Assembly: GCF_024347355.1 (NCBI RefSeq)
Contig: NZ_AP025465.1
Span: forward strand, 1,922,001 to 1,986,000
Direction of reading: 5' to 3'
Source of the DNA: Vibrio chagasii
GTDB lineage: Bacteria; Pseudomonadota; Gammaproteobacteria; Enterobacterales; Vibrionaceae
Length of the DNA stretch: 64,000 nucleotides
Part shown: piece by piece, positions 1 through 64,000 of the stretch
How the letters are laid out: the number at the start of each line of letters is the position of its first letter
Position numbering within the stretch: the first letter of the stretch is position 1
Made by a program: the position numbers and the translations under genes
The notes under the pieces: model-generated
Databases searched by the model: none
The model's input: only the letters and a program-made list of their open reading frames with translations
What the model was told of the DNA's origin: nothing

Positions 1-45
1 TTTTCATTTAATACCCTTTCGGTTCTCACTGATTCGCGATTAGGA

Positions 46-483
46 CTAAGCATCGACCTTTTCTATAAACCAAGTCCCTTGGCACGGGCCATTGGTTAAA
101 TACCAACGACCATCAAACCGCATGCCGCTGCCTGTTGCTGAAAAGCGATAGTCCCATTGGCGATGTTTGGCATATAACCGTAATTCACCGCTTTCTGAAA
201 CCCAACCCTCTAATGCTGTTCCGCTGTAGGTAAGCCTCAAAGTGGCTTTACCTTCACGAATGTTTCCTGTGATGGTTGTTCGCTCACACATATTATTGCC
301 AGTGGTGTTAACACGGCGACCTAGCCACTCACCGTCAAAGTCAGTAGATGGTACAAATTGAGGGCTATTCGGCAGTTTAGGAAATGACTCAGAATTACTG
401 GACCCGAACCATTGAAGTTCGCGGCCAACGAGGAAGAAGACAACAAAGCCAATTGATACAGCGATGACAAATCCCTTTTTCAT
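46..483 (-). CDS. Hypothetical membrane-anchored or exported protein
   Basis: A 145-residue protein I do not recognise. The first 25 residues hold a lysine pair followed by a hydrophobic stretch (residues about 5-20), so it is either exported or held by an N-terminal anchor. The rest is hydrophilic and rich in Gly, Arg and Trp, with two cysteines (around residues 66 and 134) that could form a disulphide outside the cytoplasm. The C-terminal half, with alternating polar and aromatic residues, suggests a small beta-sheet domain. It is the last of a run of minus-strand genes at the left edge, about 195 bp from the next gene, with no sign of an operon partner. No function is proposed. Confidence 0.6.
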   Translation of the reverse strand: MKKGFVIAVSIGFVVFFLVGRELQWFGSSNSESFPKLPNSPQFVPSTDFDGEWLGRRVNTTGNNMCERTTITGNIREGKATLRLTYSGTALEGWVSESGELRLYAKHRQWDYRFSATGSGMRFDGRWYLTNGPCQGTWFIEKVDA

Positions 484-678
484 AATCTAGCCGCCTTCTT
501 ACAAAAACTAGAAGCACCCTAACATAATGAAAAATAATAAGTTAACCGAGATAATATCAACTTTGATGTATACCACAAATTGCATTCCAATGTTGAATAT
601 AGAGACAGCGGCATCGCACGAAATTGCCACGCATTGGGAATCAATTATGTGCAGTACCGAAAGCTCTGGACAGAAAAA

Positions 679-1179
679 CTAACCTTCCAAGGCATTCCGC
701 CAATATTGCACCGTTTTATCAGAGACAGAACCCGTTTCATTGGCCGCTGCGATCAAGAAGTCACATAAGTTGGTTGCAACCTCTTCATTGCCTAACAAGT
801 ATAAACTGCGAATGGCTCGCGTTAGTCGAAGTTGGTTATGGTCGTGATTCTTCAACCATACATGGTTGGCAGCGCTAAGTGGCAATAATGACGATATCTC
901 ACTTCCATCTCGCTGCATTCCCCAAAACTCAAGCATCAGGTCAAGCACTTGTAGATGAGCAGTGCGAAGCTCTTCTGAATTAGCAAAGATACTCCTATCT
1001 TCTTGAGTAACAAACGGTGCATGTTGATTGAACTTGGTCCCTTCATCTATTGGGAAAAACACTTGAATGTACTTATGGTCGTGTTCCAACCAGAAGTGAT
1101 TGTAAGCTAACAACTGTTCAATATTACGACCAATTTTGTCTGGCACTTCTCCAGAGATAAAGCGAGCAATCTCACTCAT
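679..1179 (-). CDS. Opioid growth factor receptor (OGFr)-like domain protein
   Basis: A 166-residue cytoplasmic protein with no signal peptide. Residues about 28-60 contain the pattern H-x-(Y/F)-I-Q-x-F-F-P followed by F-N-x-x-A-P, the hallmark of the OGFr conserved domain (Pfam OGFr_N as I recall it). That domain is named after a eukaryotic receptor but also occurs in many bacterial proteins of unknown role. The C-terminal half is predicted helical (L-R-x-x-R-A-I-R-S-L-Y-L-L-G). The start is the ATG at 1179; the gene stands alone, about 104 bp downstream of the DUF3626 gene's stop. Family assignment is from motif memory; the biochemical role is unknown. Confidence 0.7.
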   Translation of the reverse strand: MSEIARFISGEVPDKIGRNIEQLLAYNHFWLEHDHKYIQVFFPIDEGTKFNQHAPFVTQEDRSIFANSEELRTAHLQVLDLMLEFWGMQRDGSEISSLLPLSAANHVWLKNHDHNQLRLTRAIRSLYLLGNEEVATNLCDFLIAAANETGSVSDKTVQYWRNALEG

Positions 1180-1283
1180 TTAAAATCCTACCGACTATAG
1201 TTTTTGCTTGCGGGTTTCCGCTAAATACTGGGAGGTACGATTAACAACCTCCCAATTCAATCTACTCTTGCTATTAGAGAAGC

Positions 1284-2120
1284 TTATTCTGATTTATAAC
1301 CAAACCGAGCCAAGTAATGCCAAACCTTCTTTACGTCTTGTTGGTCATAACCTTGCTCTGTCACGGCTAGCCCCAGTATTTTCGCATTGATCTTGCCGTT
1401 TACCGCTAACTTTTTTGCGAGTTCTATAAACGACTGGCCGCGATAATCTGGGTAGCGACTCATCTCTTCTAGGCTTAATTCGTAGCCATTGTGCCACTTT
1501 ATCGGAACGCCCAATTTCACCGCGCGTTCTTCAATAATCGTCGAGCGGTAAATAGGGTCTAATACAAGACATTCAATATCGTCTTTCAGAGAGATAACCC
1601 CATGAACATGTGCCTCGATATAATCATCAAGTAAATCAACATCGGATGACAATGCTTTATCAACTAATGCCTGCACACGGCTAGAAACGGCGAAGTCCTC
1701 TGGCTCAAAGAAACTGTCGGGATAGCAAAACGTGGTTCGTTCCAAGGTCTCCGCTTTCAGTTGGAAGTAACAGGATCCAAAACGAGGTGACGCACCTGTT
1801 TCGTAGTTTCTGTAGTTCAATGCACCATATTTAGGCCTAAGCGCATCGGGAGCACTGTCGTAAGCACCGTCAAATACACGTTTTTCCCATAACCAACGGT
1901 CACCACCGGGATAAGCCGTCATACCACCGTTACTGGTACCTGTTTCAAATTGAGACTTCAAACACCCATCGTCAGCAATTACTTCGAGCAAAGGTTTATT
2001 GTCAGACGTATAACGATCGGAGTGGAAGTTGATCGTCACCGAGCAACTCGTTAAACAATCCGTACCTTGTGATTTCAATCGGATGTTTTCGATTGCTTGC
2101 TCTACTGCGTTGTCAGCCAT
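1284..2120 (-). CDS. DUF3626 family protein
   Basis: A 278-residue soluble protein. It carries motifs I associate with DUF3626: V-T-I-N-F-H-x-D-R near residue 28, S-Q-F-E-T-G-T-S-N-G-G near 55-65, P-G-G-D-R-W near 71, R-P-K-Y-G-A-L-N near 94, and P-R-F-G-S-C-Y-F near 110. The middle has D-D-Y-I-E-A-H-V-H-G, and the C-terminus includes I-K-W-H-N-G-Y-E-L. The density of conserved His, Asp and Arg is compatible with an enzyme, but I know of no established activity for the family. It starts at the ATG at 2120 and lies between two unrelated minus-strand genes with clear gaps, so it is probably monocistronic. Confidence 0.65.
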   Translation of the reverse strand: MADNAVEQAIENIRLKSQGTDCLTSCSVTINFHSDRYTSDNKPLLEVIADDGCLKSQFETGTSNGGMTAYPGGDRWLWEKRVFDGAYDSAPDALRPKYGALNYRNYETGASPRFGSCYFQLKAETLERTTFCYPDSFFEPEDFAVSSRVQALVDKALSSDVDLLDDYIEAHVHGVISLKDDIECLVLDPIYRSTIIEERAVKLGVPIKWHNGYELSLEEMSRYPDYRGQSFIELAKKLAVNGKINAKILGLAVTEQGYDQQDVKKVWHYLARFGYKSE

Positions 2121-2252
2121 GAAATCTCCTGTTTTCGAGAAAGAATACTGCGCCGACTAAACAAATAGTACGACACAGACAATAAACTTAACCTATTAAG
2201 ATATGAACACAAAGTTCAACTTAGACAAGATATGCAGACAGCGGCAAATGAC

Positions 2253-3128
2253 CTACTGCGCCTCAGGGGATGAAGCTTCCGAGCTAACCCGAAATTCCGC
2301 TTGGCTAAGCTTCTCTTTCGCTAAAGCCTCTTGCTGCTCTATGAAGCTAAAGAAGTTGCTCTCGCTAATGAACGGGTTATTCGAATCATCGACATTTCGT
2401 TTCTCACGATTAGCGAATAAATGATTCTTATGTGGATGGTTAGACAAATTCACACTCACTACAGGCGGCTGCAAAGCGATCTCTCGGACTCTGTCCATGC
2501 TCTCGAAGAACTGCTTCGCTAGCTTTGGATCTCGTGTATTTATACTGTGTCCGCCAACAACAAATGCGCGATACGATATACCCTTGTCCTTCACCATAAG
2601 ATCTATTGAATAGTCCCCTTCCGTGTGGCCGGGTGTAAGGTAAAACTTAAACTCGTCTTCACCAACGCTAAGGCTGCTACTGTCTTGCACAAATAACTCT
2701 ACTTGGGGAGGCAAAAAGGTATTCTTACCGCTGCTTTTATTGGCTTGAGCAATGGCTAATTCGTAGCCCTTCTGCGTCATCACAACTTTTGAGCCATATT
2801 CAGACTGAAGATATTGCGCTCCACCAGCATGATCAGAATGGCCGTGAGTGACCAAAATATGCGTGATTGCCTTATCTTGTAATCCAAGCTTTTCTAAATT
2901 AATTGGTATCCATAGCGAATAAGGGAAATCGAGTGTATCAATCAGAACTAATCCCTTTGAAGTCTTTACCGCATAAGACGACACCCACCTATCACCAACG
3001 TAATAAACATTATCGAACATTTGGAAAGGTTCAACATAGCCATTTTTAATCGACATTTCCGGAACGTTTTCAGATGCTATTACACTCGTCGAAACCAGTA
3101 AAAATAAGCCAATAAATAGCTTTTTCAT
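2253..3128 (-). CDS. Periplasmic metallo-beta-lactamase-fold hydrolase (subclass B3-like)
   Basis: I start this 291-residue protein at the ATG at 3128 because a strong Shine-Dalgarno (GGAGGGG) lies just upstream and the product then begins with a signal peptide (M-K-K-L-F-I-G-L-F-L-L, cleavage near A-S). An upstream in-frame start would add 32 unlikely residues. The zinc motif T-H-G-H-S-D-H-A-G-G is intact, followed by P-G-H-T-E-G and G-G-H-S, which supply the usual third and last histidine ligands of B3-type enzymes. The fold also includes many non-lactamases, so the substrate is unknown. Its stop and the downstream DUF3626 start are 132 bp apart. Confidence 0.8.
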   Translation of the reverse strand: MKKLFIGLFLLVSTSVIASENVPEMSIKNGYVEPFQMFDNVYYVGDRWVSSYAVKTSKGLVLIDTLDFPYSLWIPINLEKLGLQDKAITHILVTHGHSDHAGGAQYLQSEYGSKVVMTQKGYELAIAQANKSSGKNTFLPPQVELFVQDSSSLSVGEDEFKFYLTPGHTEGDYSIDLMVKDKGISYRAFVVGGHSINTRDPKLAKQFFESMDRVREIALQPPVVSVNLSNHPHKNHLFANREKRNVDDSNNPFISESNFFSFIEQQEALAKEKLSQAEFRVSSEASSPEAQ

Positions 3129-3178
3129 GTCCCCTCCTAGATTGCTGACGTTGCATAATTTTAGCTGCAACACCTTAA

Positions 3179-4075
3179 TTAAATTAACCTTTCTAATAAA
3201 CGACACTGATACTCTGCGACACATTTTAGCTCAGCAGTATGTGCAGGGAATTGTTCGTGAAGAAAACACAATGCATCCGCTAACGTTATTTGATGTAGAT
3301 TCGACGTATACCCGAAAACCAATCGGTGGACATTGTCATAGAACTCATCGGAGCTATCTGAACTTTGACACTGTGCCAAGATAGCTTGATCAAGCTCATC
3401 GTCTGGATCTTCCAATGGGCTCTTGGCCTGTCGATAAAGATTAGAAAGCATCGAGTCATATTGCTCTTTCGACAGTTCTTCTTTGCAACGCAATATCCAT
3501 GTAAGCGTAATTAGGTTGTGCCCAAAGAAACCAAACTGTTTGAGGCATGCTTGTAATACCTTGTCGAGCTCTACGACTTCGCTTGTGTCAGTGCTTCGAT
3601 CGCCACCAGAGCGGGTCGATGTGACAAATTCAGTAAAGCGGTTAAGGAATGCTGGAATCTGAGACGGCTCTAACTCACGGTAAACACGATTCAGCGCTAA
3701 TAAGATGGTCACATTGTGGGAAAGATATTCACTTATTTGAGAAGCCTGCGAAACGTAATGCGAGAAGATATCTTGAAAGCCCTTATTCTCATGCCACTGC
3801 ATTAAAGCAACATACGCCGCTGGGTATACCCCACTTTCCAATATCCTATGAATACGAAAATCCGTAAACTTTGGCGCCAGCACCGTTGCAGAATACTCGC
3901 CTAAAACCTCAATCTCAGTTTGGTCTATCAACTCACTCGTTTTAAGCCAGACATTGTCTGATTTAGCGAAATAAGCATTCAGATAATTCGCAGCCAAATA
4001 AGCTTTTAAAGAATGAGGTTGATGGATGCTGGCACTGCTATAAAGTGCCTTTTCCAATAGTTGGTCGCTTGTCAT
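3179..4075 (-). CDS. Hypothetical alpha-helical protein
   Basis: I place the start at the ATG at 4075, preceded by a GGAGG-type ribosome site; a longer frame back to 4126 exists but begins with 17 residues lacking a good ribosome site. The 298-residue product has no signal peptide, appears almost wholly helical, and carries scattered Cys and His but no motif I know. Helical repeats of about 35 residues could indicate a TPR- or HEAT-like solenoid, though I cannot demonstrate the repeat. It ends 50 bp before the metallo-hydrolase start, so the two may be cotranscribed. No function is assigned. Confidence 0.55.
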   Translation of the reverse strand: MTSDQLLEKALYSSASIHQPHSLKAYLAANYLNAYFAKSDNVWLKTSELIDQTEIEVLGEYSATVLAPKFTDFRIHRILESGVYPAAYVALMQWHENKGFQDIFSHYVSQASQISEYLSHNVTILLALNRVYRELEPSQIPAFLNRFTEFVTSTRSGGDRSTDTSEVVELDKVLQACLKQFGFFGHNLITLTWILRCKEELSKEQYDSMLSNLYRQAKSPLEDPDDELDQAILAQCQSSDSSDEFYDNVHRLVFGYTSNLHQITLADALCFLHEQFPAHTAELKCVAEYQCRLLERLI

Positions 4076-4156
4076 GTTTCCTCCGTGAAAGTGACGTTTG
4101 GTGAGAGAATCAAGATTGCTCAACACCGAACGTCCAAATACACATCATATGCTTAT

Positions 4157-4187
4157 CGTAATGCACGGGAAAATGCCATGCATTACG
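4157..4187 (-). terminator. Stem-loop downstream of panB
   Basis: Perfect 9-bp arms (4157-4165 and 4179-4187) enclose a 13-nt loop, 30 nt past the panB stop on the minus strand. No long U-run follows, so termination is likely but not certain. Confidence 0.45.
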
Positions 4188-4216
4188 ATTCAACCTAAAG
4201 CCATTAACTAAGGGGG

Positions 4217-4981
4217 TTATTTGCTCAGGTTGTTTGGAAATACGTTAGTTTTTACTTCCGTAGCAAACTCATTTGCTGCGTCAAAGATAGTTTGGCTGCA
4301 ATGTGCGTACTGTTTTGAAAATGGAGGCCACCGGTTACCAAGCCCAAGCGCATCATTGATCACTAATACCTGACCATCACAATAGGCACCCGCGCCAATT
4401 CCAATCGTAGGGATGCTAATCTCTTGAGTAATCGATTCGCCAAGTGAAGAAGGTATGTGCTCAAGCACCAACATAAACGCACCCGCTTCTTGAATCGCTT
4501 TTGCTTCTTCGCTTACGGTTTGAGCATCTTCAGCAGATTGCCCTACTTTCTTGAAGTTTGTTGCCGTTTGCGGTGTTAACCCCGTGTGGCCAACAACTGG
4601 GATATTGTTTGCGACAAGGTGAGCAATAACATCGAGTTTTGCCCCTTCCAGCTTTATGCTGTCGGCACCAGCCTGCATCAGCCTTTTAGCATTAACTAAC
4701 GCAACTTCAGGAGAACGATCGGTTAAGTATGGGAGGTCGCCAATAATGTGAGTATTTGGAGCACCTCGACGCACCGCCCCTACATGATATTCCATGTGCT
4801 CAATGGTCACATCTCTCGTACTACTGAAGCCCATTTCAACCATGCCGACCGTGTCACCAACGAGAATAATAGGTATCCCAGCAGATTCGATACTTGCAGC
4901 CACAGGGAATGTATAAGCGGTCAACATCGGAATACGTTGTTTCCCTTTCATTTCCATAAAAGAACTTGGAGTGTGTTTCAT
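4217..4981 (-). CDS. panB: 3-methyl-2-oxobutanoate hydroxymethyltransferase (stand-alone PanB)
   Basis: Transfers a hydroxymethyl group from 5,10-methylenetetrahydrofolate to 3-methyl-2-oxobutanoate, the first committed step of pantothenate synthesis, in the cytoplasm. The 254-residue protein keeps the family landmarks: V-G-D-T-V-G-M near residue 42 (first metal-binding Asp), A-V-R-R-G-A-P-N, G-D-L-P-Y (second Asp), K-L-E-G-A (Glu), and V-L-E-H-I-P (catalytic Glu). It is slightly shorter than the E. coli enzyme and clearly diverged. panC, its usual operon partner, is absent on both sides; a stem-loop follows the gene. This suggests a second, unlinked panB paralogue alongside a chromosomal panBC elsewhere, but that cannot be seen here. 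Confidence 0.85.
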   Translation of the reverse strand: MKHTPSSFMEMKGKQRIPMLTAYTFPVAASIESAGIPIILVGDTVGMVEMGFSSTRDVTIEHMEYHVGAVRRGAPNTHIIGDLPYLTDRSPEVALVNAKRLMQAGADSIKLEGAKLDVIAHLVANNIPVVGHTGLTPQTATNFKKVGQSAEDAQTVSEEAKAIQEAGAFMLVLEHIPSSLGESITQEISIPTIGIGAGAYCDGQVLVINDALGLGNRWPPFSKQYAHCSQTIFDAANEFATEVKTNVFPNNLSK

Positions 4982-5070
4982 GTTCTTGCTCTCATAAAAT
5001 CATGCGTTATTAAAGCACTGATACTATTAGTTTTAATTGAGCTATGGAAGAGAAAATGTGGTGTTGATTA

Positions 5071-5122
5071 AACGCCCACAAATTAGGTTAAATTCAGAAA
5101 ATGCGCTGAGTTAGTGGGCGTT
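5071..5122. repeat. Imperfect inverted repeat with attC-like ends
   Basis: The arms AACGCCCAC (5071-5079) and GTGGGCGTT (5114-5122) are exact reverse complements 34 bp apart. The right arm sits in GTTAGTGGGCGTTA-like sequence, shared with the element at 62756-62838. The ends resemble the outer boxes of Vibrio integron attC sites. It lies between panB and the NUDIX gene and could also simply act as a terminator for the latter. Confidence 0.4.
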
Positions 5123-5190
5123 AAACTCACGAAGAGTAATGATTAAGAGGAATTAAGTTTTCGTCTATAAATCCGTAACCCAACCTCAAA

Positions 5191-5577
5191 CTATGTGTAG
5201 TGGCTCAAATGCTTCTCTATAAACTCGATATCTGCGCGAAAAAAATCACCAAGAGGTATCGCTGAGGGTTCTAGCCAATAGAAAGTTTGCTGTCTTTCTG
5301 CGTCGACCATTTTCGGTTCATGATTTAGATCCGCGCGCAAAACGAAGTAATGAATCTCACCACCGAAGTTGTTCTGCCCTTGATGAGTGCCGAGGAGTTT
5401 TAAATCTTTAAGACCCGTTTCTTCCCACAACTCTCTAATTGCGGCTTCGCGCCCCGACTCTCCGGGATCAACTGAACCTCCAGGGAACTCAAAAACAATT
5501 CCTTGGCGATGTCTAAAACGCTTTTGGATTAAGACTTTCCCTTCTCTTACAACCACCGCCATAGCTATGTTTTTCAT
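5191..5577 (-). CDS. NUDIX hydrolase
   Basis: Hydrolyses a nucleoside-diphosphate-linked substrate, with house-cleaning as the usual role. The complete NUDIX box runs from G-G-S-V-D-P-G-E through R-E-L-W-E-E-T-G-L (about residues 36-58), which includes the metal-binding R-E-x-x-E-E core. I use the ATG at 5577 (128 residues), because AAGGAAAG sits just upstream and the product then begins M-K-N-I-A-M-A-V-V-V, the normal first strand of the fold. The frame can be extended into the neighbouring insertion element, but those extra residues are IS-end sequence. The insertion separates this gene from its original promoter; any expression now depends on sequence inside the element. Confidence 0.85.
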   Translation of the reverse strand: MKNIAMAVVVREGKVLIQKRFRHRQGIVFEFPGGSVDPGESGREAAIRELWEETGLKDLKLLGTHQGQNNFGGEIHYFVLRADLNHEPKMVDAERQQTFYWLEPSAIPLGDFFRADIEFIEKHLSHYT

Positions 5578-5581
5578 GTGA

Positions 5582-5590
5582 GCTTTCCTT
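5582..5590. repeat. Target site duplication, left copy
   Basis: GCTTTCCTT directly abuts the left end of the element at 5591 and recurs exactly at 6664-6672. Nine base pairs is the expected duplication for IS903-group elements. On the minus strand it reads AAGGAAAGC and serves as the Shine-Dalgarno of the NUDIX gene. Confidence 0.9.
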
Positions 5591-5644
5591 GGCTTTGTTG
5601 CGTAATTCAGTTTAGAGACAGAGCCACCCTGTTTCGCATGCTTT

Positions 5645-6584
5645 TTAGTCAATACGACAAGTTTCAGGCATACCTAACCCAGTAAGCTTGTTCAACGCTT
5701 TTATCATCGCGTAAGTTTCCCCCACCTGTGCATTGTAATTTCTTAAGCTCAATCGGCCTCCTAGCAACTGTTTAACTCGATACATCGCTGTTTCTGACAA
5801 TGAACGTCTGTGGTATCCATACCGCTCTTTCCAATACTTATTTTAACCGTATAGCTTCTGGCAACCCACGGCGATATTTCGAGGGTGACCACGCTCCCAG
5901 AAGGCTGCTCTTTCTCTTGGGGGAATAAGCGCAACGGCTCGCTTAATCTTAATAGCAGCGTGACACGCTCTTGTGTCATAAGCGCCATCACCAGACACCT
6001 CAAGGATACTTCGGCGTGTTTGTTTTAGTAAATTCGGGAGTACTTCTCCATCTGTAACCGTTGATAAACTTAGCTCGGCGGCAATGATCTCATGAGTGTT
6101 GGTATCGACGGCAATATGAAGCTTTCGCCAGACTCTACGCTTGCCATCCGTCCCATGTTTTTTGACTTTCCATTCACCTTCGCCATAAACCTTAAGGCCA
6201 GTAGCATCAATGGCCAGGTGCTGTATCGCTCCTCTCGTTTTAGTCTTAAATGAGACCTCAACTTGCTTGGCTCTACGACTGATGCAGGTGTAATGCGGAC
6301 AACTTAACGGTACATGGGCTAACCTAAATATCGAGTCGATAAATCCTTGCAGCGCTCTCAATGGCATAGAAAAAACCCGTTTCACCATGAGTGCTGTCGT
6401 GATAGCTAAATCACTGAACCGACGTGGCCTCCCACGCTTATTTTGTTTGCTTTGCGCCCAGCCGCTTATTGCCTCTTCATCAATCCAAAAGGTCAGAGAA
6501 CCACGGTTAATGAGTGATTGGTTATATTGCTTCCAGTTGGTTATATTGCTTCCAGTTGGTTGTTTTGTAACGAGGTTTAGGCAT
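5645..6584 (-). pseudogene. Broken IS903-type transposase
   Basis: Aligned by eye with the intact 306-residue transposase of copy B, this gene starts normally at the ATG at 6584. It is then thrown out of frame by a 19-bp tandem duplication (6520-6557) around codon 16, which leads to an immediate stop. The downstream frame resumes the transposase sequence (from about 6390) and carries the A-I-D-A-T-G and D-G-A-Y-D-T acidic motifs. It meets an in-frame TAA at 5843 where the intact copy has a serine codon, then continues in the same frame to 5645. Two independent lesions mean the element cannot move on its own. Confidence 0.9.
6520..6557. repeat. 19-bp tandem duplication inside transposase
   Basis: GGTTATATTGCTTCCAGTT occurs twice in direct succession (6520-6538, 6539-6557), while copy B has one equivalent. 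Because 19 is not a multiple of 3 it frameshifts the gene; replication slippage is the simplest cause. Confidence 0.9.
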
Positions 6585-6663
6585 AGAGCTACGAGAGGTA
6601 GTGGACGTAGCTGATCAGATCGTAGGCTCTGGATTTAGTTCCATTGAATTACGCAACAAAGCC

Positions 6664-6672
6664 GCTTTCCTT
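6664..6672. repeat. Target site duplication, right copy
   Basis: The second copy of GCTTTCCTT adjoins the right inverted repeat of copy A. The sequence beyond it (6673-6734) should be the original promoter-side DNA of the NUDIX gene. Confidence 0.9.
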
Positions 6673-6734
6673 GTTACTCTCTACGGGAAAAATGCCGAGC
6701 ATTGTGAATCAGACTTAAATACCCTGTTGTAGCT

Positions 6735-7028
6735 TTATGTGTATTGCTCAACGATTTGCCTAATTTTCTGTGCTGCCAAAAATATTTGAAATGCTGTTAA
6801 ACCAGAAATCACGATCGCGTTCAACAAGATAGCACCTAAAACGACTTCACTTATTTCTGACATGAAGAACCAAATAGAAAAGCTTGCCGCGCTACACAAT
6901 ATTGCTATTAAGTATGATGCCATTATTCGATCGGTTATTTTATTAAATGAACTCCACTCGTAGAGCTGCTTATTTGATGTATTTTCCAACGGAGCATGAA
7001 GTTTTTGCGAAATCTTAAATGTAATACC
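6735..7028 (-). pseudogene. 3' part of a membrane-protein gene split by IS copy B
   Basis: The reading frame is open from the edge of IS copy B (7028) to the stop at 6735, giving 97 residues with two hydrophobic segments (S-Y-L-I-A-I-L-C-S-A-A-S-F and G-A-I-L-L-N-A-I-V-I-S-G-L). A TTG at 6989 could serve as an internal start but has no role-defining ribosome site. The opposite side of the element holds a 59-codon fragment with one membrane segment, in the same orientation and the same phase. I infer one interrupted gene of about 156 codons, though I cannot prove both halves belong together. Confidence 0.55.
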
Positions 7029-8081
7029 GGCTTTGTTGCGTAAATCGATGGAACCAAATCAAGAAGCTACGATCTGATCAGCTACACCTTTTAATCGTCG
7101 TAGCCTCATGCCTAAACCTCGTTACAAAACAACTAACTGGAAGCAGTACAATCAAGCCTTAACCAATCGTGGTTCTCTGACCTTTTGGATTGATGAGGAA
7201 GCGATAGCCGAGTGGAAGCAAAACAAACAAGGCAAGCGTGGTAGACCTCGCCGGTTCAGCGACTTAGCCATTACTACTGCATTGATGGTGAAACGCGTGT
7301 TCTCTATGCCATTGAGAGCGCTGCAAGGATTTCTAGACTCCGTATTTAAGCTGGCTAACATCCCACTTGTTTGCCCACACTACACCTGTATAAGCCGCCG
7401 AGCTAAGGAAGTTGAGGTTTCATTTAAACCCAAAACCAGAGGAGCAATACAACATCTGGCAATTGATGCCACTGGCCTCAAGGTTTATGGCGAAGGTGAA
7501 TGGAAGGTCAAAAAGCATGGTACTGATGGGAAGCGCAGAGTCTGGCGTAAGCTACATTTAGCCGTTGATACTAGCAGTCACGAAATAGTCGCAGCAGAGC
7601 TGAGTTTATCTAACGTTACCGATGGCGAAGTGCTTCCCAACCTACTTAAGCAGACACGTCGTAAAATCATTGAGGTATCAGGTGATGGTGCTTATGACAC
7701 AAGACATTGCCATGATGCAATACGTATAAAGCGAGCGGTTCCGCTAATCCCGCCACGCGAAGGGGCTGCCTTCTGGGAGCAAGGACACCCTCGCAATTTA
7801 GCAGTTGGTTGTCAGAAGCTTTATGGCTCCAACAATAAGTGGAAAAAGCGGTATGGCTATCACAAGCGGTCGCTATCAGAGACAGCAATGTATCGAGTGA
7901 AACAGTTGCTAGGTGGGAAATTAAGCCTGAGAAACTACAACGCTCAAGTTGGCGAGACTTACGCTATGATCAAAGCGCTGAATAAGCTTACGGGGTTAGG
8001 TATGCCTGAAACTCAGTATATTGTTTAAGAGTCAAGCACATGGGACAGGCATGTCTTCGCTCTGAATTAAGCAACAAAGCC
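7029..8081 (+). mobile_element. IS5-family (IS903-group) element, copy B, apparently intact
   Basis: A 1053-bp element. The left end reads GGCTTTGTTGCGTAA, and the right end is the reverse complement of GGCTTTGTTGCTTAA, one mismatch in the first 15 bases. The transposase gene is complete. The flanking nonamers (TGTAATACC and TATGCATTT) do not match, so there is no target duplication. The element has either recombined with another copy, caused an adjacent deletion, or lost its duplication by mutation. Confidence 0.9.
7108..8028 (+). CDS. IS5-family transposase
   Basis: A 306-residue DDE transposase of IS903 type, starting with M-P-K-P-R-Y-K-T-T-N-W. The first catalytic Asp lies in L-A-I-D-A-T-G-L (around residue 129) and the second in S-G-D-G-A-Y-D-T-R (around 190). 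The final Glu lies in the Y-H-K-R-S-L-S-E-T-A-M-Y-R segment near residue 259, the usual Y-(2)-R-(3)-E-(6)-K signature. Length is normal and no internal stop is seen, so this copy may be mobile and could also act on copy A in trans. It reads away from the genes on its left. Confidence 0.92.
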   Translation: MPKPRYKTTNWKQYNQALTNRGSLTFWIDEEAIAEWKQNKQGKRGRPRRFSDLAITTALMVKRVFSMPLRALQGFLDSVFKLANIPLVCPHYTCISRRAKEVEVSFKPKTRGAIQHLAIDATGLKVYGEGEWKVKKHGTDGKRRVWRKLHLAVDTSSHEIVAAELSLSNVTDGEVLPNLLKQTRRKIIEVSGDGAYDTRHCHDAIRIKRAVPLIPPREGAAFWEQGHPRNLAVGCQKLYGSNNKWKKRYGYHKRSLSETAMYRVKQLLGGKLSLRNYNAQVGETYAMIKALNKLTGLGMPETQYIV

Positions 8082-8258
8082 TATGCATTTGACCAGTGAG
8101 CATAAAATAAACTTCCATAGCTCATCGTTGCCTTTAAGCTTTTGACCGACAATCACAAAAAACTCCGGGAAATTATAAGTGATAGCAATGCTTAAGAGCA
8201 GAACTAAAAACTCCGGTGAGATAATACTGAAACGGATAATGTCTGCTAATCGTTTCAT
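8082..8258 (-). pseudogene. 5' part of a membrane-protein gene split by IS copy B
   Basis: Starts with ATG at 8258, sharing one base with the stop of the upstream 297-codon gene, so the two are translationally coupled. It encodes 59 residues with a hydrophobic segment (E-F-L-V-L-L-L-S-I-A-I-T-Y) and then runs into the insertion element, where the frame ends four codons later. The remaining C-terminal part is probably the open frame at 6735-7028. The phase on both sides is compatible with one gene. Confidence 0.6.
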
Positions 8259-9151
8259 CAGTGACCTAGGTGCCTTTTTTCTTTGATTTCGTCAAATATA
8301 CCTATAGCTTTCAGATATAGCTCTTCTGGCTCGGGATTTTTATCAAAAGAGAAGTTTTTTACCGTTTCAGAAGTTTTTATGGTTACTACTTCATTATCTC
8401 TTTTTCCTCTTACTGTACCGTGCCCATACCCATCAGCAGCCATTAATATTGCAGCGTCACCAATTGGCAGAGGCTCTTCTGAAACATATTGTTCTTCTAC
8501 TGTTTGGTTTGCGGCTTTTTCGATATGGTAAGGAAGATCTGTGTTTAATGGCTGATTTTCTGGAGCATCTTCAACGACAGTCATACGATCTGTATTTCGC
8601 TTAATTAGGTAATCTTTTAGCTCAGCCCACAAACAACCAAACATAGGGTTTGGTGGAGAGATCTTAGCGTTAACATGGTATATACCGTCAAGAGAAGAGA
8701 CTTTTGCAGCAAATGAACGTAAATCTGATACTAACTCGATATCACAGTCTACAAAAAACCTTTGATATGTCTCTTCTATAATTGAACAAAAACGGTTCAC
8801 AAACGCTTTCTGTTCAATATGATTATATACGTTTAAAAAAGCTATACCTGAATGGGATGGAATGTAAACAAAAGGGCTAGATGCCACTTTGAGATTTGGC
8901 TCAATTTGTGTTTCTTCGGTTCGCTTATGAGTATCCACAACAGTAACTTCACCCAGCGGTTTATATTTGCTAAGTCGACCAAATATGTAATTTACACCAT
9001 CTAACTTAACTTCTTGCACATCGATAAATGTCCAAGATGAGCCTCGATGAGAGATTGAGACTGGTTCTTTTATTGCGTTCATTAACTTTTCTTGATCAAG
9101 AGTACCAAGCTTTAATACTCGACCTAAATAATACGTACCTGAGCTAGACAC
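8258..9151 (-). CDS. Unknown soluble protein, first gene of a two-gene operon
   Basis: A 297-residue protein with no signal or membrane segment and no motif I can name. The N-terminal 100 residues look beta-rich, the middle (about 110-180) is mixed alpha/beta with F-L-N-V-Y-N-H-I-E and I-S-P-P-N-P-M-F-G, and the C-terminal third is acidic, ending in a helical stretch. It overlaps by one base the start of the IS-split membrane-protein gene. A cytosolic protein coupled to a small multi-pass membrane protein, next to mobile elements and with a long AT-rich upstream region, recalls the layout of two-gene phage-defence modules. That is only an analogy. Confidence 0.65.
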   Translation of the reverse strand: MSSSGTYYLGRVLKLGTLDQEKLMNAIKEPVSISHRGSSWTFIDVQEVKLDGVNYIFGRLSKYKPLGEVTVVDTHKRTEETQIEPNLKVASSPFVYIPSHSGIAFLNVYNHIEQKAFVNRFCSIIEETYQRFFVDCDIELVSDLRSFAAKVSSLDGIYHVNAKISPPNPMFGCLWAELKDYLIKRNTDRMTVVEDAPENQPLNTDLPYHIEKAANQTVEEQYVSEEPLPIGDAAILMAADGYGHGTVRGKRDNEVVTIKTSETVKNFSFDKNPEPEELYLKAIGIFDEIKEKRHLGH

Positions 9152-9770
9152 TCATGACTCCTTAAAAAATTAATAACAGATACTAAACAAAAATTCTTTA
9201 TTTAAGTGGAAAGCTGTTCGTCTAGTTCCCTATGTAGCCTATCTTAAGCGACTCACTCCATTCATAACAATGACTTATCGTTCTTAGTTTGTGATTGAAC
9301 ATGAAAATGTAGATGTTTTCCTATCTAACGAGACTAAGTGTTAAAAAAGGTGAGTTCTGTGCTTAGTGGTATTGTTAAAACAAGTTTACTATTGATAATA
9401 AAGACAATACCCCCACTTCCAAAAACGCTCTTATTTACTTATTTGTAATTAAGATAAAATAAGAAAAATATCGAATTCAACTTAGAAATTTTCATTCTAT
9501 AAATTTAAACAAAGCGGTTTTTAATAACTCCCGCCCCTTCATACGTTTACGATAAATAATAAAATAGGATTTTATAAAAATAATTTGATCAATAAGAATT
9601 TTTGTAAACTTTGAATTACATACTCTAAAATTTAATCTCTAATAAAAACTTGTCATAAGCCGAAATGCTCTTCCAATCTTGATTCGCAACACATGGCATT
9701 AGCGTGTTGCATATAGACTTCCTATAAAGCCGTTGGGAAGAAGGAGTTTATATAAAATCAGGAACAAGAA
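9152..9770. other. AT-rich intergenic region with metalloprotease leader
   Basis: No gene seen. The stretch from about 9350 to 9660 is very AT-rich and lies between divergently transcribed genes. Close to the protease start there is a stem-loop with arms GCAACAC/GTGTTGC (9686-9692, 9704-9710). A second small inverted repeat (CTTCC...GGAAG) comes just before the start region. The promoter and quorum-sensing control sites usual for such proteases would lie here, but I can name no specific box. Confidence 0.5.
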
Positions 9771-11594
9771 ATGAACCAACAACATCAACTAAGCTGGAAA
9801 ATAGCAGCTATTCTAGGTACATCTTTTGGCTTTAATGCACACGCTGCTGAAATGGTCACCATCGAGAACGATAGCCTACTCCAACAAAGCCTCATTGCTC
9901 AATCAAAGAGCATTGCACCGCTAGAGCTAGGTTTTTCTGAAGTTAAACGGGTGGTACTGCCCAATGGAAAAACCAAAGTACGCTACCAACAAACCCACTT
10001 TGGTCTACCCGTCTTTAATACCTCCGTTGTCGCCACCCTATCCAAAAACCAACCCTCACAAGTATTTGGTTCAATGGCGCAAGGGATCAGCGATGATCTA
10101 TCACACATCGCGCCTAAATTGAATCAAGAGCAAGCCATCGAAGCTGCATTGTCCTCCCACCGCTCGTTTACCGTCGGCAAAAAGTCGATTGAAAACAAAA
10201 ATGCGAAGTTAGTTGTCAGGCTCGATGAGAACCAAACCGCACAGATGGTGTATTTGGTCGATTTTTTTGTCGCGTCCAATTACCCAGAACGTCCTTTCTT
10301 CTTTATTGATGCCATGACGGGGGAAGTCCTTCAAAAATGGAACGGATTAAATCACGCCAAAGCCTTGGGAACTGGACCTGGTGGTAATACCAAAACCAAT
10401 CGATATGAATATGGTACTGACTTTCCAGGATTCTCGATTGATAAAGCCGGGACCACATGTACGTTAGAGAACGACGCAGTGAAAACGGTCGACTTGAATA
10501 ACAGAACTTCTGGTAGTTCAGCTTACAGTTACAACTGTAGCGATGACACCAACTACACAGATCGTAAATACGTGAATGGCGCCTACTCTCCCCTTAACGA
10601 TGCGCATTATTTCGGCAACGTCGTCTTTGATATGTACAAAGAGTGGATGAACACATCACCTTTATCGTTCCAACTCACTATGCGTGTTCACTACAGTACC
10701 GATTATGAGAATGCCTTCTGGAATGGTTCATCCATGACTTTTGGTGACGGCAAAAATACCTTCTACCCATTAGTCGATATCAACGTCAGTGCGCATGAGG
10801 TGAGCCACGGTTTCACCGAACAAAACTCCGGGTTGGTCTACAGAAACATGTCAGGCGGTATAAACGAGGCCTTCTCCGACATCGCAGGCGAAGCGGCTGA
10901 ATACTATCTGCGTGGAAATGTGGACTGGATTGTCGGTAGCGATATCTTCAAATCGGAAGGTGGCTTGCGTTACTTTGATCAACCATCAAAAGATGGTCGT
11001 TCAATCGATCACGCCTCTGATTACTACGATGGTTTGAATGTTCACTTGTCGAGCGGTGTTTATAACCGAGCATTTTACCTTTTAGCTAACAAATCAGGCT
11101 GGGACGTACGCAAAGGCTTTGAAATCTTTACCGTCGCCAACCAACTGTATTGGACAGCCAACAGTACCTTTGATGCCGGTGCATGTGGCGTAGCCAAAGC
11201 GGCTGCAGATATGGGTTATACGGTTGCCGACGTGGAAGATGCGTTTAATAGTGTTGGCGTCAACGCAAGCTGCAGCCCTACCATTCCGGTTGACAATGTG
11301 CTCACCAAAGGGACGCCTATCGCGAACCTAAGTGGTAACAAATACTCTGAAAGTTTCTACACATTCTCCGTAGATTCTGCATCAAGCGTAACGGTGGCAA
11401 TGTCTGGCGGAACTGGCGATGCAGATCTGTATGTCAAAGCAGGCAGTAAACCAAGTACCTCAAGTTATGATTGCCGCCCTTATCGTACCGGTAATAACGA
11501 GCAATGCAGTGTTAACGCGCAGCCGGGCGTTACCTATCACGTGTTACTTCGTGGGTACACAAATTACTCTGGAGTGACTTTGCGCCTAGATTAA
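9771..11594 (+). CDS. Vibriolysin-type secreted zinc metalloprotease (M4 family)
   Basis: A 607-residue extracellular protease of the HapA/VvpE/Vsm type that degrades host and environmental proteins after type II secretion. Domains in order: signal peptide (to about A-H-A, residue 25), an FTP/PepSY-type propeptide (about 30-195), the thermolysin-like catalytic domain, and a C-terminal PPC domain (about 510-607, with D-A-D-L-Y-V and C-R-P-Y motifs). The zinc motif H-E-V-S-H is at 342-346, the third ligand Glu at 366 in G-G-I-N-E-A-F, and a downstream V-H-L-S-S-G-V holds the transition-state His. All catalytic residues are present and length matches Vibrio relatives. AGGAAC precedes the ATG. 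A terminator follows, so it is monocistronic. Confidence 0.95.
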   Translation: MNQQHQLSWKIAAILGTSFGFNAHAAEMVTIENDSLLQQSLIAQSKSIAPLELGFSEVKRVVLPNGKTKVRYQQTHFGLPVFNTSVVATLSKNQPSQVFGSMAQGISDDLSHIAPKLNQEQAIEAALSSHRSFTVGKKSIENKNAKLVVRLDENQTAQMVYLVDFFVASNYPERPFFFIDAMTGEVLQKWNGLNHAKALGTGPGGNTKTNRYEYGTDFPGFSIDKAGTTCTLENDAVKTVDLNNRTSGSSAYSYNCSDDTNYTDRKYVNGAYSPLNDAHYFGNVVFDMYKEWMNTSPLSFQLTMRVHYSTDYENAFWNGSSMTFGDGKNTFYPLVDINVSAHEVSHGFTEQNSGLVYRNMSGGINEAFSDIAGEAAEYYLRGNVDWIVGSDIFKSEGGLRYFDQPSKDGRSIDHASDYYDGLNVHLSSGVYNRAFYLLANKSGWDVRKGFEIFTVANQLYWTANSTFDAGACGVAKAAADMGYTVADVEDAFNSVGVNASCSPTIPVDNVLTKGTPIANLSGNKYSESFYTFSVDSASSVTVAMSGGTGDADLYVKAGSKPSTSSYDCRPYRTGNNEQCSVNAQPGVTYHVLLRGYTNYSGVTLRLD

Positions 11595-11651
11595 GCCTAT
11601 GCACTTCGATTGCTGATACATAGTTAATTGCTTATAGGCTACTAATATAAC

Positions 11652-11692
11652 AACCTCTGCTTATGCTAAGCGTGAACAGAGGTTTTATTTTT
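11652..11692 (+). terminator. Intrinsic terminator of the metalloprotease gene
   Basis: AACCTCTG (11652-11659) pairs with CAGAGGTT (11677-11684), followed by a T-rich tail. Confidence 0.85.
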
Positions 11693-12130
11693 GGGTCATA
11701 CTCTTTTAGATTACATTGTTAACGTATTTCTTTCATAGCTAACAACACTATTGACAGAAGAGCCGTTTAAGTTCTTCAGAATACCTTCTGTATTTTGTAT
11801 ACAGGGAAGCGAGCACCTTCGATAAACCCTTTATGGAAACTACATGACAAATAACGGCTACTTTTAATTGTGCCGACTCGCCCTTAAGGATTAGCACCAT
11901 TGATCATATCATCCGCACAGTTTAAGCAAGCTGAGTTCGTGGAGTCTAGTATCGGTAGAGGTATTTTGAAAATCAGAACTTTATATTTTAGACAATAGCG
12001 TTTTAGCGCAAAGCACTAAAACGCACATTAGGATTGAATTATTTATTGAAGAAACCTAATAGCACATCCGCTGCCCGCGTTATTGCCATTGGTTTGTAGA
12101 AAATGTTGGCCGTCGTTTATGGCTTTGTGG
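11693..12130. other. Intergenic region, nothing recognised
   Basis: About 440 bp between the convergent protease and phaJ genes. I see no gene, tRNA or repeat, apart from a weak AAACGCTTTTAGCG-like palindromic stretch near 11997-12022. Confidence 0.4.
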
Positions 12131-12529
12131 TTAAACAGAGTACATCACTGTCGCTTCACCATCGACGGCGATTTCACCATTCGCGTTCAATACTTGAGTA
12201 GATATCACAGCGATAGGTTTGTCTTCACGCACTCTGATCACTTCCACCTTGGCTGTGACAGTTTCGCCAACAAATATAGGACGAAGAAACTTCAAGGATT
12301 GCCCCAAGTAAATGCTGCCTGCGCCCGGCACTTTAGAAGCCAACAAGCCAGAGATAAGGCTCGATGCCAACATACCATGCACGATTGGACGCTCAAATTG
12401 TGTGGTTTTAGCGAAATCTTCATCTAAATGGATTGGGTTGTAGTCTTCCGAGACGCTAGCAAACGCTTCTACGGTTTGCTTATCTAATTTCTTTTCTATT
12501 GTGGCAATTTGTCCGATTTCTGGATTCAT
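12131..12529 (-). CDS. phaJ: MaoC-like (R)-specific enoyl-CoA hydratase
   Basis: Likely hydrates trans-2-enoyl-CoA to (R)-3-hydroxyacyl-CoA, feeding beta-oxidation intermediates to the polymer synthase. The 132-residue hot-dog protein carries the hydratase-2 motif: D-Y-N-P-I-H-L-D (catalytic Asp and His, about residues 30-37), then A-K-T-T-Q-F and P-I-V-H-G-M-L. Length is typical of PhaJ. Its start overlaps the phaC stop (ATG at 12529), showing cotranslation with the synthase and supporting a role in polymer synthesis over a generic MaoC function. Confidence 0.85.
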   Translation of the reverse strand: MNPEIGQIATIEKKLDKQTVEAFASVSEDYNPIHLDEDFAKTTQFERPIVHGMLASSLISGLLASKVPGAGSIYLGQSLKFLRPIFVGETVTAKVEVIRVREDKPIAVISTQVLNANGEIAVDGEATVMYSV

Positions 12530-14286
12530 TATGCAGACTCCTTTTCCATGTCATTTTCTTGCACAATGACATCTTGAATGCGCTGCTTCACGTATTCACC
12601 TGGCGCATCCAGTTCACCTTCTAGCTCACGAGCTTCAATCATTTCGGAGAAGTTGCGCTCATCAACCCATTTTTGCCAATGTGACCACCACGAGCCATGG
12701 TGCTTGTCGGCGCTGGCAAGCCACTGAGATGGTGCTTGGTCGTTATCATCATTGGTCCAAAAACCATATTTATTGGAATCGGCATGGTTCATCGGCCCTG
12801 CAATATGACCACTCTCGGTAAGTACAAATTTATTGTCTCCACCTAGCAGTTTTGTGCCTTCAAAATTGCCGTCCCATAGCGCGATATGATCATCGATAGC
12901 AGAGAGGAAATAAGCCGGCGACTTTACTTTACCTAAATCAATCGCCACACCATCGATCACTAACTCACCTTTGGCGAGTCGATTCTCAAGATAGCACTGA
13001 CGTAGCAGCTGGTTATGGGTCGCAGCGGTCACGTTGGTGTTGTCACAGTTCCAATAAAGGAGGTCGAATGCCATTGGGCTCTCCCCTTTCAAATAATTGG
13101 AAATGTAGTAATTCCAATACAGGCTGTTTTCACGAAGTAAGCTGAATGACACGGCCATTTGGCGGCCATCCATATAACCACGTTGGTTGTTTTGCGCTTC
13201 AATGCTGCTAATGATCGGATCATTGATGAAGACCCCTAACTCACCTGGCTTTTGGAAGTCGAGGATCGTAGTCAGCAGAGTGACCGATTTGATTCTCTGC
13301 TTACGACGTTTGCCAGAAAGGTAAGCCATGGCTGCGACTAAGGTGGTGCCACCGATGCAGTAACCGATACCGGTAACTTCTCGCTCGCCTGTGACACTTT
13401 CAATGGCATCAAGTGCAGGTAGCACGCCTTGAGTCACGTAGTTGCCAAAATCGACGTCTCGCATTTGAGCATTAGGGTTCACCCAAGAGATCATGAATAC
13501 TGTGTGGCCTTGGCTGACCAACCACTTCACATAAGAGGTCTCTGGATTGACATCCATAATGTAATATTTGTTGACGAACGGCGGTACGATCAGTGTCGGG
13601 CGTTTATAGACTTGTTCTGTGGTCGGCTTGTATTGAATCAGCTCGAACATCTCGTTTTGAAAGACGATTTTTCCGGGCGTTGAGGCAATATTCTCCCCCA
13701 GTTTGAACTGGTTTTTATCCGTCATTCGAATATTGAGCATGTCGGCACTTTGCTCTAAATCCTGACGGAATTGCTTCATCCCCTGGATCAGGTTTTCACC
13801 CTTACTCTCCATGGTCAGCTTGAGTATCTCTGGGTTAGTCGACACGAAGTTACTTGGCGACATGGCATTCAAATACTGCCGAGTGAAAAATGAAAGGCGA
13901 GCTTTGGTCTCGTCGTCCAGACCATCTGCGTTCTCAACTGATTGTTGAATATTGTCACAAGCAAGTTTGTAGCTCTCTTTGATGTAACGATACAGTGGCG
14001 TGTCATTCCATGAAGGGTCACGAAAACGACGATCCGTCTCTTTAGTTTGTTCTTGAGTGCCGAGGATACAATCGTTAAGTAGATTAACTTGCTGCGCCCA
14101 CCAATTCATCTGTTGCTCAACCATATTGGTTGGGTTCTGAGTCATTGAGCCCACCCACTTCGTAAAATCTTCCGATTGGGTTTTCATCAATGTCGATTGT
14201 GTTGGCTGCCCTAGATTGTCCATCCAGGCTTGTCCGTATTGGGACATGAGGTTCATCATACCTTCAAAGGGCGATTTATTTTCCAT
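12529..14286 (-). CDS. phaC: Class I polyhydroxyalkanoate synthase
   Basis: Polymerises (R)-3-hydroxyacyl-CoA into polyhydroxyalkanoate on the surface of cytoplasmic granules. The 585-residue protein has the N-terminal PhaC domain followed by an alpha/beta hydrolase core. The lipase-like box is G-Y-C-I-G-G (nucleophile Cys around residue 312), with the catalytic Asp in S-A-I-D-D-H-I and the His in S-G-H-I-A-G. The motif P-P-x-V-N-K-Y-Y-I-M-D of class I enzymes is present. It starts at ATG 14286 with AAGGATG upstream. It sits between phasin and hydratase genes in one operon; phaA and phaB, usual Vibrio partners, are missing from this cluster. Confidence 0.95.
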   Translation of the reverse strand: MENKSPFEGMMNLMSQYGQAWMDNLGQPTQSTLMKTQSEDFTKWVGSMTQNPTNMVEQQMNWWAQQVNLLNDCILGTQEQTKETDRRFRDPSWNDTPLYRYIKESYKLACDNIQQSVENADGLDDETKARLSFFTRQYLNAMSPSNFVSTNPEILKLTMESKGENLIQGMKQFRQDLEQSADMLNIRMTDKNQFKLGENIASTPGKIVFQNEMFELIQYKPTTEQVYKRPTLIVPPFVNKYYIMDVNPETSYVKWLVSQGHTVFMISWVNPNAQMRDVDFGNYVTQGVLPALDAIESVTGEREVTGIGYCIGGTTLVAAMAYLSGKRRKQRIKSVTLLTTILDFQKPGELGVFINDPIISSIEAQNNQRGYMDGRQMAVSFSLLRENSLYWNYYISNYLKGESPMAFDLLYWNCDNTNVTAATHNQLLRQCYLENRLAKGELVIDGVAIDLGKVKSPAYFLSAIDDHIALWDGNFEGTKLLGGDNKFVLTESGHIAGPMNHADSNKYGFWTNDDNDQAPSQWLASADKHHGSWWSHWQKWVDERNFSEMIEARELEGELDAPGEYVKQRIQDVIVQENDMEKESA

Positions 14287-14364
14287 TCTGACATCCTTGT
14301 TAGAAGTGATGCTGAGAGATGGCGGCTAGACGTTACGCTCCGCCATCAACCGACAAGCAATAAA

Positions 14365-14715
14365 CTAAGCACTTTTCGCAGTCTTTACCGCAGAAGCTGT
14401 AAGCTCGTCAGCGGCAGATTTAAAATCTTGACCAAGTTGAGTCAGCTTTTGGCTATCTTCCATGAGTTGTTGTGAGATCTTACTCGCCACTTCCATCTGT
14501 TTTGAACCATAAGCTGGAATATCTTGTGGCTGCTTTAACGAAGCTAAGCTCTGCAAAGACTCATTACCTAGCGCGCTATAAGCCTGAAGGCTATCAAGCT
14601 GAATCTTGGTCAGTGTCTCTATATTCTTAGTCACTAGTTGATTGAAGTTGTAGAACGGGTTAGTTACAGACTCTAGCTGCGATGTGAAAGCCTTAAATGT
14701 TTCCTGAGTAGACAT
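14365..14715 (-). CDS. phaP: Phasin family granule protein
   Basis: A 116-residue amphipathic, helical protein that coats polyhydroxyalkanoate granules and controls their number and size. The sequence shows the family pattern: an N-terminal F-x-x-P-F-Y-N-F-N-Q-L segment, then heptad-like helices rich in Ala, Leu, Gln and Ser, and a C-terminal Ala/Lys-rich tail. It is the first gene of the phaP-phaC-phaJ operon, 78 bp ahead of phaC, matching its need for high expression. The long upstream region carries an FNR-type box and a 12-bp palindrome. Confidence 0.85.
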   Translation of the reverse strand: MSTQETFKAFTSQLESVTNPFYNFNQLVTKNIETLTKIQLDSLQAYSALGNESLQSLASLKQPQDIPAYGSKQMEVASKISQQLMEDSQKLTQLGQDFKSAADELTASAVKTAKSA

Positions 14716-14785
14716 AATTTCATTCCTTGTACTGAGCAGATCGAAGAAGTAAATGTGCGCTTCCTATGCAAATTTGATTTAAATT

Positions 14786-14797
14786 TGTTGCGCAACA
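14786..14797. promoter_or_regulatory. 12-bp perfect palindrome upstream of phaP
   Basis: TGTTGCGCAACA is fully self-complementary and lies 71 bp before the phaP start. TGC...GCA-type palindromes are the kind of site bound by PhaR repressors, but no regulator gene is visible here. Confidence 0.4.
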
Positions 14798-14806
14798 GTT
14801 AACATA

Positions 14807-14820
14807 TTGATCAAGATCAA
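14807..14820. promoter_or_regulatory. FNR-type binding site upstream of phaP
   Basis: TTGATCAAGATCAA fits the FNR consensus TTGAT-N4-ATCAA at all ten defined positions. It lies about 92-105 bp before phaP, its only downstream gene on this side, so oxygen-responsive control of granule formation is plausible. Confidence 0.55.
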
Positions 14821-15179
14821 AGTAAAAGTCATCCCGTTAAATGCCCGATAAATCGCTCTATAAATTCATTAATTTAAACATTTGTTTGAATTTTCGGTTC
14901 AGATGCTCATCACCCTAAATAGGTAAGTGGGTTCAAAGCGAACTCAATATGAACTGCGTTTAATACAACCCGCTCGATTTAGGAGATGAATTGACAGAAA
15001 TGTGAGATTAGTCACTTTGTTGCGTAAGGTTGAATGAGGTTGTTCAGGATAGAACAACCCAAATAGGCTGCTAAACATGAACACTCAAGCTATAAGTTTG
15101 TAACCAGAGCGGGAGAGTTCATATTCAGAATAAAATGGGCTTTTTACCCAAGAAAGAGCGCAATGTTATCGACACAAAT
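14821..15179. other. Intergenic region between folM and phaP
   Basis: No gene seen. It must contain the folM transcription end and the phaP promoter. A short TTTGTTGCGTAA match to the end of the IS903-type elements occurs near 15018-15029 but has no partner, so I do not call an element. Confidence 0.4.
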
Positions 15180-15896
15180 TCACTTTAGATGCCTGCCGCC
15201 ATCAAGGTGCAATGTTCTTCCTGTCATGTAACGACTGGACAGTACATACTTGATGCCATCAACCACTTCCTCAAAACCCGCTTCTGCCGGAATCAAAGCT
15301 TTTTGCAGAGCTTTAGCCTTGTACGCCTCGTCATCATAATCATTGAATTTGATCATAGCTGGTGAGACAGTGTTTACTTTCACGTTGGGAGCCATCATCG
15401 CCGAGAACGAAAGCGTTAAGTTATTAAGCGCAGCTTTGCTTGCCGCGTAAGCGATATGTTTTTTACTGCCTTTTTCGGCAACATAGTCACTGATGTGGAT
15501 GATATCTGAGGTTTGATCGCCAGACATCAGCAGGTCTTTGAGCGACAGATTGATAAGGTATGGTACGCCGACGTGAACTGCCATCATCTGGTTCATAATT
15601 TCTGCAGCGTTCTCGCTCGGATCTTTCTTATTCTCCGGCTTCCAATCAGAGGCATTATGAACGATGGCTCGAAGTGCTCTGTACTCTTGCCCTACATAGT
15701 GCAGAAAGTCCTCTACGCTGCTTTGCTGGTAAAAATCGACGTACTGTAGATCAGCCCCCTTATCACGCAGCTGTTGCAACTGAGGATATTCTCTGCGAAA
15801 GGTACCAATCACTTGGTACCCATCAGCCAGAAGTTGCTGAGCGAGTGCGAACCCTAATCGCTTCCCTACTCCAGTTATCAGAATCGTCTCACTCAT
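15180..15896 (-). CDS. folM: Dihydromonapterin reductase (short-chain dehydrogenase)
   Basis: A 238-residue NADPH-dependent reductase that converts dihydromonapterin to tetrahydromonapterin. It has the Rossmann glycine pattern [10 protein letters not shown] (residues 7-16), H-N-A-S-D-W, and the catalytic Tyr/Lys in Y-A-A-S-K-A-A-L. It ends in [12 protein letters not shown], which is characteristic of FolM. The ATG at 15896 overlaps the folE stop by four bases. Together with folE and folX the whole tetrahydromonapterin route is encoded in one minus-strand operon, which usually serves phenylalanine hydroxylase; that enzyme is not in this window. Confidence 0.9.
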
Positions 15897-16531
15897 CGTA
15901 AAAACTCAGCTCTAGTTTGAGGATTAGTTTTGAAAATGCCACCGAGCGCTGTTGTGGTCGTTTCAGAGTTGGCATCCATTACGCCTCGAGACTTCACGCA
16001 GTAATGCGTTGCTTTGATGGTCACCGCGACATTTTCTGTTTCAACGAGAGTCTGTATGGCAATCAAAACCTGCTGGGTTAAGCGCTCTTGGACTTGGGGG
16101 CGCTGCGCGAAGAATCGGACAATTCTGTTTATTTTTGACAGGCCAAGTATCTTAGATTCCGGAATGTAGGCCACTTGTGCCAAACCGTCGATAGTAATGA
16201 AGTGATGCTCACATGTGGAGGTTAAGTCGATGTCCGACACCTTAACCATCTCATCAACCGACATCTTGTTCTCTATCACGCTGATTTTTGGAAAGTTGTT
16301 GTAATCCAGTCCCGAAAAGATCTCATGCACGTACATCTTTGCGATGCGGTGAGGCGTTTCTGCAAGGCTGTCATCTGTCAGATCCAACCCCAACGTGCTG
16401 ACAACTTCCGTTAACAGTCCCTTGATACGATTGTATTTTTGGTCGCTGTTCATTTCACTCGCGGTCATCGGAGTTTCAAGCCCTCTCGCCAGTAGAGCTG
16501 TTCTTACTTGTTCTGCTTCTGTACTCAACAT
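15893..16531 (-). CDS. folE: GTP cyclohydrolase I
   Basis: Converts GTP to 7,8-dihydroneopterin triphosphate, the first step of pterin and folate synthesis. The 212-residue protein has the zinc and substrate motifs intact: T-S-T-C-E-H-H-F (zinc Cys and His, about residues 108-115), [20 protein letters not shown], and H-Y-C-V-K-S-R-G (second zinc Cys). Length and sequence follow the E. coli enzyme closely. It is the second enzyme gene of the operon after folX (11-bp gap) and overlaps folM by four bases. Confidence 0.96.
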
Positions 16532-16542
16532 TGGAACGCTCC

Positions 16543-16920
16543 TTAGAAGTTATTATCTTGGTCTGCTTCATAGCTCAGCGTGAGCGAAACGGAGTCGGCA
16601 AAACGCAGCGCGTGGGGTTTATCAATTCTCACTTGAGCGTACCGAACCCATGAATGATCAATGCAGATTCCAAGTACATCGCTGGTTAACTTTTCTAGAA
16701 GCAGAAATCTTCCAGACTCGACATGATGAATGATCTTCTTGCAGATGTTTTTATAGTTGAGAGCATTGTCGACGTCATCAGAGAGGCAAAGGTTGTTCGC
16801 TGGATAATGAATCTCTGCGTTTATAACAATGTCTTGCTGCTTGGTTTTCTCTTCTTCGTTGAAGCCGATGAAGGTTCGTAGTCTGAGGTTTGTGATGGTA
16901 ATAATGGCGTTGTGGTTCAT
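16543..16920 (-). CDS. folX: Dihydroneopterin triphosphate 2'-epimerase
   Basis: Epimerises dihydroneopterin triphosphate to dihydromonapterin triphosphate. I choose the ATG at 16920 (125 residues). It aligns with the E. coli FolX start, and the alternative four codons upstream (16932) has its ribosome site too close. Diagnostic segments are [27 protein letters not shown], and [12 protein letters not shown]. These fit FolX better than the related aldolase FolB, which supports a tetrahydromonapterin role for the operon. It precedes folE by 11 bp and follows folK by about 110 bp. Confidence 0.88.
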
Positions 16921-17029
16921 AACAGTTTCCATTCCGTCGAAATTGATATCAGGTACGTGCTTGTTTTAAGAAAAGATCAAATAAAGCTCTGATAATAAGA
17001 GTCTGCGGTTTTTGTCAGCTCTGAAGGCA

Positions 17030-17527
17030 TTACGTGAGACTGAGCTCGAAAGGGATTGGGTCGGTTTTCTGACTCGACTGGTCAAAACTATTCCAAAGCT
17101 CTTGGAACGAGGTATTAAGAATTGGGTGATTGGCAGTCGCGGCAAGGTCGACTAACGGGCGAAGCACAAAAGCGTACTCGGTAATTTCACCTCTAGGTAA
17201 CTCCACCCCGTCGATAATGCCTACTTGATCACCGTACAGAAGGATATCGATATCCATGGTTCGCGCAGCATACTCTTTAGTCTCGCGTTGGCGGCCGTTA
17301 TCGGATTCGATTCGATGAAGAGTTTTAGATAATTCTGCGATAGGAAGGTCGCATTCAAACCCCACGACAAGATTGAGGAAGTTGTCTCCTTCAAAGCCGA
17401 CTGGCTCACAATCGTAAAACTGAGAAATTTGCAGTGGAGCGAAGCGATGGTTCAACGCTTTGAGAGATTCTGTGATGTGGTGTTCGCGATTAATGTTGCT
17501 TCCGATGCTGACATAGACGATGGCCAT
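17030..17527 (-). CDS. folK: 6-hydroxymethyl-7,8-dihydropterin pyrophosphokinase
   Basis: Transfers pyrophosphate from ATP to 6-hydroxymethyl-dihydropterin in folate synthesis. The 165-residue protein begins V-Y-V-S-I-G-S-N-I and contains the family signature R-T-M-D-I-D-I-L-L-Y-G (about residues 88-98), with the two magnesium-binding aspartates, and E-Y-A-F-V-L-R-P-L. It is the first gene of the pterin cluster here. A primary folK normally sits beside panB or pcnB on the large chromosome, so this may be a second copy. Confidence 0.93.
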   Translation of the reverse strand: MAIVYVSIGSNINREHHITESLKALNHRFAPLQISQFYDCEPVGFEGDNFLNLVVGFECDLPIAELSKTLHRIESDNGRQRETKEYAARTMDIDILLYGDQVGIIDGVELPRGEITEYAFVLRPLVDLAATANHPILNTSFQELWNSFDQSSQKTDPIPFELSLT

Positions 17528-17657
17528 AGTATTTCTTCCTTTTTAAGCAGCCTATACGTCCTACTCGCTATGAAGATCAGCTATATGTCCTTTAATGTCG
17601 GGTCGATACTGAAAAGGTTTTGTCGAAGATTTCCCTACATGCTTAACCGCGATAACA

Positions 17658-17681
17658 TCGTCGCCCCTTTGAAAGCGACGA
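17658..17681 (-). terminator. Stem-loop between the small gene and folK
   Basis: TCGTCGC (17658-17664) pairs with GCGACGA (17675-17681), directly after the stop of the 17696-17941 gene on the minus strand. There is no strong U-run. Confidence 0.45.
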
Positions 17682-17695
17682 CAAGTATTACTCAC

Positions 17696-17941
17696 TTAGC
17701 TGTTTGACTGATGTCCAGTCTTCTTGGCTAGCTTTTGCATAGCCTCGGCGAACGTTGTTGTTCCACCTTTCGCCTTAACTTGCACAACCTTGTAACCCAT
17801 GTTTTCTAGCGCTTGCCGCTCTGCCAATACTGCTTGGTCGTCTTGTTGGCTACCTTGAGCTGGCTGATGAATGTAACACCCTTCTAGTTGTCCATCTTCG
17901 ACCAATTGGTGGTGTTTCAGTGCTTGGATATCAAAATTCAT
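17696..17941 (-). CDS. Small conserved-looking hypothetical protein
   Basis: An 81-residue, charged, soluble protein with no motif I know. It begins M-N-F-D-I-Q-A-L-K-H and contains a helical middle (Q-A-V-L-A-E-R-Q-A-L-E-N-M-G-Y) and a strand-like V-V-Q-V-K-A-K-G-G-T-T-T. This could form a small alpha/beta domain. It lies just upstream of the pterin operon on the same strand, but a stem-loop separates them. Codon use looks like its neighbours. Confidence 0.55.
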   Translation of the reverse strand: MNFDIQALKHHQLVEDGQLEGCYIHQPAQGSQQDDQAVLAERQALENMGYKVVQVKAKGGTTTFAEAMQKLAKKTGHQSNS

Positions 17942-18085
17942 AAGTCAGTCTTTTCATTTAAATTGGAAGTCTATCTGGCAAAAGCCACCAGCATTTTTCA
18001 TGTTGTCATTTGTACCATAAGGTACTTTATACATGAAGAACGAATCGAATGACCAAAACGCTTACTCATACAACTAGGCGTTGTC

Positions 18086-18526
18086 TTATATTTCGGAGCT
18101 CAAGGTTAAAACTTCGCTAGTAAACAACTCTCTTAACCACTGATTGACGATGTCATCATTCCGATTGCTGTGCCAGTAAACACTGAGTGAAGGCTTGATG
18201 TATTCAAAAGGAATCTCTAGAAGCTTAATTCTATCCTTACAGAGGTCAGCACTACCGTGAGGTTGGTGGTAACAGTATAACCGCGCCTTTAGTTTAATGC
18301 TTCAAACAATTAACTTCGTTCCACCGGATTAACCTTGACATCAACAGTGGATCAGTAAGTTTAAGTGCCCGATCAAAGTAATAGATTTGCTCAGCTAAAA
18401 TCCCTTTAGGTCTAGGTTTTTATGTAGGAAGTGTTTGACGCGAGGAAGACGCCATAACGTTGTTCAGTGAGGAGTGGATTGATCTTAAAAATAACGTAGT
18501 GCGCAGATCAGATCATCTCATCGCGC
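18086..18526 (-). pseudogene. Remnant of a LysR-type regulator (effector domain only)
   Basis: No open frame survives, but three frames in succession spell a plausible LysR effector domain on the minus strand. The pieces are P-L-L-T-E-Q-R-Y-G-V-F-L (about 18450-18480), then I-L-A-E-Q-I-Y-Y-F-D-R-A (about 18385-18420), then L-C-K-D-R-I-K-L-L-E-I-P-F-E-Y-I, ending V-L-T-L-S-S-E-I before the stop at 18086. At least two frameshifts and one in-frame stop separate them. The N-terminal DNA-binding domain is not found upstream. It is a dead gene, possibly a former regulator of a neighbour. Confidence 0.7.
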
Positions 18527-18957
18527 TAGTAATTAAGGGAGTCGAATTATACCGAAAACTATCTCTTCCGAAATACGGCCGAAACTATAGTAGATATAGT
18601 GAAATCCTATAACTCTTCTTGACGTGTACCTCTTAATATTATTCCTACCTACCCACATCTGTTCTTAATTCGGTCGTTTAGGGGCCAATTCAAAATCAGT
18701 ACTGAAAACATACCTTCATTACAAAAAAATATACAAATAGATAATAGTATTGTCATTTAACTATTGATTGGTTTATAAAAATTAAAATATCAAGTTGGCT
18801 TTATATAAATTTTACAACAATCAATAAAACTGAGATCTTGTGCTAAATACCGATACAGAAATCACTAACTAAGTTTTAAACATATTCACCTTATTGATAG
18901 GTTAATCCTGTAGGGCAATTGCTCTATTAATGATAAAAATTAAAATAAGGATTATTT
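18527..18957. other. AT-rich intergenic region upstream of the secreted DUF3103-like gene
   Basis: No gene seen. CCGAAA-type short repeats occur near 18552-18590. The rest is AT-rich and should include the promoter of the plus-strand gene starting at 18958. Confidence 0.4.
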
Positions 18958-20184
18958 ATGAGACCATCTTTTACAATCAGTATGGTACTTGCGACGACAG
19001 TAGTTGGCTTTCAGTCTTATGCAAACAATATCGATACACCACACTCTCTTACTGACTCTATTGCTGTTGCAAAGAATGTCGCTGCACAAAAGCAATCACT
19101 AGCGTTACAAATAAGTGCTCGCTACATTGACATTGAGTCTTCTCTAAAAAAGCAAATCAGCGAAAAAAGTTTATCGACGCCATTAGACACACTGAACTCG
19201 GCTCAACCCTACTCTGCCTTTTCAAGCAAGATGCACAAAGCCGATCTTAGCTATCGTAAGATGAAAGGGATCGACGACTTCAGTGATTCTGTCTTAGAAA
19301 TTAGGATGGCTGATGAAGCCATGGTTGAAGCCTGGAAAAATGGAGAAAGCCCACTGTTTGCTTACGAACCATCGGGCGATGATTCAAATTGGCAATACAT
19401 CGAAGCTTACGATGTGTATGGGCAAGTTCATGAATTAGACGTGTACCAAATGCCCGATGTTCCGGTATTTGTGATCGACAGCAATGGTGCCGAAGAACTC
19501 AAGGCTGGGTTGATGACCATGCAAGCTGAAATGCAAAAACAAGGTACAGACACACAACTTAACTCAGGCAGCAACAGTGCTAGCAGCAAGCACAAAGAAC
19601 CTCAAAAGCAGACGCTATTTAACAGTGATGCGCGCTCTTTAGCTGAATCGGAGCCTGAAGAGTTGAATACCACTCAGTTAACCAAGATTCGCTTAGCCAT
19701 CGATAGAGAACCGTGGATCTCAGGCAAAGCGGAAATCTACGCTATCGTCACTGGAGTAGATTCAAGTCGTATAGCTCCACAAATCGACTTAATTGAGATG
19801 CCTTACTTAGACTACGACAAACAGACTTACTATCCGAGCCAAAGCATCATCTTCTGGCCTCGTTACCGCTGGGGGGCTGCAGACATGATCTTGATGGAAC
19901 ATGATGATGGTACCAACTATAAAGACCTAGCGAAGCTGCTGGTGCAAGCCGCTGAAGAGATTTTGAAAATGATTCCAGACCCAGAAGTACAGGGTTATAC
20001 GATCATTCCTCAGATCACCAGTAAAATCATTGAGCTGATCCCAAACAATGTGTTGGTTAATGACGATGATTTTGTGGACGTCTACTACACCTTAATGCAA
20101 AACACTCCTTATATTGACCGTCCTGGAGCAGGTGGTAATGCTGTAGCTTCTTTCACTCCTATCACGATATTGCCAACAGAATAA
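18958..20184 (+). CDS. Secreted protein of unknown function (DUF3103-like)
   Basis: A 408-residue exported protein with a clear signal peptide (M-R-P-S-F-T-I-S-M-V-L-A-T-T, cleavage near S-Y-A-N). The N-terminal 150 residues are helical. A Ser/Asn/Lys-rich linker lies around 200-225. The C-terminal domain contains R-E-P-W-I-S-G-K-A-E-I-Y-A, I-I-F-W-P-R-Y-R-W-G and M-E-H-D-D-G-T-N-Y, and ends in a strand-rich tail. The pattern resembles DUF3103 as I remember it, a family with no proven activity. An AAGGA ribosome site precedes the ATG. It is monocistronic, with a strong terminator 23 bp past the stop. Confidence 0.65.
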   Translation: MRPSFTISMVLATTVVGFQSYANNIDTPHSLTDSIAVAKNVAAQKQSLALQISARYIDIESSLKKQISEKSLSTPLDTLNSAQPYSAFSSKMHKADLSYRKMKGIDDFSDSVLEIRMADEAMVEAWKNGESPLFAYEPSGDDSNWQYIEAYDVYGQVHELDVYQMPDVPVFVIDSNGAEELKAGLMTMQAEMQKQGTDTQLNSGSNSASSKHKEPQKQTLFNSDARSLAESEPEELNTTQLTKIRLAIDREPWISGKAEIYAIVTGVDSSRIAPQIDLIEMPYLDYDKQTYYPSQSIIFWPRYRWGAADMILMEHDDGTNYKDLAKLLVQAAEEILKMIPDPEVQGYTIIPQITSKIIELIPNNVLVNDDDFVDVYYTLMQNTPYIDRPGAGGNAVASFTPITILPTE

Positions 20185-20206
20185 TGCGAGACTCTTAAAA
20201 CTGAAT

Positions 20207-20240
20207 AAAGCGCATAGGCCTTTGTCTATGCGCTTTAAGT
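20207..20240. terminator. Bidirectional intrinsic terminator
   Basis: AAAGCGCATAG (20207-20217) pairs perfectly with CTATGCGCTTT (20226-20236), between convergent genes. Confidence 0.85.
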
Positions 20241-20248
20241 CTTGTTAC

Positions 20249-20545
20249 TTAGAGAGAGTAATCAAACACGATGATGTCATCCAATAGCGGACGAAATACC
20301 TCTTTCAGTGCATCGTGCTCTGGATGTGGTAGATAGTTTTGTCGCCCCGCTTCATCGGCAAACGTCATCAACACAGAATGACTATAACCTTGGTTCTTGT
20401 TCTCTGGACTATCATTTAGCCCCCACTCTACTGAAGTTACACCTTCAACCTTACTTGGCATTGCTTCAAACAGCGCCTTTAGCTTTTCAACCTCTGAAAG
20501 CTCCGCATGTTCTTTGAATTTGATCAGTAAAATATGACGTATCAT
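20249..20545 (-). CDS. Dabb (stress-responsive alpha/beta-barrel) domain protein
   Basis: A 98-residue protein of the dimeric ferredoxin-like Dabb family: it begins M-I-R-H-I-L-L-I-K-F-K, contains V-E-W-G-L-N and G-Y-S-H-S-V-L-M-T-F, and has the typical Y-L-P-H-P-E-H motif before a C-terminal D-Y-S-L. I start it at the ATG at 20545, where AAGGAAGAG provides the ribosome site; an in-frame start seven codons upstream is weaker. Family members are small stress-induced or catabolic accessory proteins; the substrate here is unknown. It ends opposite a shared terminator. Confidence 0.85.
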   Translation of the reverse strand: MIRHILLIKFKEHAELSEVEKLKALFEAMPSKVEGVTSVEWGLNDSPENKNQGYSHSVLMTFADEAGRQNYLPHPEHDALKEVFRPLLDDIIVFDYSL

Positions 20546-20670
20546 CTGCTCTTCCTTTCCACGCATTATCTAATGCAGCAAAACCTTTAACAGTGAACAA
20601 AATGCCACACGTCACACACCATGCCAAGGCTTGTTAGTTACTAGTCTGCCATTAGAAGATTCCCATAACG

Positions 20671-20702
20671 AAAAATGCTGCCCCCTAAGGCACAGCATTT
20701 TT
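20671..20702 (-). terminator. Intrinsic terminator
   Basis: AAAAATGCTG (20671-20680) pairs with CAGCATTTTT (20693-20702), 45 bp after the stop of the minus-strand gene at 20747. It has a T-run on both strands. Confidence 0.85.
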
Positions 20703-20746
20703 ATGGCAATGGTAGAACGTTCAAAGTGGTAAGCACACTTTAAAAA

Positions 20747-20986
20747 TTAGTCACGGCGACCTGTAAGCTTAATCGCTTGGTTTTTATCAACGTTCTTTTG
20801 GAATTGGATTCCGCCATTAGAAGCTTCGTTTCTTCCTTCAAGCACTAAGTCTGACTCTACACGCTCTGCCTTCACTTGATTGCCTTCGCTTCTTGTCATA
20901 TCGATAGTGCCGGTATGTGTACCGTTAGCAGCAAAAGCAGTGTTCATTGAAAGTGCCATCAAGCCAAGTGCAAGTAACTTATTCAT
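20747..20986 (-). CDS. Small secreted hypothetical protein
   Basis: A 79-residue protein with a textbook signal peptide (M-N-K-L-L-A-L-G-L-M-A-L-S-M-N-T-A-F-A). The mature part is about 60 residues, polar, without cysteine, and contains T-H-T-G-T-I-D-M-T-R-S and a basic end. It is followed by its own terminator and stands alone. An AGGTGATG ribosome site precedes the ATG. I do not recognise the family. Confidence 0.65.
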   Translation of the reverse strand: MNKLLALGLMALSMNTAFAANGTHTGTIDMTRSEGNQVKAERVESDLVLEGRNEASNGGIQFQKNVDKNQAIKLTGRRD

Positions 20987-21242
20987 ACATCACCTCGTTG
21001 TATTTCTAATTATCTGTTCGTCTAATATCTGTGTTGCTTTGTTGAGGTAACTTTAACGACTGAGAGATAACGACACGAGGAAAAGCGAGATTTACCAAAT
21101 GGAAAATCAAAGGATTAGCGATCTTCTGACGTTGTCCTGTCTTAGAAGTTGTGCATTGCCACTATGCTATTAGAGTCACATGATTTCTGGCGGCTTAGCG
21201 CACAGAGATTGCTGCCTATAAAAGGAATGATTTGGAGAGCCT

Positions 21243-22103
21243 ATGGACATCAACCTCGATATTCAAAATATCCTCGTCATCAAGCGGATGTATGAACTTC
21301 GTAATGTAGGACTGGTAGCAGAGTCGCTAGGAAAAACTTCTGGAGCGATCAGTAAGAACCTTTCAAAGTTAAAAACCCAACTTAACGATCCACTGTTTAT
21401 TCAAACCAAACACGGCTTCGAACCCACGACCTTTGTTGAAAATAACATCAGCAACTTCGAGCAGATACTGAGCAGCATCGAGGCCATCAAACATCAAGAC
21501 TTCTCTCCAGAATCTTATCGAGGCACGATCAAAATCTACGCGAACACGCTGTTTTGGGAACGTTTTGGATCCAAACTCTACTTCGCTCTCAGCAAAGAAG
21601 CCCCGAATGCTCACTACTCATTCCTACGATGGGGAAGCAGCAATGCTAGAAACCAACTCATAGACGGCGAAGAGGCGATAGCGGTGCACTACTTTGATGA
21701 AACCTTACCGCAGTCGATTTCTCAAATGGACTTCGGAAAAGGAAAAGTGGTGTTCTTTGTAAGAGAGGACCACCCAGCGAAAGACTTTGAATCGCTCGCC
21801 AACTATCCGACGGTTCTATTTAAAACACCTGGATGGAATGACAATAAGTACCCAATTCTGGAGCGTCTCAGAAACATTGGCTTTGAAATAAACCCTAGAG
21901 CAGATATCGATCACCCTGCGATGATTCACGATATCATACTCAATTCAGACTATTTTGGAATTACGCTCAGTGGCAGCGTCCCAGAAGGCTGCCGTAGTAT
22001 GGAACTACCTGAAAAACTCACTTTCGATGTGCGCTATGTGATGAGCTGTCGTCGTTCACAAAAAGAGGCACCATTAAATCAGTGGCTATTCCAAAAACTA
22101 TAA
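21243..22103 (+). CDS. LysR-family transcriptional regulator
   Basis: A 286-residue regulator. The N-terminal winged helix-turn-helix covers residues about 8-65 (R-N-V-G-L-V-A-E-S-L-G-K-T-S-G-A-I-S-K-N-L-S-K-L). A linker and the two-lobed effector domain follow, with P-V-F-F-V-R-E-D-H-P-type segments. Length is slightly below the family norm. GGAGAG precedes the ATG. It is transcribed divergently from the small secreted gene at 20747-20986, which LysR convention makes a possible target, and convergently with tnaA. The inducer is unknown. Confidence 0.88.
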   Translation: MDINLDIQNILVIKRMYELRNVGLVAESLGKTSGAISKNLSKLKTQLNDPLFIQTKHGFEPTTFVENNISNFEQILSSIEAIKHQDFSPESYRGTIKIYANTLFWERFGSKLYFALSKEAPNAHYSFLRWGSSNARNQLIDGEEAIAVHYFDETLPQSISQMDFGKGKVVFFVREDHPAKDFESLANYPTVLFKTPGWNDNKYPILERLRNIGFEINPRADIDHPAMIHDIILNSDYFGITLSGSVPEGCRSMELPEKLTFDVRYVMSCRRSQKEAPLNQWLFQKL

Positions 22104-22194
22104 GCGACCCTAAAAAACAAACAAGCCTAGCCTCTACCTATTTCGTCTCAAACTTAACCAAAGGTACCATTTGCCTACTTCTCCCCAAAAAACA

Positions 22195-22215
22195 AAAGGC
22201 TCCAAAGGAGCCTTT
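22195..22215. terminator. Bidirectional terminator between lysR and tnaA
   Basis: AAAGGCTCC (22195-22203) pairs with GGAGCCTTT (22207-22215) between two convergent genes. Confidence 0.85.
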
Positions 22216-22253
22216 AATTATGGTTCTGATGACTATTCGCTTATATTTTTATT

Positions 22254-23726
22254 TTAAAATGCTTCTTCGAGCGTTGGTTGACTCTTTTTTTCAGCTTGAT
22301 TCTCATAGGTTTCCACCTCTTTCAAACGCGCAGTGAAATGCCTTAGTACTGGTGGTTCATAAACAAAATCGAGCCCTTTCACTTTGCTCGCGTTCTCTTT
22401 TACTTTTTCGAACGCTTCAATAATGAAGTCCATATGCGTTTGAGTGTAAGTCGCGCGTGGAATGGTTAGGCGCAATAGCTCAGCAGGACATGGATGCTGC
22501 TCACCTGTTGCTGGGTCTCGCCCTTGCAGCAATGAACCAATCTCAACGGCTCGAATTCCCGCTACTTTGTATAGCTCACACGCTAAAGCATGGGCTGGGA
22601 ACTGACCCGCCGGAATGTGTGGAAGCAGTTTACCCGCATCAACAAACGCAGCATGGCCGCCCGCTTGTTGGCACACAACGCCAATCGCTTCTAAACCATC
22701 AACCAGGTATTGCACCTGACCGATGCGGTACTCCAACCAATCTTGGCGCATGCCGTCGTATAACCCAACCGCAAGGCGCTCCATAGCACCGCCCTCTAAG
22801 CCACCATAGGTTGGGAAGCCCTCTTGAACCACACACAAAGTCCGACACTCTGTGTACACATCCATGAATGAGTCGTCTTTAAAGCACAACAAACCGCCCA
22901 TTTGCACCATTGCATCTTTCTTAGCTGACATCGCCAAACCATCTGCGTACTTATAAGATTCGCGAGTGATTTGTTCGATGGTCCAATCTTGATAACCCGG
23001 TTCACGCTGCTGAATAAAGTAAGCATTTTCAGCGTAGCGAGCCGAGTCCATGATGACGGGGATATCGTACTTGTGCGCGATTTCGTACACAGCTTTCAGG
23101 TTAGCGATAGACACAGGCTGTCCACCAGCCGAATTACAGGTAATGGTACTCACAATGTAAGGGACGTTTGCAGCCCCCGCTTCCAAGATCGCTTGTTCAA
23201 GCTTCTCGATATCGAAGTTACCTTTAAAATCAGCATTCACAGAGGTATCAAACGCTTCTTTGGTATAGACGTTTTTCGCCACGCAGCAGTTCACTTGAGT
23301 GTGGCCTTGTGTGGTATCGAAGAAGTAGTTCGACAAAGCGACCATTTTGCTGCGATCGAGCCCCTTTTCAATTTCACGCTTCTTAATCAGAACAGGGATG
23401 TAAATCTGCTCAGCGCCGCGACCTTGGTGAGTAGGAATAGTCAGCTCATAACCGAAGATATCTTTCACCGCGTTCGACAGTGCGTAGTAACTGCGACTGC
23501 CACTGTAGGCTTCATCACCCATCAACATCGCTGCTTGCATACGTTGTGTGATTGAGCCGGTACCGCTGTCTGTCAGCAAATCGATGAACACATCATCACT
23601 GTCGAGTAAAAATGGGTTCATTCCCGCTTCGACAATGGCTTGCTCACGGTAAGCGTAGGTGGTTCTTTTTACTGGCTCTACAACACGAATACGAAACGGT
23701 TCTGGTAGATGTTTGAAATTTTCCAT
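22254..23726 (-). CDS. tnaA: Tryptophanase
   Basis: Pyridoxal-phosphate enzyme that splits tryptophan into indole, pyruvate and ammonia, making indole as a signal. I start at the ATG at 23726 (490 residues), which matches the E. coli start [10 protein letters not shown]; six further codons upstream are unlikely. The protein is close to E. coli TnaA throughout: [18 protein letters not shown], and the cofactor lysine in M-S-A-K-K-D-A (about residue 270). [10 protein letters not shown] is present as well. No tnaB permease follows; the gene ends at a terminator. Upstream is a leader of about 300 nt with a TnaC-like peptide. Confidence 0.96.
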
Positions 23727-24052
23727 AATAATACCTTTCAACAAATTCAGCTTAGGGAGAAGAAGCCAAATTCATTATTTTTAGATGTCACGAGTCATCA
23801 CTATTAATTTTATTTTCACGAACTATCACACTCGTGATAATTACTATAAAAATTAATAGCTAGAAATAAATTATTAAATCAATAATGTATTGATTAGGAT
23901 CCAATTAATAATGACCAAGAGCTAAATAACAACTGCATGAAACTAACAACTAATGTATTAGTGACCGCATTGCTTAGCGCATTAGTCAAAGACAAAACTA
24001 ATCGGATTGGCAAAGCTCAAAGGCTCCGCTGGCGCGTGACGCCCAGAGGGTA
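23727..24052 (-). promoter_or_regulatory. tnaC-tnaA leader spacer (putative Rho-dependent attenuator)
   Basis: About 325 nt between the putative tnaC stop and tnaA. On the minus strand it holds GGAGCC and then CCAATCCGATTAG roughly 50 nt after the tnaC stop. This mirrors the AGAGCC and CCAAACCGATTAG that I recall after E. coli tnaC, where Rho loading and pausing occur. A GC-rich stem (CTGGCG...CGCCCAG, 24030-24047 region) precedes it. Control by tryptophan-induced ribosome stalling is inferred. Confidence 0.6.
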
Positions 24053-24151
24053 CTACTCTGAAGAAAGGTGGAAAGAGAGCTGATGATCTAAAGTATACCA
24101 AGCTAACAGGGTTAGCCATGTTGTTGATTGCCATTTCAGATACATGTTCAC
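24053..24151 (-). CDS. tnaC: Candidate TnaC leader peptide
   Basis: A 32-codon frame on the minus strand begins at a GTG (24151) with AGGG seven bases upstream; an in-frame ATG two codons later is the alternative. The product is rich in Trp (residues 7, 12 and 18) and contains A-W-Y-T-L-D, matching the invariant W-x-x-x-D of TnaC peptides (W12 and D16 in E. coli). It ends about 325 nt before tnaA with conserved leader sequence following. The proline that ends E. coli TnaC is absent: the peptide finishes L-S-F-H-L-S-S-E. That is a real difference and the main doubt. Too short for routine gene finders. Confidence 0.6.
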   Translation of the reverse strand: MNMYLKWQSTTWLTLLAWYTLDHQLSFHLSSE

Positions 24152-24233
24152 AATATATCCCTACGTTGAAATCAAGGTGATCCGAAATTTAAATATAGTG
24201 CAATTATTTTATAAATAAAGACGAATAAATCAT

Positions 24234-24255
24234 AAATGTGATCAATATTTAGAAT
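24234..24255. promoter_or_regulatory. Possible CRP site upstream of tnaC
   Basis: AAATGTGATC matches the left half of the CRP consensus exactly; the right half is poor. It is about 85-105 bp before the tnaC start, where catabolite control of tna would be expected. Confidence 0.3.
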
Positions 24256-24388
24256 CATAATTTTATGTTTTATTGTCTGATATCACACTATCATGAATTC
24301 GACTTAATGCACTATTATACTAGTTCATTATTTTGAAAGTAATAATAAGTTCAAGGGACAAAAGTTCATAAATATAAAAGAAATGGTT

Positions 24389-24428
24389 TACCAAAGAGAT
24401 ATTTAGGCTTACGAATATCGCTTTGGTA
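24389..24428 (-). terminator. Terminator of the GTPase operon
   Basis: TACCAAAG...CTTTGGTA arms (24389-24396, 24421-24428), with a further AGATATT/AATATCG extension, lie 8 bp past the GTPase stop on the minus strand and are followed by a T-rich run. Confidence 0.7.
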
Positions 24429-24435
24429 TTGTTGG

Positions 24436-26088
24436 TTATTTTTTCTTGGTGACTTGTTTTATCGCCATCTCAGCCAGCTTAGGGGTCGCGGCTTTCAAAG
24501 CACTCGGAGCAACCTTCTTGCCTGCTTTCATGGCTTTATTAAGCTGGCCTTTTACCGAAGTTCCTCTGTTGATAGCTTCGAGACGCTGACGATTTCTCTG
24601 CACGTTATTGGCATCTGCAATGTGCTCTATTAGCGTCTGTTTCAAAGCCTCTAAACCAAACTGTACCTTTTCAGGTGCAATCGCTAGTGGTAAAGCAATA
24701 TCAGGCTTCAGAAGTGTTTGATTGTATTCAAGGGCCTGAGCAATGATCTTAGCTTTTGCCGAGGTTGGATTCTCCAAATCGTAAGGTGGCTGCCACTCTT
24801 CCGCAGGCTTTAACCGATCGACTTGGTTAACCACGGTGATCACAATTGGCTGCTTGCGCGAAATGTTCTTGGGATCATCATAAAACGCATCAAACTTATC
24901 TTTAAGCTGCTTGTCCAGTTCACGAGCAGACTGATTCGCTTTAAGTACCCATAACACCACATCAGCTTGAGTCATCTCTTTAAGCATCACAGCTTCGGTT
25001 TTGGCATCGCCATCCAACCCTTGAAGATCAACCACTCTCACATCGTTGTCATCTACAAATGCGTTGTAAACCGTAGAGCTGTCCGTTGATGGTAGAACAT
25101 CCACCTCGGCAACCATTTCCTCTTTGAGAGCATTGATAATCGATGATTTACCAGAGCTCGTTTGCCCGACCAGTACAATCCTCACTGGTTCTAATTCACG
25201 AGCGAAACGCTTCTCGTCGACCTCTGAAACATCAGACGCTTTTAACGCTTCATCTTCAATACTGAAACGCCCACTGTATAAATCGATCGCAACGGCTGCC
25301 ACTTCATCGAGCAAGGCTTGTTTCGCTGCATATTGCATGTCATCCACAACGCCCTTTGTCATAGAAGCTGTCGCTTGCTCACGACCTAAGTCAGAAATAA
25401 CCTTCAATGGATTCAAATACAGGTTTTTAAGGTGATTCCCCCAAATCGCCGCTTTGAAGATCTTCTGCCCCAACTCACCATATTTATCATAGGCTTCGTA
25501 GCCCGCCTTGATGTAAGAAACCTTTAGGTATTCGATGCCCGGTATGTGCTCTTTTACCACCACTTTGTAACGATGGCTTACCTCTTCAAACAGCTTAAGT
25601 CCTTCTGGAATTGAAAAATCGAGCGACTTCTTACCAAATTTTTGGGCGACGAATTCCAGCACCTGCAAACCGGTTTGGTCTAGATTGCCCCACTCAATAT
25701 GATCAACTAATTGTTGACGAACGTAATATTTCGATTCATTCCAAATCGACAGTTCAGCTTGAGACCATTCATTCGAGGCTTTGACCAACGCATCGTCGAT
25801 GTTGTGATTCGATGACTCAGTTCTAGCTTCATCTGTTGTATTTTTTTCCGCATCACTATTGGTTGAATTGCGTGACGAACGGCTAGAGATGTATAACGGA
25901 ATAGTGAACAGCAAGGTACTCACAGCAATAGCTATCGACAGTTCCAGTAGATAGCCATACTTGATTGCCAAGAACAGACCAAAGCCCATCATGATGATGC
26001 TCGGAAAGATCGCCGAAATCAGAGCGATGCCCCACCGCCCGCTCGACAACACAGCGAGCAATCTAAATAAGTTCTTAATTTTCTTCAT
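24436..26088 (-). CDS. Membrane-anchored dynamin-like GTPase
   Basis: A 550-residue protein. Two adjacent hydrophobic segments (about residues 18-40 and 46-66) anchor it in the inner membrane. A helical region of about 230 residues comes next, then a GTPase domain: P-loop G-Q-T-S-S-G-K-S-S near residue 305, switch Asp-Gly in D-L-Q-G-L-D-G, and N-Q-V-D-R-L in place of the N-K-x-D box. The basic C-terminus ends K-Q-V-T-K-K-K. It overlaps the upstream GTPase gene by 14 bp, so the two are coupled. Paired GTPases with helical regions recall bacterial dynamin pairs and the YfjP/YeeP group; the process served is unknown. Confidence 0.75.
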   Translation of the reverse strand: MKKIKNLFRLLAVLSSGRWGIALISAIFPSIIMMGFGLFLAIKYGYLLELSIAIAVSTLLFTIPLYISSRSSRNSTNSDAEKNTTDEARTESSNHNIDDALVKASNEWSQAELSIWNESKYYVRQQLVDHIEWGNLDQTGLQVLEFVAQKFGKKSLDFSIPEGLKLFEEVSHRYKVVVKEHIPGIEYLKVSYIKAGYEAYDKYGELGQKIFKAAIWGNHLKNLYLNPLKVISDLGREQATASMTKGVVDDMQYAAKQALLDEVAAVAIDLYSGRFSIEDEALKASDVSEVDEKRFARELEPVRIVLVGQTSSGKSSIINALKEEMVAEVDVLPSTDSSTVYNAFVDDNDVRVVDLQGLDGDAKTEAVMLKEMTQADVVLWVLKANQSARELDKQLKDKFDAFYDDPKNISRKQPIVITVVNQVDRLKPAEEWQPPYDLENPTSAKAKIIAQALEYNQTLLKPDIALPLAIAPEKVQFGLEALKQTLIEHIADANNVQRNRQRLEAINRGTSVKGQLNKAMKAGKKVAPSALKAATPKLAEMAIKQVTKKK

Positions 26089-27172
26089 AACCCGACGCTG
26101 CCTTACCTTTTTTCAGGGATTCTTTATAGATTTTTTGCATCTCTTGTTCAGAAACTTCTTCGCCTCTGTTCTTGTGATAAAAGTAGTAACATGCCGCTCG
26201 GCCAAGACCATAACTGGTACCAAAACTCATTGCTGCAGCAGCAACGGCGCCAACCGTTTGCCCATACACAGGTATCAACTTAACCAATTGCCGAGTGCCA
26301 AGCTTCACTCCATATTGCACCGCAAAGCTACTGCCTAAAGTACCAATAAGTTCACTAAAAACTCTCTTATTCCACTCAACCCCATATTGATTGGCCAAAC
26401 TGTGAAGCATTTTCGCTTGAATCGCAGGCACAGACACCAAGCCCACGCCTGGAACTAAATCGCTAGCCGCTGCACTTCCCGCATACCAAAGCACTTCATT
26501 TTCGACCTTGTCAAAGTTAGCTTCTTCTTGCGTAGCGTGTTCTTTGTCTTGCACCATCATCCCTATAACAGGGAGCATGTTGGTCAACCGTTCTAACAAT
26601 AATTCGAGGTTATAGACATCATCATTGTCGCTCTCAAAATCAACCGCGACTGATTCAAAGCCTTTACCCCACACCTTCTCTACTTGTTGAGTGTTAAATT
26701 GAACTTGCCTTGCTCGATCTGTTTCACTGGAAAACAACACAGCGGTATGAACAAGCAACAAGTGTTTAATCTTCTTCTGTTTCTTAATCTGTTTTAGAGC
26801 AGTAAGCACGGTGGATTGTTCAGGTTCGTCGGCTTTCATCACCACCACTAACGCATTACCCGCTTGACCGATTTCTTTTAGGTCCTCGTCGGGTTCATAA
26901 TCCGCTTCACCCAAACCACGAGTATCAAGAAAGCGCATCACAGGTTTGTCTTGAGGGAACGCATACGACATGGCTGTCATGGTACATGGTGCAAATCCGT
27001 TTCCGACTTCGACTGAGGAATCACCCGTGACCGCTTGAATAAACGATGATTTACCTGCACCCGTTTTGCCGAGCAGCCACAAGGTTGGCAAATGTTTACG
27101 TTGATATTCGTGTGCCTGAGTCAGGTCAGGATTCTTGCTCGGGTTAATGAAGTCTTTGACTTGTTCAAACAT
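26075..27172 (-). CDS. GTPase with DUF697-like C-terminal domain
   Basis: A 365-residue protein from the ATG at 27172; an upstream in-frame GTG adds six residues. The G domain is N-terminal: P-loop G-K-T-G-A-G-K-S-S-F near residue 33, then the switch motif D-T-R-G-L-G-E. From about residue 230 the sequence A-S-D-L-V-P-G-V-G-L-V-S-V-P-A-I-Q-A-K-M and later A-V-A-A-A-A-M-S-F-G-T-S-Y-G-L-G-R-A-A resembles DUF697, a membrane-associating helical domain. It forms a two-gene operon with the larger membrane GTPase downstream; a joint membrane-remodelling or stress function is a guess. Confidence 0.78.
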   Translation of the reverse strand: MFEQVKDFINPSKNPDLTQAHEYQRKHLPTLWLLGKTGAGKSSFIQAVTGDSSVEVGNGFAPCTMTAMSYAFPQDKPVMRFLDTRGLGEADYEPDEDLKEIGQAGNALVVVMKADEPEQSTVLTALKQIKKQKKIKHLLLVHTAVLFSSETDRARQVQFNTQQVEKVWGKGFESVAVDFESDNDDVYNLELLLERLTNMLPVIGMMVQDKEHATQEEANFDKVENEVLWYAGSAAASDLVPGVGLVSVPAIQAKMLHSLANQYGVEWNKRVFSELIGTLGSSFAVQYGVKLGTRQLVKLIPVYGQTVGAVAAAAMSFGTSYGLGRAACYYFYHKNRGEEVSEQEMQKIYKESLKKGKAASGYEEN

Positions 27173-27425
27173 GATTAGGTTAACTCTCACTTGATGTTGA
27201 GGTTCGGGTTGGTGACAAGTTGCGATGACCTATATAATCTCGATATCGCATTCAACTTACATTTGTTCATCTACGACGATTTGCAATGCTTAGGCGTTTG
27301 TTTTTATGAGCTTATTTTAGTACATGCGCGTCTATTACGTATTGATATAGACTCCAACCTACTGCTACAGTTTGTGCGATAAATCAAAACCATCGAACAA
27401 AAACTCAGAGAGCTCAAAAAGAAGT

Positions 27426-27920
27426 ATGGAACAAATTTATTTAGCGGGTGGTTGCTTGTGGGGCGTACAAGAGTTCATTAAGTATGTGCCCGGCGTGATA
27501 CGCACAGAAGCAGGTCGTGCTAATGGACGTTCTCAAATAAAGGATAACCAAAGCAAACCAAGTGAATACGATGGCTACGCAGAGTGTGTACAAATTGAAT
27601 TTGATCCAAACCTCACCTCAGTAACCGCGCTAGTGGGCCACCTTTTTGAGATCATTGATCCTTACAGCGTCAATAAACAAGGTGTTGATGTAGGCGAAAA
27701 GTATCGCACTGGCGTGTACAGCACCGAAGCCAAACACTTAGCTGAAGCGGAGCGCTATATCGCATCACGTGAAGACGCCGAGCGCATCGCCGTAGAGGTG
27801 TTGCCATTGACCCATTATGTTGCCAGCGACGATACCCACCAGCATCATTTGAGTCACTTCCCTGAAGATCATCACTTATGCCACATCCCTTGGGATCTTC
27901 TGCATAAATACAAATCATAG
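27426..27920 (+). CDS. msrA: Peptide methionine sulfoxide reductase A
   Basis: Reduces methionine-S-sulfoxide in proteins. I start at the ATG at 27426 (164 residues), which begins M-E-Q-I-Y-L-A-G-G-C-L-W-G; a longer frame to 27372 adds a polar extension without homology. The catalytic Cys sits in G-G-C-L-W rather than the usual G-G-C-F-W, so the conserved Phe is replaced by Leu. D-P-x-S-V-N-x-Q-G-x-D-V-G-x-x-Y-R-T-G is intact. The enzyme is a short form without the N-terminal extension of E. coli MsrA. It is transcribed divergently from the GTPase operon, alone. Confidence 0.85.
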   Translation: MEQIYLAGGCLWGVQEFIKYVPGVIRTEAGRANGRSQIKDNQSKPSEYDGYAECVQIEFDPNLTSVTALVGHLFEIIDPYSVNKQGVDVGEKYRTGVYSTEAKHLAEAERYIASREDAERIAVEVLPLTHYVASDDTHQHHLSHFPEDHHLCHIPWDLLHKYKS

Positions 27921-28169
27921 TGCAAAGCTTAACCTTGCGGCCTGTCTTCATTCACCATCTGTCCGGAACCTCTTCGTAACTCCGTAGGTAAACAGAATCA
28001 TTTTTAGACGGCCCCCTACGTCAAAATTCACTTCAAAAAGTTCCGTTCCCGTTGCCTTCAATAATGAAAACTTGAAACCCAGTAATAGCTACTGACAGTA
28101 GTTACGAGAAGTGAAATGCTGTTAACACATTGGTTACACTTTCCTCCCGTCCAATAAAAAGGTGTCATT

Positions 28170-28781
28170 ATGAAGAAATACATCCCAATATTGATTGCTC
28201 TTAGTACGATGTCCTCAATGAGTTACGCAGCGACTCCACGTGAAGATGCTGTAGACTATTTACAGATGCGTAAAGGCGTGGCTTATCAAGTAAACCACTC
28301 AAAGCCCTTTACCGGTCAATTTGACGAAAAGTTCGATAACGGTCAGATCGCTACTCAAGCCCAGTTTGCCGATGGTCTGGAGCTTGGGTTAGAAACCAAT
28401 TGGTATCCAAATGGACAGATCGCTTCCAAAGTCAATTACGTCAAAGGTCAATTACAAGGTAAAGCAGAAACTTGGTATCCGAATGGGCAGAAAAAAGCCG
28501 AGCTAAACTACAAAGACAACGAACTTTCGGGCGTCGCAACTCGATGGTATCCAAATGGCGAAAAGAGCCTAACTGCAGAGTACAGTGAAGGGCTAAAAGA
28601 TGGCTTGGTGACCGACTACTACACGAATGGCAATAAAGCGACAGAAGCAAAATTCGATGATGGCGAAATCGCCAACGGCAAATTGACCCGCTGGAACCTC
28701 AACGGGGATAAAGTAGAAGAAGTGACCTTTAAAGATCACCAGGTCACATCTAAACAAGTTTGGATGCCTACACAAAGCTAA
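28170..28781 (+). CDS. Secreted MORN-variant (YwqK-like) repeat protein
   Basis: A 203-residue exported protein with signal peptide M-K-K-Y-I-P-I-L-I-A-L-S, cleaved near S-Y-A. The mature part has about five repeats of roughly 23 residues built around W-Y-P-N-G-Q-x-x-x-x-x-x-Y, the MORN-variant motif. This motif is found in proteins often annotated as YwqK-family antitoxins. No toxin gene is adjacent, so I treat that label as misleading; a periplasmic or surface binding role is more likely. Start with AAAAGGTG upstream. Nothing suggests an operon. Confidence 0.75.
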   Translation: MKKYIPILIALSTMSSMSYAATPREDAVDYLQMRKGVAYQVNHSKPFTGQFDEKFDNGQIATQAQFADGLELGLETNWYPNGQIASKVNYVKGQLQGKAETWYPNGQKKAELNYKDNELSGVATRWYPNGEKSLTAEYSEGLKDGLVTDYYTNGNKATEAKFDDGEIANGKLTRWNLNGDKVEEVTFKDHQVTSKQVWMPTQS

Positions 28782-28850
28782 TTCCTGTCATTGTTTAGAG
28801 GATATAACAACGCTCACCACGTTAGCGTATACAACCTAACCTGAAACCAA

Positions 28851-28882
28851 CGAGCATTCGTTTACTAACTTTTGAATGCTCG
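28851..28882 (+). terminator. Stem-loop downstream of the MORN-repeat gene
   Basis: CGAGCATTC (28851-28859) pairs with GAATGCTCG (28874-28882). The tail is only weakly T-rich. Confidence 0.5.
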
Positions 28883-29042
28883 TATTGCCTTCCTATTTAA
28901 TACTTTCACGTTTTATCTACTAACGCCAAATATCAGAACTTCGCTCAAATTATAAAACGTGACTTACCATGCAAGACAGCGCACTCTCCTAGATGCCGTC
29001 ACTGACCTACTCTTATAATTAAGTACTTTGTTTAATAATCAG

Positions 29043-29082
29043 GGGTTTGCTTAGCCTGAAGCAAACCCACCGCTATAGTGGG
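29043..29082 (+). promoter_or_regulatory. Two overlapping leader hairpins before eda
   Basis: GGGTTTGCTT (29043-29052) pairs perfectly with AAGCAAACCC (29059-29068). The last three bases of that stem also begin CCCAC (29066-29070), which pairs with GTGGG (29078-29082), the likely ribosome-binding region. The two stems cannot both form fully, so they could act as an attenuator. Confidence 0.45.
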
Positions 29083-29091
29083 AACTAATTT

Positions 29092-29718
29092 ATGACAACC
29101 TTGAATGCACAGTTAGCAAACCTGAAAGTAATCCCTGTAATCGCCATCAACCGCGCTGAAGATGCCATCCCTTTAGGCAAGGCACTAGTTGAAAACGGAA
29201 TGCCATGTGCGGAGATCACGCTACGAACAGAATGTGCTATCGAAGCGATCTCTATCATGCGTAAAACGTATCCGGACATGTTGATCGGCGCGGGTACTGT
29301 ACTGACTACAGAGCAAGTAGACGCATCTATTAATGCGGGTGTTGATTTCATCGTTAGCCCAGGTTTCAACCCTCGTACCGTGCAACACTGTATCGACAAG
29401 GGGGTTGCAATCGTGCCGGGAGTGAACAATCCAAGCCTTGTTGAACAAGCAATGGAAATGGGTCTCCGCACGCTGAAATTTTTCCCGGCTGAGCCTTCAG
29501 GTGGCACAGCAATGCTCAAAGCCTTAACGGCCGTGTATCCGGTTAAGTTCATGCCTACTGGCGGTGTTAGCTTGAAAAATGTAGACGCGTACCTTTCTAT
29601 TCCTTCTGTATTAGCATGTGGCGGTACTTGGATGGTACCAACTAACCTTATCGACGAAGGTAAGTGGGACGAGCTTGGTAAACTAGTGCGAGATGCTGTG
29701 GATCACGTTAACGATTAG
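29092..29718 (+). CDS. eda: 2-dehydro-3-deoxyphosphogluconate (KDPG) aldolase
   Basis: Splits KDPG into pyruvate and glyceraldehyde-3-phosphate in the Entner-Doudoroff pathway. The 208-residue TIM barrel has the Schiff-base lysine at residue 129 in T-L-K-F-F-P-A-E, the catalytic Glu in A-E-I-T-L-R-T, and the phosphate-binding G-G-V and C-G-G-T-W segments. It stands alone here, without edd or zwf, so it may serve uronate or sugar-acid catabolism rather than gluconate. Its leader folds into two competing hairpins, and a good terminator follows. Confidence 0.93.
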   Translation: MTTLNAQLANLKVIPVIAINRAEDAIPLGKALVENGMPCAEITLRTECAIEAISIMRKTYPDMLIGAGTVLTTEQVDASINAGVDFIVSPGFNPRTVQHCIDKGVAIVPGVNNPSLVEQAMEMGLRTLKFFPAEPSGGTAMLKALTAVYPVKFMPTGGVSLKNVDAYLSIPSVLACGGTWMVPTNLIDEGKWDELGKLVRDAVDHVND

Positions 29719-29738
29719 TCAGTTTTGGCCTTTATGTT

Positions 29739-29767
29739 AAGCCCTTCAGTTGTGGGGCTTTTTATTT
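29739..29767 (+). terminator. Intrinsic terminator of eda
   Basis: AAGCCC (29739-29744) pairs with GGGCTT (29755-29760), followed by TTTATTT. Confidence 0.85.
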
Positions 29768-29837
29768 AAATTTTAAATCAGTTTCTAAACTGGCAAAACA
29801 ACACATTTACGGATGACTCATCACAAAAAACTCACTA

Positions 29838-30584
29838 TTGCTTGCTTATATGGCACTTGCACTATCGGGAGCGGCGCAAGCCGACCAACTCGAAGACATT
29901 CAAAAATCAGGCACGCTACGTGTCGGTACTACGGGCGACTACAAGCCGTTTTCTTACTTCGATGGTAAAAGCTACTCAGGCTATGACATCGACGTCGCAC
30001 AGCACATTGCAGAGCAATTGGGCGTAGATTTACAGATCGTTCGTACTACATGGAAAGATCTCATTACGGATCTTGATAACGATAAATATGATATTGCGAT
30101 GGGTGGTATCACGCGCAAAATGCAGCGCCAACTGAGTGCAGAACAAACTCAAGGCTACATGACCTTTGGTAAGTGTTTCTTGGTCGCTAAAGGCAAGGCA
30201 GAACAGTACAACAGCATTGAGAAAGTAAACCTCTCTTCGGTACGTGTTGGCGTAAACATCGGTGGCACCAACGAGATGTTTGCAGATGCCAACTTGCAGA
30301 ACGCAAGCTTCACACGCTACGAGAACAACTTAGATGTGCCGCAAGCCGTTGCGGAAGGCAAAGTTGATGTGATGGTAACCGAAACTCCGGAAGGCCTATT
30401 CTACCAGGTAACCGACGAGCGCCTTGAAGCGGCTCGCTGTGAAGCACCGTTTACCAACAGCCAGTTCGGTTATCTGATTCCTAAAGGTGAGCAACGTTTG
30501 TTGAACACTGTGAACTTCATTATGGATGAGATGAAACTGAAAGGTGTTGAAGAAGAGTTCCTGATTCACAACTCTCTTAAATAG
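29838..30584 (+). CDS. Periplasmic cyclohexadienyl dehydratase-like / amino-acid-binding protein
   Basis: A 248-codon frame of the type II periplasmic binding fold. Mature sequence starts near A-D-Q-L-E-D-I-Q and shows L-R-V-G-T-T-G-D-Y-K-P-F, then N-I-G-G-T-N-E-M-F-A-D-A-N-L and D-V-M-V-T-E-T. These segments resemble PheC, which converts prephenate or arogenate to phenylpyruvate or phenylalanine in the periplasm; a solute-binding role is the alternative. The start is odd: no ATG, only a TTG at 29838 that leaves a signal peptide without a basic head. An ATG at 29813 in another frame encodes M-T-H-H-K-K, suggesting a one-base frameshift inside the signal sequence. It may be non-functional. Confidence 0.7.
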   Translation: MLAYMALALSGAAQADQLEDIQKSGTLRVGTTGDYKPFSYFDGKSYSGYDIDVAQHIAEQLGVDLQIVRTTWKDLITDLDNDKYDIAMGGITRKMQRQLSAEQTQGYMTFGKCFLVAKGKAEQYNSIEKVNLSSVRVGVNIGGTNEMFADANLQNASFTRYENNLDVPQAVAEGKVDVMVTETPEGLFYQVTDERLEAARCEAPFTNSQFGYLIPKGEQRLLNTVNFIMDEMKLKGVEEEFLIHNSLK

Positions 30585-30606
30585 TCCTTTAAAGTTATAG
30601 ATAAAA

Positions 30607-30633
30607 AAATAGGCCAGCATTGCTGGCCTATTT
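30607..30633. terminator. Bidirectional terminator
   Basis: AAATAGGCCAGCA (30607-30619) pairs perfectly with TGCTGGCCTATTT (30621-30633) across a near-absent loop, between convergent genes. Confidence 0.85.
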
Positions 30634-30645
30634 CGTTATTTTAAT

Positions 30646-30675
30646 CCGCTCTTACCATCGGGCCTATCAGAGCGG
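30646..30675 (-). terminator. Terminator of the giant adhesin gene
   Basis: CCGCTCT (30646-30652) pairs with AGAGCGG (30669-30675) just past the adhesin stop on the minus strand. Confidence 0.65.
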
Positions 30676-30679
30676 AAAA

Positions 30680-33600
30680 CTACCCATGAGTAATCACATT
30701 CTGCTGCACAAGTGCATCCAGGATATCTGAAGGCATGGTGCCGCTTAACGTCAACTGAGGCGCGAGGTCTTCAACTACAATCACTTGCTCTGTTGTACCT
30801 AAGCCATCAGGGTTGATGGTTAACTCAACATCATTCCCTTCTAACTTAGCATCAACATGCTGAAGCAATGTCGCCATATTCACATTCGCGTCTTTCAGTT
30901 CAGGTAATACCTCACGTAGATCAATCTGGTCACCCTCGGCTAAGTTGAAGTCAGTGATCGTATCTTCGACACCATCCTCAATGTTCAGCCAAACAAACGA
31001 GTCCATACCATCACCACCGGTCAAGATATCCGAACCGCCACCACCAATGAGCGTATCGTTGCCATCACCGCCGATAAGGGTGTCATCACCCGCTCCGCCT
31101 TCAAGTCGGTCATTACCTGAGCCCGCCGTTAGATCTGTTGCATTAGCCCCAGCCAGCAACTGAACATCATCGGTCTCACCAGCCAAATTAATATCGACCG
31201 CATTCGACACAATGTTCACATTTAGGTCGATTGCCGCCGATGTGGCTGTATCGTTGTTATCTAACTCTTCAGAAACCGCCTCAACTTTAAGTGTGTAGCT
31301 ACCTGGAGTTTGAGAAAGCCCAACCACTTGCAAACTTTCAATTGCATCAGCGGTCGCCATCCATACCCCACCACCGAGATCCGTTACGGAGCCAACGTCA
31401 CTGGTGATTTGAGCGCCCGCAGGCACATCACTGATGTGCAGTGTTAGCTCTTCAGTAACGTCTGTTAGAGCTGCGATAATGCCAACCAAAGGAACACCAC
31501 TATTACTCACCGACTGGCTCGCAGTGATGTTTCTTACGTAGTTAGACGCCGGATCAATCGTTAGGCTTGGCGCGTTCGCGACAGGCGTCACCGCAATGTT
31601 GTAAACAACAGGTGCAGTTTCAATGGCGATACCAGAAGGATTACCACTGTCTTTGGCAGTGACCTCTAAGCCGATGCTGTTGGTTGGAGCCAAGCTCGCA
31701 TCAAGGTAAACTCCATTCGGACTGGTCGGTGTGTCAATCAAGGCATTCAGATCGCTCAGCGTCCCTACTAACGTCACCGAACCACTATTGTCACCATTAA
31801 CGGTCACACTAGTACCAGCAGGTAGTGATACTGAAAGCGTTCCATAATCAACGGTCAGCGTTACTGTCATCAAGTCATTAGCAAAACTATCGACATAATC
31901 AGGGTCACTAACATTAATACCACTAAGCAGTTGTCCTGCGTCTTCATCAATCAACGTAGTGACACTGTCACCATTAACAACAGGAGTATCGTTCAAACCT
32001 TGTACCACGGCAGTGATTTCAGCGGTATCGGTTAGGAAGTCATTAACGCCATTCGTTGTCCCGTCATCCTCTACGGTATAAGTAAACTTAACATCACCGT
32101 TATATTCATCGGCTGCGGTAAACACCCAATATGGGCCCGTAATCGTAGCATCATCAGCACCACCCACGTTTTCGAAGCGTTGCAGTGTGCCCTGGCCTTG
32201 ATCGAGCACCAAACTGGTCACAGCAATGGCATCATTGTCTGGGTCCGTGGTCGCCGCTATCAAGTCCTCTTCTTTGATGATCAATAGACCTTCTTCAAGC
32301 ATGGTGCCTAGGTCAATATCCGCCGCGACAGGCTGATCATTCACTTCGGTGACTTCAAGGCTAATTTCAGCACTGTCAGTTAGGAAATCATCGACACCAT
32401 TTGTCGTGCCGTCATCCTCAACGCTATAAGTGAATTTAACGTCGCCGTTAAAATCGTTGTCAGCGACAAATAGCCAGAATGGACCGGTAATCGCTGCGTT
32501 ATCAGCGCCACCAGCATTTTCAAAACGCGTTAACTGACCTTGTCCCTGAGTCAGGGTGACACCTGTTACCGTGAGGTTGTGGTTTTCAGGGTCAGAACTT
32601 GCTGCAATCAAATCACCTTCAACAATGACTATCTGGCCATCTTCAGCAATCGAGCCTAAATCAACGTCTGTCGCGATAGGCGCGTCGTTTACTTCCATCA
32701 CCTTAATCGTGAAAGTCGTCTGGTTAGTCTGTGCAGTGTTCGAATCCGCTGGGTCAATAAGACCATTGTTACCGCCGTCATCGAGTGTTGCATTGATTGT
32801 CACCACCCCACTCTGGTTGAGGTAGTTCTGGTCTGGATCCGGCTTGAAGGTCACCGCACCATTGGTCAATGCCGTATTAATGTCAGCTTCTTTACCCGTG
32901 ATGACCAGCGAACCGTCAGGTTGCAAGACAAATGTTACATCTGGAGAGCTTGTAAACTCAAAGACGCCCTGTGCTCCTGGCAGTGTTTGGTCAATCTCCA
33001 ACGTCAGCGTATACGGTGCATCTGGGTTGTCAAAACTTGCGTCTACGTCGTAGATGCTGAAGTTATTAATCGCCACACCAGCTGAGTCTTCTTGCGTTTC
33101 AATGTTGGTAACGTTGACGAACGTTGGTTGATCGTTGATAGGATCAATCACTAAATCAACATCGAAGCTGGTTGGAGTACCCAGGTATTCAGTGTTGTCT
33201 GCATCTGTATCCACAGAACGAACCGTGATTTGCAGTGGACCTGTAATACCCAACGCATTACCTGTTTCGCTATTGTGTTGACCAGAATTAAATACGATCT
33301 TATCAAGCGACTGAGCAGGCACATCCAGTGTCCAAATCTGTGTCACCGGATCGTAACTAGCCAAAGTCGTTCCGTCTGGATAGTAGATAGAGGCATCTTG
33401 AGGTACACCAGCCACCTCTACACGAAGTGTCTCTGGCGCATTTTCAGTATACGTGCCGCTGCCTGTTGCAGACAGCTCTTTATCTAAAATAGTCGCGTTG
33501 ATTTCGATATCAATGTTTTGGCCTTCATTGCCAGTAACAGAGTCCGTTGGGTTGGTATCAACATCATCACCCACTGGCACCACATGCAGCTTAAAACTTG

Positions 33601-36600
33601 GCAGATTCGATGCTGCAGTTGGCACGCCTAACAAGGATTCTTGAGTAAAGACAGCAACGCCAAATTCCGCCGTACCACTAAAGTTTTTAGGCGGTAAGAT
33701 CGAAATCTCACTCAAATCAAATGACAACCCTGATGCTTGAGGAAGCTGAACACTCCACTCACCACCACCATTATTCTTCACTGTATATGCGGAACCCGGA
33801 TCTGCACTCATTAAGAAGCCATCTGGCACACCAGTGAACTTAATCGAAACGAACTGCTCTGAGCCGTCTAGGTCAGTGAGCGCAATGGAGACAGGTCCTG
33901 TTCCCGATAGAGAAATAGCTTGATCTTCATTGCCCGTAATCTCAATGACATCAGGATCACTACCGGGCCCTGTTACAAGCACATCATCAACCACAGGGAC
34001 AACTTCAAAGCTAACACTGGTATTGAACGTATCAGTATCGGTTGCCGTTCCGGCTGGAGACGAGGCGTCATTGTAGGTAGCAGTATCGGTTATTGTTCCG
34101 CTGACATTCACTTGTACTTGGTTGATGTCGTTACCCGTTGGGTAATTCGGAGCAGGACGGAACAATACATTGTCCAAAGCACCGGCATTAATTTCCGCTT
34201 CATTGAAGGTCACGGACGTGCCAAGCGATACACCCGCACTTGTGTAAAACGCACCGACGCTTGTGTCATCCAAAGTCAGCGTAATAGATGTGAATTTTTC
34301 GTCACCACCCTCAACCCCACTGACTTGGTCAGTAATGGTCGTGCTGAAATCAAGCTGAATGTAAGTATCTTCGTAACCCACCGGATCTTGTCCCGGTTGA
34401 CCATCAGTATCAACAGGATTAAACGAGTCATCGAGCGAACCAACAACCGTTACATCAATGTCCGGGTTACCTTCAACGTCAGGAGCGACTTTAATCACGA
34501 CATCGGTCACCAAGGTTTTCTCATCACCAGACAGTGTATCTTTGGTGACTATTGTGATTGGTAACCTAAAGTCGCCAGAATAGTCAGCAGGCAGATTAAG
34601 TAGCAGACCAGAGAAATCCGTTGGAACACCCTGATCGACCGTTGTTTCAAATACATACTTCCCGTTTACGAAGTCAACATCACTGCCTCCCCCTAAACTG
34701 ATTGGGAAAGTTATTCCTGGGGGAATGGTCACAGAGTCATCAATAGTGATAGTTACTTGGTCTGTTGAAGCGTCTTCACCGGAGAATGTGATCAGACTAT
34801 TTAGTGCCGTTCCCAAGTCTAACTGTGTGTCTTCTACAGCATCGACAACGCTATCTGGTGTCATCGTAATATCTGCAGCCACCTCGCTCCCGCCAACAAG
34901 CACTTCTGGAAATGACAAATTCACTTCACCTTCCCTTTGAACCGCAACTGATGACTCAGTTTCAGTGCCATCACCTCGGTCAATCACGGTACTATAGATG
35001 GTCATCTTGATGTCATTGAAAACGCCTGGAACTCCAGAAACTGGCGGAAACGTAAGGCCGTTTGGTGCACTAATACTAAACAGGTCTTCATTGGTTACCA
35101 CCCAACGACCATTACCTTCATAAGCGGCACCCATTACAAGCAGCTGATTGAGGACAGCATCTGATAGCGCTGAGTCGTCCACATTAGTCAGTTGAATCAC
35201 TAGCTGGTCAACCTCTTCGATAGCAGACGAAGCATCAGTTTCTTGGTATCGAATAACAAACTCACCCGTAACCGATGTATTATCACTGTTGGTTGTGAAT
35301 TTGAGAACACCCGTTATAGCATCCGCGACCACTGTACCCAAGTCTGTAAGACCTGCGACCTCATCTACAACCAGCTTGTTGTTAGCATCTTCAGGCTCAA
35401 CCACAGGTCGCACACGAACATCAATCGAACCTGTGATTGTCGCTGTTGCAATACCCTGACCTGGGTCAGTTACGTCAACATATTCATGATCGCGTTCTTC
35501 AATCATGACAACCGTATTCAGCGTAAAATCGGTGCTCGAATCTTGTTCCGGTATTATCTGAATAAAATTATTGTTCAGTGCTATCTGGGTGAACGCTTCT
35601 GGAGTCTGTCCAGTCTTAGGTGTGATGGTTAGCGTTCCGGCTACAGCATTGTAGTTCCAAATTACATCACCGTTTACAACCACACTTGCAACACCACTTG
35701 GAATGCCACTTATGACGATTGAAGTGAAGTGCTCATCATCGTCAATGTAATCAGTGCCCTCTGGGTGCCAATCAATGTTGATCGCCGTATCTTCGTCCCC
35801 ACGAGTTACCGTATTGTAGGTTGCTGAGGTATCAATCCTAGGCTCTACAAGTATACGAATTTCCTTATCAAAAGAGAGTGTATGGCCATCATTCTCAGTC
35901 ACGACCACTTTACCCAAAATACTAATGTTCTCCGTAGATGAGTCAACTGGCCTTATATGGATACCTGAAGTTACCCCAGCTTCCGTTATATTGGCTTCGT
36001 AAATAGGTTTAGATAAATCCGGACTTCCATTTGGACTAGTTGCATAACCGACAAAATTTAGATCAATCGTTGCTCCATCACCATCTTCAAGAACGACCCC
36101 CTCAGGAATGCCTGAAAGAATAACCGTTACAGACTCTGAGCCATCGTCAGGTAACGGTGTAGTGCCGCTATCTGGTCTTCTCTCACCTGACAATACGGTG
36201 AAATCAAGCTCAGCGAAGCTGTCACCATTTTGACTCTCTTGAATCGTAGTTTGGACACCGAATATCGAACTATCAGTAATTTCCGTCCATGCAGTACCGT
36301 TTGTACCACCGTAAGGGCTGTCCGCTACCCCTTTAACCTCAACGTTTACCGTTTTAGTTCCTAATATTTCTTCATCGACCTGAGGCCCAGAAGAAAGGTT
36401 CGCGGTATCTTTGACAACACCAGTAACCTCAAACGTAAAGTCGACATTGCTGTGTTTAGCCGGAACGATCTCTACATTGGCTAAGTCGGAATACGCCACT
36501 TCCTGATAATCGACACCGTTGATGGTGATTGTGGGAACCAGAGTAGTGGTTCCAAGGAAATAAAGCACCGCACCTTCGGTTATATTGCTGATTCGAACAA

Positions 36601-39600
36601 ACAACTCTTCGGAGCCATCAGTGTCCACCGAGCCATTCATGGTGATCACTTCATCCAAGGTGAAGGCATCTTTGTTCGCCAGAGGACCGAGGTAGTCTGG
36701 ATCATCAATATTGTCTTCATTAATACGAATTCGGTTAACGCTGAACGAGCCAGGGTCCGCATCGGCAGTCACATCAATGATAATGTTTTGCTCTACAGAG
36801 CGAGCCGTTGTCTTATCATTTGCCCCGCCGTTAGCCGAATCATCGTATGGGTTGAGCGTCTCCTCAGTAATTGCGGTTGCTTTGAACTCAATTTGTCCAG
36901 AGAAGTTGTCGATTGGATTAACCACGGTGCTATTGATATCTGCAGCAGCAATCGTGTAGACACCATTGACTGGCGTTAACACATTGCCATTTTGATCCAA
37001 CAGCTCAAACTTCCCATCACCTTGAACTGCTTCTAGCTCATAGGTAATCGTCTCAGTATTACTGTTATCTTGCGACTCTGCATTCAGTTGAAGTGTCACA
37101 TTGTCTTCATCTTCATTCACTTGATATTGATACGTACTATTCGCATCATCCCAAGTAGCAATATCCGCTACCGCTTCAATCTCAATTCTGAAGTTTGAAT
37201 TTACTGTATGGTCAAGCGTACCGTTGTTATCAATTTCAAGCTCGTAGTTGATTCGCACACCATTGTCATTTGAACCGTAGTTTTGGTCTGGAACAAAGAA
37301 CAAGTTATCGATTGTCGCGATGATGTCTAATGGCTGGTTCGTGCTTGGAGCAAAGCTCTGCTGCATTTGAGGCGGACCAAACAAGATATCACCGTTTGGT
37401 TCAGCGACTAACTTGTGATATTCCACGCCATCAAAGTAATAGAACGTCCCTCTGTGATTACCACTTTGAATCGTCAGTTGGCCGATAGACTCGTTATTAT
37501 CTTGGTCCTTCAGGTTAACCTGCAGCGCAATTTGTGCTGGTGCATCAGGCAAGCCGCTTTGGTTATCTTGAATATTCTCGAGGCTTGGAGCATCACCCGT
37601 TGCGTAAGGGATTGTCGAGTCTCTACCCGCCTCCTCAAACGTAGTTACCTTAAGCGATACTGCTGATGACTCTTCATCGGTGATCGTGATGTTCAAAGGC
37701 GTTGATGAAGTATCTAAATCACCGTCTGTCGCAATCACATTGATCGAGAAGTCGATGGTGTCTCCATCATGATCGAGATAGTTGGTCGCTCTAAACTCCA
37801 CTTCACCATTTGAATTAATACGTAATCTACCAAGCTCACGAGTATCGATACCGCCACTACCATCATCGGTTTGTTCATACACTCGTACTTGCTGGACACC
37901 ACTGTTTAAGTCAAAGCTGCTACTGTATAGCCCATTGTTTCCTGTTCGGAACACGATGTCTGCGCCATTGCTGGTAATACCCTCTATGCGAGTCAGCGCT
38001 GCATCATCCGCACCCACATCCGTCGCATTGGCAAACATGTTAACTTTGGAGTTGCCATAACCTTGACCCTCAACTCGCGTGATCGATTGAGTGGTCACCA
38101 ATGGAACATCATCAGTTACCGTAATAGTCAGATCGATCGCGTTCGATTTGTCTTGGTCAAAATCTTCGGCCACGACAGAGAAATCAAGCTCGATGGTGTT
38201 TTCATTCGCGCCATCAGGGTGCTTAAGTGGTTTAAACAGCTCAAATTGATAGCTGTTGTTTGAGGTATCAAAAATGATTTCAAACACAGGCTGATTGCTG
38301 GTTACCGTCTGTGCAACATAAGTGAAGGTTGTACCGCTTTGTGAAACAGGCAGCCACTCTAGGCTTTCTCCATCAGAAGTTAAGCCAGCAATCACTAAAT
38401 TTTCATCGACCAATTCGTACTTAACAACACCATCAGCACCTTCATCAACGGTGAATAGTCCGTTAATAATGGTATCTTCGGATTGATCCGAACCAATCCC
38501 GGCAAGATCATCTTCATCAACCACCGTCTCACCCGTTGGCGCACTCATCACTGGCACATCATCGAGCACTTCGATCGGCAATACATACTGATTAGAGTCA
38601 TCACCGTCACCATCAACGGCCACCACATCAAATGGAATCGTTAAGGTATTGGAATTTGGGCTTGTTGGATGGTTCAGAGGACCTAGCAACGTAAACGTAT
38701 AAGAGCCGTCATTCGCGAGCGCGAGCGTGAAGATAGGAGTTCCGCTTGTCGTCGTACCTTGATAAGTCGTCGTATTCGCAGCTCCAGTGACTTCTGTAAT
38801 AGAAATCGCTTCCGTTCCAGAGGTCAATGTCGCTTCAAGAGCAGAGATATTACGCAGTTCGTAAACCTCTACTTGGTCAGCACCTTCTGTGGTAACAAAT
38901 GCACCTGTTGCTTGAGACACCACAGATCCAAGATCATCTTCATCAACCACAAATGTGCTGGTCACTGTCGTGTCGGTAATGACAGGTACATCATCGGTGA
39001 TAGTAACGGTCAAAGGTTTCATCACAGAATCGGTATTGTCTTGGTCGACCGCGATCACTGGCAGAGTGAAGACTTGATCGTTGTTGCCTTGTACAGGCAG
39101 ATGATCGAGCTCTTCCAACAAAGTGAAGGTGTATTCGCCTAGCACCACACTACTAAAAGTGATGGTAAAGATATCGGTTTGAACACCTCCACTTTCAACG
39201 AAGCCAATATAGGTTCCGCTGTTGGCAGGTTCTTCTTTAAGCTGAACTACTAAGCCATCCGATTTCAAATCACCAGACGTGTTGAACTGAGTGGTATCAA
39301 TACGGAAATAACTCACATCATCACTTCCCGCTGTGAAAGTAATGGTTTCAGTTTGGCTCACAGGTAAGCTCGGAGATGAGCCATCCACGAGGTTCGCTTC
39401 TTCCAATGCAACCGTTGGTACCGTATCAATTACTGGTGGAGCACCATCTGAAATCGTCAGTGTCACTGTCGAAGTAACAATATCACCGTCTTTATCTTCT
39501 GATGTGAAGGTAATCGTCTTAACGATGTCGCCACCAGAATGATTCAGATTTCGATTAGGCTCAAAGCGCACATCGCCTTCAAGCGTGATAAACAACGAAC

Positions 39601-42600
39601 CTTCTGTAAATACGAACTCTTGCTCACCAGTATTGGTTTGCACTAGAGATTCTTCAGGCTGACTACCATAAGTAAATTTGGTTATGGTGGCGCCATCAGC
39701 ACTTTGTGCAGGCATCACATCAAATGTCGTTGTGGTAGGCGTACCCGTGCTTGGCTCAGTGATGCTAAGAGCACCAGATTGCATCAACTGAACGTCATCA
39801 CTGATGGTCACAGAAAGCGGTTTAGACGGTGAAATATCGCCATCGGTATCTTGCGCATATACCGGCAAGTCAAAGCTGAGGTCGTTGTTTCCTAATCCGT
39901 CGACATGGTCCAAACGCTCTAACAAAGTAAACGTGTATTCACTCGGGTTAGTGTTATCAAATTCTAGGGTGAAGATAACTTTCTCAACACCGGAACCATC
40001 CGTTGTGAATGCTATGTAGTCACCGGAACCCGCCGGCTCTTCACGCAAGTTCAACTCAAGGCCATCAGACTTCAATACACCACTGGTATTGAACAGCCCT
40101 ACTTCGACGACAATCTTCTCGATGTCATCACTGCTCGCGAGTGAAGTAATGGTTTGAGTCACGCTGACTGGGCTGCCACTCGGTGTTGAACCATCAGCCA
40201 GTAAGCTTTCAGACAAGCTAACACTCGGCACGACATTTAACGTTGGTCCATCACCATCAACGATAGTGAGTGTGACCGTTGAAGAGGAAATATCCTTATC
40301 AAAATCAGATGAAGTAAACTCAATCAGCTTAACAATGTCGTCCGCTGAGTGGTCAAGATTACGATTTGGTTCAAACCTTACATCGCCATCCAAAGTGACA
40401 AACAGCGAACCTTCAGTGAAAACAAATTCCTGCTCACCGCTGATGTTTTGATTTAAGGTAATCGCAGACCCACCGTCATAAGTGAACTGTGTAATGGTCG
40501 CCCCATCAGCACTTTGCGTAGGTAAAACATCAACCGTCGAGGTAGTTGGTGTGCCAGTATTTGGCTCTGTGATGGTTAACGTGCCACCTTGCATCTGTTG
40601 AAGGTCATCTTGAATGGTGACAACAACATCACGCTTAACTGAGTCATCACCATCAGTATCAACCGCATAAACAGGTAAGTTGAAGTTAAGGTTGTTATTA
40701 AGTGCACCATCAAGGTGGTCGAGTGCCTCAATCAGCGTGAAGGTGAACTGACCTTTGTTAACACTATCAAAATCAATGGTGAATACATTAGTTACGTTAC
40801 CAGCCCCGTCATCAGTAAAGCCGATGTAGTCGCCAGGTGAAGCAGGATCTTCTTTTAGCTGAACAACAAGACCGTTTGATTTCAGCACATCACCTGGGTT
40901 GAATTCGTTGGTCGCGATTCTGAAGTGGCTTAAGTCATCGCTGCCCACAGTGTAGGTAATGATTTGTGTTGAACTCACCGCAGAACCACTCGGCGTTGAG
41001 CCATCTGCTAGGTTCACTTCCGATAAGTTCACGCTAGGAACAACATCGATGACCGGATCAATCCCATCTTGGATCGTCAATGTGACATCCGCGGTATCAG
41101 TATCGTTATCAAAGTCGCTGGTCGTTACCACAATCGTTCTAACAATATCACCCGCTGAATGATCCAGATTTCGATTTGGCTCAAAACGAACTTCGCCTTC
41201 AATCGTGATGTACAGTAAACCATCGGTTACGGTAAACACCTGCTCTGTCGTTACATTCGGATCCAAGGTGACAGCAGTACCACCATCGTAAATAAATTGG
41301 GTGACCTTTGCACCATCAGCACTTTGAGTCGGCATAACATCAATGGTTGGCGTAGTTGGTGTGCCCGCCACGAGATCAGCCAGTGAAGGCTCAACAATAT
41401 TCAATGACCCGTCTTGTACACCTTGTACATCATCGGTAATAGTCACTGTCATTGGTGACATCGCAGACTCATCACCATCGGTATCCACCGCTATCACAGG
41501 TACATCGAAGTTTAAGGTGTTGTTCTGCAAGCCATCCGCATGATCCAACGCTTCAAGCAACGTAAACGTGTATTGCCCTAAATTGGTGGTTGAGAAGCTG
41601 ATCGTGAAAACGTTGGTTTCTACGTTAGCACCGTCTTTCACAAAGCCAATGTAGTTACCAGAGTTCGCTGGCTGCTCTTTAATCTCAACCTCTAAGCCAT
41701 TCGACTTCAAAGCCCCCGAAGTATTGAACTGAGCAGGGTCAATTCTGAAATAACTAACATCATCACTGCCTTCGGTATAGGTAATCACTTGAGTCATCGA
41801 TACTGGATTGCCCGTTGGCGCAGAGCCATCAGCCAGATCGACTTCAGAAAGACTCACGCCAGGGATGACGTTGATGATTGGTAGATCGCCATCGGTAATA
41901 GTTAGCGTGACTGTCGAAGTCACCACATCACTATCAGAGTCACTTGAACTGACGACTATCGACTTAACGATGTCCCCGCCCGAGTGATTAAGATCGCGGT
42001 TTGGTTCAAAGCGTACATCGCCTTGCAGCGTGATATAAAGTGAGCCTTCAGCAACCACAAACTTTTGCTCACCCGCATCAATCTGGTCAAGCGTAAACAC
42101 TGTGCCATCGTAATTGATTTGGGTAATAGTTGTGCCATCAGCCCCTTCTTGATCAAGAACATTGACGGTCGTTGTTGTCGGCGTACCCGCGGCTAAGTCA
42201 GCCACTGTTGGCTCTTCAATGCTGAGAGCACCATCCACCATGACTTGAATATCATCGGTAATCGTTACAGCCAGAGGCGACATCAGAGAGTCATCGCCAT
42301 CACTATCGACCGCGTACACAGGCAAGTTGAACGTTAAGTCGTTATTCCCTTGAATCGGTGTATGGTCAATCGCTTCTAAAAGCGTAAAGGTGTATTCACC
42401 TAAAGTCGTACTGCTAAATGCAAGTGTGAAGACTGTGGTTTCTACATTTGAAATATCCGTAGTGAAGCCGATGTAGTTACCTGAGCCAGCAGGCTCTTCT
42501 CGAATCTCAATCACTAAGCCATCAGACTTCAGAGTACCGCCAGTATTAAACTCACTCGGCTCTAAGCGAAATTTTACAACATCATCACTTTGGTTAGTAA

Positions 42601-45600
42601 AAGTGATGGTTTCTGTTTGGCTAACCGCACTACCACTTGGTAATGAGCCATCAGCCAGATCCGCTTCTTCAAGAGCAACACTCGGTACCGCATCGATAGT
42701 CGGGTTATCGCCATCGGTTATGGTCAAAGTAACGGTTGCAGTGACCAGATCGTTATCAAAGTCATTGGATGTCACGATTATCGACTTAACAATGTCTTCG
42801 CTCGCGGAATGGTCTAAGTTACGGTTGGGCTCAAAGCGCATCTCACCTTGAAGGGTGATGTACAACTCACCTTCTGTGAAACTGAATTGCTGTTCGCCTG
42901 CGATACTCTGATCCAACGTTTTAACGATGCCACCAAAAGAAAACTCAGTAACCGTCGCACCATCAGCACTTTGGTTTGGCATTACATCAAGGGTATTAGT
43001 TGTTACCGTGCCATCAGCCAGATTTGGCTCAACGATATCTAGCGTGCCATCTTGCATGATTTGGATATCATCACCGATGGTTACATTCAGTTGAGACACT
43101 AAAGAATCATCGCCATCGCTGTCTACCGCATAAACTGGAAGATCAAAGCTCAGATCATTGTTCGCTAGGCCATCTGCATGGTCTAACGCTTCCAATAAAG
43201 TAAAGGTGTATTCACCGAGAGTCGTGGTCGAGAAGCTAACCGTGAATACTGGGATTTCAGTATTTGAGCCATCAGTAATAAAGCCGATATAAGTACCCGG
43301 ATTCGCTGAATCTTCTTTTATCTCGACCGCAAAACCATTCGATTTCAGTGCACCACCAACATTGAACTCGGTAGGTTCAATACAGAAATGGGTCACATCA
43401 TCACTTTGATTAGTAAAAGTGATCGTCTCAGTTTGACTTACAGCACCGCCACTTGGTGCTGAGCCATCAGCAAGGTTGGTTTCAGAAAGAGTAACGCTTG
43501 GCACCGTATTAATGGTCGGGATATCACCATCGGTAATCGTCAGGATGACTGTCGAGGTCACGGTGTCCTTATCGAAATCGCTTGAGGTGACCTCGATCTG
43601 TTTCACGATATCTCCACCAGTATGGTCGAGATTACGGTTCGGCTCGAAGCGAACATCACCTTGGATAGTGATATACAGTGAACCTTCAGCAACTACGAAC
43701 TTCTGCTCGCCAGTATTATTCTGGTCAAGCGTTAATACAACCCCGCCATCATAAGTAAATTGCGTGATGGTCGCGCCGTCTGCCCCTTCTTGATCAAATA
43801 CATTAACGGTAGTTGTCGTGGGCGTGCCCGCAGCCAAATCGGCAACTGTTGGCTCGACAATATTTAGAGATCCATCTTGCATGATTTGAACATCATCACC
43901 GATGGTCACATTCAACTGTGACACCAATGAATCATCGCCGTCGGTGTCTACCGCATAAACAGGAAGATCAAAGCTAAGATCGTTGTTCGCTAAACCATCC
44001 ACATGGTCTAACGCTTCTAATAACGTGAAAGTGTATTGGCCGAGGGTAGTACTAGAGAAACTGATCGTGAACACGTTGGTTTCGACGTTCGACCCATCAG
44101 TCACAAAACCGATGTAACCACCTGGTGTGCTTGGGTCTGCTTTTAGCTCAACCACCAGCCCATTTGATTTGAGCGCTCCACCTACATTGAATTCTGTCGG
44201 TTCAATACGGAAACTCGCGACATCATCACTTTGATTGGTAAAGGTAATCGTCTCTGTTTGACTTACTGCAGAACCGCTTGGCGTAGAACCATCACTCAAA
44301 TTAGTTTCAGATAAAGTAACACTCGGTACATTGTCGATCGTAGGAATATCACCATCAGTAATAGTCAACGTGATTGTAGAAGTAACAACATCACTATCTG
44401 AGTCGGTTGAAGTCACTACTATCGACTTAACGATGTCTCCACTTGTGTGGTCGAGGTTACGATTTGGTTCAAAGCGCACATCACCTTGCAGCGTGACATA
44501 AAGCGAACCTTCAGCAACCACAAACTTCTGCTCTCCCGTATTGTTCTGGTCAAGCGTAAACACCGTGCCGTTGTCATAATTGATTTGGGTGATGGTCGTG
44601 CCGTCAGCCCCTTCTTGATCAAGAACATTCACAGTCGTAGTTGTCGGCGCACCCGCAGCTAAATCAGCGACAGTCGGCTCTTCAATCGTAAACGCGCCAT
44701 CTACCATGACTTGGATATCATCGGTAATCGTCACAGCAAGTGGCGACATGAGAGAATCATCGCCATCACTATCGACAGCGTACACAGGCAAGTTGAATGT
44801 TAGGTCGTTATTACCTTGAATTGGTGTGTGATCAATCGCTTCTATAAGCGTGAAGGTGTATTCACCTAAAGTCGTGCTGCTGAATGCAAGTGTGAAGACA
44901 GTAGTCTCGACATTTGAAGTGTCTGTGGTGAAGCCTATGTAGTTACCCGAACCCGCAGGCTCTTCTCGAATCTCAATCACCAAGCCATCAGACTTAAGAG
45001 TACCGCCAATGTTAAACTCACTCGGCTCCAAACGGAACTTTTCAACATCATCACTTTGGTTGGTAAAAGTGATGGTTTCTGTTTGGCTAACCGCACTACC
45101 ACTTGGTGATGAGCCATCAGCGAGATCTGCTTCTTTCAGTGATACGCTCGGTATCGCATCGATAGTTGGGTTATCACCGTCGGTGATAGTCAGAGTAACC
45201 GTTGATGTTACTGGGTCTTTATCGAAATCACTTGAGGTAACCTCTATCAACTTCACGATGTCTTCACTCAAGGAGTGGTCTAGGTTGCGGTTTGGTTCAA
45301 ATCGCACCTCACCTTGCAGCGTGATAAATAACTCACCCTCTGTGAAGCTGAATTGCTGCTCACCCGTGTCATTTTGGTCAAGCGTTCGAAGTTGACCGTC
45401 ATAGGTGAACTGAGTAATCGTCGCGCCATCAGCACTTTGGTTTGGCATCACATCAATAGTGTTGGTGGTCACCGTACCGTCAGCAAGATTAGGCTCGACG
45501 ATATCTAATGTGCCATCTTGCATGATTTGAACATCATCACCGATAGTCACATTCAGTTGAGACACAACAGAATCATCGCCATCGTTGTCTACCGCATATA

Positions 45601-48232
45601 CTGGAAGATCAAAGTTCAGATCATTGTTCGCTAGGCCATCCACATGGTCTAGCGCTTCAAGTAAAGTAAAGGTGTATTCACCTAACGTAGAAGCAGAGAA
45701 GCTAATGGTGAACACAGGGATTTCAGAGCCCGAACCGTTAGTAATAAAACCGATATAAGTACCCGGATTAGAAGAATCTTCTTTTATCTCGACTGCAAGC
45801 CCTTGGGACGTCAGTGCCCCACCGACATTGAACTCAGTAGGCTCAATGCGGAAATTCGCCACATCATCACTACCAGCAGTAAAGGTGATCGTATCGGTTG
45901 CGCTTACTGCACTTCCACTTGGTGCAGAGCCATCAGCTAGATTGGTTTCAGATAAAGTAACAGGTGGAATCAGATTGATTGCCGGGTTTTGACCATCGGT
46001 AATACTTAACTCAAGCGTTGATGTATCAGTGTCGCCATCACCGTCTTCGGCTAAAAATGAAAACTGTTTGATGATAGTTTCGCTACTTGAATGATCGATA
46101 TCACGAGCAACTTCAAAACTGAAATCACCGTTTAACGAGATAGTGACCACACCCTCTGTAAAACTGAAGGTTTGAGGCGCATCAGGTAGTAAGCTTTGAT
46201 CTAATGAATAATCAACGCCGTCGTAGTTGAATGATTGAATAGTCGAACCATCCGCACCTTCGAAATTAAACAGGTTATATGAGACAACGGTATCGCCCGC
46301 CAAAGTCGGCTCAATGACCGACTCAACTTTATCAACAATATCAACGACATCATCTTTAACATTGATGAGAATTTCAGCGGCTTCTGGTGTGTTCGAACCG
46401 CCAGATAGTGCTGAACGGTCTCCATCCGCGTCAACGGCATAAATAGGCAGAGCAAAGGTTAACTGTGCATCTTCAGCGCCTTGATGTGACAGTTCTTCAT
46501 AGAGGTTAAATTCATAGCTACCCAAGGATGGGCTATCAATTTTCACATCAAAGACCGTAATTCTAGAGCCATTGACTTCAACATAGCCTTCGTAAGTTCT
46601 TACACCGTTAGTTTCATCAATAAGCTCAAGCAATACGGCTTCGCCATTAGACGTTAAATAACCACCAGTATTAAACTCCGTAGGTTCAAGCTCGTAATGA
46701 TCGATGATGTCGCTTTCAAAAATATCGGCAGTGATGCTTCCGCTACCCGCTACGGGCGCGGTTCCCTCTTGAGATCCACCAACAATACCAGCTTCATCAA
46801 CATCAATACTGTCAACATTGGTCACAACCGGGCTATCGCCATCAGTAATCTCAATGTTAATGGTATTAGTTACAACATCTTGGTCAAAGTCCGTAACCGT
46901 GATCGGCAGCGAAAAAGAGAGTGAGTCAGTGCCGATCTGTTCGATCGGATTAAACTGCTCAAATTTAAAAGTGCCATCGGTATCAAGTGAGATAGTAAGG
47001 ACCACCTCGCCACGACCTTGGATTGCCAGAGTGATCGTCGTGCCATCATCAGAAAGTCTGGCCAGCGTGTTCTGATTATCACTGAGTACGCCATCAAACT
47101 GTTCTAATGCACTTGCATCGAAGACTGCTGATTGAAGGTTATCACTACCAATATTTGAAAACGTGCCTTCAATTGCAGCACTGCTTGTTTCAACGTTACT
47201 GATATTCACACTTTCAGCAGACGGATCTACCCCGTCAAAGACGGTCACTTGCGCATTGATCGGTGTGACAAGCTCATTACCTGCGGTGTCTTGACCTTGT
47301 ATGTCGAAGGCGATGTTGATTTGGTCGCCCGTAAAGGAAACCTGACCGCCACCAATTGACGGGACATGATCTATCGGTTGGGAAACAGTTGTGGTCAGCG
47401 ATAATTCAACGTCATTTCCAACACTCACGGCATCAATATCGATGCGCAGTACTTCATCTGTACCTTGAACACCAATAATCGAATTGGAGGCTGAATCAAA
47501 CGTAAAAGTTACCGGTTGACCACTAGAGGTAATGTCGCTATTAAGTTCACTAAGGAGCGAGGCGAGAGAAAGTGTTTCTGGAGCAAAAGAATCTGGGTCA
47601 AGCGCTAAACTACCCGCAACAACGGTATCAGTAACCGTCACAGATTGAGGGTAAGTATTGCCTGAAATGGAACCTTCGGTAAGTGCTTCAGCGATGGATT
47701 GACCACCCGATGAGAGCGTGATCGATCTAAGCTCTTCTCTGTCTTCATCAACAGATTGCACTTCTAGACCAGAAGTTTCAAAGAAGGTCGAAGGATGAGT
47801 TTCTATGTAGGTGTAATCTATAGTAACAAAGCCTGCGTTTGCAGAACCTAGACCACCACCAGCAGCGGTAGCTTCTAAAATTTGAGTTGGATCGGCACCA
47901 CCTAAAATGGCTTCTTGGATGGCTGCAAGGTCATCATCAGTAAATGAATCATCAGCAGCTTGCGCCAAATCGATATTCACCTCTCCGGCGATAGGCGCAT
48001 CTGCCCAAGCCAAGTCTTGATCGACACACCCAACACAATTGCCCTCAACCTCAACAGGGCCGCTAGGCAAACCTATTAGGAGTTCAGCATCATGCGCGGT
48101 AATAACAATCTCATTTTCACGGATGATATCGCCAACCGAAACTTTTCTGGCACTGCCTTCAGGCTTAACTACAACCACATCTCCACTGGTAGCTTCAACT
48201 ACCACAGTCTGACGCGAAACTTCGATATCCAT
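30680..48232 (-). CDS. Giant LapA/VCA0849-type RTX adhesin, type I secreted
   Basis: A 5850-residue surface adhesin. The N-terminal retention module (residues about 1-120) should lodge in the outer-membrane pore of its type I exporter. T-A-A-G at 122-125 is the expected LapG protease site for release from the cell. After a linker, about nine tandem T1SS-143-type double repeats of roughly 270 residues span about 745-3080. Diverged copies and many cadherin/Ig-like domains follow (for example E-V-N-D-Q-P boundaries near 5200-5330). The C-terminus has RTX nonapeptides (G-G-A-G-D-D-T-L-I and similar, about 5700-5745) and the VCA0849-type secretion signal. Strong ribosome site GGGGGAT before ATG 48232. 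Transporter, LapD and LapG genes are absent from the window. Confidence 0.93.
38990..46010 (-). repeat. Tandem T1SS-143 repeat array inside the adhesin gene
   Basis: About nine units of roughly 810-825 bp encode the pattern L-x-E-x-x-L-x-D-G-S-x-P-S-G through F-E-P-N-R-N-L-(D/N)-H. Units 1, 2 and 3 match units 4, 5 and 6 best: corresponding landmarks lie 2466 bp apart for units 1/4 (42961 and 45427) and 2/5 (42255 and 44721), and 2463 bp apart for 3/6 (41361 and 43824). This shows a duplication of a three-unit block. Such arrays recombine, so assembly length should be treated with care. Confidence 0.85.
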
Positions 48233-48818
48233 ATATCCCCCGATGTCACAAGTCGCTGCTTAAGAGCGGTGAACATTGTTTGTAAAAGCAATCTCAGATT
48301 TTCATTAACTTATATCTCACTCTTCGGAACACATTCAAACGGTTCATCGAAGAGGTACAAAAAGAGAATAAAATTCACCTGTTTTTTTTATAATTTACTT
48401 ACCTTTAAGCCTAGTCTTCCGCATAAAAAATGCCATATCTGCGTGAGTAGACCTCTTCATGCAAATTTGTCTATTTTCCAAGAGTTTCCAGAACATGAGT
48501 TAAAAGTTAGTAGGGTGCTGATTTATATGCAAATAAACTCACAGATATACACACCTCTCAATTTCATAAATTTATACCGCAATAAAGTTAACAAATCATT
48601 AGCGAAAATAAGGCATTAATTGAAGTGAGCTATGTATCAACAACTAAACTGCAACTATTCCCATCTTTGAGACAACACGCAGGCTATCGCCTCTAGGAAA
48701 CCACAAAAACACAATAAAATAAGTTGCATAATAGATATTTAGCAGAAGATTACCCAACCTATACCGCAAGCGTTGTCACCTTTGCGATAGCTTAGTCAAT
48801 CAAGCTGCTGTAAAAACA
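48233..48818. other. Adhesin upstream region
   Basis: No gene seen. An AT-rich stretch of about 590 bp contains the adhesin promoter. No binding site is distinctive enough to name. Confidence 0.45.
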
Positions 48819-48852
48819 AAAAAGCCCACCAAGTAAAACCTGGTAGGCTTTT
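48819..48852 (-). terminator. Terminator after the agmatinase remnant
   Basis: AAAAGCCCACCA pairs with TGGTAGGCTTTT with one mismatch, about 40 bp past the remnant's stop on the minus strand. Confidence 0.75.
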
Positions 48853-48890
48853 AAATCAGATAGCAACGCTATGTTTATAACAACGACATT

Positions 48891-49199
48891 TTATGATCTA
48901 GCTAGACGATTCGCCGTCCAAACATAAAGCAGCTCAAGCGCAATCGTAGCACCCGCTAACGCTGTGATGTCACTTTGGTCGTACGCTGGAGACACTTCTA
49001 CAACGTCCATACCAACCATGTTGATACCCTGCAAACCACGGATGATTTTCAGAACTTTATCTGAGTTCAAACCACCACACACTGGCGTGCCAGTACCCGG
49101 TGCAAAAGCAGGATCAAGACAGTCGATATCAAACGTCAGATACACTGGCTTATCACCAACAATACCTTTCACTTGATCCACACTCATGTCATTGGCCAC
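48891..49199 (-). pseudogene. speB: C-terminal third of agmatinase
   Basis: The 102 codons match the end of agmatinase, which turns agmatine into putrescine and urea: [12 protein letters not shown] with metal-binding aspartates, P-G-T-G-T-P-V-x-G-G, then [10 protein letters not shown] normal enzyme has about 306 residues, so about 200 N-terminal residues, including the first metal ligands, are gone. Similarity stops at about 49200, immediately beside the terminator of the secreted-protein operon. The start shown is a GTG that only opens the fragment. The native terminator survives downstream. I read this as one edge of inserted or replaced DNA. Confidence 0.85.
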
Positions 49200-49241
49200 A
49201 AATCTATAAATATGGCAAAGTCACACTTAAACCATAAAAAA

Positions 49242-49258
49242 AGAAGCCAAAGGCTTCT
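49242..49258 (-). terminator. Intrinsic terminator of the secreted-protein operon
   Basis: AGAAGCC (49242-49248) pairs with GGCTTCT (49252-49258). On the minus strand seven T follow. It lies 27 bp after the last operon gene. Confidence 0.9.
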
Positions 49259-49284
49259 GTTTTAAAGGGGAATACAAGTTGATG

Positions 49285-51081
49285 TTAGATTCGGGATTGT
49301 TCCAGCACATTTTCTGCATAGTTTTTAAGGCTTGTGATCCCTATAGTTGGGATATACTCCTCAAGCGCATCAATCGCTTCTGGGTACTGAATCGCCATGC
49401 TCCCAAGCAAATCAATCAGCTGCTTAATCACTTGCTGGTTAGTTTCAGCAAATAGACGTTCTCTGTATACCTGAACAAACTCAGATTGCGGCGTGGTGAA
49501 ACTCAGGCCTGCTGATGCGATTTCTCGAACGCGTTCATCTTCAGCTTCCAATAAGCCAAGCAACACAGATTGAGCTTCTGGTGTATTCACGAATCGGAGT
49601 GAATTGACGGCCGCATGGCGCACGGATTTATTCTCATGGCTTAAGAATGGCGTAACCTTATCTATTTGGTTAGGTGAACCAATGTTACCAAGCACACTTA
49701 GTGAATCAGCGATATCGCTCGCGTCTGAAGCCTGACTCAATTCAAGCTCAAACTGTTGATAAAGCTTATTGCCCCTGTCTTCATCTCTGTCCAGTAAATT
49801 ATTCGCCATGCTACCTAACACCAATTTTGCCTGTACTTGATCTTCATGTTTAAAGAGCGTTTGAGACATTGTCTGAACCGTATCAACGCTTGCTTGAGTC
49901 GGCTCTTTTAGGAATGCAAGCTTTAACATGATTGCCTGCTGCTTCGATACCGACGAAGTATTGAGTACATCCAATAAAATTTGCTGGGCCCCCGGTGAGC
50001 CAACATTAACCAAAAGTGCACTCAGCATTTGAAATGACGGGTGGCTGGCGTTGTACATTCGCATCCACTCTTCTATCTGAGCCAGTTTAGAGGGGTCCAA
50101 CGTAACCCAGGCACGAAGCTCAAAGAACAACTGAGAGCGCTCTTTATTGCCATAAGACGGCGTTGCGCGCAGACGACCTTTAAAGGTATCAGGGTCAGCA
50201 TTAGACAAGGTATTTTCATACATTTGAGTCTTCAACAGCGCTTTCTGATACGATCCATCTAAAGTATCTTGTACAACTAACCCAACCAAAGCAGTTCTGG
50301 AGTCTGCTATTTTTGACTGAAAAAGATAGTTCAGGCTAAGAGACATACTCTCTCTAGCCATCAAACGGTTAGCGGAAAAGGTACTTCGCTCTCTGTTGGT
50401 TTGAATCTGCTCGATACGTTTAAAGAACCTACTGATCACCACATTCGTGAATTGACTTATGCGGACTTGCGGGTTAAGAGCAATGTACTCTTTTAAGATC
50501 GTAGTATCCAACGTTGGAGAAGAACCTTCCTGCAAGCGGTAACTCACATCGTAATCTGAGGTAAAGTCGCCTTCTACAGTCTGCCAGCTGGCTTTACCGT
50601 CGTTGGTAAGCGAAACCTGAAACTGCCCTATCCACTCCTTTAATACAGGAGAGAACTCTGCGAAGTAACGTTCCTGAAACTCTAAGCCGGATAGATGACC
50701 ATTTTTATTCAGGATGCCCGTTACAACGATGTCTTTCGGCCATACCCAATTCACTTCTTCGTTGATGCTGGCTTTAAAAGTGTCTGCATCAAACGAAAAC
50801 TCCAATTGATAGCCTAATGCATTTTCCTCAATAACATGGATATGCATCTTACCTTTGAAGGCATAGTCCACGTCTATTGAAGAGCCAATAAGGTTGGCAG
50901 ATCCGGTATACCCCGAAGCATAACCAGATGCATCACTGGTGTACTCTAACCCGTAAGTATATGTATTACCGGGCTCGAAACGGATCAAGTACTTTTGCTC
51001 CGTTCCTTTGACATACCCAATCAAAATCATAGCAACAACCCCTGCCATTGTAGCCAAGTACAGCGTTACCTTTGTTGTCAT
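49285..51081 (-). CDS. Exported HEAT-repeat protein with vitellogenin-like N-terminus
   Basis: A 598-residue protein, last gene of a six-gene operon. Residues 5-23 form an uncleaved-looking signal anchor. Residues about 30-130 read like the start of the large lipid transfer protein domain (vitellogenin/MTP): R-F-E-P-G-N-T-Y-T-Y-G-L-E-Y, then beta strands K-G-K-M-H-I-H-V-I-E and Y-Q-L-E-F-S-F. A helical solenoid follows, with clear HEAT repeats near 470-550 (V-R-H-A-A-V-N-S-L, V-R-E-I-A-S-A-G-L). In animals this arrangement binds lipoprotein lipid. The lipid-transfer idea is inference from pattern alone. It starts 19 bp after the 797-codon gene. Confidence 0.7.
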   Translation of the reverse strand: MTTKVTLYLATMAGVVAMILIGYVKGTEQKYLIRFEPGNTYTYGLEYTSDASGYASGYTGSANLIGSSIDVDYAFKGKMHIHVIEENALGYQLEFSFDADTFKASINEEVNWVWPKDIVVTGILNKNGHLSGLEFQERYFAEFSPVLKEWIGQFQVSLTNDGKASWQTVEGDFTSDYDVSYRLQEGSSPTLDTTILKEYIALNPQVRISQFTNVVISRFFKRIEQIQTNRERSTFSANRLMARESMSLSLNYLFQSKIADSRTALVGLVVQDTLDGSYQKALLKTQMYENTLSNADPDTFKGRLRATPSYGNKERSQLFFELRAWVTLDPSKLAQIEEWMRMYNASHPSFQMLSALLVNVGSPGAQQILLDVLNTSSVSKQQAIMLKLAFLKEPTQASVDTVQTMSQTLFKHEDQVQAKLVLGSMANNLLDRDEDRGNKLYQQFELELSQASDASDIADSLSVLGNIGSPNQIDKVTPFLSHENKSVRHAAVNSLRFVNTPEAQSVLLGLLEAEDERVREIASAGLSFTTPQSEFVQVYRERLFAETNQQVIKQLIDLLGSMAIQYPEAIDALEEYIPTIGITSLKNYAENVLEQSRI

Positions 51082-51100
51082 TCTTTACCAACCTAATTTT

Positions 51101-53494
51101 TTAGTGTAGGAACCCGTGCAGGCTTCTTAGCACATTTGCGTTATCAATTTTTTCTTGTTCAATGACCGAAGTCGATGAGGTACCACCAAGCGAACTTACA
51201 GGCACGGAATCACCGAAGTTCAGGGCTTCCATATGCCAGTCAGCGGAGTTTCTAACCATCACTCTCTGAGCACGCGATTGAGCCGAATTATGATCAATCG
51301 TCGCCGCAAGCCAGGACTCATACTGCTCCAGATTTTGCTTAGCCGATTGGTTGCTCAACTGAAACTCTGCTCGTTTTTGAGGAAGTAGGGTAACGGATGG
51401 ACTTTCAAGTTCCTCTTTCAACTTCTTAAAGGTATTTTGAATTCGAACCTGAGTTTTAGAACTATACTCAGTCAAAGCAACGTGCCTCTGATACAAATTC
51501 ACTTTGCCCCTTAACGCATCTGCTTCACGTCGGTCGGTCTGGTCTATCAGAGAACCATTCATCTGAACCCCCTGATAACCATAAACTAGTTGCCAGTTCA
51601 TGATAGGCTTTGACCACGCATAGCCACCGTAGCTATATAGATTCTTTGATTTACGCTTAGATCTGATGCACGGATATGGAATCTTAATGAATCCAACCTT
51701 TTTTTTACATATCTTTATCCAAGGATACTCAACATATGCGCTGATACCACCATTCATTGCCCGAAGTACTGCGTCAGAAGTCAGACCGAGTTTGAGGTAT
51801 GGTTCACCAGACTGAGCGAAGAACACACCAGCTTTACCACGAAGTGGAACAGACAAATTCAATACGTCAATATTACCTCTTACACCTGCCGAAAGGACTT
51901 TTTTGATACCTACAGCCCCTTCACCAAATGCTGCTGCTTTCGCAATTGGTTGAATTTCCGCATACACTTGAGTCATGTATAAACCCCAGTTTAGACGAGC
52001 ATTTGAGCTCGCGTACGCCCCAACACTGATATAAACTGGTATAGGGCCTATCGCGAATTGCTGAGTGTATTCATAAGAATAGCTGTATCCATCACCCCTC
52101 CCCAGAAGCTCTATGCTGTCCTTAATGATACCTTCGTTTTTCAGCCAGTGACGCTTATAAAGCTGATGACCTAGGACTTGAATATCAACATTACCTTCCA
52201 GCTTCTGTGGACCAACTTCAGCTTGCGCATAAGCCCCGATGGCATTGTTTTTTTTATTGAAGATGTAAACATCCGCTCGGCCCACTGCGATCGCCCATTG
52301 AACCTCTTCTGAGCCACGAATCTCGTAGTATGCAGACGCTGTAGTACCAGCAATGCTTCGCTTGCCAAGATCAAAGCCCGTCCAGTCTTTACGCTTCTTA
52401 AGTACCAAATCTGCTCGAGTTGGCGGTTCAAAAGATTCATTAAAGCTGATGCTAGGCACATCAGGGATATCCCAGTTAGTCGGAATGGCAAGCCCCAACT
52501 CTTCGATAGTTTGCTTAATGAACTCAGGAGACGGCATGGTTAACTTGATCTTTAGCCCGTCCAGTTCTAAAAATTCCGAACTCCACTCCATTGCTTTAAC
52601 TAATGGAGACCAAGTCAGAATACTATCGATAGCTGGCAAGTCAAAACCCATTCCGGCCAATGCACTATTGAGATTATCTTCAATGTAAGAGATTACGGCC
52701 TGGGCAGTATTGCCTTCACTTCCGCCGCCAACGATTTGGACTAAACGATCAACATCTACCTCAGTTACACCATTTGAGGTTTTCATTGGCAGATTCATGG
52801 CTTCGTAAACGCTATAGCCAAGTGCACACAAGATCTTATTGGTGTTGTTTGCTGCTCGAATGTACTGATCGAATTTCGCCAGGTCACCAGATTTAAGTCG
52901 ATACGGTTCATCAAGGAATTCCTTTAATTGCTCATCAGCATGGCCCGCGATGTGCCCATTGACCTTTTCCACCAGTCTATCGACATTTATTTGCGGGCAG
53001 CTTCCTGGATCAATAGCGTCCAAACGGCGCATTAATTCTTCGCGAGCATAAAGCTCTAACGCATCCAACAAACGCTTTTGTAACAATTCCGGATCGTTAA
53101 ATAGCTCATAGATATCCACTGGCAACTGTTCAAAGGAATCATCACGCATACTATAGCCGTAAGGTGTGATCTGTGATTCCAGTTGGTTAGCTAAACCAAT
53201 GTACTCGTTGATCTCAATACGCTCTGGCTGAGTTTCCGAAGTTACCCGAAGCAACAAGTAAGTTTTGCCAGATTGAACATCCAGTTCCAGATCGTCATTC
53301 GGGTATTTATTTGCCAACTCTCGAATTTCACTGTCTGTAAACGGGACAAACTCTTTTGGTGTTCTGTCTCCAAGTACGAGTTTGATAATTTCTTCCCCTG
53401 CTGATGCACCTGCATTTTGTGCAAACACGAAAGGCACATCAAAGAAAGTGAATAGAGAAAATAGACAAAACATTTTCTTCAATGTAGACATCAT
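51101..53494 (-). CDS. Large secreted protein of unknown function, operon gene 5
   Basis: A 797-residue protein with signal peptide (K-K-M-F-C-L-F-S-L-F-T-F-F, cleavage near V-F-A-Q). The first half is helical and acidic. From about 380 to 640 the sequence alternates in short strands (for example Y-S-Y-S-Y-E-Y and V-Y-I-S-V-G-A-Y-A) and looks like an extended beta-sheet or barrel rich in Gly and Tyr. The last 130 residues are again helical and basic. Few cysteines. It overlaps the upstream gene by four bases and precedes the vitellogenin-like gene by 19 bp. The beta-rich centre next to a lipid-transfer-like partner suggests a shared complex, but I recognise no family. Confidence 0.7.
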   Translation of the reverse strand: MMSTLKKMFCLFSLFTFFDVPFVFAQNAGASAGEEIIKLVLGDRTPKEFVPFTDSEIRELANKYPNDDLELDVQSGKTYLLLRVTSETQPERIEINEYIGLANQLESQITPYGYSMRDDSFEQLPVDIYELFNDPELLQKRLLDALELYAREELMRRLDAIDPGSCPQINVDRLVEKVNGHIAGHADEQLKEFLDEPYRLKSGDLAKFDQYIRAANNTNKILCALGYSVYEAMNLPMKTSNGVTEVDVDRLVQIVGGGSEGNTAQAVISYIEDNLNSALAGMGFDLPAIDSILTWSPLVKAMEWSSEFLELDGLKIKLTMPSPEFIKQTIEELGLAIPTNWDIPDVPSISFNESFEPPTRADLVLKKRKDWTGFDLGKRSIAGTTASAYYEIRGSEEVQWAIAVGRADVYIFNKKNNAIGAYAQAEVGPQKLEGNVDIQVLGHQLYKRHWLKNEGIIKDSIELLGRGDGYSYSYEYTQQFAIGPIPVYISVGAYASSNARLNWGLYMTQVYAEIQPIAKAAAFGEGAVGIKKVLSAGVRGNIDVLNLSVPLRGKAGVFFAQSGEPYLKLGLTSDAVLRAMNGGISAYVEYPWIKICKKKVGFIKIPYPCIRSKRKSKNLYSYGGYAWSKPIMNWQLVYGYQGVQMNGSLIDQTDRREADALRGKVNLYQRHVALTEYSSKTQVRIQNTFKKLKEELESPSVTLLPQKRAEFQLSNQSAKQNLEQYESWLAATIDHNSAQSRAQRVMVRNSADWHMEALNFGDSVPVSSLGGTSSTSVIEQEKIDNANVLRSLHGFLH

Positions 53495-54624
53495 TGTATC
53501 ACCTCCGAGAAAGGTGCTTGAGGAACACGAGATAACTGAGCATGCAGATAACGCTGCTGATCAAGCGTCATTTTTTGAATAGCGGTACGATCCAACCCAA
53601 TCAAACTTTTCAGTAACGCGCAGTTATATTTCTGGTGGTTTGCCGAAATTTTACATTGCGGTGCATACGTTGACAGAGTCCTCCGATAAACATCATAAAG
53701 GGTAATGTATGCCCTTCTTTGAGCCACAATAAGAGCATGTTTTGCATCGTTGTACTTTCTGTCCATAAAATTCAGACTCGGCTGCTTCAAAGAGGCTTCT
53801 AAAGGGCTGCTAATGATTCGTACTCTGTCTTTTTGATAACTGGCTTCAAAGACTCTGAAATGTGCGTCAGCAAGGAACCAGTCTCGGCGTGCTCGTGACA
53901 TGACAAACGATGCCGCTTTAGATGCATCATCAACAGGTTTGGACACTAGTGACTCAACCGCAAAAAGTTGCTTTAAGTTCTCTAGCGACTCAGTTAACTC
54001 AGGGTATTGAAGCCTTGAAAGGTTGATGATTGACGCCAATACTTCACTGGTTAGCAACAGAGCACTCTCTAAACGAGACATCTGCTCAACTGTGAATGTT
54101 TTGCTGATATCGTCAAAAGCACCATAAGTTGTGGTGACATTTGTATTCAAAGCAGGAATTGTTGTGCTGAACTCCTGGATGTAATCCGTCGGATACTGAG
54201 GTATGTCATTCAGAACCGCCATGCCTCGGACAGCCTGCTTACGGATTTGAGAAGATTCATCAATTGCTGTGTAGAGTTCATTGAGTAGCAGAGACGTTTC
54301 ACTTTTAAATGCACCTGCATCCGATTTCGCTAAGGTTTGATGATCACTTAAACGACGCCTTAAATCGTTCATTTTATTCATCCAGACATTATGTTCGTCA
54401 TACCATTTCGATACTTTGTCTGATACACCATTTTGTCCTAAGTAGTGCTCGTCTCTTGCCAATCTGTACTGACTCAATGATTGTAATATTTGATCAATTC
54501 GATAATTGAGTTGATTGAGTGACTTTTGCTGGTTGTCCAACTGTTCAGAGGTCACGTTCGCTGCGATTGCATTTCCCTGAAATAGCGCCAATAGCAAAGC
54601 CGCTCCAACTAGCCTAACTTTCAT
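53491..54624 (-). CDS. Secreted alpha-helical protein, operon gene 4
   Basis: A 377-residue protein with a clean signal peptide (M-K-V-R-L-V-G-A-A-L-L-L-A-L, cleavage near A-I-A-A). The mature part is almost entirely helical. An N-terminal coiled coil is likely (Q-L-D-N-Q-Q-K-S-L-N-Q-L), with two cysteines near the C-terminus (C-K-I-S-A-N-H-Q-K-Y-N-C) positioned for a disulphide. No known motif. It follows an intrinsic terminator that separates it from the first three genes. Its stop overlaps the next start as ATGA-type coupling. Confidence 0.68.
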   Translation of the reverse strand: MKVRLVGAALLLALFQGNAIAANVTSEQLDNQQKSLNQLNYRIDQILQSLSQYRLARDEHYLGQNGVSDKVSKWYDEHNVWMNKMNDLRRRLSDHQTLAKSDAGAFKSETSLLLNELYTAIDESSQIRKQAVRGMAVLNDIPQYPTDYIQEFSTTIPALNTNVTTTYGAFDDISKTFTVEQMSRLESALLLTSEVLASIINLSRLQYPELTESLENLKQLFAVESLVSKPVDDASKAASFVMSRARRDWFLADAHFRVFEASYQKDRVRIISSPLEASLKQPSLNFMDRKYNDAKHALIVAQRRAYITLYDVYRRTLSTYAPQCKISANHQKYNCALLKSLIGLDRTAIQKMTLDQQRYLHAQLSRVPQAPFSEVIQ

Positions 54625-54662
54625 GTTATACCCAGTAGAAATAAATATAAGAGAATAAAAAT

Positions 54663-54690
54663 GCCACTTAAGCGAATTAACTTAAGTGGC
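54663..54690 (-). terminator. Internal terminator between operon genes 3 and 4
   Basis: GCCACTTAAG (54663-54672) pairs perfectly with CTTAAGTGGC (54681-54690). On the minus strand the stem is followed by ATTTTTATT, a good intrinsic terminator. It should lower expression of the three downstream genes relative to the first three unless a promoter lies within the 40 bp after it. Confidence 0.8.
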
Positions 54691-54698
54691 TTGATTGA

Positions 54699-56270
54699 TT
54701 AAAGTTCAGCTAACTTATCTTGAAGTGCTTCAAGTTTTTCTCGATCGAGACTACGGGCGTTTCTTGCCACCGCTAACGTGTGCTCAATAACATTCTCAAG
54801 CGCCAAAATTTTTCGGCTATTTATCGTTTTCATGCTTTCAATGATAGAACGCAGATCTGAACTATTGGTATCAGAATAGGATATATCGCCAGTTAACTGC
54901 GCTAGAGAAATTAAGAATTCCCAATGCGCATAATGGACAGTCTCGTATTTCTTATAACCGGACTCATCGTAAAGATAATCAAAGTCAAAATTGAACAAGT
55001 TCTCTATACCACCAACACTAGTTTGTTGAGACAACTGGTTTAACTTTTCAAAATTTGGCCTTGAATTTACTGGGTCATGTAAGGACGTTTCCATGACCAG
55101 CGTCCATTCCATACTTAGGGCATCAAATTCTAAAGGAATATAACCCGCAGTGAAGAAATCAGGCACAAATACCGTCGTGGCAATCCTGTCCCATATGGTC
55201 GCCATTTCTTGCGTAATCTGATGTTTCATGTCGTTGCTTGAACGAAGTAAGTTCTCCAGAGACTGTCTTTCCACAATCAAAGAATTCGCTTCAGCAACAA
55301 GAACATCAGCCAGTCTTTCTAGCTCAGTAATGTATTCCGTTCCACCCGTAACATCCAGGTTCACACGCCAGTGCGGTTCGCTCAGGTCTTGACTGTTAAC
55401 AACAGCAAACTTGACAGGGCTAGTACCACATCGTATCAAAAAGGTTTTCAACGCGTTAGGCTCAAATCCTCCGATACCAGAATCAGATGCGACGCCAATT
55501 TTTGATAGGTTGGAACCTTTATAGTAGAGCGGCACGTTAACTGAAGGCACAGTGGTGTTATCCACACAGCTCAATTCATAATATGCAGATGGCAAAACTT
55601 CAGATTTGAAGCTCCCAGACCACTTTGAAGTCACGTTTGTTGGCATCGGAGTCAAATTCGTCACTTCTGCTGATATAAAGGTCGTAATGTCACCAACTAT
55701 GATTGGTACTAAGCCAAGGTTTTTAGAGATTCGGTTCTTCTTAACAATCTCTTTCAGTTCCCCACTGTAGTCTGCTCTCGGTACTTTGTAGGTAAGATCA
55801 GCCTGCACAGGCGTCACCATTAAGTTGTTGCTTACACAGGTTTCAATATTCCCGGACACACTACAGTGAGAACCACGGTGATAGTATGTAGATTTATCAA
55901 ATTGATATGGCCCACTTCCACAACTGATAACATTTGCGAACTTGCCCGTATTAGTGTTGAACGCTTCATATACTGCTGCACAATTTTGGAGTTTTCTACT
56001 CACTGAAAACTCAGGATGACTCTGTCTGACACTTAATTCGCCCGCTAAATCTAAGCTTTCCGGATAAAGAACGATTGAAGTTTGGCTCGGCGACAAGGTT
56101 TTACGTTTGGTAGGTAAGGTATGCTCACTGACCCAATCGTCCAAACTGCAAGACCACTGAGCATGAGCAGGGTATTCATTGGAGCTAAGCGTACAGGTAC
56201 TAGCAGCACTGGTGAACGTGACACCAGACAACACTACACCTATGGTTAGGTATAAGTTAGATAGTTTCAT
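54699..56270 (-). CDS. Secreted protein of unknown function, operon gene 3
   Basis: A 523-residue protein from the ATG at 56270, chosen because it begins a standard signal peptide (M-K-L-S-N-L-Y-L-T-I-G-V-V-L) and AAGGA lies upstream. An ATG four codons earlier overlaps the previous stop. The N-terminal 300 residues are beta-rich with about ten cysteines (pairs such as C-T-L...W-S-C and C-S-V-S-G...C), so disulphides are expected. From about 330 the protein is helical, with E-R-L-A-D-V-L-V-A-E-A-N-S-L coiled-coil character, and ends in a basic coiled coil. This two-part design, binding head and helical stalk, is only a structural reading. Confidence 0.68.
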   Translation of the reverse strand: MKLSNLYLTIGVVLSGVTFTSAASTCTLSSNEYPAHAQWSCSLDDWVSEHTLPTKRKTLSPSQTSIVLYPESLDLAGELSVRQSHPEFSVSRKLQNCAAVYEAFNTNTGKFANVISCGSGPYQFDKSTYYHRGSHCSVSGNIETCVSNNLMVTPVQADLTYKVPRADYSGELKEIVKKNRISKNLGLVPIIVGDITTFISAEVTNLTPMPTNVTSKWSGSFKSEVLPSAYYELSCVDNTTVPSVNVPLYYKGSNLSKIGVASDSGIGGFEPNALKTFLIRCGTSPVKFAVVNSQDLSEPHWRVNLDVTGGTEYITELERLADVLVAEANSLIVERQSLENLLRSSNDMKHQITQEMATIWDRIATTVFVPDFFTAGYIPLEFDALSMEWTLVMETSLHDPVNSRPNFEKLNQLSQQTSVGGIENLFNFDFDYLYDESGYKKYETVHYAHWEFLISLAQLTGDISYSDTNSSDLRSIIESMKTINSRKILALENVIEHTLAVARNARSLDREKLEALQDKLAEL

Positions 56271-56278
56271 AGAGCTAA

Positions 56279-56590
56279 TCATTCCTTAATCATTTGATAA
56301 CTCTGAACAACAGGACTGCCCTGCTCACACGCTTCAGATATATGGAATTTCACTTTAGTTTTCGTGAACATTGCAGACGCTAGTACCGAAATAGTTTGCT
56401 GTTCAGAGGTAGAAACCAGTACTTGATTCCCTGCGCAGTCACTTGTAATGTTGAGTACATTCGGTAACACAATTTCGCAATACTCGCTGTCCATAGCACA
56501 CTGTATATTACTGATTTCACTGTCATAAGTACCAGCGGCATTCACTCCAACTGAAAACAAAGCAAGACTGAGAAAAGTTTTGAATCTCAT
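56279..56590 (-). CDS. Small secreted four-cysteine protein B, operon gene 2
   Basis: A 103-residue protein with signal peptide M-R-F-K-T-F-L-S-L-A-L-F-S-V-G-V-N-A-A. The mature domain has cysteines spaced like its upstream neighbour: I-Q-C-x6-C near the start, a third in S-D-C-A-G-N, and the last in S-E-A-C. S-E-Q-x7-L-A-S-A-M sits between the last two. It is a paralogue of gene 1. The L-A-S-A-M segment followed by a Val-rich strand and a late Cys recalls small secreted B-subunit-like proteins, but this is weak. It lies 9 bp downstream of gene 1 and overlaps or abuts gene 3. Confidence 0.68.
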   Translation of the reverse strand: MRFKTFLSLALFSVGVNAAGTYDSEISNIQCAMDSEYCEIVLPNVLNITSDCAGNQVLVSTSEQQTISVLASAMFTKTKVKFHISEACEQGSPVVQSYQMIKE

Positions 56591-56599
56591 ACTTCCTCC

Positions 56600-56938
56600 T
56601 TAATTAACGCTTTTGCGCGCAACTACATTGAAAGAGGCCAGTTCAGGCAGTGTGTTGTAACAAGTGTTGGAAAGTTCGAGCTCAACCTGATGGTGTGTCA
56701 TCATGGCAGATGAAAGAAGCGCTACAGCTAACTTTCCTTGCTCGCTATCAGATTCCCAGGTGATTTTGTTTGCAGTACATTCAGCCGGACCCATCTGCTC
56801 TAAATTTAAGGTCAAAAAACAACGGTTTGTTGCCTGATCACACCCTAGGCTTTGAATAGATGCAGTTGGAAGTCTCTGAGCCATCGCGACCGTTCCAAAC
56901 AAGGACAACCCCAAAGTGATAAATAACTTATGTTTCAT
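56600..56938 (-). CDS. Small secreted four-cysteine protein A, operon gene 1
   Basis: A 112-residue protein with signal peptide M-K-H-K-L-F-I-T-L-G-L-S-L-F-G, cleaved near A-M-A-Q. The mature part shows S-I-Q-S-L-G-C-x6-C-F-L-T-L, A-E-C-T-A-N, S-E-Q-G-K-L-A-V-A-L-L-S-S-A-M and S-N-T-C, the same four-cysteine layout as gene 2. The two are therefore a tandem duplication. It is the promoter-proximal gene, so it is expected to be the most abundant product. The AT-rich region upstream (56939-57250) should hold the promoter. Confidence 0.68.
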   Translation of the reverse strand: MKHKLFITLGLSLFGTVAMAQRLPTASIQSLGCDQATNRCFLTLNLEQMGPAECTANKITWESDSEQGKLAVALLSSAMMTHHQVELELSNTCYNTLPELASFNVVARKSVN

Positions 56939-57458
56939 TTCTAAACCTATGTACGTTATTAATGAATTTCAATGAACTTCGAATTTGAGCTCGTGCTTAA
57001 AACCATCTGCCGAGCTTCTTTCGAAATGTTCATGGATTTTTTAATTGGTAGGTACAGGCTAATTAATTGATATTTAAATTAATATACATATCAACCAAAA
57101 CATTACTATAACTTATAACTCCTGGTAGATATATGGGCACCGAACAGTGATAAATAGGATCATGATGCATATCACTGTTTTGAATACTCTATTTTCAGCT
57201 TATAAATATTCTTTCTGCAATTTAAGTATAAGAAATTGATTAAAGATAAGAAATTGTTAACGGGATGTTGAAAAAATGAAGAAAACCAATGTTACGCTGA
57301 CTTCTGTGTTCAAACCGTTTTACAACTAACTGGCTCGGTTAAACTCAGCCATATAATGTGGGCACCCGGAGAGTTGACCGACTTCGGCTGAAGCTGCGTT
57401 CGCCACAATTCGCGTTTGACGATAAAGGCTTTCGCTCCCATGAGTGTTGAATGATTAT
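56939..57458. other. Promoter region of the secreted-protein operon
   Basis: No gene seen. The part to about 57250 is strongly AT-rich; the part from about 57340 to 57440 is more GC-balanced and may be a scrap of a lost gene I cannot identify. Confidence 0.4.
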
Positions 57459-57737
57459 TTACCGGTAACAGGTAACCTTATCGTTACCACACAAGTAAGT
57501 TCTGTCTCGCCAATAACAAAATCCATTGCCGTATCCCTCACCTAAATTCGCTCGGCCATCAGACCAATCATCTCCAACGTAAATATAATAGTTTTGAGTT
57601 GAAGCGTTCGAGCGTACTCAACAATTTCTGCTATATCATCTAAATCTTCGTAGACCTCTGACTATAAACAAATTCCCCAACCTCCAATGCTTACCATGGT
57701 CTTTCGGAAAAGTGATGAAAACTCCATAGGAATTCAT
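57459..57737 (-). pseudogene. Decayed small protein gene with two compensating frameshifts
   Basis: The ATG at 57737 opens M-N-S-Y-G-V-F-I-T-F-P-K-D-H-G. The sequence then continues sensibly in the next frame as V-Y-E-D-L-D-D-I-A-E-I-V-E-Y-A-R-T-L. It returns to the first frame for Y-I-Y-V-G-D-D-W-S-D-G-R-A and ends C-G-N-D-K-V-T-C-Y-R at 57459. The ancestral product would be about 92 residues with an acidic, aromatic composition like small immunity proteins. That likeness is a guess. Confidence 0.5.
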
Positions 57738-57753
57738 TTTTGATTAAGTAGTC

Positions 57754-57891
57754 TTAATAGACGTTGTCGAATTGAAGTCTACACAAATCGAGGGGCTTTG
57801 GCGTATCTTCAATCATGCCAGTCATTCCACCTAAACGATGAGTGGTAACACGACAAATTTCTTTAGAGTCAGCCATAATGAGAGCGTGCAT
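57754..57891 (-). CDS. Possible short gene or remnant
   Basis: A 45-residue frame from the ATG at 57891, with the open frame extending about 20 codons further upstream without an obvious start. It reads M-H-A-L-I-M-A-D-S-K-E-I and then R-V-T-T-H-R-L-G-G-M-T-G. The composition is protein-like and the orientation matches the decayed gene 17 bp downstream, so the two may have formed one small operon. No ribosome site is evident, so it may be a truncated remnant. Confidence 0.35.
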   Translation of the reverse strand: MHALIMADSKEICRVTTHRLGGMTGMIEDTPKPLDLCRLQFDNVY

Positions 57892-58571
57892 AAGCCGACG
57901 ACACTTTTTAGACGAATATAGATCTGGTTGTAATTTTGCAGAATATATGCATCTATTATACTATGTCTGATAATCCTATCTCCCAAATCAGTTTCGATAA
58001 GCTTTTACCTTTCGTGGCTATGGTAAGTCCAGCCCCCTTGTCGTGCTCCGCACAAGGTTCGTTTTACATCTTCACTCTTTACAGAAAAGAACATCGTACA
58101 TTCATCCACACTACCAGCATATACCCCATGCATGCCTAAATAATCGTTAACGTGACTTGGTATGAGTTTTTTCCATACCAGTATAGGTAGACATTCCCAA
58201 ACCTGTGCGTTAGTGAATTCTTTAATACACTAAGCTTGATAGCCCCCTCGGGGTTAGGAGTTATCTCCTTAGAAGTATCACTACCACCATGTTTGGCAAG
58301 ACTTGGTTTCCGAATTTCAGACTCATTATCCCGACTACCGAGATATAAACACACTTTTGTTTCCGCCCTTTGTTCTCTCGAAATACCGACTCACAACACT
58401 GCTAATTGGTAAAGCCTTGAGAACCATTGGGCATTGACGCGTATTCGATGAGACGGTTGTTGGTAAACCTCGGCCTACAACTACTTTTCCTAAAGATGAA
58501 TGGCTAAAGCTTGGTTCTAACCAAGTAATATCAACTGGTAGCTGATGCAGATTTACAAACGTTTCTAGTTG
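57892..58571. other. Degraded region without a confident gene
   Basis: Short frames exist on both strands, none with a convincing start. On the plus strand near 58446-58540 a frame reads F-D-E-T-V-V-G-K-P-R-P-T-T-T-F and ends G-S-N-Q-V-I-S-T-G-S. This looks like a real protein end, but I cannot name it. Confidence 0.35.
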
Positions 58572-58770
58572 AGCTCAATGTCGAAGCGACAAATTACCAG
58601 CTTCTGTGTTCTCTGCTTGAGTGTCTGAATGACAGATTAAATATCTCGTTGGAATTTCGAATCCCATCTCTTCTAGCTCTAGTAATACCAGAATGAAACA
58701 AAACAATAACGTTCTAAGGTCCTTACCGAAAGAGACGCCAATTGATGAATGAGACCCCAAAATCATTTGA
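58572..58770 (-). pseudogene. Remnant resembling a PAPS-reductase/DndC-family protein
   Basis: On the minus strand the segment S-I-G-V-S-F-G-K-D-L is followed by L-L-E-L-E-E-M-G-F-E-I-P-T-R-Y and H-S-D-T-Q-A-E-N. This matches the ATP-pyrophosphatase pattern S-x-G-K-D-S...S-D-T-x-x-E-N seen in PAPS reductase-like and DndC proteins of mobile elements. The key Ser after K-D is Leu here, and only about 60 codons remain. A fragment, not a working gene. Confidence 0.4.
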
Positions 58771-58779
58771 TTCTTGATA

Positions 58780-59400
58780 CCGTCAACGGCTTTGTTGGCC
58801 GTCATTCAAAAGCGAAGTGCCATCGCCAGGCGGAAAGCAGCAATACCAACATCCGAAAAAGCGTAGAGGCACAAGATAAGACCGAATATTTGAGCCGTCG
58901 CGCTAATAGTGTAGTAGCTGTTGGCATCGCTTCAGATGCCCCAGGCGTACTGTAAAAGTTAAACCAAAAGCTCGAAGGACTAGAGCAAAAACAAGCGCTA
59001 CTGAAAGCCGTTAGTAAGGTTGTGCGCTCCAGTCATATGACAGAGTAAGACAAGGTCGAATACTTAATGAATGCGTAAAAGCAAACGCGAAAGCCTTGAT
59101 AGTAAATGATTTCGCGAGCTACTCACTGCAAAATAGTAACGCGAGAAAAACGCTTGGAAGAGTTACAGGCTCTGCACAATCAAGAACCATTGCAGGGAAA
59201 CGACGAAGCAATGGGGGAATTGTACGAAGAGGAGGGGCACAGTAGATTTTAATTTAACGGCATCAATGTCAATGCAGTACGCCAAAAGCTAAAAAGCAGC
59301 GCTTTGAGTGGTTCCGGTACGCCAAAGCATGGGGCAAAAACTGTCGCCCAACACGGTCTATGTACCAAAAAGACTCGTTAAGATATTAGACCAAAACTAA
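58780..59400 (+). pseudogene. Decayed DUF3560-type mobile-element gene
   Basis: Successive frames carry DUF3560-like segments: F-V-G-R-H-S-K-A-K-C-H-R-Q-A-E, then A-N-S-V-V-A-V-G-I-A-S-D-A-P, L-E-G-L-E-Q-K-Q-A-L-L-K-A-V, F-A-S-Y-S-L-Q-N-S-N-A-R, and finally A-K-A-W-G-K-N in a W-F-R-Y context. At least four stops or frameshifts interrupt them. DUF3560 proteins are common on plasmids and integrative elements, supporting an island origin for this stretch. Confidence 0.6.
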
Positions 59401-59560
59401 ATCGTATGCCTCTTATCCTAGAGGAGCTTTTTCTTTTTTGCTTTCTCGGGTTCTAACGAAAACTGTGATAAAGACGTCGCAGAGCCATTATCCAGACACA
59501 ATGATCTTGCGAGTATAGAAAATGCTCAGAGGCTGTCTGGCCCTCAGAATCTATCTGATC

Positions 59561-59702
59561 TTATCTAGACACCGTCCACACCTCACGCTCATGCAAACTG
59601 GCCAAAGCTCCTTTCGTTACAATCGAACTTAGCGCTTGATGTGCTTTCTGCTTCACCCAACGGTGACTCTGCCCAACGATATTGTTCAGGTACTTAATGT
59701 CC
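59561..59702 (-). mobile_element. 3' scrap of an IS6-family transposase gene
   Basis: About 46 codons on the minus strand read D-I-K-Y-L-N-N-I-V-G-Q-S-H-R-W-V-K, the hallmark Y-L-N-N-x-V-E-Q-x-H-R region of IS6-family transposases, and run to a stop at 59561. Similarity ends abruptly at 59702, exactly where the methyltransferase sequence begins. No inverted repeats were found, so the element is incomplete. Confidence 0.65.
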
Positions 59703-60324
59703 AAAACCTCTAGCCGTACTAGACGATGTTAAAGGGCTCGATATTGTCGACCTTGGTTGCGGATCAGGTATATACGCACAATGGTATATCGACCAAGGTG
59801 CCAACAAAGTCACCTATACCGACCTGTCTCAAGATATGGTTGACCTAGTGAACGGAAAACAAATCCCCAATGTGACCGCATACGCGCAAGATGCAGCTCT
59901 TGGTTTACCCAAAGAAGCCGATAACAGCGCTGATGTCATTGTGTGCCCGTTGGTGCTGCATTACATTGAAGATCTAAAACCTGTCTTTGATGACGTGTAT
60001 CGCGTTTTGAAACCAGGTGGCTACATCGTGTTTTCCACTCACCACCTATTTGCGGATTTCGAGTGCACCCTCTCAGGTAAATACTTTGAGCGCGAATTTA
60101 TTCAAGAAGAGTGGAACACGGTCGGCACACCCGTTCAGGTAAGCTTCTACCGCCGTTCATTAACAGAGCTTTGCCAAGCGGTCAGCCAATCTGGCTTGCT
60201 GATTTCACAAATCACTGAAGGCACAATCGACGAGAAAGCCAAAGCCATCTCTGAAGAAACGTACGGGCGTCTATCAAAAAACGTTAACTTCATCTTCATG
60301 CGTTGCGAGAAAGTTTCAGCCTAA
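59703..60324 (+). pseudogene. 5'-truncated SAM-dependent methyltransferase
   Basis: The frame reads from about 59703 through P-L-A-V-L-D-D-V-K-G-L-D-I-V-D-L-G-C-G-S-G-I (SAM motif I), Y-T-D-L-S-Q-D-M-V, C-P-L-V-L-H-Y-I-E-D and V-L-K-P-G-G-Y-I-V-F to the stop at 60324. The class I core is present, but no start codon exists before motif I, and an in-frame stop lies just upstream in IS6-derived sequence. The first internal ATG (59836) would produce a 162-residue protein lacking motif I. The N-terminal 40 or so residues were lost when the IS-bearing DNA joined here. Confidence 0.75.
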
Positions 60325-60516
60325 CCCGCAAGCAAATCGCGTGTGCCTTTAACTACCCCAAAGGCACACTGTCACTTCTTGCAAACCTATCACTTCCTCC
60401 TTAATACCAGCTTTTCCGTTATTGGGCTCACTTAACTAAATTGCCAGTTAATTGCACAAAAAATAAACTTTTCCCGTCTATATCTTGTATTCGGTCCTAA
60501 CTTCTTGTAATTTTAA

Positions 60517-60536
60517 CTGACCAACCAATCGGTCAG
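60517..60536. promoter_or_regulatory. Probable TetR-type operator
   Basis: CTGACC (60517-60522) and GGTCAG (60531-60536) form an inverted repeat 21 bp before the aldehyde dehydrogenase start. The regulator encoded by the operon's second gene is the likely binder, giving autoregulation. Confidence 0.6.
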
Positions 60537-60557
60537 CCTTCGAATTTAGGGGATAAT

Positions 60558-61994
60558 ATGAGCCATAATCTAGACCTTGAACCAAACACGTCGAGCACCA
60601 ACGACATGGATCAAATATTCAACCGACAACAAGATCACTACCGTAACAACGTTAATCCAACACTTGAGCAGAGACGAAATGATCTCTCAGTCTTGAAAAA
60701 ACTATTAATGCGTTATCAAGAGCAGTTAATTGAAGCGGTATCTGAAGATTATGGCCATCGAGCAAAGCACGACAGCTTAATTGCTGACATCACACCTTCT
60801 CTACACCAGATTAATTACAGTGATAAAAATCTTAAGAAGTGGTTGAAGCCTTCACGTCGTAAAGCCGGCTTGATGCTAACACCAGCCAAAATTACTGTGC
60901 ATTATCAGCCAGTAGGTGTAGTTGGCATCATCGTGCCTTGGAACTTCCCTGTTATGCTCTCTTTGGGTCCTCTCATCACAGCATTGGCTGCAGGTAACAC
61001 TGCAATGCTCAAGATGTCTGAGTTTACCCCTGCAACCAACCGTGTTTTGAAAACGATGTTGGCCGAAGGTTTCAGTGAAGAACAAGTGGCGATCATCGAA
61101 GGTGAAGCCGAAGTTTCTGCTAAGTTTAGCCAGCTGCCGTTTGACCATATCCTATTCACAGGCTCAACCTCTGTTGGTAAGCACGTAATGAAAGCCGCAG
61201 CTGCTAACCTAACGCCAGTGACACTTGAACTTGGCGGGAAATCTCCAACCATCATCGCACCAGATTTCGATGTCGCAGACGCGGTTGAACGTATCCTGTT
61301 TGCCAAGAGCCTAAACGCAGGTCAAATCTGTGTCGCACCAGATTACATCTTGCTGCCACGAGAGAAAGTCGATGCATTTATCACCGCTTACAAACGTTAC
61401 TTCAAGAAGCTCTATAAAGCAGGAATTGAGAGCAAAGACTTAACCTCAGTGGTTAACATGCGCCAGTACAATCGATTAAAAGGTGTAGTTGAAGATGCGA
61501 AGTCAAAAGGTGCTGTAATACACACCGTTACCGAGCAGGCACAAGACGATGTGAACCACAGAATGACACCGCACCTTCTCACCGAAGTGAATGATGACAT
61601 GGTGGCAATGCAAGAAGAGTTGTTTGGCCCTGTTCTCCCAATCGTGCCTTATGATTCGATTGACGAGGCAATAAGCTACATCACAACAAGAGAACGTCCA
61701 CTTGCGCTGTACCTAATGAGTCACGACAAGAAAACCCAAGACCGATTCCTATCGGATACACACTCTGGCGGTGTTTGTATCAATGACTCTTTGGTGCATG
61801 TGGCAGCGGAAGACGCACCGTTTGGTGGTATTGGCCCTTCAGGCATGGGACACTACCACGGCATTGAAGGCTTCAAGACCTTTAGCCATGCAAAAACCGT
61901 GTTGACTCGAGGCAAGATCAACTTCACTAAGTTGATGCACCCTCCATACAACAACCCAATCAAGAAAATGATGTTCAAAGTACTGAATCGATGA
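60558..61994 (+). CDS. Coniferyl-aldehyde-dehydrogenase-like NAD(P)+ enzyme
   Basis: A 478-residue member of the aldehyde dehydrogenase superfamily that oxidises an aldehyde to its acid. It has V-P-W-N-F-P (cofactor site, about residue 127), F-T-G-S-T-S-V-G-K (about 201), the catalytic Glu in L-E-L-G-G-K-S-P, and the nucleophile Cys in N-A-G-Q-I-C-V-A. The C-terminal end H-P-P-Y, with a class-3-like hydrophobic tail M-M-F-K-V-L, fits the coniferyl/fatty aldehyde group. The true substrate is open. The gene overlaps its TetR regulator by four bases and has an operator upstream, so it is likely induced by a toxic or lipid aldehyde. Confidence 0.88.
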   Translation: MSHNLDLEPNTSSTNDMDQIFNRQQDHYRNNVNPTLEQRRNDLSVLKKLLMRYQEQLIEAVSEDYGHRAKHDSLIADITPSLHQINYSDKNLKKWLKPSRRKAGLMLTPAKITVHYQPVGVVGIIVPWNFPVMLSLGPLITALAAGNTAMLKMSEFTPATNRVLKTMLAEGFSEEQVAIIEGEAEVSAKFSQLPFDHILFTGSTSVGKHVMKAAAANLTPVTLELGGKSPTIIAPDFDVADAVERILFAKSLNAGQICVAPDYILLPREKVDAFITAYKRYFKKLYKAGIESKDLTSVVNMRQYNRLKGVVEDAKSKGAVIHTVTEQAQDDVNHRMTPHLLTEVNDDMVAMQEELFGPVLPIVPYDSIDEAISYITTRERPLALYLMSHDKKTQDRFLSDTHSGGVCINDSLVHVAAEDAPFGGIGPSGMGHYHGIEGFKTFSHAKTVLTRGKINFTKLMHPPYNNPIKKMMFKVLNR

Positions 61995-62578
61995 TGACAA
62001 AAAGGCAAAAAATCCTAGATGCTGCGCTCCTACTCTTCTCCCAACAAGGGTTAGAGGGCACATCTACAGGGCAAATAGCGAAGACCGCTGGTGTAGCAAA
62101 AGCGACACTGTTTCATCACTTTGAGAACAAATCTCTACTGATTGATGAGCTGTTTCGTGAGTTGAAAGTAGAGCTATTTTCTACTCTGACTCAACACACA
62201 GAAATCGCTGAACAAAATCGCTATCAAGCCTTTAAATTCATGTGGATGACCGGAATTGAGTGGGCACTGGAAAACCCAGTCGCCATGAAATTCTTCACCA
62301 ATGTGCACTTTGACCCAACGACTCAAACTCGTGAAGTCATTGTCTCGCAGATGTTTGCGTCACTCGATGACATCATTTTGAAAGGACAGCAAGCCGAAGA
62401 ATTGATGGTGTTAGACATTAATCTCGTTAGACACTTCATCCATAGCCACTTTTTGATCTGTGCGAACTGGCTTGTTGATCAGCAAGAGCCGCAGGCAGAG
62501 CAGTCAGAAAAGTATATCAACGACAGTTTTGATATGTGCTGGCGTGCTATTGGTGGTCAAGCGCAGCCGTCCTGTTAG
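61991..62578 (+). CDS. TetR/AcrR-family transcriptional regulator
   Basis: A 195-residue repressor. The N-terminal helix-turn-helix spans residues about 10-50 (I-L-D-A-A-L-L-L-F-S-Q-Q-G, T-S-T-G-Q-I-A-K-T-A-G-V-A-K-A-T-L-F-H-H-F). The C-terminal ligand domain is helical. Its ATG lies within the end of the aldehyde dehydrogenase gene (ATGATGA overlap), so both are translated from one message. It most likely binds the inverted repeat at 60517-60536. Confidence 0.92.
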   Translation: MMTKRQKILDAALLLFSQQGLEGTSTGQIAKTAGVAKATLFHHFENKSLLIDELFRELKVELFSTLTQHTEIAEQNRYQAFKFMWMTGIEWALENPVAMKFFTNVHFDPTTQTREVIVSQMFASLDDIILKGQQAEELMVLDINLVRHFIHSHFLICANWLVDQQEPQAEQSEKYINDSFDMCWRAIGGQAQPSC

Positions 62579-62643
62579 CTAGACTATCAGCGGGCTATAA
62601 GCTAAATACCCTGCCATTAAGTAGTGTCAGGTTTCATCGAATC

Positions 62644-62672
62644 AATAAAAGCGTCTCATCGGCGCTTTTATT
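62644..62672 (+). terminator. Intrinsic terminator of the aldehyde dehydrogenase operon
   Basis: AATAAAAGCG (62644-62653) pairs with CGCTTTTATT (62663-62672), about 65 bp after the regulator stop, with T-rich sequence following. Confidence 0.85.
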
Positions 62673-62755
62673 ATTTGGGTACATTTTAATCACTTTACCC
62701 TGTTGACTTTTTAAGCCCTCATTCAGTACCATTCCACCATCATTTCAAAAGAGAA

Positions 62756-62838
62756 TAACGCCATAATGAAGTACTAACATCCTGACATCCGATTTATTTT
62801 TTAAAAATCATTTGGACACTCGGGGTTAGTGGGCGTTA
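62756..62838. repeat. Orphan attC-like imperfect inverted repeat
   Basis: The left arm TAACGCC (62756-62762), a 10-nt insertion, then ACTAAC (62773-62778), pairs with GTTAGTGGGCGTTA (62825-62838), leaving one extra base. The two-box arms with unpaired insertions and the GGGCGTTA end resemble Vibrio integron attC sites. There is no integrase or cassette array here. Confidence 0.45.
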
Positions 62839-62874
62839 CTTCGTCATCTATTTTCGCGACATATTAAGCTCTTA

Positions 62875-63063
62875 AAGATCCGCCGATTAACGGCCAAGAT
62901 CTTCCAGAGCACACCTAAAAGACAGAAATCATCTCAATACCGCTTTCTCTCTTTTATTGGTCACCCATCTAAGTAACGCCTATGGCGATCTGTTGTTAGC
63001 ATCCAGCAGGATCTTGCACGAAAAGCGCCTCGCCCCTTTTACTCGTTGATACGTAAAGGGAGG
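62875..63063 (+). promoter_or_regulatory. Structured leader of the ABC-F gene with hidden ribosome-binding site
   Basis: A first stem (AAGATC...GATCTT with inner GCCG/CGGC, 62875-62903) is followed by a second: CCTC-GC-CCCTTTTAC (63028-63042) pairs with GTAAAGGGAGG (63053-63063). The right arm of the second contains the GGGAGG ribosome site of the ABC-F gene, so translation should need the stem opened. A tiny ATG frame of five codons lies at 62982-62999. Confidence 0.6.
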
Positions 63064-63070
63064 TATTTTT

Positions 63071-64000
63071 ATGCCTACTATCTTAGCCAATAATCTCTCA
63101 TTCCAGCTCGATACTGGTGAGTGGCTATTTAAAGACATCACCTTCAATTTGAACTCGCGACTGACTGGCTTGGTTGGAAGAAACGGAGCCGGAAAGTCGT
63201 TGTTACTTTCATTACTCAAAGGGCAAACACAGCCGACATCTGGGAGTGTGTCTAGACAAGGCTCGATTGGTTTCTACTCACAATTGCCCTCAGAACTTTT
63301 GGATAGCACGATCAGCATTGCTGATTTCTTAGGTATCACAAATAAAATCAATGCCTTGCATGCTATTGAACAAGGCAGCTGCGAGCTTCAACATTTTGAC
63401 ATCGTTGGTGACGATTGGGATTTGCAAGAAAACACTCAGAGGCTGTTAGCCAATCTGAAAATAACCAGCGAGTTGGCCACGCCATGCAACACATTAAGCG
63501 GTGGGCAACTTGCCCTTTTACAGCTTCATCAACTGTTTACGTCAGACCACAACATACTGATTCTCGATGAGCCGTCGAATCATTTAGACAGTGACGGGCG
63601 CAGCTGGTTAATAGAACAGTGCCAACAGTTTGAAGGAAAAATACTGATGGTTAGCCATGACCGAAGCCTGTTGAGACACATGGAAGGGATCTACCACCTC
63701 AACAGTTTGGGGTTACGTTTCTATAAAGGAAACTACGATGACTACTTCAAACAAATGTCGAATCAGGCCGATGCACTAGATAAACAGATTGCTCATCACC
63801 AATCAGAAAAGAGACGACTGGAGCGACAAGCTCAAGCCAATAAAGAAAAAGCACAACAACGAGAGGCGCAAGGAAACCGACTGCGAAAATCCGGCAGTCA
63901 GCCAAAGATCTTAATGGATGCGATGAAAGACAAAGCCGGACGAACACAAACAGCATCAGCCACTAGCCAAAATAACTTAAAGGAACAAAATCAAGATAAG
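63071..64000 (+). CDS. ABC-F family ATPase (truncated by window end)
   Basis: The first 310 codons of an ABC-F protein, which acts on the ribosome and has no membrane domain. ABC domain 1 is complete: Walker A G-R-N-G-A-G-K-S near residue 37, signature L-S-G-G-Q, Walker B I-L-I-L-D-E-P-S-N-H-L-D and the switch His in V-S-H-D-R-S. Beyond it begins the charged linker (K-R-R-L-E-R-Q-A-Q-A-N-K-E-K), the part that reaches toward the peptidyl-transferase centre. The subfamily (housekeeping or antibiotic resistance) cannot be decided without the second half. The ribosome site is sequestered in a hairpin, as in drug-inducible ABC-F genes. Confidence 0.9.
   Translation, partial: MPTILANNLSFQLDTGEWLFKDITFNLNSRLTGLVGRNGAGKSLLLSLLKGQTQPTSGSVSRQGSIGFYSQLPSELLDSTISIADFLGITNKINALHAIEQGSCELQHFDIVGDDWDLQENTQRLLANLKITSELATPCNTLSGGQLALLQLHQLFTSDHNILILDEPSNHLDSDGRSWLIEQCQQFEGKILMVSHDRSLLRHMEGIYHLNSLGLRFYKGNYDDYFKQMSNQADALDKQIAHHQSEKRRLERQAQANKEKAQQREAQGNRLRKSGSQPKILMDAMKDKAGRTQTASATSQNNLKEQNQDK

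Follow-up and report, generated by a model that had tools for sequence, protein, structure and literature searches.

A conserved exported gene set in Vibrio chagasii whose two-gene core is a probable bacterial relative of animal lipid transfer proteins

The window, a stretch of 64,000 nucleotides of the Vibrio chagasii contig NZ_AP025465.1, contains six consecutive genes on the minus strand, g1 to g6, all of which are open reading frames without internal stops and with the boundaries drawn in the original prediction. Each gene in the row does appear to encode a signal peptide or an N-terminal anchor: the N-termini of g1–g5 read as signal-peptide-like, and that of g6 reads as an anchor that looks uncleaved. 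The first two genes, g1 (56600–56938; 112 aa, cysteines at positions 33, 40, 54 and 93) and g2 (56279–56590; 103 aa, cysteines at positions 31, 38, 52 and 88), encode small exported proteins that are indeed paralogous, as had been proposed, with the four cysteines of each aligned; g1 has orthologues in five related loci (L001–L004 and L024). The third gene, g3 (54699–56282), codes for an exported protein of 527 aa with eight cysteines, all located within residues 1–285, and g4 (53491–54624) for an exported protein of 377 aa that is helical by its alpha-type periodicity. The exported product of g5 (51101–53494; 797 aa) consists, in a low-confidence model, of a helical N-part, a beta domain and a helical C-part. 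The last gene, g6 (49285–51081), encodes a membrane-anchored protein of 598 aa, an apparent relative of the N-terminal module (Vitellogenin_N) of large lipid transfer proteins (LLTPs) that also carries HEAT repeats. From g1 to g6 the intergenic spacings are 9, −4, 74, −4 and 19 bp, so that most of the genes do overlap or follow each other within 20 bp, in four cases out of five.

The genes lie in a segment (49197–59710) that has no counterpart in the nearest genome of the collection. In that genome the homologies to the left and right flanks of the window are approximately 3 kb apart, and the interval is occupied by an intact methyltransferase gene, speA (arginine decarboxylase, E 2.6e-264) and speB (agmatinase). 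The segment replaces speA, the larger part of speB and the 5′ portion of the methyltransferase gene: a truncated speB (48891–49199, minus strand) retains the C-terminal 102 aa, and a truncated methyltransferase gene (59836–60324, plus strand) retains 162 aa against 234 aa in the nearest genome. A scrap of an IS6-family transposase gene (59524–59712; 189 bp, 85.8% identity) lies at the right edge of the segment; a search for repeats at the island edges gave nothing convincing. As the segment stands where the nearest genome has speA and speB, the cluster is cargo that has taken the place of polyamine genes here, in agreement with its earlier description as island-like cargo between truncated genes and IS scraps.

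A scan of the genome collection with g5 led to four loci, in two strains of V. penaeicida, in Vibrio sp. S9_S30 and in Photobacterium salinisoli. All six genes are present in the same order and with close spacing in all five related loci (L001–L004, and L024 in genome G106), which gives five Vibrio and Photobacterium genomes with the full set and at least three chromosomal settings besides that of the window. Identity to the window is about 64–80% in the Vibrio loci, with the exception of g3 in L001 (47%), and 32–56% in the two Photobacterium-type loci. The closest protein relatives of g5 and g6 come from V. nigripulchritudo and are 93% identical in both cases. The two V. penaeicida loci have common flanks, as do the two Photobacterium loci, and one upstream gene is common to V. 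penaeicida and S9_S30 at differing distances. The flanks of the cluster in the window have nothing in common with those of V. penaeicida and only a distant aldehyde dehydrogenase (27%) in common with those of S9_S30; an aldehyde dehydrogenase/TetR pair is found in the window and in both Photobacterium loci, on a different side of the cluster. Both Photobacterium loci also display further small exported genes after g6, on the same strand and in a similar layout, whose matches to the g1/g2 profile are not significant (best E 0.056).

Among 70 genomes picked from a 296-genome family sample, g3 and g4 are found in exactly the five carriers. The g1/g2 family occurs in these carriers and in two stray copies, of which one belongs to a carrier and the other to a genome without the cluster; both copies stand first in runs of three small exported proteins (L085 and L086; E 1.7e-10 and 2.4e-10 with the A7 profile). 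These runs of small exported four-cysteine proteins resemble the cluster in having a member of the g1/g2 family, and differ from it in the absence of a g5- or g6-type gene, none of which was seen when the two loci were read by eye. Genes scattered and unlinked in other genomes, which would speak against a joint system, are thus not observed for g3 and g4 in the 70 genomes or for g5 and g6 in the searched samples; the g1/g2 family is also represented outside the cluster. These observations support the view of the cluster as a conserved exported system.

The individual sequences were searched against profile and sequence collections. No significant profile match was found for g3 in Pfam, NCBIfam and PDB sequences or for g4 in Pfam and PDB sequences; the search of PDB sequences with g1/g2, g3, g4 and g5 returned no match below E 0.1, the NCBIfam search of the six produced only matches below the family cut-offs, and g5 was not found in plasmid and phage records. 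The cluster had been suggested to be toxin-like. A secreted toxin or virulence complex, carried on an island of bacteria associated with marine animals and with the four-cysteine proteins as binding subunits and the helical proteins as pore parts, would be consistent with the exported appearance of all six products and with carriers that include the shrimp-associated V. nigripulchritudo and V. penaeicida. Nothing in the Pfam, NCBIfam, PDB-sequence, PADLOC and PHROG searches supports this suggestion, since none of the six matches a toxin family there and the g4 matches to a toxin component start at E 0.24 and cover about 60 residues; moreover, the set is carried by the non-Vibrio P. salinisoli, and its core pair occurs in other families. 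We regard such a complex as very improbable. A phage or defence origin is not favoured by the PADLOC and PHROG searches: the PADLOC matches are limited to a HEAT-repeat stretch of HEAT-ARM_XIII for g6 (E 9.8e-9, 70 of 1972 positions) and to RdrB for g4 (E 0.001), and all six products look exported.

Within the 74 bp that separate g3 from g4 lies a terminator-like hairpin of 11 pairs with a T-rich tail (54663–54690, minus strand), and the terminator scan places another terminator-like hairpin downstream of g6 (49242–49258, minus strand). Terminator-like sites are no more common in the scan than in shuffled sequences (7 found, 7.4 expected), and the promoter scan yielded 11 sites against 19.8 in shuffles. 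As the scan displays no excess, the evidence for the g3–g4 hairpin is that it recurs elsewhere: it is present in all six (the window, L001–L004 and L024) in four sequence forms, with a weak T tail in the two Photobacterium loci. With a hairpin in this gap, the six genes need not be one uniform transcript, and the hairpin may set a different output for g1–g3 and for g4–g6. A six-gene operon with a single transcript was rejected as the natural unit in view of the hairpin in six of six loci and of the g5–g6 pairs found without g1–g4.

Three regions can be distinguished in g6: an N-terminal hydrophobic anchor (residues 2–26; 51004–51078), recognizable in the sequence and as a helix in the model; a strand-rich, barrel-like domain with a long helix at residues 137–158 (residues 30–275; 50257–50994), delineated by the model, fold matches and alignment; and an alpha-helical HEAT superhelix (residues 276–598; 49288–50256), delineated by Pfam, the model and fold matches. 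All three are on the minus strand. The AF2 model, based on 8 sequences (mean pLDDT 74), shows the anchor helix, the strand-rich domain with its long helix and a helical superhelix that continues to the end of the protein; its confidence is low at residues 55–67, 161–181 and 256–280. The original prediction had termed this last gene vitellogenin-like with HEAT repeats, and Pfam agrees: Vitellogenin_N matches residues 334–552 (E 4.7e-13; 49 bits against 24) beside HEAT_2. Since a match of this kind could arise from HEAT repeats alone, the barrel part was looked for as well. In a Foldseek search of the PDB, the seven best matches of the g6 model are all LLTPs (vitellogenin, microsomal triglyceride transfer protein (MTP) and apoB; E 3.8e-12 to 7.6e-8), with lipovitellin 1lsh at the top (E 3.8e-12) and designed HEAT proteins next (E 3.4e-6); the TM-scores of these matches are low (0.23–0.39 by query length) and the rmsd is large. 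VIA alignments of the model to MTP and lipovitellin extend from residue 34 to residue 588 and cover both domains.

VIA also returns unrelated HEAT proteins with equal or higher Z (up to 16.0), ranked above MTP, in alignments confined to the helical part. This ranking adds some weight to a reading in which the likeness of g6 to LLTPs reflects a common barrel-plus-HEAT layout and g6 forms with g5 a structural or adhesive surface assembly that handles no lipid. We consider such a scaffold improbable, given that LLTPs take all seven of the best Foldseek positions and align across both domains, and that the profile evidence reaches beyond the HEAT repeats. Vitellogenin_N matches run through both domains, and thus through the barrel, in two relatives, L064 (51.7 bits, profile positions 79–567) and L030 (48.8 bits, 76–526 of 590), and fall just under the cut-off in the L024 orthologue (23.9 bits) and in L056 (23.1 bits); the partners in L046, L047, L054 and L055 give no match. 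The family (PF01347) was scored in 0 of 14 control genomes, its genome counts being lower bounds, as genome G326 scored none although its protein reaches 51.7 bits. An HMM of the N domain without the HEAT repeats recognizes L054 (E 1.1e-9) and L056 (E 5.3e-6), and gives no match to L046, L047 and L055; the two matches show that the N domain is common to these bacterial proteins. Four residues of this domain, W166, E170, D172 and Y181, do not vary across a 12-row alignment covering three types, and the conservation of W166 is lost once L046 and L047 join the alignment. Precomputed Pfam tags place PF01347 on P0010, P0011 and P0012, which makes the match already visible in databases. Taken together, sequence and model rather well support a relationship of g6 to the first two domains of LLTPs, which extends the earlier designation of the gene as vitellogenin-like.

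The LLTPs include the fat carriers with which animals build egg yolk and blood lipoproteins. In PMC1783640 and PMC3337244 they are described in animals, and the word 'bacteria' is absent from both main texts. In MTP, an N-terminal barrel (22–297) is followed by a helical domain (298–603) and a C-terminal beta-sheet domain (604–894), the last of which is described as holding lipid binding and transfer (PMC3337244); the lipid site is presented as a sandwich of two beta-sheets in PMC7444587. The g6 protein has the barrel and the helical domain in the same order and at a similar length as the MTP M subunit, with the model aligned over residues 34–588, but it stops where the C-terminal lipid-binding sheets of MTP begin, ending in helices at residue 598 of the model, and a beta domain is encoded by the neighbouring gene. 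It further differs from MTP in being membrane-anchored and devoid of cysteines, and no PDI-like gene is found among the six. With vitellogenin, lipovitellin and apoB it has the N-terminal module in common, whereas the C-terminal sheets and the other Pfam domains of LLTPs (DUF1081, vWD) are absent from it, and the bacterial system is divided between two genes. Its C-terminal HEAT_2 repeats are also seen in bacterial HEAT proteins (phycobilin lyases) and in designed alphaReps, compared here as named HEAT proteins only, from which g6 stands apart by its beta-type N-terminus and by having a beta-domain gene next to it. The Vitellogenin_N-type module is treated as a marker for LLTPs (PMC1783640). 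With the marker present and the lipid sheets not in the same chain, g6 appears to represent a variant and not an ordinary member of the superfamily.

The beta domain of g5 occupies residues 376–662 (51509–52369, minus strand) and is shared, as detected by HMM, with otherwise different exported proteins adjoining a g6-type HEAT gene. The region is strand-rich in the secondary structure of the low-confidence model, and its beta-type amphipathicity exceeds that of shuffles (z 3.7); the fold search with the g5 model returned nothing significant, and the profile-profile link of g5 to the 288-aa proteins alone is weak. An HMM built from g5 orthologues and P0007 was run on 642 ORFs from loci around g5- and g6-type genes. 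At E ≤0.1 it detects, beyond the g5 copies, three truncated g5 tails (L005, L006 and L009), three large proteins of family f20 (E 3e-9 to 3e-8) and seven Photobacterium proteins of 288–308 aa (E 5e-5 to 1.5e-3); among stored proteins it detects P0013 (E 5e-12). The ten genes from f20 and Photobacterium all adjoin a Vitellogenin_N gene. The 296-genome family sample contains at least 12 Vitellogenin_N matches in 10 genomes and 14 beta-domain matches in 12 genomes; the 12 strong beta matches adjoin the 12 Vitellogenin_N matches, and the two weak ones (G218 and G071) adjoin HEAT proteins without a Vitellogenin_N match. In f20, sampled by 15 of the 18 genomes listed, the beta domain is present in exactly the three genomes with Vitellogenin_N. 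A profile with L046 and L047 added found three matches in 369 genomes of the class and four, one of them new, in 349 genomes of the phylum; each of the four beta genes added in this way has a HEAT protein as its neighbour.

The beta gene lies next to a HEAT protein in all 22 copies with the neighbourhood read, the window included, in five families; P0007 and P0013, located on short metagenome contigs, stand outside this count. A protein search with A4 missed P0007, probably because scoring was limited to the 7,996 candidates with the most words in common. Since 15 of the 22 pairs belong to one family, and L001/L002 and L003/L024 have the same flanks, the pairs are far from 22 independent events; L056 is counted with a partly masked beta gene that gives a weak match (E 0.0032 with A11, 2.5e-4 with A12). 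With the ORF boundaries as called, the gaps range from −37 to 99 bp, and the beta gene comes first in 21 pairs and second in one. The HEAT partners are 552–677 aa long, too short to contain the C-terminal lipid sheets in the same chain. For 19 of the 22 pairs their N domain is backed by a stretch matched in Pfam, by the HMM of that domain, or by membership in or close orthology to the aligned types, and not pair by pair; it was undetected in L046, L047 and L055. The core pair is found in four further families, with g1–g4 not nearby in the loci read, so the core of the set is a module of two genes and not of six. The pairing of the g5 beta domain with g6-type proteins is well supported, and g5–g6 is a general bacterial two-gene module, here expanded by four exported proteins. 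The six-gene assembly originally envisaged therefore stands as a conserved exported set, but its core is limited to the g5 beta domain and g6, which occur elsewhere without the other four.

Carriers of the beta domain are diverse, from proteins of 288 aa with the domain alone, through proteins of 637–841 aa with a lipobox, to open frames of about 3,900–4,100 aa. The one Pfam-scanned frame of about 4,000 aa contains LamG, PA14 and PD40; in L029–L031 the beta-domain gene, with an open frame of about 4,000 aa, is cut by the end of the sequence stretch. An outer-membrane beta-barrel was rejected as an identity of the beta domain. Such barrels are located at the C-terminus and end in a terminal aromatic signal, whereas the beta domain is followed by 135 residues in g5 and by more than 1,000 in L029–L031, and the seven proteins of 288–308 aa end in K or Q. 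A hydrophobic anchor opens the HEAT partner of L054 and L056, and their beta partner carries a lipobox that lacks Asp at +2; by the outer-membrane sorting rule for lipoproteins, this combination would put the two partners in opposite membranes. No lipobox is present in g5.

As g6 corresponds to the first two domains of MTP and then stops, with a beta domain of similar size encoded next door, the simplest mechanism would be that of a split LLTP. From homology and domain architecture we infer, with a confidence just short of even, that g5 and g6 each supply one half of a split bacterial relative of animal LLTPs that handles envelope lipid. Under this proposal, g6 would contribute the N-terminal beta-barrel and the helical HEAT horseshoe, tethered to the inner membrane through its N-terminal helix and exposed to the periplasm, and g5 would supply, from a separate gene, a beta-sheet domain that stands in for the lipid-binding sheets at the C-terminus of MTP. 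The two proteins might together form a cavity or docking face for a hydrophobic ligand, which would be taken from the inner membrane and moved or assembled toward the outer membrane or the cell surface; a lipid or a lipidated product is the likeliest candidate. In the six-gene form, g1–g4 would be exported accessory parts or receivers. The suggestion of lipid handling made at the outset is plausible on the grounds of homology and domain architecture.

The variety of the beta proteins is in keeping with another division of roles, which forms the main rival to the split LLTP. In this scheme g6 would be an envelope-anchored assembly factor that serves the export or folding of the beta-domain protein, itself free of lipid, and the beta-domain protein would be the working product, at the surface or secreted. 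MTP offers a precedent, as it is described as acting on apoB through its barrel and helical domains (PMC3337244). The beta domain is found in very different exported proteins with HEAT partners that remain constant at 552–677 aa, which would fit a chaperone and its clients well. The 288-aa form, on the other hand, holds little besides the beta domain, and suggests that the domain itself, and not an attached passenger, is the point of the pair. We consider a lipid-free assembly factor possible but rather unlikely, and put forward the split LLTP as the somewhat likelier mechanism.

In the open-licence literature we found neither the partner domain nor the pairing described, nor the six genes as a set. 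We conclude that the exported gene set is real and conserved, and that the bacterial two-gene module at its core is related to animal lipid transfer proteins, with a function that we infer. The module might be a prokaryotic two-subunit counterpart of the animal LLTPs, possibly near their ancestor, in which a membrane-anchored barrel/HEAT subunit and a lipid-sheet subunit from its own gene jointly carry lipid across the envelope, with the single-chain proteins arising through fusion of the two genes, a scenario that we regard as doubtful. Bacterial members paired with a beta domain encoded on its own would add a prokaryotic branch to the LLTP superfamily and make its origin testable, and would point to an undescribed form of lipid handling or surface-protein assembly in Gram-negative envelopes.

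The partner beta domain of g5, encoded beside the HEAT gene in the cluster, also occurs in very large proteins at four other loci (L029, L030, L031 and L064), where open frames of approximately 3,900-4,100 aa contain the domain and adjoin a Vitellogenin_N gene. These very large proteins come from two families (f20 and f12) in another class than that of the window; the one at L029 carries PD40, LamG and PA14 matches in Pfam. Two further genomes of the window's own genus encode a lipobox beta-domain protein and a HEAT protein as a divergent pair (L046, 7789-11643; L047, 9775-13370), with the gene order reversed in L047. Vitellogenin_N found no match in the HEAT protein of either pair.

Members of the g1/g2 family of small exported proteins also stand at stray loci, as the first gene in each of two runs of three small exported proteins (L086, 7384-8450; L085, 6969-8065); two proteins scanned from these runs had no Pfam match. 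In the Photobacterium-type loci with all six genes, g6 is followed on the same strand by four (L003, 14557-17091) or three (L024, 10533-11675) extra small exported genes. Their products, 109-119 aa long, resemble g1/g2 in layout, and the g1/g2 profile gave no significant match to them.

Immediately downstream of the cluster, the minus strand encodes a repetitive protein of 5,850 aa (window 30680-48232). Read by eye, it is made of numerous repeats that resemble one another and has a stretch of the GGxGxD type at its C-terminus; it appears to resemble a giant type-I-secreted adhesin. A MORN-repeat-variant protein (PF07661, Pfam) is encoded on the plus strand at window 28170-28781. An aldehyde dehydrogenase/TetR regulator pair lies a few kb from the cluster in the window (60558-62578), L003 (19319-21527) and L024 (13249-15357), on sides that differ between them. 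The nearest genome compared, G001, has this pair at the site that corresponds to the window's and lacks the cluster; the nearness is possibly coincidental. A comparison of window 49197-59710 with L059 3243-7207, confined to the cluster site, shows that the strain has no speA there and only a small part of speB; these two genes encode the biosynthetic route through arginine decarboxylase and agmatinase.
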